The position numbers and the translations under genes are program-made. A stretch of 40,178 nucleotides of DNA. It comes from Candidatus Jordarchaeia archaeon. GTDB lineage: Archaea; Asgardarchaeota; Jordiarchaeia; Jordiarchaeales; Jordiarchaeaceae. Below, piece after piece: positions 1 through 40,178 of the stretch. Below the pieces are notes generated by a model. The model was not told the DNA's origin and did not search any database. It saw nothing but the letters and a program-made list of their open reading frames with translations. The DNA is taken from contig JAHAWU010000016.1 in NCBI GenBank assembly GCA_018383815.1, positions 1-40,178 of the forward strand. The letters run 5' to 3'. How positions within the stretch are numbered: position 1 is the stretch's first letter; the number at the start of each line of letters is the position of its first letter.

Positions 1-118
1 CCCAGCGGGTATGGGGTAGGTTTAGGCTTGTTCCCAGAGGTCGGGTTATTATGAGGGCGGTTAGTAAAGCATAAATGGGTAGAGCGAGAATAAACAACTG
101 GAGTAGTTCTTCGTTCAT
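1..118 (-). CDS. Partial CDS running off the window start; N-terminus of a membrane protein (MNEELLQLFILALPIYALLTALIITRPLGTSLNLPHTRW...)
   Basis: Reverse-complement reading opens with ATG (CAT at 116-118) and stays open to base 1, with a hydrophobic segment. Confidence 0.4.
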   Translation of the reverse strand, partial: MNEELLQLFILALPIYALLTALIITRPLGTSLNLPHTRW

Positions 119-419
119 TTTTTTTCACTCATTAGTTACTTGTAGCGAAGGACTACTCCAATCTTTCGGTTCAAACCTGCACTAAAAACTTTTTACGCCC
201 GTTTATTTTTATCATAATCTTAAGAAGATCTACCAATACCATCACTAATTAAAGTGAAAATATGCAAGAGTGTAAGATGACCAAAAGGTTTTAAAATTAG
301 TTAAAAGCATAATAGCACAGAGCAAAAGTATAGCTTAGATTATCATTTGGTAAGAGAAGTAGAGTAGCATTAAACAATTAAATAAAACTTAGATTCTCTT
401 ATTCAAAAAATCGGGGAGG

Positions 420-1256
420 TTGGACACCATAATAGAAGAAGCTAAAAGGAAATCAGAATTGAAGAATACTACAAGTGGGGCATTGGACATTTCTTCAGGT
501 GGCAATAATATAACTAAGTATGACTTAATTAGCACGGGCATACCGAAATTGGATGGACGTCTGGGCGGAGGAATTTTAAGTAACTCTATAGTGTTAATAC
601 TTCACCAGATCAATTTCAGATACTGGGAGTTTATAAACTTGAACATGCCCTTCTTAGGCAAGAAGGACTTCTATGTCGTTATTGTAGACTATGTCAGGCC
701 AGTTGACGATTTCCTGTACATGGCGACGACCTCATGGCGTAAGGGAGAAGAGGCTCAAAACAGTAAGGAGCTTATCAGTTTTGATAGGATAAGGATTATC
801 GACTGTTTTTCCAGCCAACCCCTAAGTGAAGGTTTAAGCTTACGGGATAAGATTTATACTCTGGATGAACCCTTTGATACTGACAGGTTGCTTTCCCTTA
901 TGAGGAGTGTCAGAGAAAATTTGCCTTCAAGCTCATGGGCTGTTTGGATATTTGGAACCTTAACCGATCTTTCTATGGGAGTACCCGAGGAGGAAGTTGC
1001 AAGATTTTATAGAAGGGCCGTACGTTTCCATAAACAGTATGGGGATCTGGCTTTCTACATGTTGAATATGGATGCCCACGAAACCAAGTTTAGAGCCATA
1101 TTATCCCAGCTTAGCGATGTAGTAATTCACTTCAAAGTGGAGGAAACTGGAGAAAAATTAAGAAGCTATATGCAGGTCATAAAGGCTCCATTTCCATTTG
1201 ATACCACAAAACTTTATTACGATATAGAAAGTGACGGTAACATAATCTATTACTAG
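420..1256 (+). CDS. KaiC/RecA-superfamily-like protein with degenerate P-loop
   Basis: TTG start after GGGGAGGT SD. STGIPKLDGRLGGGI matches the KaiC-family entry motif, but the following Walker A is replaced by LHQINFRYWE. Confidence 0.7.
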   Translation: MDTIIEEAKRKSELKNTTSGALDISSGGNNITKYDLISTGIPKLDGRLGGGILSNSIVLILHQINFRYWEFINLNMPFLGKKDFYVVIVDYVRPVDDFLYMATTSWRKGEEAQNSKELISFDRIRIIDCFSSQPLSEGLSLRDKIYTLDEPFDTDRLLSLMRSVRENLPSSSWAVWIFGTLTDLSMGVPEEEVARFYRRAVRFHKQYGDLAFYMLNMDAHETKFRAILSQLSDVVIHFKVEETGEKLRSYMQVIKAPFPFDTTKLYYDIESDGNIIYY

Positions 1257-1350
1257 GCGGGTATGCAGCCTTCTACTCTTTACAACTACCAACAATTTTG
1301 AAAAGAGAGGTCCGAAGCGCTGCACCCCTTATGCATCTCTCTTCGAGAAG

Positions 1351-2295
1351 TTATTTTAGGGGCAACACTAAATGGTTTTGGCGGATGATCTTTTCCTCTT
1401 TTTCTAGCTTGATGAGGTGGCTTTCTAATATTTGGACTCCGGGGAAAAACTGTTGGTTGGGGCTCGGGAACATTTTTTCAACTAATTCTCTAAATTGTCT
1501 GGGGCCGGTTTCAAGTTCTTTTAGGATGAGATTTTCTCTCTCGTAGATTTTTCCTCTAATTCGCCCTATGGCTTTTTCTTTTTCGGTTATTATTTCACCG
1601 TGGGAGGGATAAATTTTCTGCAGGTCGCACTTTTCAATTTTTTCCAAGCTGGAAAGGTATCCTAGGACTCCCCCCGAGCTTGGCGAGTACCAGGCCACCA
1701 CATCACCCACCACGTCTCCCGAGTAGCAGATTTTCTCTTCTCTGTCCACAAGTGAGATGTGACCCGGTGAATGTCCTGGAGTGTGTAGAACCTCAAACAG
1801 GTAGTCGCCCATTTGGATTTTGTCACCCTCCTTAACGGTTTTATCTGGTTCAGCGCTGGCCATAGGACAATTTGATATTTTTTCGAAAAGGGTTAAAAGG
1901 TCTAGACCAGAGTCTTTGAATCCCAACTCGGGAAAATATTCCTTGCCCATTAGAACATTGAAGGAATCAGTTAGGAGGTGGGGGTTGCGGGCTGAGGGGG
2001 CATCTATTTCGGATATGATTACCAGGGGTTGACTTATTTTAAGAAAGGTGGAAATTCCCCCCATATGGTCGGGGTGAGCGTGAGATAAAACTATTGTGTG
2101 CACCTTTTCTGGCGGTAGTCCCATTGAACGCATTTTGCTGACCAGCCTCTGGGAAAACTCTTTACCTCCACATCCCGCTTCAACCATTATGAGTCCATCA
2201 CTGTCCCTAATGATCAGAACATTTGAGGAGGAGGGCCATAAAGGTCTCTCACCCTTTATCATCACCAAGTTTTCCAAGGGAGTCTTCACCACCAC
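1351..2295 (-). CDS. Metallo-beta-lactamase-fold hydrolase (LACTB2-like, C-terminal winged-helix-like region)
   Basis: VLSHAHPDHMGG (HxHxDH), HTPGHSPGH, YSGDVV and YPSHGE motifs. Confidence 0.9.
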   Translation of the reverse strand: MVVKTPLENLVMIKGERPLWPSSSNVLIIRDSDGLIMVEAGCGGKEFSQRLVSKMRSMGLPPEKVHTIVLSHAHPDHMGGISTFLKISQPLVIISEIDAPSARNPHLLTDSFNVLMGKEYFPELGFKDSGLDLLTLFEKISNCPMASAEPDKTVKEGDKIQMGDYLFEVLHTPGHSPGHISLVDREEKICYSGDVVGDVVAWYSPSSGGVLGYLSSLEKIEKCDLQKIYPSHGEIITEKEKAIGRIRGKIYERENLILKELETGPRQFRELVEKMFPSPNQQFFPGVQILESHLIKLEKEEKIIRQNHLVLPLK

Positions 2296-2670
2296 TCAAA
2301 TACGAAAAGCCTCTGAGAAAGTAACTCTCTTATTTTAAAAAAGTTTCTTTTCATTTTTAAATCAAATCAATTTTTTCATCAAAAATGCAAACACAAGAAC
2401 GTTAGAGCACTAATTTTTACAAGTTGAAAAGGCCCTGCTCGTTAAAAAGTGGGAAAAAAGAATTTTGGGAAGGTTGATATAAATTAGTGAAAAGGGATGC
2501 GTGGTTGAGTGTGGCCAGCTAGGACTTTTGAAAACCTTTATGGCGGATGTCCTGTTGCGGAATGTTTTGGGAATCTTTGCGTGGAATTGTTATTGGAAGT
2601 TTTTCTTTTTGGTTTTGAGCGAGTTTTTGTGGTTGGGGTTGCTGTTTTAGTTTTTTGTGTATGGTTTTGT

Positions 2671-4209
2671 TTAATGTTTGGATTCATTGTATTCTTTTAG
2701 GGCTTGTTCTCCTTTTAGTGTTAGGGAGTATACCCTTTTTGTTTTTGATTTCCAGATTTCTAGTCTTTCCTTGATGTATTCTAGTTCCTTGAGTTTTTCG
2801 AGGAGGTACCTTATTTTTTCTGGTTCCACCTCAATTTTTAGGCTTAGCACTATGTTTGTTGAGGAGAGTTGGGGGTATTCGTGGAGTAGTTGCAGTATTT
2901 CTGCGGCGTGTTCGCTTTCATTTTTCAAATCTCTTTCAAGCATGGTGGAGGGTAAGCTCTCTGTGAGGTTGATGTTTTGGGGGGGATAAAGCTCTTGGAG
3001 TCTAATTTTTATTTCTTGGTCTGAGGGCGGCATTGAGGATACTGGCGTGAGGTAGTGTATTTTGATGGGGAATCCGGTTGGCAGGTCTGGCCTGTGGAAA
3101 AGGGCTTCCCCCTCCTTTAGGTATTTGAGGTAGGTTTTTTGATAGAGCCTTTCCCTTTTGTTAGAGTGTATGCCTGGGGCGTGTTCCTCCAAGCCCAGTA
3201 GGTCCCCTGCTGCGTCGATGTCTTCGCTTGAAACTAGTTTGTGGAATATTTGGGTTTCTATTAAGGGGCGAACCGGGTCGTAGATTAGTCGGGGTAAGCT
3301 GGTTGAAATATGCAATCCCACTTTCATTCCTTTTAGACTTTCCACCCATCCTGTTAGGTGTTCTTGGAAGTAGACTTGCTGTGTCTTCCACCCAAACCGT
3401 ATGTTTTTGAAAATCTCCTCAGCATCGTCAATAAATATGGAGTATCTTTTCGTATCGGTAGCCAGGGCTTTTATTATCATCAAACCCTTTAGGAAGCTTG
3501 AAAAATGGCGGTCTTTCGATGTTATTTCAATAATCGTGGGGTTGGTTGTGAGGTCTCCGAAGGGCATTGTGGAGCGCCCATTTATTGTTGGAGATTCTTC
3601 AGAAACCAGCAATTCTGTTATACCTCGTATAACTCCTTCTATTTCGCTTCTCTCTTGTGGGGATCTAAGTTTGGAGGAACTCTGGGTGATTAAGGCGTTT
3701 CTCAAATCTTCAAGGGTGGGGGTGGCATTCTCGTATTTCTCGTAGACGCTCCTTAATGCTTCACTTAAACAGATGCTCTGCCTGTCTGTGAGGTTCCACA
3801 GGATTTGGAACAGTTGGAGCAGCAGAGGAATGTATTCGGAGATGCTTGAGTCTTCTGGGTCGAGGGGATTTATGCATATACTTTTGCTGGGGTACACGCG
3901 TGTTTCGGGGTTCAACTTCACTAGCTTTCTAAGTTGATTCCTTGTATCCACCATTAGATAGTTCCACGAGAATTTGGAAGCTTCAAATATGATTTTTAGG
4001 TTGGTGGCGTTGCGCTCATCTTGGCTTCCTCCCGCTACCATAACGCCTCTGTGCAAGTGCTCCACTTTTAGGCCTACATCTACATCTTCCTTGTAGACTT
4101 CGGTTTCAATTACTCTTCCCAACAATAAGTCGTAATCTACGGAAGGGCTGATGAATTCTGCTGGGGGTTTAACCACTAATCCCTTGGACATGAAATCTGC
4201 GAGATCCAC
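2671..4209 (-). CDS. HerA/VirB4-like ATPase homologue with degenerate Walker A and C-terminal wHTH
   Basis: HRGVMVAGGSQDERNATNLK sits where HVLVxGxTGSGKS/T is expected; YSIFIDDAEEIF resembles Walker B; C-terminus reads as winged helix (LSLKIEVEPEKIRYLLEKLKELEYI). Confidence 0.6.
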   Translation of the reverse strand: MDLADFMSKGLVVKPPAEFISPSVDYDLLLGRVIETEVYKEDVDVGLKVEHLHRGVMVAGGSQDERNATNLKIIFEASKFSWNYLMVDTRNQLRKLVKLNPETRVYPSKSICINPLDPEDSSISEYIPLLLQLFQILWNLTDRQSICLSEALRSVYEKYENATPTLEDLRNALITQSSSKLRSPQERSEIEGVIRGITELLVSEESPTINGRSTMPFGDLTTNPTIIEITSKDRHFSSFLKGLMIIKALATDTKRYSIFIDDAEEIFKNIRFGWKTQQVYFQEHLTGWVESLKGMKVGLHISTSLPRLIYDPVRPLIETQIFHKLVSSEDIDAAGDLLGLEEHAPGIHSNKRERLYQKTYLKYLKEGEALFHRPDLPTGFPIKIHYLTPVSSMPPSDQEIKIRLQELYPPQNINLTESLPSTMLERDLKNESEHAAEILQLLHEYPQLSSTNIVLSLKIEVEPEKIRYLLEKLKELEYIKERLEIWKSKTKRVYSLTLKGEQALKEYNESKH

Positions 4210-4235
4210 GAATGCTAGAGCCGCCTCCAGTCCTG

Positions 4236-5120
4236 TTAGAAAAAATGGGACACTCCTCCTCCGGTGAGCATAGCTTTGGTAGCTTCTAGGAGGGATTCGC
4301 CTACCAAGGGTTCAATTTTGCAGTGAGGATAAGAGTTCTCGAATGCAGTGGCTAGGGAAAAGGCGTACATTTTCACTTCTTCAACTAGTTTTTTTATGGA
4401 GCTGTCAAGTCTTACTGGTGCTATTATTTCTTTTTTGGTTCCTAGAACTATGCGGGTTGTCCAGATGCCTCCTCCACCCCAGAGGAATGTTTTTCTGCGT
4501 GATGGGTCTTTCTTGGCTAGATATCTTTGACTTTTTTCTTCCATGTTCGGTAAATATTTTACGATTTTCTCAGATACTGGGCTGCTTTCCACAAAATAGA
4601 TTACTGGTAGCTTTTGCAGGTACAGTGTTCGGAAGAAGTATTTGAAGTCTCCTCTTATGTTTAGGGGGATTTCCTCCACCTTCATCATAGCGTAGGCTGC
4701 TAGCTTGTAACTGTCACGGATTATTAGTACAGATTCCTCTCCCTTCATAAAGAAGAATGTTAAATCCTGTAAGGGGTTTACCAGTGAAAACTTTTCTTTG
4801 TTAGGCCACTTTCCTTGACTTAAAATTTTGAGGAAGGGTGAGGCTGCCTTGGTGCTTACCGCACAGAGTGCGGTATAGGTGCAAACAGCGGTTGCAATTA
4901 TCCAGTAGGGGTAGGTTAAGTAAACATTGGATACGATGTAGGAAAGTATGCAGACTGTGACTACTACCATGAACTTGGCGACATTTATTGGGCTGAAGAT
5001 TTTGGCGTTTCTATCAGACCACTCGATGGCGGCGGGGCTGTCAAATGTAACTTCTTCTTCGTACTCCACTTCTCCGGGCTTCACGTTTTTTGCTTTGGCC
5101 TTTATTTTTTCAATTGACAC
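4236..5120 (-). CDS. Membrane protein: two N-terminal TM segments plus soluble region resembling a VirB4/TraC N-terminal domain
   Basis: Hydrophobic segments FMVVVTVCILSYIVSNVYLTY and YWIIATAVCTYTALCAV; then ESVLIIRDSYKLAAYAMMKVEEIPLNIRGDFKYFFRTLYLQKLPVIYFVE. Domain analogy by eye only. Confidence 0.5.
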   Translation of the reverse strand: MSIEKIKAKAKNVKPGEVEYEEEVTFDSPAAIEWSDRNAKIFSPINVAKFMVVVTVCILSYIVSNVYLTYPYWIIATAVCTYTALCAVSTKAASPFLKILSQGKWPNKEKFSLVNPLQDLTFFFMKGEESVLIIRDSYKLAAYAMMKVEEIPLNIRGDFKYFFRTLYLQKLPVIYFVESSPVSEKIVKYLPNMEEKSQRYLAKKDPSRRKTFLWGGGGIWTTRIVLGTKKEIIAPVRLDSSIKKLVEEVKMYAFSLATAFENSYPHCKIEPLVGESLLEATKAMLTGGGVSHFF

Positions 5121-5222
5121 TCTTTAAACCTCCTTTAACTCATAATAGGTAATAGTAACTGTTGTTGTAAATTCTGGGAGTCTCAATTTGAGTTGCTAAA
5201 CGTTCCACACCATTTTTGATTC

Positions 5223-5675
5223 TCAACTTTTCACCCTCCAATAGGAGATGCCTATGAGAACAAGGGCCGCTGTTACCATTATGATTACAATCCAATCCTG
5301 AACTGGAAGGGCCCTAACTTTGATGTACAAACTCAAGATGGATAATAGGGACGCGGTGCCCAAAAACAAATCAACTGCAAAGGAGTTTAAAGCTCTAAAA
5401 ATCCTTCTTCTTTGTGTGTTTCGGCTCATTAACCAGAGTAAGGCTCTTCTATCCCCCTCCTCCAAGGCTTCGGCTATTTGAATATAGGTATTAGCCTTTT
5501 CATAGCATTGAGCCTCAGATAAAGGTATGGGGAGCACTCTGTTTTCCTCTGCTCCAAGTATTACCATAATTATTTTGAGAGCTAAGAATAGCAGAAGGAA
5601 TGCAACTAGCACCATGATGCCATCTGTTAGTAGGGAGCCTAGTATCCCGCCTAGTATTTCTTCGCTCCAAATCAC
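5223..5675 (-). CDS. Multi-pass membrane protein, about 150 aa
   Basis: Four hydrophobic segments; compactly arranged with neighbouring minus-strand genes. Confidence 0.6.
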   Translation of the reverse strand: MIWSEEILGGILGSLLTDGIMVLVAFLLLFLALKIIMVILGAEENRVLPIPLSEAQCYEKANTYIQIAEALEEGDRRALLWLMSRNTQRRRIFRALNSFAVDLFLGTASLLSILSLYIKVRALPVQDWIVIIMVTAALVLIGISYWRVKS

Positions 5676-5676
5676 T

Positions 5677-8313
5677 TCACATATCTCCTTGAGATTGGTT
5701 TTCCCACTCCTCCAACTTCAATTCTAAATCTTCATAGAAATCTTTTTGGGAGGAAAAGACTCTGACAATGGAATTCTTCTCTTTGATTTTTATCTCAACT
5801 ATGGCTTGGGGATCATAGAATCGGTTTTCACCCATCTCCACGAATCCTGCCCCCCTCAGATATCTTATCAGCATTTCAACATCCTGTGGGTTTTCTATGA
5901 TCATTCCCTCAAAGAATTTTCTCCTCGCCCTTCTCTTAGCCTCCCGGAGTTGAATCTCTCTCGGCGGCTTAACTTGGAATACTCTTCTGGAGAAAAGAAT
6001 GCTGCAGACCAGTAAGGAAGCAAAGGGTAGAACATATCCAAGAATAGTGTTTCTAATTGATGGAGAAATAGACATGGGGAAGACCAGAAAGCTGGAATAA
6101 TAGCCTTGAACTATGGCAGTAAAAAGATGGATACCTTGGTCATAGGGTGAAGAGGGGGTATAGAGTGCGGGGACATAGATTATTACTGAACCATTTGGAG
6201 GAAGGTGAATCTGGGTATAAACTTGGAGCTCGGGCATAAATACTTGAAGATTCTGGTCCTGGGAAGAGGAGCTCTCTATTATCAGAGCCAAGATTAAATA
6301 TTCATCTTGAGTCGAGGAGGGAGGAGAAACTATTTGGACTTTAAACGGGGGGATTACACTAACTTCTCTAATTGCAGAAATCATACCGCTGGATGCGGAG
6401 AGGACGCATTTTCCCACATTTAGTGTGACTTCTACAGTAAAGTAGCCATTTGTTGTTGGTACAACACCTTGAAATATTTGTTCACCGTTTTGGGTGATGC
6501 TCACCATGAATGAGGCTGCCTCCATCACCTCCCAGGTGAGAGCGTTTCTCACAGCCATGGTGAGATTTGTTTTTTGTCCACCCACGATTTTTGAGGGTTG
6601 AAGCTGCAGATGGTACTCCTCCTGTTTGGAGCACCAAGAAACAAGATTACTAAGAATGTGTTTCGCTTTGCCACTGAGATTGGCGGGATTGTCACGCCCC
6701 ACGTAAAAAACATACTTGGAGGAGGGGTGACCGTAATAACAGCCCAGCCAGCATTTATCCTCATATTCCAAGAATGAGAAAAAGTTGCTTCCAGCAGTTA
6801 TAAGAGTTGTTTCGCCCTGATTGATTGTAACGGTGATGTTTTCCTCAACATTTTCCCATATTGGGTGGTAGAACAAATCTATTGTTGTTAGGTTAACATG
6901 ATTAGTGTTGCTCGGACTGCTGTTTACCTGGGCGCCCAAGCCTTCAAGGAGCTTTGCACCACTATTCCCAGTACAGATGAGGGGTTTATTCATGGCTGCT
7001 AGGTCTCGGAGTTCTTTTTCTGAAAAGTTCAATCCCGGCCCAACTATTACCACGCTTGAACTGGGATGGGATAAGTACTCTATGTAGTCTTGCTCAAAGA
7101 AGGTAACTCCGCCTGAATAGAGGTTTAAGAGTTCGCTCCACTCATATGCGTGGCTGGGGGAGCTTGGTGGGAATGCAAAGAATTCTCTTACCAGTGAAGC
7201 AGTGAGAATTTTGGCTACATTTTCAACAAGTGGGTAATCTATTATGGAGGCGGTGTCAAGTTGGGTGAGCCTGTCGCTTGTGGTGAGAGTCCAGTTGGCT
7301 TGTGAAATAGTTATTGTGGGTAGCACTGATTGCAGGTACCATTCTGAGCAGAATTCCTTTTTAGCTTGGGAGATGGAGCCAGCTCTGGGAGCGTTTTCGG
7401 AAACTATGTTTATGCCGAGATCAGAGGCTGCGCCTATAAGTGAACTTTTGTGAGTCCATAATGTTGGCTCCGAAAAAATTTTTATACTTCCATTTGGTTC
7501 GCCGTAGGGGAGCTCTCCAATAGTGTCTAGGTAAACTACTCTTTTTATGTTTGAGAGCTGGGTGGTGAATAGTTGGTATCCTTGGGTGACCAGTTGCTGT
7601 GAGCCGAACCAGTGTTCCTGAGTGCTGTTTCCTTCCTCTCCGCTCAGAAAAGTGAAGACAATGGTTTTCTCAAGGCTCACATTATATAGCAGACGGGCGG
7701 TCTCTAAAAGTATCGCCACTCCCGCAGCGTCGTCAACCGCCCCGGGACAGTTGGTGTTTTGGAGCCCCAAAATGGTGTCCCCTATTCTTAGGACTCTTAT
7801 AGTGTCGTAATGGCAGACAAGAAGGATTATTTCCTGAGAGGAGGAAGGCTTAATACAGTATATGTTTTGGGTAACGTAGGATACATTTTGCCAAACGACA
7901 GAGAAATAGTCTCTTTGGGGCAGGTAGCCGTAGGATTGAAGGGCTGCAAAAATGTAATCTGCGGAAGTGTTACATTCTGCCCGTGATGTGTGGCGAGTTC
8001 CCAGGGAGGAGAGGAAGCCAATTACACTCTGCAGGTTAGTTTGACTGGAACCATTTGTAAAATATTTCTCCCATTTTAAGGTGGTGGATTGATTTGTAAG
8101 ATAGGTAACGCTAACCGCAGATTTGGGAGCGTAAACAGTTTTCACTTCGTTTAGGGGTTGGGCCGGGTAACTGATTGACCTTGTTAGGCCTGCAAAGAGG
8201 CTGGAAACCATTAGGACAAGTATGAGGGTAAGCATTGCTAATGTTATTACCCGTCTGGACACACTGTACCACCGAAATCTTCTAGTCTGTAACGGGTTCT
8301 GCCTCCTCCACAC
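5677..8313 (-). CDS. M28-like zinc peptidase domain with GATase-like and Ig-like ectodomains and C-terminal TM plus cytoplasmic tail
   Basis: LLVCHYDTIR...CPGAVDDAAGVAILLETARLL...FTFLSGEEG typical of M28; N-terminal TM (VITLAMLTLILVLMVSSLFAG) and C-terminal TM (ILGYVLPFASLLVCSILF). True start is probably downstream of 8313. Confidence 0.8.
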   Translation of the reverse strand: MWRRQNPLQTRRFRWYSVSRRVITLAMLTLILVLMVSSLFAGLTRSISYPAQPLNEVKTVYAPKSAVSVTYLTNQSTTLKWEKYFTNGSSQTNLQSVIGFLSSLGTRHTSRAECNTSADYIFAALQSYGYLPQRDYFSVVWQNVSYVTQNIYCIKPSSSQEIILLVCHYDTIRVLRIGDTILGLQNTNCPGAVDDAAGVAILLETARLLYNVSLEKTIVFTFLSGEEGNSTQEHWFGSQQLVTQGYQLFTTQLSNIKRVVYLDTIGELPYGEPNGSIKIFSEPTLWTHKSSLIGAASDLGINIVSENAPRAGSISQAKKEFCSEWYLQSVLPTITISQANWTLTTSDRLTQLDTASIIDYPLVENVAKILTASLVREFFAFPPSSPSHAYEWSELLNLYSGGVTFFEQDYIEYLSHPSSSVVIVGPGLNFSEKELRDLAAMNKPLICTGNSGAKLLEGLGAQVNSSPSNTNHVNLTTIDLFYHPIWENVEENITVTINQGETTLITAGSNFFSFLEYEDKCWLGCYYGHPSSKYVFYVGRDNPANLSGKAKHILSNLVSWCSKQEEYHLQLQPSKIVGGQKTNLTMAVRNALTWEVMEAASFMVSITQNGEQIFQGVVPTTNGYFTVEVTLNVGKCVLSASSGMISAIREVSVIPPFKVQIVSPPSSTQDEYLILALIIESSSSQDQNLQVFMPELQVYTQIHLPPNGSVIIYVPALYTPSSPYDQGIHLFTAIVQGYYSSFLVFPMSISPSIRNTILGYVLPFASLLVCSILFSRRVFQVKPPREIQLREAKRRARRKFFEGMIIENPQDVEMLIRYLRGAGFVEMGENRFYDPQAIVEIKIKEKNSIVRVFSSQKDFYEDLELKLEEWENQSQGDM

Positions 8314-9484
8314 TCTCGACTTCTTTTTCCCTTATTTCGCCTTCACCAGGGTATGTGATGGGGGCTTTGGAATTCAAATCCTTGGGGGTTATGTCAATTA
8401 GTCCTCTTGAGGTTATTGCGAAGTATGCTTCGTCTGGGGGAAGGGCGGGGGCGTCCACAACGGTTACGGTTCTCATGTTGTATTTTCTGGTGCTCAGTCC
8501 CAGCCTGAAAGTGACTCCGTGGGCTACTGTGTGTCCGCCTATGGGGTTCTCGCTTTTGCCGTATAGGTCAGGTTGGGAGTGCACCTGGTTTGTTACCACC
8601 ACGGCTAAATCGTGGGACACCGCAATTCTCAGTAGGTCGTGAATAATTCTGTTTATTTTTTGTTGCCGCAGGGGTAGACTTTCTCTACCGCAGTATTCTG
8701 CGCGGAAGTGTCCAGTTAGACAATCAACTACTACAAGTTTGATTCCTCTATTTTGAACCACTTCGTCCAAATTTTTGTGAACCAACTCGTATAAAGCCTC
8801 ACTATTCATAGCGTAGGCGTAGAATACATTGTCGCTTGCCAGGTCGGGATCTAGGCCGAATCTCTCAGCTACACTTTTGATGTGGTCATATTTGACTGTT
8901 CTTTCTGTGTCTATGTAGAGGGCTGGTGCTTCAAGGCCGCCTTTTTCTCGGGGAAGCTGTACTGTGACGCATAGCTGGTGGCATATCTGTGTTTTTCCCG
9001 CCTTTGCTGGTCCATAGAACTCGGTTACTGCGCATGTTTCTATTCCTCCACCTAATATTCTGTCGAGCCCCTTTATTCCCGTGGTTATGTGATCCATGCT
9101 TTGCAGGACTTTTTTGGCGTCTTTACCGGAGAGGATTTCCACCAGTTTTCCGCCCTTGGTGTTTTCTTTGGAGCGGATAATCAGCTTTGCAGAGGCAATA
9201 ATTGTTCGGGCGGTTTCTTCTGGTATTCCGGAGTCTAGGGATAGGTCTCTGGGTGAGGAGAAGGCGATGCTCTCCACTGTGCTGTAGCCGGCGTTCATAA
9301 GTTTTTTGGCTTTTTCCGGTCCTACACCCTTAATGTTGGTTATGTCCAACTTTCTGTTCTTCCTCCAAAAATTTTCGAATTGATAATTGGTTAAGGACTT
9401 TTCAAGGGCTCTTCTGGTTTTTCTGGTTTGACCTTTTTTGCCACCGTGGTAATGTTTTGGTTTCAGGTTCTGGAAGAGCCCCAA
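8282..9484 (-). CDS. radA: DNA repair and recombination protein RadA
   Basis: IKGVGPEKAKKLMNAGY HhH, TTGIKGLDRILGGGIE, GPAKAGKTQICHQLCVTVQLP, NPIGGHTVAHGVTFRLGL. A more likely start is TTG at 9349, preceded by GGAGGAA. Confidence 0.95.
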   Translation of the reverse strand: MGLFQNLKPKHYHGGKKGQTRKTRRALEKSLTNYQFENFWRKNRKLDITNIKGVGPEKAKKLMNAGYSTVESIAFSSPRDLSLDSGIPEETARTIIASAKLIIRSKENTKGGKLVEILSGKDAKKVLQSMDHITTGIKGLDRILGGGIETCAVTEFYGPAKAGKTQICHQLCVTVQLPREKGGLEAPALYIDTERTVKYDHIKSVAERFGLDPDLASDNVFYAYAMNSEALYELVHKNLDEVVQNRGIKLVVVDCLTGHFRAEYCGRESLPLRQQKINRIIHDLLRIAVSHDLAVVVTNQVHSQPDLYGKSENPIGGHTVAHGVTFRLGLSTRKYNMRTVTVVDAPALPPDEAYFAITSRGLIDITPKDLNSKAPITYPGEGEIREKEVESVEEAEPVTD

Positions 9485-9626
9485 AGTTGCATTCGGCTAT
9501 TATGCCTCTGAACGGGTTGTAGAAGATTCTTTCTTCTGTTTCAGGAAGGTTACATATTAAGGAGCAGTATCCTCCGTCAACCATCCTGTTTGGGATATTA
9601 CAATAGACTTCGGGCATCAAATTCAC
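9402..9626 (-). CDS. Small Cys-containing protein upstream of radA
   Basis: 74-aa ORF (EVYCNIPNRMVDGGYCSLICNLPETEERIFYNPFRGIIAEC...). Fits between the promoter region and the revised radA start (9349) without overlap. Confidence 0.4.
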   Translation of the reverse strand: MNLMPEVYCNIPNRMVDGGYCSLICNLPETEERIFYNPFRGIIAECNFGALPEPETKTLPRWQKRSNQKNQKSP

Positions 9627-10160
9627 CAGGTAGGTATCTTTTCTTGTGTTTTACCGAGTTGTGTTTCGGTTTTTGTAGTGCGGCGCTTTGAGCAGCGGAA
9701 TGCAAGTGAGTAGGTGGGGGTGGATATTTTATTTTGCGTTTATTTTTTTGCGCCGCACTGGTTTTGTTTGGTTTGGTTTTCCTTTATAAAGGCTGTTGCT
9801 TAGTTCTCAGGGGTGATTTTTGTCACTTTCTGGAATTTATTATGTTTTATTTTTTTATTTTTGGAAATTTTTTGTCTTTTTTATGGTTTTTATGCTATAT
9901 TTTTACTTTTTTTTATTTTTCATCCTTTTTAAGTCTTTTTTCTGCCCCTTGAATGGGTTTGGTTTTGGCTCATTGAAAGGACTGGTGCAAAAAATGTTCA
10001 AAAAACGCCCCTAAAAGTATATATTTATTGCCACTTCCAGTTTAGCGTCTATCCATAGCAAAACCAGAAAATTGGGAAAAGCAGAATGCGGAAAACATAA
10101 GCTTTTACCAGCTCTTGGAACCCTTCTCCCTTTTTTTAAGGCCACGGAAGTTTAAGTTAC

Positions 10161-10207
10161 AAATCGTTGGCTAGAAAGCCCCCGACTTCAGCCGTGGGGA
10201 GTGTCAA
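10161..10207 (+). mobile_element. 47-bp minimal IS200/IS605-type remnant (fused terminal hairpins); TTAC at 10157-10160 on the left, ends in TCAA
   Basis: AAATCGTTGGCTAGAAAGCCCCCGACTTCAGCCGTGGGGAGTGTCAA matches the left and right ends of the TnpB element at 27312-29037. Confidence 0.8.
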
Positions 10208-10568
10208 ATCTTGAGGCTTATTTATGGTTTTTGGAATTAGGGACATTTAGGGGGGTGGATCTTTTTGTGGTTTCCGAGAAGAGATTATGGTTGTGCATTT
10301 TTATAGCATTTTGAGGGCTATTTTTGGATATTTTTTGCACATCGGATTTTCTGGGTATTTTCCACCCCAATTTTTCAGTTAAAAAGAGGGATTATTTTGG
10401 CTTATATTAAGAATTTATCAAAAATTTTGGTAAAAAATTTTTAAATAAGGGATAAAATTTCTTTAAAAAGTTCTAGGAGGCGAATGGTTGCCCAAAACAG
10501 GCGAAAAGAGAGCGTTTTGAGGCAATACTATGTATTTATAAAGGATTTTTCGACTTCCAAAATTCTCG

Positions 10569-10835
10569 GTGTTAACAGTGGTGCCAAGAAGAATGTTTAC
10601 CGAAGAAGAGCTCAAACAGTATCACGGCCGGGGATTAACCGTAAAACAAATCGCTGAAAAGCTGGGAGTATCTGAGACCACCATTTTGAGGCGTATGAAG
10701 AAGTTGGGACTAGATATCAAAAGGAGTTCTTCGGACAAGGTAGTACAAGAGGAGCCTAAAGACCATACCGAAAAAAGGCGGAGCGAGGATAAGTATTCCT
10801 TCCTTCCCCCACCTTCTGGAGGACCGCCTTTGTAG
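10569..10835 (+). CDS. Small HTH (resolvase-like / Trp-repressor-like) DNA-binding protein
   Basis: FTEEELKQYHGRGLTVKQIAEKLGVSETTILRRMKKLGL helix-turn-helix; TTTATAAA box upstream at about 10534-10542. Confidence 0.65.
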   Translation: MLTVVPRRMFTEEELKQYHGRGLTVKQIAEKLGVSETTILRRMKKLGLDIKRSSSDKVVQEEPKDHTEKRRSEDKYSFLPPPSGGPPL

Positions 10836-10864
10836 AAAAAGCAATAATTTGGGAGAGAAATAAA

Positions 10865-12691
10865 ATGAAAAAACAGGCAGGTAGAGAAGCCTCTGTAGTA
10901 AAAGAGGCTTCAGAAATTTTTTTGGAAAACGGCTGCAATGTAAAATCTCTTGATAATAGTCAAGTTAGTTTAGCTTGGCGAATCCTAAGCCGAAAAAAGT
11001 ACAATATTCTGGATATGATCGCGTATAAGACCAGCAATATAGAAGATGTCGTGGAGGACAAAAGAAGGGTATACAAGTTTTTCCAAGCTTTGCCATACTA
11101 TTTGGCCAGTAATCCAAGTTCTCTATTAAAGGGGCTAGAAATGAGAGATTTCTTTGGTGTGAAAGCTCCTTACTATAGGGATAAGCCGGTTATGATAGTT
11201 GTCGAAAAACTCCTGGTGAGCCGCTCCCGCGGTGAGGGAGACTATGAATCAGACTTGGTCAGGGTTGTTCCAATATCTGAGTTGCCATCCCTGCTCGGAA
11301 TCCGGAAGAACATAATATTAAGAAGAGGAGATTGGGTTTTCAAAACGGAAAAGTTTGAAGCCTTGAAAAAGGCCTATATGAGAGCTAAAAAGGGATTAAT
11401 GATTGCAATTTTCCTCACCTTCACACTCCCAGTAATAACACTCCTCAATTTGCCCCCTGCGTTATTCCAACTGCTTCTGATTCTGAATTCTATACTCATA
11501 GTGGTAACTATCGTTGGATCAATAGTTATACATGAGTTGGGAGTGGCCAATTTCAAAAAGATTTTGAAGCAGGAGTTGAGTGAAACCCAGAAGCTTTCAG
11601 AAGAAGTCGCAGAGGAAACGCGTTTTGGGCGCATTGAAATAAAAAGTGTCAAAAAGAAACTGGACAGAGAAGTTCCTGAAGTGCCTATGCTGGAGGAAGC
11701 CCTTGAACCTGAACCATTAAAGTTTTTGGGAGTGGAGGAGGAGGATGAATTTTACACTCGCCAGGTGGATTCTCTGTGGAATTTAGCTCAGAAAAACTAT
11801 GCGGAGGGCAGTTTAGAAGATGGCGCCCGCCACTTGAATGAAGCGGTAATTTGCGCCCTCAAGGAAGCCTACAAGAAGTTGACTGGGAAAGCAGTGTTTG
11901 GTAATCCCCTCAAGGCGGTGGAAATTGTTCTTAAGAACATCAATCTGGATCGAGTTGAATTTACGCGTTTCTACAGTTTAACAGCAAGCCCCACAAAAAT
12001 AACTGAGGACGAGTTTGCAAGACTCAACGAGTACGCTCAGCGAATCATTGAAAAATTGGGAACTGTTAAAACCGCTACCTTCGAGGAAGAGCCTCTCAAG
12101 GTGGATTCTCAGTTAGATGCTCAAAAGGGAGAAAATGAGTTACCCTTGAGGGAGGAGCAGCTTTCCAGAGAGGTAGTAGTCCAAAAGACAAAGAGTAATA
12201 AGAGAAGTTCAAAGGGAAAGACACCAAGGAGGGGTGGACGCAGCAAAACTGAGGCCAATTTAGAAGACTCAGCAATTACGAATTACACTTTGGGAAATTT
12301 GGGGGAGCCTAAAGGGGCAAAGAGTTGTGAGACAGTCATTGGGGAAATGGTTCTCGATGCGGCTATTAGGGAGAAGCTGGACAGTCTTATTGGTTCCAAG
12401 GGGCTATTGTGTGATTCGCCTGTTTTTCTTGTAATTACTCAGAGTGCAGAGGTGATGCGTGTCGTTGAGAGCCTGGTGCAGAGATATCCTGAGGTAGCTA
12501 TGGGAATACTTGAACGTGCTGTTAATGGTAAGGGGCAGATAATTGTCTCCCGCAGTGGGATTGTGATTTGCAAAACCGCCTATGAGTCCCAGATGCAACT
12601 TGAAAAGTTGATTCAAGATCAACTTAGGTATTCGAGGAATTTTAAGCCCGCCCGCCCTATGGACGATTTCATTGGTATACTTGAAGAGTAG
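10865..12691 (+). CDS. 608-aa protein with two central TM segments, a HEPN-like helical region and a basic linker
   Basis: GLMIAIFLTFTLPVITLLNL and LFQLLLILNSILIVVTIVGSIVI; then SLWNLAQKNYAEGSLEDGARHLNEAVICALKEAYKKLTGK. Confidence 0.6.
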   Translation: MKKQAGREASVVKEASEIFLENGCNVKSLDNSQVSLAWRILSRKKYNILDMIAYKTSNIEDVVEDKRRVYKFFQALPYYLASNPSSLLKGLEMRDFFGVKAPYYRDKPVMIVVEKLLVSRSRGEGDYESDLVRVVPISELPSLLGIRKNIILRRGDWVFKTEKFEALKKAYMRAKKGLMIAIFLTFTLPVITLLNLPPALFQLLLILNSILIVVTIVGSIVIHELGVANFKKILKQELSETQKLSEEVAEETRFGRIEIKSVKKKLDREVPEVPMLEEALEPEPLKFLGVEEEDEFYTRQVDSLWNLAQKNYAEGSLEDGARHLNEAVICALKEAYKKLTGKAVFGNPLKAVEIVLKNINLDRVEFTRFYSLTASPTKITEDEFARLNEYAQRIIEKLGTVKTATFEEEPLKVDSQLDAQKGENELPLREEQLSREVVVQKTKSNKRSSKGKTPRRGGRSKTEANLEDSAITNYTLGNLGEPKGAKSCETVIGEMVLDAAIREKLDSLIGSKGLLCDSPVFLVITQSAEVMRVVESLVQRYPEVAMGILERAVNGKGQIIVSRSGIVICKTAYESQMQLEKLIQDQLRYSRNFKPARPMDDFIGILEE

Positions 12692-14909
12692 ATGTTGGTG
12701 CCAAATGATGGATGGTTCAAGTCTAGGAGTTTTCTTGAGGCTAGATGAGAGTAAGGTGCCTGAGAAAATTCGCGAAGTTCTCAAGCAGCAGGGCATAAAC
12801 CATTTGCGAACCATTCAATCAATGGCAATTCAGGAGGGTTTATTTGAGGGAGCCAATCTTCTGGTTTGTTCTCCCTCTGCTAGTGGCAAAACTCTGGTGG
12901 GGGAACTTGCCATTTTGAAGTGGGTTCTGGAAGGCGGGAAAGCTGTTTATGTGGCTCCCTTGAAAGCCCTAGCCAGAGAAAAGTTCAGCATACTCGCCAG
13001 GAAGTATAGAGGTTTGAATTTGAGAACCAGAATATCCACTGGAGATTTCCACTACACTCCTGATATTTTGGAGGATGCGGACATATTGGTCACCACCACT
13101 GAAAGGTTTGACTCCCTTCTTCGCTTGAATCCTAACTGGCTCTATGATGTTCGAGTCATTGTTGTGGACGAAATACATGTGATGGGCGACGGAGTGAGAG
13201 GGGGAAGGCTGGAAAGTGTGTTAATTAGGATACGGGAGAGGCTGAGGGTGCAACTCATTGGGTTGAGCGCAACTATAGCCAATGCTAGAGAATTAGCGGA
13301 CTGGTTGGGATGCCGGCTGATAGAGTCAGACATCCGGCCCGTGCCCCTAAAGAATTATGTTTTGGTGGAGCGGGACAAACTTGAGGCTATAAGGAAGCTT
13401 GTTTCAAAAACGGTTCAGAGTAATGGTCAAGCGCTTATCTTTGTGGCGCATAGGAGAGACGCGGAGAGTCTAGCCCGCAAACTAGTTGATTCAGTTGCAT
13501 GCTTCTTGACTGAAGAGGAGAAGGTAGCACTTGAGAGTTTTGCTGAGAACAAGAACTATTCCAAACGTTTAACTGAGTTGATGAGGGATGGTGTAGGATT
13601 TCATCACGCGGGTTTAAATCATGATTCCAGAGAGCTTGTGGAAGATGCTTTTCGCAGAGGGCTTTTGAAGGTGGTGTGTTGTACCACTACTCTCTCTGCG
13701 GGAATTGACGCCCCAGCTCGGCTGGTTATCTTGAGGGACTTTTACGTCTATAACCGGGTGGAGATGGTTACCGACGAGTTTGAAGTCGAACTTATGAATG
13801 CCAATCAGTTTCACCAGATATTGGGCAGGGCGGGGAGACCTAACTATGATAGTGTAGGTTATAGTGTGGTTCTATGCGATTCAGATGCGGATCATTTTAT
13901 GGTAAGAAAAAAATATTTCGATTTTAAGAATGGGGAGTTGCGGCCCAAGTATGATGATGTGGTGAGCTCCATTGGTTATCCGCCAAACCTTGAGGAGCAA
14001 ATACTCCTTAGAACATTTGAGTGCGAGGAGGCCACAGGTGAGGATATACTAAAATTTTTTGAAAGGACTTTTTGGTGGAGGAGTGAGAAGTCTAAGAATC
14101 CTCACCTAAGCCTTGAGGCGCTGGTGCAAATAACTTCACTTAACATTCCGGATGCAGTAGTGAACCATTGTGAAGCGAAGGAGTTTAAAGCCGCAGGTAG
14201 AATTCGCAGCGAAGATTTAAGAGTGCAGGTGCTGCCCCAAAAAGTTGAGGCTACGATAAAGAAGCCCGTTGTGAACATCTGTAGTTTTAATGAGGAGGGA
14301 AACTTCCAATGTACCTGCTCCTACTATGCACGGGAGGAGAAAAAATTGTGTAGACACTTGATTAAGCTCGCCCAATTTGTAGATAGAAGTTATCCTGCGT
14401 ATAGGGGCTTGATTTCGCGGTGCCTTAATGCGGATAATTTTCTGAAAAAACTGGTTGATGAGGGATTAATTGTGGAAACCACCAATGGCACCTTTAAGCC
14501 CACAAGTTTTGGAAGGCTGATTATGAGGCTCTATCTTAAACCTATGACTGGAATTATGATTAGAAGTAGGGTGCATGATGATATTGATGATGAGCTCCAA
14601 TTTCTAGAGCTTGTGCTGAGTGCAGTGGAGTTAGAGTACGGAAGACCACAGCCACAAGTGATGGGGGTAGCGATTCTTGACTATATAAAGGGTAAGAGCG
14701 TTAGGGAGGCTAGCTCCCTTCACGCTGTTTCTCAAGGTGACCTAGAATCAGTCATTAGTGGTCTAAACTGGATGGTGCATTGTGTCACAGAGGTTGCAAG
14801 TACGGAGGGAGCAGAAACCGTTAAAAAAATTGGGAAAAGTTTGGAGGAGCGCATCAAGATTCGTAGAGAAGGGAAGGAATTGGAGATTTGGAATTGGGGA
14901 AATGATTGA
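12672..14909 (+). CDS. Ski2/Hel308-type superfamily 2 helicase with C-terminal SWIM-type zinc finger
   Basis: CSPSASGKTLVGELA, TTERFDSL, VVDEIHVMGDG, LSATIAN, GVGFHHAGL, QILGRAGRP; SWIM-like CTCSYYAREEKKLCRHLIKL. Confidence 0.88.
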   Translation: MVYLKSRCWCQMMDGSSLGVFLRLDESKVPEKIREVLKQQGINHLRTIQSMAIQEGLFEGANLLVCSPSASGKTLVGELAILKWVLEGGKAVYVAPLKALAREKFSILARKYRGLNLRTRISTGDFHYTPDILEDADILVTTTERFDSLLRLNPNWLYDVRVIVVDEIHVMGDGVRGGRLESVLIRIRERLRVQLIGLSATIANARELADWLGCRLIESDIRPVPLKNYVLVERDKLEAIRKLVSKTVQSNGQALIFVAHRRDAESLARKLVDSVACFLTEEEKVALESFAENKNYSKRLTELMRDGVGFHHAGLNHDSRELVEDAFRRGLLKVVCCTTTLSAGIDAPARLVILRDFYVYNRVEMVTDEFEVELMNANQFHQILGRAGRPNYDSVGYSVVLCDSDADHFMVRKKYFDFKNGELRPKYDDVVSSIGYPPNLEEQILLRTFECEEATGEDILKFFERTFWWRSEKSKNPHLSLEALVQITSLNIPDAVVNHCEAKEFKAAGRIRSEDLRVQVLPQKVEATIKKPVVNICSFNEEGNFQCTCSYYAREEKKLCRHLIKLAQFVDRSYPAYRGLISRCLNADNFLKKLVDEGLIVETTNGTFKPTSFGRLIMRLYLKPMTGIMIRSRVHDDIDDELQFLELVLSAVELEYGRPQPQVMGVAILDYIKGKSVREASSLHAVSQGDLESVISGLNWMVHCVTEVASTEGAETVKKIGKSLEERIKIRREGKELEIWNWGND

Positions 14910-14927
14910 GTTGGGAGTTGAGAAAAA

Positions 14928-15329
14928 ATGGGAAGAAGGTATATGGTTGTGGAGTGTCCTTCCTGTAATCAATACTTTGCGGCCACTCTTAGCGCAAAGC
15001 CCTCCTGTCCTCGTTGTGGTAAAAAGTTTAAGGCGTCGGATTTGAAAGAGGACATCGTAAGTTCTTGGAAAGCTGCGGCAAAAATTGTTCAGAAGAGACA
15101 GGCTGAGAAGACAGGGGGAAAATATAATCCCGAGGGAATGTGTACTAAGACTGAGAAGTTCGAAGAGATAGTTCAAAGCTTGGGTAGGGAGAAGAGGGTT
15201 CCGCTTCCTGTTATTCTGGAGAAAGCGGAAAAACGGGGTTTGAGTGGGGAGTGGGTTCTAAAAAGGTTAGAGTATTTAGAGAGGGAGGGGATGCTGGTTA
15301 GGAGAGGTGGTTATGTTGAGTTCACTTAG
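14928..15329 (+). CDS. Zinc-ribbon plus winged-helix-like small protein
   Basis: VVECPSCNQYFAATLSAKPSCPRCGKKF (two CxxC pairs) and C-terminal LKRLEYLEREGMLVRRGGYVEFT. Confidence 0.7.
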   Translation: MGRRYMVVECPSCNQYFAATLSAKPSCPRCGKKFKASDLKEDIVSSWKAAAKIVQKRQAEKTGGKYNPEGMCTKTEKFEEIVQSLGREKRVPLPVILEKAEKRGLSGEWVLKRLEYLEREGMLVRRGGYVEFT

Positions 15330-16068
15330 AGTTAGAAATAACGGAGCCTTATTGGTACATACTCAGAGCCCAATAGATGATTTGATTGGAGGCGGCTTAC
15401 CTACGGGAGTGATTAGTCACATCTATGGGGAGGCGGCTACTGGTAAAACCACGCTTGCCATGCAGGCCGCAGGAAATCTTTCTCGGGAAGGATATCAGAC
15501 TCTTTACATTGATGGTGATAACAGGTTCTCACTCAAAAGGTTCTCGCAACTTTTCACAAACGAGGATTCACTGGAGAGAATAACCCTAATTGTTCCCAAG
15601 AGTTTAGATGAGCAAACCGAAATAATCAGTGTGCTGGACGCCTATGTTTCCAGTAGGACTAGATTGATAGTTGTAGACACTATTGCTTCCCAGTATAGGA
15701 GGGAATTGTCACCCGATACTCAGTTTTCCAGATATCGCGAAGTAGTGGAGAAACAGTTGCCGGAAATGCTTGGACTGTGTAGAAGGCGGAGAAACATAGC
15801 GGTGCTCATACTAAACCAAGTGGTAACAAGCATGGATGGGGAAGAGGGAGAAAATATTCCCTCAGCGGGAATGGGGCTAAACAAGTTCTCACAGGTTACC
15901 CTACGCTTTTCAACCACACCTGTGAAGTCGGTTCGTAAGGCTGAAATTATTAATCATTACTTGGGCATTAGGGGCGAGGTTTTTTATCAGATTACAAGTG
16001 AGGGAATAAGTCCAGTTAGATCCGATCTTTTAAAAGCGTTAAAGGAGGTTGGAAGCCGTGCTCCTTAA
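15307..16068 (+). CDS. radB: RadB-like recombinase paralog
   Basis: SPIDDLIGGGLPTGVISHIYGEAATGKTTLAMQAA, TLYIDGDNRFSLKRFSQL, LIVVDTIASQYRREL; short protein without the RadA N-terminal HhH domain. Confidence 0.85.
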   Translation: MVMLSSLRVRNNGALLVHTQSPIDDLIGGGLPTGVISHIYGEAATGKTTLAMQAAGNLSREGYQTLYIDGDNRFSLKRFSQLFTNEDSLERITLIVPKSLDEQTEIISVLDAYVSSRTRLIVVDTIASQYRRELSPDTQFSRYREVVEKQLPEMLGLCRRRRNIAVLILNQVVTSMDGEEGENIPSAGMGLNKFSQVTLRFSTTPVKSVRKAEIINHYLGIRGEVFYQITSEGISPVRSDLLKALKEVGSRAP

Positions 16069-17395
16069 AATCATATATTATGGGTTCGTACTGTTCGCTT
16101 TAGCTTTGGGTGTTTCATTTGCCATTAGGCTGGTTCGAACTGGGCTGGATGCCTGCTTTAATGGTAGCCCCATTGGGCTTCTCTACATTCTAGCAGTTTA
16201 TTTTGCTTTTTACCTCTTGGCCAAGTTTCTCCTAAATAGGAAGTTTAGCAGAAGCAGCCAAGTTGTGACGGTACTGGCAGTGGGTAACACCTGCTACGCC
16301 TTGATAGGATTGGCGTCTCACTATGGAATTCATCCAATGTTCACCATAATTTTTGAAGCTGCGGGAATATCGGTTTTCATACTTTTCATAAGGGGATGCA
16401 GAGGGGCTTCTTTGTTTTTTAAGGGGAAGTTTCCCAATTCTTTGATTGCGGATTACATTCTTGATGACTGTGTAGTCTATAATAGTGGTTGGAGAGGGTT
16501 TCAGGCTTTCCAGTTTGCCGAAGTTACTGGTGAGGGTGCTGGGAGCTCCATACTATTATCCTGCTGGGAAAAGGAGATTAATCTCAGTTTTGAGGTCTAC
16601 CGGAGGGGCAAAGAGCTTCGCACCCTGGTCTCAGTTTGGGGGACTTCCCGGGATTTTGGAGATGCCGTTAAACTGGCGAGAGAGAAGATGCAAAGTCTTA
16701 GAAAAATTCTGAGGAGGGAGGGCTACGACACAAGGGTGATAAGTGACGAATTGGAGGTTGAAAGGTGCCTTTACTTGCCTCTACTGGCTCCCGACTGCAA
16801 CCGTGTACACGAATTGCGTGAAAAATATTTTGAGGAACTCAAGATTAACGAATTAGATTATAACTCGGACGTAGAACAGGCTCTGAATAGTATTTTGTTT
16901 GGCAAAAATTTTGGTGAGGAAAGCGTAGGATACATTCTTCTTCTACAGCCAGTCAGGGATGTGGATATAGAGTTTATGAAGGCGGAAAAGGAGCTTAAGG
17001 ACAAGATTGAGAAATTAGTTACTAAGAGGTTTAAGAAAAACGACCCCGCAGCATGGATTGCCATATCCTCACTATCGCAGGAGAAAAGTTTGATTCTGGA
17101 GCCCTCAATGGAGAAGGCTTTGAAGGAATCCAGAGTAAAGTGCCAGAGGATGATGGAGGCACAAAACATTGGACTTTGGAACTCCTCAATTTTCCTAGTG
17201 GGAGGAGGGGAGACAGCCTCTCAGTTGTTGAATCAGGTGGGCACCAAGCAGAGTAGAGAGTGCCTGTACAATTTGATACGTAGGAGAAAGCATAGAGAAA
17301 AGTACAGTTCCCGAGAGCTATCCCAAATTCTACCAGTAAAGCACTCAACCGCTGGGGAAAAGGAGCCGTCGCCGTGCCAGGAGGAGGTAATATGA
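16049..17395 (+). CDS. Membrane protein with N-terminal TM segments and a large soluble domain (possibly VirB4/HerA N-terminal-like)
   Basis: Hydrophobic segments IIYYGFVLFALALGVSFAI, LLYILAVYFAFYLLAKFLL, MFTIIFEAAGISVFILFI; soluble region includes GYILLLQPV and GLWNSSIFLVGG. Confidence 0.55.
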   Translation: MEAVLLKIIYYGFVLFALALGVSFAIRLVRTGLDACFNGSPIGLLYILAVYFAFYLLAKFLLNRKFSRSSQVVTVLAVGNTCYALIGLASHYGIHPMFTIIFEAAGISVFILFIRGCRGASLFFKGKFPNSLIADYILDDCVVYNSGWRGFQAFQFAEVTGEGAGSSILLSCWEKEINLSFEVYRRGKELRTLVSVWGTSRDFGDAVKLAREKMQSLRKILRREGYDTRVISDELEVERCLYLPLLAPDCNRVHELREKYFEELKINELDYNSDVEQALNSILFGKNFGEESVGYILLLQPVRDVDIEFMKAEKELKDKIEKLVTKRFKKNDPAAWIAISSLSQEKSLILEPSMEKALKESRVKCQRMMEAQNIGLWNSSIFLVGGGETASQLLNQVGTKQSRECLYNLIRRRKHREKYSSRELSQILPVKHSTAGEKEPSPCQEEVI

Positions 17396-17459
17396 AAATT
17401 CCTGTTGCCCAAAGAAACTGGTCTAACTGTTTCGCGGTTCGTTTTTGGAGGTGGTTTAA

Positions 17460-18425
17460 GTGGGTGTGAAGCTGGGTTCAATTGTTAGTTTCAAAGTTAT
17501 TTCTTTAAGTGAGCTGAAAAATGCGAGGGTAGCTGTGGATGCTTCTAATGTGCTGTTCCAGTTTTTAAATAAAATTAGAAGAAAGAATCTTCCCCTTTCC
17601 AACAGAGAAGGACGTATAACTTCCCACATTTATGGCGTATTCTATAGAACCATCAACTTGTTAGAACGAGATATTAAACCAATATACGTGTTTGACGGCC
17701 CGCACCCAAGGCTCAAGGGGAAAAGGGAACATCTGGTAGAATCCCTAGCCAGAGAGTACAGTTATCTGAGAAAGGCGCAGCGGAACAAGGAGTACACAAT
17801 CGCTAGAACCCTATCCTTATCTCCTGAGATACTCTATGATACAGTAATAGGTGAAACCCAAGAGCTCTTAACCTCCATGGGAATTCCTTGGATAAAGTCT
17901 CCGAGTGAGGGAGAAACGCAGGCGGCCTACTTAACGCGAATAGGCAAGGCGGATTATGTTCTCACTCAGGACTATGACGCTCTTCTTTTTGGAGCCAGAG
18001 CCGTTCTGAGAAACATGAATTTCAGCGAAAATAGTGTGGAGTGCAGCGCTCTGGAAGAGGTTCTAAAACAGAACAGTATAACATATGAACAACTCGTAGA
18101 TTTGGCAATCCTTGTGGGAACAGACTTCAACCCGGGAGTTAGGGGAATTGGCGCAAAAAAGGCCCTGAAGCTTGTTCAAAAATACAGAGACATTGAAAGC
18201 ACGTTTTCCGAGGGAATGTTAAAACCCTTCGATGTGCAACCCATTAGGGAAGCTTTTCTGAGACCCGAAGTCATCCAGCCCAAGATATTGTTTAATGCTC
18301 CCAACACTAACCAGTTAAAAAGAATATTGATGGATTTCGGGATGAAGCCTGACCGGATTGATAAGGGAATAAGGAGGCTGGTGAGGGCTTACAAGGGTTC
18401 GCAACTGGTACAATCAACACTCTAG
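17460..18425 (+). CDS. fen: Flap endonuclease 1 (XPG family)
   Basis: GTG start; VAVDASNVLFQFL, YVFDGPHPRLKGKR, SEGETQAAYL, TQDYDALLFGA, VGTDFNPGVRGIGAKKAL. Confidence 0.95.
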   Translation: MGVKLGSIVSFKVISLSELKNARVAVDASNVLFQFLNKIRRKNLPLSNREGRITSHIYGVFYRTINLLERDIKPIYVFDGPHPRLKGKREHLVESLAREYSYLRKAQRNKEYTIARTLSLSPEILYDTVIGETQELLTSMGIPWIKSPSEGETQAAYLTRIGKADYVLTQDYDALLFGARAVLRNMNFSENSVECSALEEVLKQNSITYEQLVDLAILVGTDFNPGVRGIGAKKALKLVQKYRDIESTFSEGMLKPFDVQPIREAFLRPEVIQPKILFNAPNTNQLKRILMDFGMKPDRIDKGIRRLVRAYKGSQLVQSTL

Positions 18426-18501
18426 CCCAAAAAGGTCACTCGATGTGTTTAAATTAAATGGTTAAAAAATATTTGGAGAAGTTTAAAGGAGTTAAGAAGA
18501 G

Positions 18502-19080
18502 ATGGATAAGTTTTCGCCGAACAACGGTGAGGATTGGTCTAACACCCAGGAAAAGGAAGAGGAAGACAGACTAAGGCATTTTTACTTGACCAATAAACTA
18601 TCAGACACCCTCGACAGCCTATTGGAAGCCTATAAGAGAATGCTGGGAAAAGGAGACATAGAAGGACTGTTGCTTGTGGACAGTGACGGAAAAGCCTTGG
18701 CGAAGTCTAGAAGTTTTAGAATAAAGAACGCTTGGAACGCGGGCGCCCTCGGCGCGGCTCTAGCAGGTGTAGCAAGACAGGTGGAAAAACATTTGGGCGC
18801 CGACGAGTTCCAGAACGCCATGGTCATGTACAAGTCAAAACAATTATACGTCTGCAAAATCAGCGACATCAACGAGGATAAATCACTTCTACTTTTAATC
18901 TTCGCCAATGAAAGAGCAAATATAGGATTTATCAGGGCAAAAATGAACCAGTATGTGAAGAGAATAGAGGAGGATATCAAGAACAACGAAACCATAAGGA
19001 AGACCATTGAGATAAGCGAGGAGCAAATAGAGGACATCCTAAACCGACTCGACGCCGCCGTAATAAGAGAGAAGGACTAA
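18502..19080 (+). CDS. Roadblock/LC7 (MglB-like) domain protein
   Basis: IEGLLLVDSDGKALAKSRSF...GALGAALAGVARQVEKHLG...LYVCKI...LLLLIFANERANIGFIRAKM. Confidence 0.75.
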   Translation: MDKFSPNNGEDWSNTQEKEEEDRLRHFYLTNKLSDTLDSLLEAYKRMLGKGDIEGLLLVDSDGKALAKSRSFRIKNAWNAGALGAALAGVARQVEKHLGADEFQNAMVMYKSKQLYVCKISDINEDKSLLLLIFANERANIGFIRAKMNQYVKRIEEDIKNNETIRKTIEISEEQIEDILNRLDAAVIREKD

Positions 19081-19096
19081 AAGGGAGAGAAACCTG

Positions 19097-19672
19097 TTGG
19101 AACAAGACAAGACACAAACCAATTTTAATGAGGGACTAATACAGGTGAAAATCGTCTTTTGGGGACCAGCATCCTCAGGCAAAACCACTAATCTAAGAGC
19201 CATAGCGAAACTCTTCCCCCAAAACATAACAGGTCAACCCTACGAAGTATCAACCAGCGAGGAGCGTACCATTTGGGAGGACTACTTAGCTTTCCAACTA
19301 GAATTTCCCCCATATAGCTTTCTATTCCACATCCACACCACTACTGGCCAAAAGAGGTTTCTGGCAACTAGAGAACAGGTGGCCAAAAACGCTGACGTTA
19401 TTCTTTTTGTCGCTGACTCGCAGGAACATAGGTTAAAGGATAACATAAGAAGCTACGAGGAGCTAGTAGCCTTCACAGAAAACAAGATCCCCATAGTGGT
19501 CGAGGCCAATAAGCAGGACTTACCCAATGCAGTAGCACCAGAAAAACTCAGGCAAGGTTTAGGACTGCCTAGCTCCATTCCGATTTATGGCGCATCAGCC
19601 GTAAAATGCAAGGGAGTGTACAAAGTTTTTAGGGACATGATACGTTTGGCTATTAGGAATCGGACCAGGTGA
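19097..19672 (+). CDS. MglA/Arf-like small GTPase
   Basis: VKIVFWGPASSGKTTNLRAI (P-loop), TTGQKRF (G3), VVEANKQDLPNA (G4), GASAVKCKGV (G5). Confidence 0.85.
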   Translation: MEQDKTQTNFNEGLIQVKIVFWGPASSGKTTNLRAIAKLFPQNITGQPYEVSTSEERTIWEDYLAFQLEFPPYSFLFHIHTTTGQKRFLATREQVAKNADVILFVADSQEHRLKDNIRSYEELVAFTENKIPIVVEANKQDLPNAVAPEKLRQGLGLPSSIPIYGASAVKCKGVYKVFRDMIRLAIRNRTR

Positions 19673-20388
19673 ATTATTTGAGGGGGCTCCTCAACTACTT
19701 CAGCGAAAAAGGCTTGGCAGTGCTGGGACAGCTTGTTTTCACACTTCGGCGGCCGGTGCTCTTGGTAGGTTTTCTCACCCGTGATGTTTTGAGGGAAGTG
19801 GCTATTTTTGCGCCCCATAGGAGATTATGGGAATCGGATCTGAACGTTTCAGAGGAGCCCGAGAGCGCCATAGAGGAGCTTAGAGCCCTCTTCGAAGAAG
19901 AGAAAAACAGCAAGTCCGAAAGAATATTGTACTTGGCTCCAAGTATTTCATCAGATTTCTTGGAAAACATGGTAGAGAATTTTGATACTGGATGGGTGGC
20001 TTCTTGTGCGTCCCTGCCCGACGTCAAAATACTTAACAAGCACAATGTGGCGGCCTACGATTTAAAAAACCAAGAATGGCTAAACGTAGATATTGTGAAA
20101 ACCCGCTGTTGGCTTATGGAAAACCTTCTCTCCGAGGCGTCCCGCTACAAGTCACGGGAAACTGTTCTTCGTGGAAAGCTGAGAATTTTAGCTGCGCAGG
20201 CTGAATTTTTCTGGGAACTTCTGGTTGGTGGTGTTACAAGCCCAGAAACTCTTTTTGATTTGGTAGGTTGCCGAGAAGCGGAGGACGCACAGATAATTTT
20301 GGCTCTGTGCAAGAAGGATTACCACCTGAACCCCATTAGCATTATTGATTCAGAAAAGCTAAAAGAAGCCGTTAAAAAGTTATTATGA
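19669..20388 (+). CDS. Uncharacterised protein translationally coupled to the MglA-like GTPase
   Basis: GTG start overlaps the GTPase stop (GTGA, 4 bp). Confidence 0.6.
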   Translation: MNYLRGLLNYFSEKGLAVLGQLVFTLRRPVLLVGFLTRDVLREVAIFAPHRRLWESDLNVSEEPESAIEELRALFEEEKNSKSERILYLAPSISSDFLENMVENFDTGWVASCASLPDVKILNKHNVAAYDLKNQEWLNVDIVKTRCWLMENLLSEASRYKSRETVLRGKLRILAAQAEFFWELLVGGVTSPETLFDLVGCREAEDAQIILALCKKDYHLNPISIIDSEKLKEAVKKLL

Positions 20389-20761
20389 ATTTGTTCAAAA
20401 ATGTGTAAATAGTTTTCACCCGCTCTCAGAAGACCCTTCTTGCCGCAGATCTTTTTACTCTGCATTTTTATTCCTTTTTTGGGACTATTTTTTTATTTGG
20501 GCGTAAAAGGTATTTCGTGCAAGCCGCTGCTGAAGGGCGTCTTCGGATGGGGCTTCGAGTTTGTTTTTGCATGTGTTTTTAGTCTCCCCATTTATTCCCC
20601 CCCTTTTTGGCAAAAGGAGCCTTCATAGGGCTTCTTTCCGATTGAAGCCTAACCCCTCTTCTAGGGAACCATTGTCTTGAAACACGCCCCGCCTCCCCAA
20701 AAAATGCACTAAAAACTTTTTATGCCCTCTTATTTTTTAGAAAATCTTATTTGCTGTAGGT

Positions 20762-20959
20762 TTGACACTCCCCACGGCTATAAGTTGGGGGATTCTTGGA
20801 AGCTTTTTAAGGCCTCCAATGGGTGTGCCACCACCCAGTTAACGTGCCCTCCATTAATAAACGGCACCTATTTAGCATTACATTTATTAACACATCGGCT
20901 TATAGGCTTTTTTGTCGATTCATCCCCCCGGAAGTCGGGGGCTTTCTCGCCAACGATTT
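20762..20959 (-). mobile_element. 198-bp non-autonomous (MITE-like) derivative of the IS200/IS605-type TnpB element
   Basis: First ~110 bp match the right end of the element at 27312; last ~50 bp match its left end; GTAA (TTAC on minus strand) flank at 20960-20963. Confidence 0.9.
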
Positions 20960-20979
20960 GTAAGACTTCTTGTTGAGGG

Positions 20980-22419
20980 ATGTTTTTGGGCGAGCTTGAG
21001 AATATCAAAAATTTTTTGGGAATGGAGCCCCTAAAAACGGTGGGAAACCCTGAATCACTCTCACTTGAGGAGCAGTTTCAATTGTTCTTACCGGACATAC
21101 TTCCCGAGGAGGAAAAGCAACTCCTGACAAGATTCTTCATATATAAGTATAAGGGGGAAATACCAGGCGGAAAGAAGGAGGAAAGATTCTCAGATTTAAT
21201 TAGGGCAGACACCATAATGGGTAAGGAATTCATACCCTCTGTGATTTCCACACTTAAACAGTTGGACAAGTATATGCGATTGGGCGGGGAAAATAGCCTA
21301 ACCTCTGAGCAGTTGAGGCAAATCTTGCAGGACATGGTTTATGATTACCGAGTTAAGCTTGATGCGAGGGATTTAAAGATTCTGGATAAAGTTAGGAGCA
21401 ACATATTTATTACAATAAAAGAGATAGCTGACGAGACAAATACCAGTTACACCACCATCCAACGCCGCAAAAAGATGCTTGAGGAACGGTGCCGCCTAGG
21501 AATATTTCCCAGAGTAAATTACCCCATAATAGGATTAACCAATATGCTTATTCTAGTGGAGGGGGAAGCCTACGTTGAAAGCCCCTATCTCCTTTCAAGA
21601 CAAGAACTCTACGGAGGAATCGACCTTTACACCTTCTTCTCCATTGCTGTACCCCCCAGAGCAGTTAACTTGGTTTACAAAGAATTTGAGAAGAGAGTTC
21701 CAAGATTCTGGACCTGGATAATCGATTCATTTGAGAGTTCTTTTTCTCTAGACTTCTACGATGTGGATGAAGGTAACTGGAAAATAGACTGGAAGGCCTG
21801 GTCTCTTTACCTCAGCAATGTGTTAAGCAAGGGTTGGGGTAAAGTTCTTTCCCCAGAAGAAATGGGCAAAAAACGTCCTCCAACCTCTCCACTTGGAAAA
21901 GTGAGAGGTGTAACCATTAAGGAATTGAAGTTAATCGACGCCTTATCCAAGAATTTCAATGCCACCGTGCAAGACTTGAGCCAAAATTTGGGATACAATG
22001 CCCGCACCATAATTAGGACCAGGGAGAACCTCCTGAAGAGGGGAACACTTCAGCTCGCATTGGGAATAGATCAAATAGGCCTAAATGAGCACATACTCTT
22101 CATAATCGAATCAGACCCAGACACACTCCACTCATTTGTAGTGGCTATAAAAAGACTTCCCAAAACTTGGATCTACTGGACGAGAACCTTAAATAAGGAG
22201 AATGCATTGGCCTGCTGGTTAGAAGCGCCTCTAGGCAGTATAACCCCACTTGAGAGAGCCATTCGCAGAACACTTCTCCCACTAGCGAAATATAAATTAT
22301 TTTTCAGAAGCCATCAAGAGGGCAGCCGAATACCACTACTTGAACTTTTTGACGCACAAACCAAAACTTGGAAATGGAGCCCCGAGATGCTAAAAATAAA
22401 TCTTGGAAAAACAGGATGA
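20980..22419 (+). CDS. Transcriptional regulator-like protein with two Lrp-like HTH/effector repeats
   Basis: LKILDKVRSNIFITIKEIADETNTSYTTIQRRKKML and LKLIDALSKNFNATVQDLSQNLGYNARTIIRTRENLLKRGTL. Confidence 0.7.
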   Translation: MFLGELENIKNFLGMEPLKTVGNPESLSLEEQFQLFLPDILPEEEKQLLTRFFIYKYKGEIPGGKKEERFSDLIRADTIMGKEFIPSVISTLKQLDKYMRLGGENSLTSEQLRQILQDMVYDYRVKLDARDLKILDKVRSNIFITIKEIADETNTSYTTIQRRKKMLEERCRLGIFPRVNYPIIGLTNMLILVEGEAYVESPYLLSRQELYGGIDLYTFFSIAVPPRAVNLVYKEFEKRVPRFWTWIIDSFESSFSLDFYDVDEGNWKIDWKAWSLYLSNVLSKGWGKVLSPEEMGKKRPPTSPLGKVRGVTIKELKLIDALSKNFNATVQDLSQNLGYNARTIIRTRENLLKRGTLQLALGIDQIGLNEHILFIIESDPDTLHSFVVAIKRLPKTWIYWTRTLNKENALACWLEAPLGSITPLERAIRRTLLPLAKYKLFFRSHQEGSRIPLLELFDAQTKTWKWSPEMLKINLGKTG

Positions 22420-22869
22420 GTATAGCCCGTAAAACTTTTTTTGAGAATAATGGGAGAGCGTATCAGGATAAGTCTCTTTTTGGGGATGTGTTTGGACATG
22501 TTTCCCATTTGTAGTTTTTGGGTTTTTCACTCATTTGAGTAAAGCTCATTTTTTGGGAAAATTTTTGGAGGGCTTGTGTAAATGCGTTTTATCCCTGGTG
22601 CAATTAATATATAAAAAAATATATGATTTTTGAACATTTTTTGCATCCCCTTTTTCCGACCGCCCAAAAACATCAACATTTGAAGCTTTTTAAAAACTGA
22701 GAAAAAAAGAAAAAGAAATTATTAACTCTCAAATCATTTTTCAAGGAAAAAGAAATTTGTAAACATACAAAAAACCCCAAAAATTCCTTGAAATACCCCC
22801 AAGAAGAGGCAGTGAAATCCTTTATATACTCAACACTTCATTTTTTGAAAACCAAAAAAAAGGAGAGTA

Positions 22870-25164
22870 ATAAAACTGAAGCAAAAAACACTCCTAACAC
22901 TGCTAATAATATCACTATTGGCTTTAACCGGATTCCTATTAATCTCAAACCAGCCCTTACCAAGCAACCTGAATCCCATATACCTTAGATTTAGCGGGAA
23001 CCCAACCACACAGAAGTCAAATTTACCCAACATACTATTAATCACCAGTCCAGCAAACAACTACTTTGATGATTGGCAAAGCGTTCTTCAACAAAAAGGT
23101 TTTACAGTAACCCAAGTCTACCTAGAAACACTCATTAACAATCCCACAATAGCCAATGTTTTCGATGTCCTAATTCTCGACACCTCCTGCACAAGCATAA
23201 ATCAGAGCGCATCTGAAATAATTGCGGGAACCAGCAAACCAGTACTTGCAGTGGGAAGCGCAGGCTACATGTTCCTGAACCATTTAGGTGCTCAGATTAC
23301 ACCTCGGGAAGTCGTCAACAAAACAGGAGTCCATGTGCTCAGCATTTCAACCAAGTATAACAATTGGGACGTCCACTACCATATAGTCTACCAGTATCCT
23401 CAATATGTGAATTACAGCATCAGTCTCCTATATGGGGAGATTACTCAAAGATACATTCTCTTACCACTTAGTGGGGATAACCTTACCTTAACCAACTCCC
23501 CCAAACTCATTCCCCTAGCGAAGGATCTCACCCAATACGACGACTACTTTCTTAGCATCTACAACCAATACGGGGATAATCCTCAACTGTTGCACTGGGC
23601 GCTACACAACATAACAACCATAAATCAAAACCCCTACGGAAACAGCCTCATGCAAACTCTGACAAACACCCTAATCTGGCTACACAACAAAAACCCCTAC
23701 AGCGTACAGATTTTGCCAAACCTTTACAAATACAATGCTTCGGAAACAGTGAATATCAGCATCTCGGCAATCAGCAACTTCAACTTAACCAGTTATGGAG
23801 GAATAACTCTCAACATTACAGTAGTTGACGACAGCCAAAACATAGTGCACACAGACCAATTAGTCACAAGTAGCAGCGGGCCAGTTTACACTTCTTTCCA
23901 AATACCGCAAATTTCAGGTCCCAGCTACACCATAAACGCTACTGATGGACAGATATTCTTCATTGAACCCTTCACAGTTCAACCCACTGATTACCGAATA
24001 ACTGAATTCACAGCTACCCCCAGCACCATTTACCTAGGTGAAGGCGTGGTTCTTCTAAACTCCTGCGTAACTGTAGAGGGCAACGCAGCTTCAAATATAT
24101 TAGTTCGGTGGAGTGTAATAAACAAGTTAGAGTATCCCAACGCATCCTTCACCAGTAATCCCGACTTGTACACTCTGGTAGGATACGTTTTTACCAATAG
24201 TTCGGGCTACGCTGCCTCTCAGTGGTTCCCCCAAAAAGTGGGTGTTTATGAAGTAGTAGCGTGGATTAGAGACTACAATGGGTTACCCAAGAACTGGACC
24301 AGCACTCAAGTCACCGTAAAGATTAAGGCAGGTCTCTCAGTAAATCTCACGGGCATAGGCGGAGGCCTAATCTATGTAGGGGACACAGTTACCGTTGAGG
24401 GACAGCTGACACTTAATTATCAGCCTCCCCAAGAAGTTGTAAGTATAAATGTAACCATCTATGACCCCAACAGTCACCCCGTAAGCTACATTATATACAC
24501 CAGTAGCTCGGGCCAGTTTTTCCTCAACTGGACTCCAAGCACCAAGGGGATTTATACCTTATTCTGCACCTACGCAGGCAACATAACCGTGGACTCAGTG
24601 ACTAGAGGCCTGGAGTTCGCAGTCCACCTATTGATGCCCGGGCTTGAAACCGACGCCAAAAATGGGCAGGTTATGCTGGGAAGCGCCCTCCAAATTACGG
24701 CAAACTTCAGCAAGCTGAGTTTCACGCCCCAGCTCCAAGACCCAGTAACCCTAATGGTAATAGATTTAGCTGGAGAGTTAGTCTACTCAGAGGAGTACAG
24801 GGTGAACAATACTGAATACTTCCGAGTACAGTGGACGCCCCAAAGTCTGGGCGAATACACAGTACTCCTTCTTTTCAACCAATCCTACACTGTTGTCTCC
24901 ACCAGCAAAACAATTAGTGTGATAACTCAGGGAGAAGACTATAACTCAGAGCCCCAAGTGCTACTCGGCCTCTCTTTGGGAAGCTCTAACCAGAGCGGAA
25001 GCAACACTACGCCTATTGTTCTTGCAATGAGTGGCTCCGGTTTGGTGGGAAGCGTAATACTTTTCGCACGTTTAAGGAAAAGCAGAGAAATCATTTACAA
25101 AAATTCTGAGGGCGACTTATACGGTCCAAGAGAAAAAGGGGAGGGACAAGAAGACGAAGACTAA
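22870..25164 (+). CDS. Secreted/cell-surface protein: signal peptide, GATase-like region, Ig-like repeats, C-terminal TM
   Basis: Supplied ORF begins at TTG 22918, but the frame is open upstream to a TGA at 22846 and encodes (I)KLKQKTLLTLLIISLLALTGFLLI after AAGGAG; C-terminal VLAMSGSGLVGSVILFARLRKSRE. Confidence 0.7.
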   Translation: MKLKQKTLLTLLIISLLALTGFLLISNQPLPSNLNPIYLRFSGNPTTQKSNLPNILLITSPANNYFDDWQSVLQQKGFTVTQVYLETLINNPTIANVFDVLILDTSCTSINQSASEIIAGTSKPVLAVGSAGYMFLNHLGAQITPREVVNKTGVHVLSISTKYNNWDVHYHIVYQYPQYVNYSISLLYGEITQRYILLPLSGDNLTLTNSPKLIPLAKDLTQYDDYFLSIYNQYGDNPQLLHWALHNITTINQNPYGNSLMQTLTNTLIWLHNKNPYSVQILPNLYKYNASETVNISISAISNFNLTSYGGITLNITVVDDSQNIVHTDQLVTSSSGPVYTSFQIPQISGPSYTINATDGQIFFIEPFTVQPTDYRITEFTATPSTIYLGEGVVLLNSCVTVEGNAASNILVRWSVINKLEYPNASFTSNPDLYTLVGYVFTNSSGYAASQWFPQKVGVYEVVAWIRDYNGLPKNWTSTQVTVKIKAGLSVNLTGIGGGLIYVGDTVTVEGQLTLNYQPPQEVVSINVTIYDPNSHPVSYIIYTSSSGQFFLNWTPSTKGIYTLFCTYAGNITVDSVTRGLEFAVHLLMPGLETDAKNGQVMLGSALQITANFSKLSFTPQLQDPVTLMVIDLAGELVYSEEYRVNNTEYFRVQWTPQSLGEYTVLLLFNQSYTVVSTSKTISVITQGEDYNSEPQVLLGLSLGSSNQSGSNTTPIVLAMSGSGLVGSVILFARLRKSREIIYKNSEGDLYGPREKGEGQEDED

Positions 25165-25352
25165 ATCAGAGCCCATAAGCGCAGGCTTTCCCAACATTTC
25201 CTTTCCGGAAAACCCAAATCCAACTCCACCGGAGAAGAGAGAAATCATGAATAATTGCGGAATAAAATCCCACATCGGTCCCTCTTCTAAACACATGGCA
25301 GAAACTCTGAGAGTGCCCACTCAGAAACTGGTCTAATTGGAGGATTAGGTAA

Positions 25353-26270
25353 ATGTTTGAAAGCTTCTTATCCAACATCGCATCAATTCTGCAATCAGTC
25401 TTAGTGATAGTAATAATACTTGTCTTAGGCTACATTTTTTGTCTATGCCTCCTCTGGGTTAGGCATGATTTCCTGCTTTACTATATGCTCAGAGATCAGA
25501 CACGTTTGGTGCGCTGGCTTATAAACAATACAATAAATTTCTATAAAAAGCACTGGAGGTTCGCCCTAGGAGTATTCTTTTTCTTCACAATTTACACGCT
25601 GTTTTACAGCGCCCTTCCCGGCTGGACAGAAACACACACAACACAAAGGCTTCTTATAAGCCTATACGCTTCAACCATGACAACAGCCACCGTGGCCACA
25701 CTGGTCAAAAGAAAAATGAAATGGGCCCTAAGATTAACACCCACATCAACAATATCCATCACTGCAATACTTGCATACTATCTCCTCACCGAAGGCTCTT
25801 ATCCCATACCACAATATACGCAAACCCCCGCCCCAGAACTGGTAGCTCTAGTCTTAATTCCTTCAATAATCACCATCGCAGCATTCAAAAAAATACGCCA
25901 ACAAATAAAATATCAACAAAAACAATTATACCCGAACCCACAAGACGCAATTCACAACAATCAAGTTAACCCTAAACACAGTCCCAGAAACAGCAGTTAC
26001 CCTGCCAACCACAAAGAAGATGCCTACAAAAAAGCATACTTCGCAGGAAGAAACAAAATACCCACAAAAATAGAGAAAGCCTACCTAACAAATATCCACA
26101 CAAAACCCAACCACCGCAGCGGCAGAAGCAAACTAACAATCGAAGCGGAACCCCAAGATATCCTCCGAATCCAAGAGGACGAAGAGCTGAGACAACTTAT
26201 AGACATAGATAAAGAAGGGAGTAAAAAAGGCGCAGAAGACATTTTTGAGGAAGAAGAAAACGAAGAATGA
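25353..26270 (+). CDS. Membrane protein with long hydrophilic Q/N/K-rich C-terminal tail
   Basis: TM segments in the first ~170 aa (VIVIILVLGYIFCLCLLWV, WRFALGVFFFFTIYTLFY); ATG preceded by GGAGGA. Confidence 0.65.
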   Translation: MFESFLSNIASILQSVLVIVIILVLGYIFCLCLLWVRHDFLLYYMLRDQTRLVRWLINNTINFYKKHWRFALGVFFFFTIYTLFYSALPGWTETHTTQRLLISLYASTMTTATVATLVKRKMKWALRLTPTSTISITAILAYYLLTEGSYPIPQYTQTPAPELVALVLIPSIITIAAFKKIRQQIKYQQKQLYPNPQDAIHNNQVNPKHSPRNSSYPANHKEDAYKKAYFAGRNKIPTKIEKAYLTNIHTKPNHRSGRSKLTIEAEPQDILRIQEDEELRQLIDIDKEGSKKGAEDIFEEEENEE

Positions 26271-26300
26271 AAACCAAAAAACCTTGAGGGGAACCGAAAA

Positions 26301-26653
26301 ATGAAAACTGAAACAATCGTCGATAAAAAAGCGGAATCCAAAAAAGTGGGGGCTCCAAAAAAATCTCTACAATACAGTGAGTGCTGGAGAAACTTGGTTG
26401 AAAGCTTAATCCAAGCATTAAATGACGAAAACCCCTTAGTGCGTTGGGCCGCAGCAGGAGCCCTAGGAGAGTTAGCGGACACTAGAGCATTAACCCCACT
26501 AAAAAAGCCCTAAACGATAAAGACATAAAAGTTCAAAGAAAAGCAGCTTGGGCTCTAAGAAAAATGGGGCACAAACCCAACACAAAAATCCAGCCACAAC
26601 ACAAAAACAAAACTCCAAGCCCCCACCAAAAAGCACACATCCAAAGGGTATGA
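26301..26653 (+). CDS. HEAT/PBS-lyase repeat protein, split by a -1 frame change at 26501-26507
   Basis: LIQALNDENPLVRWAAAGALGELADTRALTPLKK then, in the -1 frame, ALNDKDIKVQRKAAWALRKMG...; 0-frame stop TAA at 26511-26513, -1-frame stop TGA at 26651-26653. Confidence 0.65.
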
Positions 26654-26749
26654 TGAACAATCAAAAACCAAAAATTTGAGCCAAAAATAAACCCCAAATT
26701 TTTTTAATCCATTTATTAAAAAACGCCGCACATCACCATTTGGACTAAA

Positions 26750-26920
26750 AACACGTATACGTTTTTATGCGTCTTAGACATAAATATAAAAAATGTTTTT
26801 CATGGCAAACGTTCATACGCTTCGCGTTTTAGACAAACCAACATACGCTGAAAGCATTTCAGATAAAGGTATGAAAATGTTTTTCATGGCAAAGTATGAA
26901 AAAGTTTTTCATGGCAAAAT
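26750..26920 (+). repeat. Degenerate short tandem repeats containing palindromic ATGAAAAA-N-TTTTTCAT
   Basis: AAAA(T/A)GTTTTTCATGGCAAA occurs three times (about 26790-26809, 26874-26893, 26898-26917). Confidence 0.7.
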
Positions 26921-27176
26921 TATAGGATAGAGAGAAACCGAGCATAGACGAACTCATTTTCCCTTCAGGAGTTGTGGTCTTTATAAGTCCAAAACATACA
27001 AAATAAGTCACCGGATCAAGTGAACAAGCCAACATACAAAAGCTCCACAATAGGGGTTCATATGTTGTGGAGAAAAGCCATAATGCAAAACACCTCCCAA
27101 ATAATTTACAATCCAAATGGGGAAAGCCTCCTATATGAAATATGCAGATGGTGCACTTGGTACTAAAAATTAAATG

Positions 27177-28534
27177 CTAAAACCTTTTTCGGCGCCCACA
27201 CCAAAACCCCTTCATAAAAAATGCCCCAACTGTGGATGCCCCACTACAGTAATCTATGACGAAATAATCTACGCATGCGGAGTGTGCGGAAGAATACTCG
27301 TAGAAAAATACTTGACACTCCCCACGACTGAAGTCAGGGGATTCTTGGAAGCTCATATTTAAAGCCTCCAATGGGTGTGCCACCGCCCAGTTAACGTGCC
27401 CTCCATTATGGACGGCACCTATGTTCAATGCCCCTACCACGTCTCGGTGCGCCTCAACTCCGCATTGTTTACACTTAAATAGTCTGCCCCGCTTCGTCAC
27501 TTCACTGCTCCCACACCAAGGGCACCGGCTTGAGGTCCCACGCTCGTCCACCACCTCGACCCTAATACCGTACTCCTCGGAAACCTCTCGGATACGCTTC
27601 AGGAGGTAGTGGTGGCTCCAGAAATTGTTCACCATGGTGTTTGATTTTCGGCTGCCATTGACGTTTGCCCGAATGTTCTTGAGGTTTCCGACTACAATCT
27701 TTGAAACCCCTTCCCTCCATAGCCGCTCAACCGCCCTCCGCACCACGCCTTTTATGTGCTGTCTGAATCTTAGCGTGCGCCGCCTGAACAAGCCACGGAT
27801 TCTCTTCGTACTACGCTTGCCGTTGGTGTTTGCCGCTATCTTTTTCAGCCGGTCTATCTTGTGTGAGAGATACCACCAATCTGCAAGTGCTGGTCTTCCG
27901 CTGTATGCAAGCACCTGCCTTTTCCCATCCACGGCCACCGTGAGTAGCTCAAGCACAAAGTCCACATAGGCCCTCTTGCTTGAGAGCGGTTGATGGGGAG
28001 GCTTAACCTCCACCGATTGTTGGGCGTACCACTTGTTTTTGTTTTGGTCGTAGGTGAGGGTGAGCAGGCCCTGCCTGTTCCAACTTTTCCACCGGGGCTT
28101 GCCCCTCCACTTCACTTTGAGCTTCTTGGGGAGCCTCAATACCCCCTTTTCTAGCTGGTAGCAGTCGCATCTTATGGGAATCAGGAGCCTGCGCTTTCCG
28201 TTCTCCCGGTTCTTCCAGTAGCTTGGCGGTGCGACCTTTTGGATGTGTGGAGGGAGTTTTCCCTGCGCCTTTAGTTTAAGTAGGGCGAAGAACGACTTCC
28301 AGGCCTCGTTGTTCTTCCTTATTATCTGCTGGGCGGTTGCGGAGCCCACTACACCCTTATACTTATCGTAGAGGTCTTGGCTCCCCCAGTTGATTTTCCC
28401 CTAAAGAAGGTTTGTCTGCGGCGATAGTTGAGTTCATTCCACAGTCGGGCGCAGGCATCCGCGACCTCCAACAGTTGCTGGTGCTGCTTCTTCGTCGGGG
28501 CGAGTGTGAACGTGTTTGTGCGCTTCATTTCCAC
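27177..28534 (-). CDS. tnpB: TnpB RNA-guided nuclease homologue, split by a -1 frame change at 28394-28400
   Basis: N-part (28534-28349) TNTFTLAPTKKQHQQLLEVADACARLWNELNYRRRQTFFRGK; C-part (28349-27177) GSATAQQIIRKNNEAWKSFF...DERGTSSRCPWCGSSEVTKRGRLFKCKQCGVEAHRDVVGALNIG. Frame runs past the element end at 27312 into host DNA. Confidence 0.9.
27312..27440 (-). ncRNA. Candidate omega/reRNA scaffold at the element right end
   Basis: Right-end region overlapping tnpB 3' end is also retained in the 198-bp derivative; location matches known TnpB reRNAs. No expression evidence. Confidence 0.35.
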
Positions 28535-29037
28535 ATCCTCGATTGCCTCTCAATACCTTTCTTAATGGTTTCACTCGACATTTTCCCCGCTGTGGAGACG
28601 AAGTTTGTCCAAAGTGGCGGGTTCTTTTAGGCAAATGGGGGAATTCCCATCTTAGGTGGTGGGGTGGGCGACCCTTTTTTTGGAGCGACTTGGCGGGTTT
28701 GTGGGCTGGGGGCTGGGGATGTTGTGGAAACGGATGGGTGCAAGGTGGTTGGGTGGGTTGCGCTTCTTTCTTGTGCCGTGATTTCCACGTCCTTCTCCTT
28801 TTGCTACTTCTCTTATAGGTTTTGCTCCGGCCGCCTTTTTACCTTGTTTATGAGGGCTGGTTTTCTACGCTTGGGGGCACCAGAAGAGGTGGTAGTTGGT
28901 GAGATGGACCTGTTTTCGGGAATGCTTGTATTCCCTCTGTTAACGCAATTTATCTATCAATACACTCGCTTATTAAACTTTTTTTGGCGATTCACCCCTC
29001 ACGACTAATAGGTCGGGGGCTTTCTCGCCAATGATTT
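27312..29037 (-). mobile_element. IS200/IS605 superfamily element carrying TnpB only (IS1341-like organisation, IS608-like TTAC/TCAA ends)
   Basis: Minus strand: TTAC|AAATCATTGGCGAGAAAGCCCCCGACC...TnpB...TGGGGAGTGTCAA| ; terminal hairpins; two shorter homologous copies in the window; no tnpA-like ORF seen. Confidence 0.9.
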
Positions 29038-29302
29038 GTAATATCGCTCAACAGTTCAAAAAAGGTATGTAACGTGGAGTACGCATACGAATGTTACCAC
29101 TGCGCAAACACCTCAAAAATCACAGCCCTACACATATGTGGCGACGGAAAACTTGGTGAATGCGACGCTCTCTTTTTAAACGAAACAGGGGAACCCCTAG
29201 CGTTCGGATGCATAAGATGCCACAAAAAACAAACACAACAGCTTAACAAAAAACAAATATAGGAACAGCCAAATCAAAAAAGGGCCTCAAAAAATCACAG
29301 TT

Positions 29303-29839
29303 TTAGGCAGGCTGCTTCTTCTTAGCCAACTCGTACACAAGTTGGGCAATCTTCTCAAAAGCCTCATTCACACCAAAACCAGACTTCGCACTAGTTTCAA
29401 AATATGGTGCGTCGCCCAACTTGGCTGCCAAAACACTACCCATCTCAGGACTAATCTTACGCTGATCGTTCAAATCCACCTTATTCGCAAGCAAAACCTT
29501 TGGAATCTGACCACAAATATTAGTCAATTCCCTATCCCAATTAAGAACATTATCATAACTATCAGTACGACTCACGTCGTAAACATACATTGCGCCCATA
29601 GCGCCCTTATAGAACAAAACCCGGACATCACTAAAATGCGGCTGCCCCGCCAAATCCCAAATCTGTAACTTAACAGGCTTATCCTCAATAACCAAACTTT
29701 TAACAGCAAAATTCGAACCTATAGTCATAATGTAGTCTGTTCTAAAGGAGCCTTCTGTCCACTGTTTTATGAGTGAAGTTTTTCCTACTGCTCCGTCGCC
29801 CACTACGACTATTTTGAAAACGAATCCTAGGCTTTTCAT
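29303..29839 (-). CDS. Ras/Rab-like small GTPase
   Basis: FKIVVVGDGAVGKTSLIKQW, WDLAGQPHF, LLANKVDL, ETSAKSGFGV. Confidence 0.93.
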   Translation of the reverse strand: MKSLGFVFKIVVVGDGAVGKTSLIKQWTEGSFRTDYIMTIGSNFAVKSLVIEDKPVKLQIWDLAGQPHFSDVRVLFYKGAMGAMYVYDVSRTDSYDNVLNWDRELTNICGQIPKVLLANKVDLNDQRKISPEMGSVLAAKLGDAPYFETSAKSGFGVNEAFEKIAQLVYELAKKKQPA

Positions 29840-30081
29840 TTGCTTTCCTCCGGTCTGAGTCTAATAATAGACTCTCTGTTTAGCTATTTTTATTTTTTGC
29901 TCACATATGTTGGAAAAAGTTTTTGTTGTTTAACCATTTGTGTTTGCCTGTAAATATAGATTTCTTGTACATTTTGCGGCTTTTTTGGGGATAGACTTTT
30001 TTTGGTTTGTTTTCCCATTTGTTTATCGATAGGTCTATAAGTTTCTTATATAATTTTGTTTTTGTGTTGGTTGGTGGTTTT

Positions 30082-30564
30082 ATGGCGCGTAAACCTTTGG
30101 GTGTTCAAATTCTGTCGGTTTCTATTTTGTTGGCTTCTTTGGTTTTTTTGGTTTTGGGCTATTATTTCTATAGGCTTTTTGCTCCTTCTTATAATTTGTT
30201 TGCGCCTTTTCCCGGTGTTCCCCAGTTGTACTGGTTGCCTTTGTTTTTTGTTTCTTTTGGAGTTTTAGGTTTGGTGGTGGGTTTGGGATTTTGGGGCGTT
30301 AGACGGTGGGCTTATCTTTTGACTGTTGGGTTTTGTGTGGTGTTTATTGGTTTTGGGGTTTTCTTTGTGGGTTTGGGTTTATTGGTTTTGGGGTTTTTAG
30401 ATGTTTTTTCGGTGGAATTGTTTAGTGTTTCGGCTTTTTTGGTTTTGGGTGTTACGGGGAGGTTCTTTGCTTCTTTGATGCTGGGGGCAGGCTTAGTTTT
30501 TATTGTGTTGAGTGTGGTTGTTTTGAGATATCTTACTGGTGAGGTGAAGTATGTTTTTTATTGA
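30082..30564 (+). CDS. Small multi-pass membrane protein
   Basis: ATG-initiated MARKPLGVQILSVSILLASLVFLVLGYYF with about four hydrophobic segments. GT-rich DNA can create artefactual hydrophobic ORFs, so confidence is moderate. Confidence 0.5.
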   Translation: MARKPLGVQILSVSILLASLVFLVLGYYFYRLFAPSYNLFAPFPGVPQLYWLPLFFVSFGVLGLVVGLGFWGVRRWAYLLTVGFCVVFIGFGVFFVGLGLLVLGFLDVFSVELFSVSAFLVLGVTGRFFASLMLGAGLVFIVLSVVVLRYLTGEVKYVFY

Positions 30565-30767
30565 AGGCATTAGTTGAAATTTTTGGCGTGTTTTATAGTT
30601 AACTTTTTGGGGTTTGGATTTTTGTGGTTCGGTAATATTTTTTCTGGGGTGAATCTTCTTTAGGTCTTTGTTTTTAGGTTTTAGGCTCATTTTTTTAATT
30701 TTTTTAATGCAAAACGCTTATATTGTATAAAGATATTTTGGGAATTCATTGTTGACTTCATGTTAGT

Positions 30768-31754
30768 ATGTTGATTTACAATACTGTTGGTGTCTTTGAA
30801 GGTTTGGTGTTGTTTGTGGTGTCTGTTGAAAGTGGATTTGTTCGTCGGTGGGTTGAGGTTAGTGATTTAAGAAGGGGACAGATTTTTGTTTTTCTAACCA
30901 GTATGGCTTGGGGTTCGTCTTTTGTTGTTATAAGGTGGGGTGTGGATTTTCTTAACCCGTTTGTGTATTTGTTTTTCCGTTTTGTGGTGGCTTCTGTGGT
31001 TACTTTGCCTTTTCTTAGATGGGTGGGCGCTGGTGGGCTTAGAGAGCTGTTTTTTGATAGGAGGGTGGTTTTTGTGGGTTTGATTAATACTTTAGCGTTT
31101 TTCTGCGAGTTTGTGGGTATGGAGTATACTACTGCGGGAATTTCGGCTTTGTTGACGAATGTGAATGTGGTTATCATTGCCTTTTTAGCTTACTTCTTTC
31201 TGGGTGAGGATATGGGGAGGAAGAAAATTGTTGCTTTGGCTTTGAGCGTTTTGGGAGTTTTTTTGATAGCGGTGAATGGGGATCTTGCGAATCTCCAGGG
31301 TGGAGAGTTTCTGGGAAACTTTTTGATACTAGTTTCGGGGGCTCTGTGGGCGATTTACATAGTGCTCATGAAGGTCATTGTGGATAACAAGTCGCATAGA
31401 CATGGCGAGGTGAATTCCATGAATCTTACCTATGCGGTCACCTTGATGACGATGATTTTCTCCCTGTTTCCTGTTCTAATTTATGGATTTGAGGATTTTT
31501 CTCTGATATCTCAGGTGGCCACGGTTCCCGCTCTTATGGGAATTTTGTATATGGGGTTTGTGTGCACCACGCTGGCCTATTTCCTGTACTTTGAGGGATT
31601 GAAGCGTGTTAGTGCTTCAGTTTCTGGTCTGTACCTACTTTTACAAATTATTTTTGCGGTGGGCTTGGGATTTTTGCTCCTAGGAGAGGTTCCCACAATT
31701 CACACCCTTATAGGCGGTGCTTTGATAGGGGTTTCAATTTACTTGGTTTCTTGA
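30768..31754 (+). CDS. EamA/DMT-family transporter (copy 1)
   Basis: Ten-TM pattern, GSSFVVIRWGVDFLNPFVYLFFRFVVASVVTLPF...TTAGISALLTNVNVVIIAFLAYFFLGED. Start may lie downstream of 30768. Confidence 0.85.
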   Translation: MLIYNTVGVFEGLVLFVVSVESGFVRRWVEVSDLRRGQIFVFLTSMAWGSSFVVIRWGVDFLNPFVYLFFRFVVASVVTLPFLRWVGAGGLRELFFDRRVVFVGLINTLAFFCEFVGMEYTTAGISALLTNVNVVIIAFLAYFFLGEDMGRKKIVALALSVLGVFLIAVNGDLANLQGGEFLGNFLILVSGALWAIYIVLMKVIVDNKSHRHGEVNSMNLTYAVTLMTMIFSLFPVLIYGFEDFSLISQVATVPALMGILYMGFVCTTLAYFLYFEGLKRVSASVSGLYLLLQIIFAVGLGFLLLGEVPTIHTLIGGALIGVSIYLVS

Positions 31755-32024
31755 GTTTGTGCCATAGTTTTTTCATAAAAATTGGGGGTTTGTCATTTAA
31801 AAACTGTAGAGATAGATAGGTATTTCAAAATTTGACCTTTTTTATGTGTATTGCCTCTAACTTTTTTAAACCCACGTTTTGTCTATTTTTTTAATAAAAT
31901 TTATGCTTTTTATCTTATTTTTTTAGGCGAAATATTTATATTACCTAATTATCTTATACAACAAATTGGCGACGTCGTGTTGACGGAGTGAATTCAGAGA
32001 TGTTAAGTAAAGGAGGGTTAAACC

Positions 32025-32963
32025 TTGAAAGCCATTCCTGTGGAAGTAGGACACCAACTCGTCAGAGCAAACACCTTGAGAAGGGGCCAACTCTTCATCA
32101 TCGTCGCCAGCACCATCTGGGGCTCTTCATTTGTATTTATTAAGTGGGGAGTGGAATTCCTTAATCCATTCATTTATCTGTTTTTCCGATTCCTCGTAGC
32201 CGCAATCGTAACCTTGCCCATTATGAGATTTGTAAGATCTAGAGAACTCGCACATTACTTGTTGGATAGAAGAGTAATTTTGGTGGGTCTAATTAATACT
32301 TTGGCGTTTTTCTGCGAATTTGTGGGAATAGAGTATACTACTGCGGGAATGGCGGCTATATTAACTAATGTCCAAGTGGTCTTTGTGGCGCTTTTGGCGT
32401 ATATTTTCCTAGGGGAACAGATGGATAAGCGGAAAACCGTGGCCTTAACCGCGAGTGTTTTGGGCGTGCTTCTCATCGCCATAAATGGGGATCCTTCAAA
32501 CTTGCAGGGAGGCCAGCTTCTAGGCAACCTATTGATACTGGTTTCGGGAATTCTGTGGGCGGTTTACATAGTTGCTTCAAAGTTTGTTTTGGAGAACAAT
32601 TCTGGAAAATATTTTGAAGTAAACTCAATGGAGCTTACATACGCAGTGACCATTCTCACCATGATGTTTTCACTGCCTCCAGCATTAATCTATGGATTCA
32701 CTGACTTTTCTTCAATGCTGGATGTTGCAACAGCTCCCGCAATCATTGGAATCCTATACATGGGATTCATGTGCACCACGCTGGCCTATTTCCTGTACTT
32801 TGAGGGACTAAAGAGGGTAACCGCTTCTGCATCAGCAATATATTTGATTTTGCAAACTGTCTTTGCGGTTCTCCTAGCCTTCTTATTCCTAGGGGAGATT
32901 CCGACGCTCTACACATTATCGGGTGGAATACTAATAGGAGCTTCTATATACCTAGTTTCCTAA
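32025..32963 (+). CDS. EamA/DMT-family transporter (copy 2)
   Basis: Same motifs as copy 1; SD AGGAGG and TATA-like AATATTTATATTA upstream near 31931. Confidence 0.88.
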   Translation: MKAIPVEVGHQLVRANTLRRGQLFIIVASTIWGSSFVFIKWGVEFLNPFIYLFFRFLVAAIVTLPIMRFVRSRELAHYLLDRRVILVGLINTLAFFCEFVGIEYTTAGMAAILTNVQVVFVALLAYIFLGEQMDKRKTVALTASVLGVLLIAINGDPSNLQGGQLLGNLLILVSGILWAVYIVASKFVLENNSGKYFEVNSMELTYAVTILTMMFSLPPALIYGFTDFSSMLDVATAPAIIGILYMGFMCTTLAYFLYFEGLKRVTASASAIYLILQTVFAVLLAFLFLGEIPTLYTLSGGILIGASIYLVS

Positions 32964-32983
32964 GTTGAAGATTTAAAAATGTT

Positions 32984-34240
32984 TTACACGCTCAGCTTTT
33001 TGGCGGGTTTGACTATGTATTCGCAGTACTCGTCGCCCTTAGCCAAACACTTCACTTCTTGAGCATCGTATTCTCTTCCCGTGTATTTTTCCACTGTGCC
33101 AGCTATGATGCCTGCTATTGAAACACCGGCGGGTTTACCCAAGTCTTTGAGTTGGCTGCAAATGAGATTATCGAACACTTTGAATCTGAGAAATCCTTCA
33201 TCGGGGTTAAACTCCACCATTTCAAAGTCTCCAAGCCCTCTGAGAGTCAAGATCTTAAAGTAGTAGGTGAGGATGTCTTTTAGGTCGGAGAGCTTGAATT
33301 CTTTCACTAAGGGGTAAAAGAATGAGGATCCCCTTTCCTTCTCCAGAGAGTAAATTAGTTGGTAGATGTTTTCGTATCCATAAATTTTGAATAGGTTCTC
33401 AAGTATAAAGGAGAGGTAGTCTCCACCTAAAAGGACGATTCTGTTGCCCATCAGGTCAACATAGCCTTGCTTAACCATTTTTAATTGCTGCTTGAAAGGT
33501 TCAAAATCTTCGATTAGACCTGTTCTTATAACGATTTTTTCGGGTGTTTTTTCGTATGGTGCATAGGCGTCTATGTGGCGGGGAAGCGGTGACTTTTTTA
33601 CTCGGAGATATTTCTGGAATCTTCCGTCTATTTGTTCTATTTTGAAATCTATTACGAAATCGAAAATGTGTTCTAACGTGTTTATGGTTTTGGTTTCCAG
33701 CATTCCCTTGTCAAAAACATAAATAGCGGATCCATACTGAGCTATGTACATTCTTTGCTTGTAAATCAGGTTTATGATTTTCTGTACTTCAGCCTTGGCC
33801 AGAAAAACGTTTGAAAAAAAGAAGACGCTAAAAATTTGGTTTTTGAATTTATCAATTTGAGTTAGAAGCTTTAGAAAGAAAGCATCAATATGAATAGGGT
33901 CTCTTGGCTCACTAATTAGCACTTTCTCCTTCGATTCAATGTCCCCAAACATTTTTGTGAAACCATCTATCAGTAGGAAAAGATCTTTTTCCTCGTATTG
34001 CTCATAATTCCACCCAAACCAATCAAACCACTCTCTTATCCTCTCGGGAGGCAGGTCTAAATCGAAGATAAAGCCGAAGTCCCCATGACACAATCGATAG
34101 TAAAGAATTTGAAGGGCTAAAACTTCAGCCATAGAACCAGTTTCAGTTAAAAACAAGATAGGAGCATTTCTGTAGAAGCCCCCTCCTAACAGAGTGTCCA
34201 ACTCACTAATTCCAGAAGTAATTAAATCCATAATAAACAC
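32984..34240 (-). CDS. KaiC-like protein with degenerate P-loop fused to a C-terminal V4R domain
   Basis: LITSGISELDTLLGGGFYRNAPILFLTETGSMAEVLALQI (Walker A lost); C-terminal GREYDAQEVKCLAKGDEYCEYIVKP typical of V4R. Confidence 0.75.
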   Translation of the reverse strand: MFIMDLITSGISELDTLLGGGFYRNAPILFLTETGSMAEVLALQILYYRLCHGDFGFIFDLDLPPERIREWFDWFGWNYEQYEEKDLFLLIDGFTKMFGDIESKEKVLISEPRDPIHIDAFFLKLLTQIDKFKNQIFSVFFFSNVFLAKAEVQKIINLIYKQRMYIAQYGSAIYVFDKGMLETKTINTLEHIFDFVIDFKIEQIDGRFQKYLRVKKSPLPRHIDAYAPYEKTPEKIVIRTGLIEDFEPFKQQLKMVKQGYVDLMGNRIVLLGGDYLSFILENLFKIYGYENIYQLIYSLEKERGSSFFYPLVKEFKLSDLKDILTYYFKILTLRGLGDFEMVEFNPDEGFLRFKVFDNLICSQLKDLGKPAGVSIAGIIAGTVEKYTGREYDAQEVKCLAKGDEYCEYIVKPAKKLSV

Positions 34241-34571
34241 TCCTAGTAAACGTATGTACCTCTCACGCCCACCAGTCGCCGTTTACAATTCCAAATGGTG
34301 ATGCGAATATCCCTGATTTTATTCGAGGAACAATGATAGAAACTAGAGCGTGTCTAATCAAAGATATAATTTGGAAAATTAATATATTTTTTCCATTTCT
34401 CATAAATAGGATTCATGAATTAAACTCGTTTGTAAAACTGGTTTTTCATAGTTAATTTTATCAGTCCACAGATGAAAATATGTAGCTCACACTTTTGGTG
34501 GTTCGCCCAAAAAAATTATAATGGCGTTTGTGGGTACAATATTTTTAATTGGTTTTTGATAGACGTATGAG

Positions 34572-35672
34572 GTGGAATTATTGAAGGCGCTTCTTTGGGA
34601 TGGTGGAGCATTCCCTGAGGGGTTTCACTTAGAAGATGTTGAAAAACCAGTGCCTAAAAGGAACTGGGTTTGCATTAAAACCAAACTGTGTGGCATATGT
34701 GGCTCGGACATTGGGGTTATAAGTGGAAGAATGCCGCTCCTTGCAGATTTTCTGGTGAAGCCAACCATTCTTGGCCATGAAGCGTTAGGAGTCATAAGTG
34801 AAGTTGGGGAGGGTGTGGTTGACTTTGAAGTGGGGGATAGAGTAGTTTGTGAGGGATTAGGAGGCTGTGCCGAGCTGGGTGTGGCTCCCTGTAAGATGTG
34901 CCAGATTGGCCGATACAATCTCTGCTTAAATATTGCTAAGGCGGGCAGCGGTGTGGGAGCAAGTCAAGCGAACGGTGGAGGGTTTGCAGAATACTTCTTA
35001 GCTCATAAGTCAAAGATTTACAAAGTTCCTGACAGTATAACCGACGAGGAGGCTGTTCTGACGGAGCCTCTCAGTGTAGCGGTTCATTCTTGCCTCATTG
35101 GCAATCCTTCGGGAAAAAGGGTGGCCATTATTGGTGCTGGAGCTATTGGATTGCAGCTTCTCCAGGTTTGCAAAGTTATGGGGGCAAGGGAAATTTTTGT
35201 GATAAGTAAGTATGATTTTCAGGCCAGGTTGGCGGAGAGGCTAGGTGCGGATAGGGTGTACTGCTTGGAGAGAAATCAGATTCCAGTTTTGGAGATAGCT
35301 TTGGAAACCGGTGAGGGGGTAGATCAGTGCTACGAAGCTGTGGGAAGTGAACAAACGCTTCAGGATGCTATCGCAGTGACGAGGCAGGGAGGAGAAATTA
35401 TATTCGTGGGAGTGATGGGGCAAGCAAGAATTGACTTTGTCATGTTTAGTGCTAAGGAACTCAAGCTACATGGTACCTGGTATTATGCTAATGAGCCGCA
35501 AGTAGCCAGAACTTCTACAGATGTGGCATTAGACCTATTGAGGAGGGGCAAGGTTAACAATAGACCACTGCTCACAAAGACCTATAGGTTAGAAGAGTGG
35601 AGAGAAGCTTTTGAGGCGCAGATTAATAAGAAAAAGTATGAATCAACAAAAATAGCTTTCAGATATGATTAA
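34572..35672 (+). CDS. Zinc-dependent MDR-family alcohol/sugar dehydrogenase
   Basis: CGICGSDIGV, GHEALGVISEVGEGVVDFEVGDRVV, Cys cluster CAELGVAPCKMCQIGRYNLC, Rossmann VAIIGAGAIGLQLLQV. Confidence 0.92.
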   Translation: MELLKALLWDGGAFPEGFHLEDVEKPVPKRNWVCIKTKLCGICGSDIGVISGRMPLLADFLVKPTILGHEALGVISEVGEGVVDFEVGDRVVCEGLGGCAELGVAPCKMCQIGRYNLCLNIAKAGSGVGASQANGGGFAEYFLAHKSKIYKVPDSITDEEAVLTEPLSVAVHSCLIGNPSGKRVAIIGAGAIGLQLLQVCKVMGAREIFVISKYDFQARLAERLGADRVYCLERNQIPVLEIALETGEGVDQCYEAVGSEQTLQDAIAVTRQGGEIIFVGVMGQARIDFVMFSAKELKLHGTWYYANEPQVARTSTDVALDLLRRGKVNNRPLLTKTYRLEEWREAFEAQINKKKYESTKIAFRYD

Positions 35673-35800
35673 GCCTTTTTTTCAAGACGCACAGGAATCT
35701 AATTGTTGATACTTGTAATGCTTAAGTAATCTTCCGAAACATAAATAAAAGAAGATGTTCAAAATCAACTGTAGAAAGATTTGTTGGAGATTTAGTTTCG

Positions 35801-36196
35801 ATGAGTAAAGATAAGCAAGAGTTCCCCTTGGATTTCATGTTGAGGACTAAGAAGTTTGAGAGTAAGGGAGAAGTTGAAGAATTTGTGGAAACGCCCGAAA
35901 GGCGGAAGAAGCGTCTCCTTTTACTGGTGCGTTCAGGTATATTTCACTTTTTGGAGGAGTTGGTGAGGGAGCAAAAAAATCTGGGAATAACTGATGATGA
36001 AATAAGGGAGAACGTTTATGTGGGAATAGAGATGAGGAAACACAAGGTGCATGAGCTTCACAATCCTAATCCCATATTTGAAAAGGCGGCTGAGGAGTAC
36101 TCTAAGCTGCAGGCAAGATTAGCACAGCTCTCTCCCCAAGAAATATTGGAAGAGAACAAAAGGATTATTCTAAAATTTGCTCCCCCGAAAAAGTGA
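35801..36196 (+). CDS. Uncharacterised helical protein, about 131 aa
   Basis: ORF with plausible coding composition; no family recognised. Confidence 0.5.
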   Translation: MSKDKQEFPLDFMLRTKKFESKGEVEEFVETPERRKKRLLLLVRSGIFHFLEELVREQKNLGITDDEIRENVYVGIEMRKHKVHELHNPNPIFEKAAEEYSKLQARLAQLSPQEILEENKRIILKFAPPKK

Positions 36197-36434
36197 AGCC
36201 CCATAAATAATGGACAGTTAACTTCTATTAACACAACTAAATTTAATTCTTCTTTCTTAGTTCATTAATTGCAGGCTCCAAAAATATTTTAATGCGTTTT
36301 GTCCTACTTTTTTGAAACATTAATGTAAAAATAAATTTAAATGGGTAAGAAAACATTATACTATATAACGTCAAAAATTTGGGCAAGGTCACTGGGTTAA
36401 ACAACGGTAGGGGGCAATAAAGCAACGGAAGGCT

Positions 36435-36686
36435 GTGATAATGGTAGTGGAAGAAAGGGAAATTAGAAAAAAACCGCCGCATATGTTTCCCAAAGATGAC
36501 GAACTTGTTAACCACAGCGATGACATCTTGGGCGCACTTGAAAAGTTGAGCAAGGGAGAAACAGTTTTTGTCTGTTCAAAGAAATTATCTATTCTTATGA
36601 GGAGATTCGGCGAAGACGCCATAGTCAGATGCATCCGGTACAAGGGCAAATCGATTTTTCGCGTAGAGCCCTTAACCAAAAGCTGA
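36435..36686 (+). CDS. Uncharacterised small protein, about 83 aa
   Basis: ORF SKGETVFVCSKKLSILMRRFGEDAIVRCIRYKGKSIFRVEPL; no family recognised. Confidence 0.45.
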   Translation: MIMVVEEREIRKKPPHMFPKDDELVNHSDDILGALEKLSKGETVFVCSKKLSILMRRFGEDAIVRCIRYKGKSIFRVEPLTKS

Positions 36687-37192
36687 AAAAACATTCAATT
36701 TACTCCTTCTCACACCCATAATTTTATATAAAGTTTCGGGAGTCCATGAAACAAAGAGGAGCACCCCTCACAGACAGGTTTTCGGAAACCGTAATTCATA
36801 CATTAAAAAAATAACAATTGAAAAATCAAAATATGAAAAATAAATTTTCTCGAAGCGCATGCCCCTAGATAGACCCTTAAAGCACTTCTCCACCGAAACA
36901 GCTCAAATGGAAATAAACATGTATTTTTTGGGAATTTCTTGTTTTTGAGGCGCGTGAAAAAAGGCTTTTTTGGTGCTTCTTTTCTCTAAGTAAGCCTTTA
37001 GACGATAGAACAGCCAAACGTTTTCCGGGAAAAACTCATAGAAACCACGTGCTGTTCGTGATGGTTTCGCTTCAAAGGGTGAACTCTAGAATGTATCTAT
37101 CCTATACTTAGTGCTGACTTACTTTGCCGATAATGTTAAAAAAGATAGTTAATTATTTTTTATCATCAGTTTTGTGTTTTGGAGGTTATATT

Positions 37193-37642
37193 TTGTCTGA
37201 GAGATATCTTAGTGCGCCTAGTAGCAAGGATATGGCAGCCTTCGAGGCTATGGTGCAGAATGTTAGAGAGGATTTGCAGGACGCAGCGAGAAGTGCTGCT
37301 GATTCTGTCAGTTCGCTTCTTAGGACAGGCGATTTTAAGCGGGCCGCAGATTACATTTTTGATATGGTTGCGCAGTCCCTTTTAATAAATCTGCTTGAGC
37401 CCCCGAGAAAAGCTATAGAGTTTATTAAGGGAAAAAGAGACCGCTTTTCTGAACTTTTGGAGAATCCAATTTTTAAGGCCAGCGAAAAACTTTTAGAATC
37501 CTTCGAGAAGGGAAACAAGGAGCTGTTTGCGGGCGCCATGCAGGCAGTAGAGGAATCAGTGATAGGGAAAACTTCCATAGATTTTAGATACACTATAATG
37601 AAGGATTTACACTGCGCCTTCTACAAATATGTCAAATCATAA
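37193..37642 (+). CDS. Uncharacterised helical protein; probable TTG start at 37193
   Basis: GGAGG at 37181 precedes TTG 37193 with good spacing; the supplied ORF extends to 37124. Confidence 0.45.
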   Translation: MSERYLSAPSSKDMAAFEAMVQNVREDLQDAARSAADSVSSLLRTGDFKRAADYIFDMVAQSLLINLLEPPRKAIEFIKGKRDRFSELLENPIFKASEKLLESFEKGNKELFAGAMQAVEESVIGKTSIDFRYTIMKDLHCAFYKYVKS

Positions 37643-37718
37643 AGCTAAGAGATAACCTGTCCTGCCTCAAAATAAAAAAGTGGCAACACTGTTTTGGTAG
37701 AGCCTGTGGACTGGTGAT

Positions 37719-38564
37719 TTAGAGTTTGACTAGTCTTAGAATGTTTTGACCTAGAATAAGTTGCTTTTCTTCGTTGCTTATATCTAAATTTCGAATTTTG
37801 TTGACCTCGTAATGTGGATCACCGTGGGGAATAAATGGCATGTCGCTTCCAAAAATGATCCGTTCACTGCCCAAGGCCTTTATGGCAATCATAACTTTTT
37901 CGGCTGTTCCGCCGGATGTGTCTAAGTAGACGTTATCATATTTCTTTGCTAGTTCTAATGCCTCCTTCTCGAAGGTCCCGCCCAGGTGTGCAATTATAAG
38001 TTTTAATCCTGGAAACTGATCAATAATTTCTGTGTAGTATAGGGGATTGGAGTTGTCTGTATCATTCTTCCATATTTTTCCGGAGTGGACGAGGACGGGA
38101 ATATTGAGCTTTTCAGCCTTCTCCCAGATGTGCATGGCTTCATTTGGCCAGAAATTTTGGTGCACGGCGTGAAGCTTTAAGCCCTTGAAGCCTTGCCTTA
38201 TATGGAATTCTAGAATTTGCCCCGCCTTAGAATCGTGGGGATCCACGCAGCAGAAACCCATAAAGGTGTCTGGGAACATATCTATTAAGCTCTTCACAAT
38301 GGGCGTTATGTAGGGGAAAAATGGCGACACTACTGCTCCCCCAATACCGTTTTTGAACATGCGTTCCATAAGGTAGTATCCTAGTCTTTTAACACCATAT
38401 TCATTCCTCAGATACTTTAATGAGTAGTAGGCTAGTACTCCTTCCAAGTTCCCCACGAAACCCAGTCCCTTAGTCCCAGTTCTATTAAAATAAGGATGGA
38501 TATGAGCGTCTATTATCATTGAATCATCTCCAACAGGGAACATGAAGATGTGTGAATCAATCAA
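37719..38564 (-). CDS. Amidohydrolase-family TIM-barrel metal-dependent hydrolase
   Basis: MIIDAHIHPYF, GLKLHAVHQ, IPVLVHSG, LIIAHLGGTFEKEA, RIIFGSDMPF. Confidence 0.88.
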   Translation of the reverse strand: MIDSHIFMFPVGDDSMIIDAHIHPYFNRTGTKGLGFVGNLEGVLAYYSLKYLRNEYGVKRLGYYLMERMFKNGIGGAVVSPFFPYITPIVKSLIDMFPDTFMGFCCVDPHDSKAGQILEFHIRQGFKGLKLHAVHQNFWPNEAMHIWEKAEKLNIPVLVHSGKIWKNDTDNSNPLYYTEIIDQFPGLKLIIAHLGGTFEKEALELAKKYDNVYLDTSGGTAEKVMIAIKALGSERIIFGSDMPFIPHGDPHYEVNKIRNLDISNEEKQLILGQNILRLVKL

Positions 38565-38745
38565 TTATTAGTTATAAATTTAAGTAACTAAATCTTAGGT
38601 TTTTATTAGGAAAAATATTTCGGTGAGAACCCAAACTCCCAAAAGATTATTTAAAATAGTAAAGATGAAACCTTTATTTTAAATAGTTAAGAATTAACTT
38701 TTATATGATTGGCTCCTGTTGAAGTGTTTAGAATAGATTTCTACG

Positions 38746-39657
38746 GTGAGTTTCTTGAGCTATGCGGAACACAGAAGGGTAAAGTTGAGTAAAGATGTTC
38801 TGCAGATTCTCTTTAAGCCTTTGAGCAAAAAGGTGATGCGGAGACTGGTTTCGGGTTGGGGGTTTGGAATCCTTGAAAATTTAGATATCGATGAAATCAT
38901 AAATGTACTAGATGGACGAGAATTGTTAGTGGCAAAGTTCCTAGAACTTCTGCTTCTCTACGATATGAGTATGGCTTTAAAATTTGATTTGTGGTCAGTT
39001 TACAGCTATTCAAATTCCATTGGGAACATCGCTGTCAAAGACTTGGAAAATTCTCTTAACGGCATCCTGAAAATGAAAAAAAACAGTGATAAATCATTTC
39101 TCAACGTTTATGAAGTTTCAAAAAATAAGGAATATTACATAGTATATTCTTATGAGGATAAGCCCGTGCTGATAGAAGAATGGGGTTTTAAGTATAATGT
39201 GGTGAATAGACTAGCCCGCGTAAGATCCATTTTGAACTTGGAGAAAAAGACACTGCTAATAGACGCGGAATCTGAGAAAGAAGGTGAAAAATTCAAAAAG
39301 GCCCTAGAAAAAGCACTAAAAACAAAATTCCACCACACCACCTTCCCACCGTATGTTTTGCAAGAATTTGCGGAAAAAGACACAGTCAAAAAAGCGGCTT
39401 TCGCATGCGACTCACAATTAAGTGGAGTGGAGGGAATAAGAAAAATCACATTGGAGGGAAACAATGTTTTTGACGCAATAAAGGGATTAAGGGCGAGACA
39501 GGACATCGACTTCAGAAAAGTGGGACCACTCGTAGAGGCCGAAACCCCCAAACTCTACATATCCTCCGAAGGAAAACTAATGTTCAAAGACCAAAAGAAC
39601 AAAGATCAAATCCTAAAGAAATTAAGGGAAACAACGGAGGGAGAAGGTGAGCCGTAA
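38746..39657 (+). CDS. Uncharacterised protein, about 303 aa
   Basis: Long ORF; no family recognised. Confidence 0.5.
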   Translation: MSFLSYAEHRRVKLSKDVLQILFKPLSKKVMRRLVSGWGFGILENLDIDEIINVLDGRELLVAKFLELLLLYDMSMALKFDLWSVYSYSNSIGNIAVKDLENSLNGILKMKKNSDKSFLNVYEVSKNKEYYIVYSYEDKPVLIEEWGFKYNVVNRLARVRSILNLEKKTLLIDAESEKEGEKFKKALEKALKTKFHHTTFPPYVLQEFAEKDTVKKAAFACDSQLSGVEGIRKITLEGNNVFDAIKGLRARQDIDFRKVGPLVEAETPKLYISSEGKLMFKDQKNKDQILKKLRETTEGEGEP

Positions 39658-39768
39658 ATACTAATAATCTACACAAAATTTCAGAAAAATTATTTTAGGA
39701 ATATAGAAAAACTTTTTCGTAACCACTAAACTATTTAGCCAGATAAAAATTAAAGGGACGGTCTACGA

Positions 39769-40178
39769 TTGAGCCAGAAGAGTGTCCATATGACTTTAAA
39801 GGTGATACCCGAAAAATGTGCGGGCTGCCACATATGCGAGCTTATTTGCAGTCTGTATCATTTTAAGGTAAATAATCCCAAGAAATCGAGAATCAGAGTG
39901 AAAACCCTTTTCCCTGAACCGGGAATCAATAAACCCGTAGTGTGTAGACAGTGTAAGAAGCCAGCATGTATGGAAGCATGTCCTGAGAGGGCTATCACCA
40001 TTGGGGAGGGAATCGTTAAGCTCAACACCCAAAAATGTACAGGATGCAGAAAATGCCTAGAAGCATGTCCTTTCGGAGCCCTCTTCACACATCCAGACAT
40101 TCCTTACCCTTTAAAATGTGATTTATGCGATGGCAACCCCCAGTGTCTGATATGCCCAAAGGAAGCTATACTATTTGT
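39769..40178 (+). CDS. 4Fe-4S ferredoxin-type protein, truncated by window end
   Basis: Own translation from TTG 39769 (or ATG 39790): MTLKVIPEKCAGCHICELICSLYHF...VVCRQCKKPACMEACPERAI...NTQKCTGCRKCLEACPFGALF...LKCDLCDGNPQCLICPKEA. Confidence 0.9.
   Translation, partial: MSQKSVHMTLKVIPEKCAGCHICELICSLYHFKVNNPKKSRIRVKTLFPEPGINKPVVCRQCKKPACMEACPERAITIGEGIVKLNTQKCTGCRKCLEACPFGALFTHPDIPYPLKCDLCDGNPQCLICPKEAILF

Follow-up and report, generated by a model that had tools for sequence, protein, structure and literature searches.

Within the IS200/IS605 family, TnpA normally excises elements precisely. For ISDra2, an reRNA that carries a guide derived from the flank has been described together with TnpB (PMC8612924). 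Haloquadratum walsbyi harbors PATEs, short, transposase-free palindrome-associated elements whose ends are those of an IS605-type element and which are repeated in the genome (PMC3119063). The locus analysed here is located on contig C141 of a 3.79-Mb genome assembly (G000) from a Candidatus Jordarchaeia archaeon, and the window is the whole 40,178-nucleotide stretch of this contig. Because the source is a MAG-like draft assembly (95.6% completeness, 5% contamination), assembly errors could account for single-base indels in the tnpB or the gene relic described below. The locus very probably represents a tnpB-only IS200/IS605 insertion, without target duplication, beside TTAC in a copy of a lineage-specific multi-Cys-pair gene that is degenerate apart from the insertion. 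The find is mostly an ordinary tnpB-only insertion, with an interesting host and a dispensable gene copy.

The element occupies positions 27312-29037 on the minus strand (1726 bp) and has a GC content of 52.5%, that of the window being 42.7%. Deletion of this interval in silico joined the flanks in frame, yielding a 363-nt ORF of 120 aa and the junction ...GAAAAATAC|GTAATATCGCTC..., which contains a single GTAA (TTAC on the minus strand). The joined 120-aa sequence and the single-TTAC junction were identical to those of the initial annotation. The empty-site allele that the annotation had proposed to look for in related genomes was found in the congener G003 (Ca. Jordarchaeia RPF2, an Asgard archaeon). 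Synteny between the window and contig C90 of G003 extends to both sides of the insertion, at approximately 90-92% identity over 15698-26341 and 29193-36360, and is anchored by a Ras-family small GTPase gene (29303-29839, minus strand) with 92% identity in G003. At this locus, G003 carries GAAAAATACGTAATATCGCTCAACAGTTC uninterrupted, and both flanks align. Indeed, the 29-nt junction pattern matched C90 with 0 mismatches, and this was its sole occurrence among four congeneric genomes, even when three mismatches were allowed. The in-frame joining is not due to chance.

The target tetranucleotide TTAC, recognized from the sequence and from the miniature copies of the element, adjoins the left end at 29038-29041 (minus strand; GTAA on the plus strand). 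Within the window, 0.35% of positions carry GTAA, whereas all 11 complete miniature copies abut GTAA/TTAC. The exact empty junction, present in G003:C90 only, leaves no reasonable doubt about the boundaries and the TTAC target, and the 11 miniature copies have the same ends; the boundaries originally proposed are thus correct. A precise empty site and the lack of a target duplication at TTAC are as in the IS200/IS605 family. Separately, window positions 26271-27050 were approximately 57-59% identical to G003, the flanks being otherwise approximately 91% identical. Short motifs (ATGAAAA..GTTTTTCATGGCAAA) are repeated in this stretch, one miniature element (L033) contains a similar motif, and the stretch is possibly another repeat family.

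On the minus strand, the element is arranged as left end (LE), tnpB, and right end (RE). Both LE (28951-29037, minus strand) and RE (27312-27422, minus strand) contain imperfect subterminal palindromes, as judged from the end sequences and, for the RE terminal hairpin, from a consensus RNA fold built from 13 sequences. The LE hairpin is common to the miniature copies. RE, with the subterminal hairpin CCCCTGACTTCAGTCGTGGGG, is a 111-bp module that is retained in the miniature copies and is the presumed omega-RNA scaffold. The RE fold contained no compensatory pair among the copies, which are too alike for covariation to be informative and probably descend from one deletion ancestor, and an Rfam search with the element RNA gave no match up to E = 1.

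The element's TnpB scored 129.8 bits against the NCBIfam model guided_TnpB (NF040570; cut-off 100) and exceeded the cut-offs of Pfam Cas12f1-like_TNB and OrfB_IS605. The C-terminal part of tnpB (27417-28352, minus strand) corresponds to guided_TnpB positions 71-387, over the cut-off, and the N-terminal part (28349-28534, minus strand) to positions 2-42. The two parts lie in different frames, and tnpB is, on this reading of the sequence, frameshifted. In an alignment with solved TnpB/Cas12f-type proteins, the position of the RuvC-II Glu reads Gly (VVGNL). Since tnpB is frameshifted, the window TnpB copy is probably inactive, and RNA-guided nuclease activity is probably absent from it. The element contains no tnpA, as expected for the tnpB-only type. 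The one Y1-type tnpA found in the same genome is a pseudogene with three stops, intact copies occurring in G003, and a working tyrosine HUH TnpA that could act in trans was not found in the draft genome. This absence is relevant to present mobility, not to descent: the element copy would be immobile unless a tnpA escaped detection. Based on the frameshifted tnpB and the decayed tnpA, the copy is probably inert now.

The same genome contains many transposase-free derivatives of the element, including at least 11 complete miniature copies with both element ends. The miniature copies are located on contigs C178, C37, C176, C13, C124 (two), C141, C105, C65, C84, and C128, among others. The complete copies are 198-393 bp long and consist of the 111-bp RE module and an LE of approximately 87 bp, some with added sequence between or inside these parts; terminal-only units of approximately 48 bp also occur. 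Like the window element, 11 of 11 complete copies adjoin TTAC. The copy in the window (20762-20959, minus strand) comprises RE and LE only (198 bp), adjoins TTAC, and is absent from G003. Searches of the congeners for the end modules returned isolated matches only, so the expansion looks specific to the window's lineage. Similarly to PATEs, these copies are short, transposase-free, and repeated in the genome, and they have the ends of an IS605-type element.

A search with the joined protein identified an uninterrupted homologue in the same genome (contig C126, 59% identity) and further ones in each of the three congeners. The joined protein aligns with the intact homologues over EKY|VISLN, where the stretch is continuous; none of the homologues, which the initial annotation had proposed to search for, ends at the insertion point. 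The intact protein is about 152-159 aa long (nine intact homologues, ~152 aa) and contains several Cys pairs: CxWC; CPxCxC with CxVC; ECxxCGN with HLCGDG; and CIxCxK. A profile search of 231 genomes of the phylum recovered intact copies in this genus and in one MAG with 9% contamination, classified outside it, only, and the family is apparently confined to one Jordarchaeia genus. A MAG titled Candidatus Sigynarchaeota (SQRJ_179), probably this contaminated one (G187), contains three intact copies (L075, L077, and L078), one of them in the same gene context as in Jordarchaeia, which suggests chimeric binning. Family copies, both intact and relic, are frequently no more than a few kb away from a Ras-type GTPase gene (the window/L080, L071, and L078) or from proteins with weak longin matches (L074-L076 and L077). 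This proximity was noted post hoc, with only 24 Ras-type genes found in 3.79 Mb.

The initial annotation had described the protein as TFB-like with a zinc ribbon. The Cys-rich family is real but could not be shown to be TFB-like. On the relic, the Pfam TFIIB zinc ribbon model reached 14.7 bits (cut-off 29); it gave no match to either of the two intact homologues scanned. The family resembles the archaeal TFB ribbon in its CPxC...CxxC spacing. In contrast to TFB, it has further Cys pairs and lacks the two cyclin-like folds that follow the ribbon, the proteins being ~152 aa and all-beta in a low-confidence AlphaFold model (mean pLDDT 61). TFB membership was rejected on the sub-threshold Pfam score. 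Searches of Pfam, NCBIfam, and the PDB with the family proteins gave no significant match. A fold search with the model likewise returned no PDB match at E < 0.001; matches to MCM, none of them below this value, were not considered meaningful.

Comparison with the intact homologues showed that the relic of the host gene starts at 27062 rather than 27174 and that homology extends to about 29235; the ORF originally listed covers only part of the relic. The N-terminal third, which the initial annotation did not see, lies in the ancestral frame at 27062-27217 (plus strand) and matched positions 2-50 of an hmmsearch profile built from the nine intact homologues (E = 1.6e-16). A whole-genome search with the profile also recovered it, at 27068-27232. 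The ancestral frame contains an in-frame TAA at 27164-27166 (plus strand) where the intact homologues and G003 have CAG or CAA. A codon-level alignment with seven intact homologues placed a +1 frameshift at approximately 27206-27215 (plus strand), between the N-terminal part and the frame of the 120-aa ORF. The first half of this ORF (27174-27311, plus strand) is truly homologous only from ~27210 (family positions 49-80), and the second half (29038-29262, plus strand) is homologous to ~29235 (positions 80-148), its tail being frameshifted. Thus, the ORF covers family positions 49-148 only, with its first ~13 and last ~10 residues out of frame. All Cys of the stretch are retained in the window copy, and the ORF is still open. 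The suggestion that the joined ORF is the intact protein is not supported, the homologues being ~152 aa with an additional N-terminal CxWC module and the ORF being frameshifted at its ends. Recoding would not rescue this stop, which is TAA: UGA is the codon reportedly read as Sec in Jordarchaeia, and Pyl (UAG) is confined to Sifarchaeia (PMC9723677).

The G003 relic, which either never carried the element or retains no sign of it, is independently wrecked. Specifically, its coding sequence is distributed among three frames and three Cys codons are gone; it also contains a 5-bp deletion and a different insertion of 311 bp, and it reads TTG where the window ORF has ATG (27174). The ~311-bp insertion (L062:8589-8897, G003:C90) has no relation to the TnpB element; segments of it are found again, with approximately 81% identity, at other loci of the genus (L081 and L103), which probably makes it a further mobile repeat. 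The two relics differ by 2, 6, and 7 substitutions at codon positions 1, 2, and 3, respectively, whereas eight neighbouring genes show a third-position excess; a synonymous/non-synonymous count on the relic has too few changes to carry weight by itself. Based on the stop, the frameshifts, the wrecked G003 allele, and the lack of a third-position concentration, the host gene copy is best described as a decaying paralogue.

The order of the lesions bears on whether the gene copy was functional in the common ancestor, with the insertion as the first lesion in the window lineage and the stop and frameshifts following later. We consider this order unlikely, although some data favour it. The TAA is private to the window, and a 5′ frameshift common to both genomes was rejected because different bases seem to have been gained (an extra T versus an extra A); the two 5′ frameshifts thus appear independent. 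Further, the divergence of the relics is similar to that of intergenic DNA, so decay could be recent. However, in the G003 lineage the gene decayed even though the element is absent, which indicates low constraint on the copy, and the C-terminal -1 shift looks common to the window and the element-free G003 and hence older than the insertion. A truncated protein may have been translated from the ATG at 27174 before the insertion.

Far less probable is a reversible switch, in which the 120-aa ORF would be a real gene, shortened recently, that worked up to the insertion and could be restored by precise excision. The 120 codons left open by virtual excision, the ATG start, the retention of all Cys in the modules covered, and the precise excision usual for TnpA of this family are consistent with such a gene. 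Nevertheless, the ORF is without the N-terminal module that bears the invariant C27, W29, and C30, and its out-of-frame ends misread conserved residues that are encoded in another frame. Moreover, the ortholog has a TTG start and is wrecked, and the genome yielded no intact tnpA. That the insertion boundary is coincidental, or that the two ORFs are separate genes, found no evidence in its favour, has virtually no chance of being correct and is refuted by the exact uninterrupted G003 junction and the continuous homologues. Our preferred reading is that the element resides in a decaying gene copy, where it is not the only lesion and does not act as a reversible switch. The initial annotation had cast the element as the inactivator, or as a reversible interruption, of the gene. 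Neither role was borne out: the element-free G003 allele is also destroyed, the window copy has the TAA and frameshifts besides the insertion, and excision leaves these in place.

For a tnpB-only insertion into a decaying gene copy, TnpA supplied in trans would have moved the element as single-stranded DNA and inserted it 3′ of TTAC. The omega-RNA ending at RE would take the adjoining flank (GTATTTTTCTACGAG...) as its guide. This would-be guide (GTATTTTTCTACGAGTATTC; 27292-27311, minus strand), assigned from its position 3′ of RE, matches the empty site adjoining TTAC. An active TnpB with the right-flank guide would cut restored empty sites, which would favour retention of the element. The insertion would have been tolerated, the host gene being dispensable and decaying. 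It is conceivable, though doubtful, that the miniature copies of ~200 bp act as guide-RNA-only elements. Each would combine an RE scaffold with a guide from its own flank, and a TnpB acting in trans could then protect all of them simultaneously.

The locus provides a clean example of a TnpB-type insertion in an Asgard archaeon for which a congener supplies the empty allele. This allele fixes the ends, target, and guide position of the element exactly and makes the miniature family easy to annotate. A reading frame opened by virtual excision need not correspond to an intact gene. The intact copies of the multi-Cys-pair family could be used to study this uncharacterised protein.

Compared with ISDra2 and IS608 of the IS200/IS605 family, and with its IS1341-type, tnpB-only elements, the window element is alike in its subterminal hairpins at LE and RE and in its fixed short target without duplication. 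It further shares with the family a TnpB over the NCBIfam cut-off and a conserved module that overlaps the tnpB 3′ end and RE and is followed by the flank, in the guide position. Unlike ISDra2 and IS608, it has no tnpA, its tnpB is apparently frameshifted with Gly at the aligned RuvC-II Glu, and its host is an Asgard archaeon. Finally, the miniature copies match the description of the PATEs (PMC3119063) but occur in a different archaeal lineage, and those of ~200 bp keep the same 111-bp RE module.
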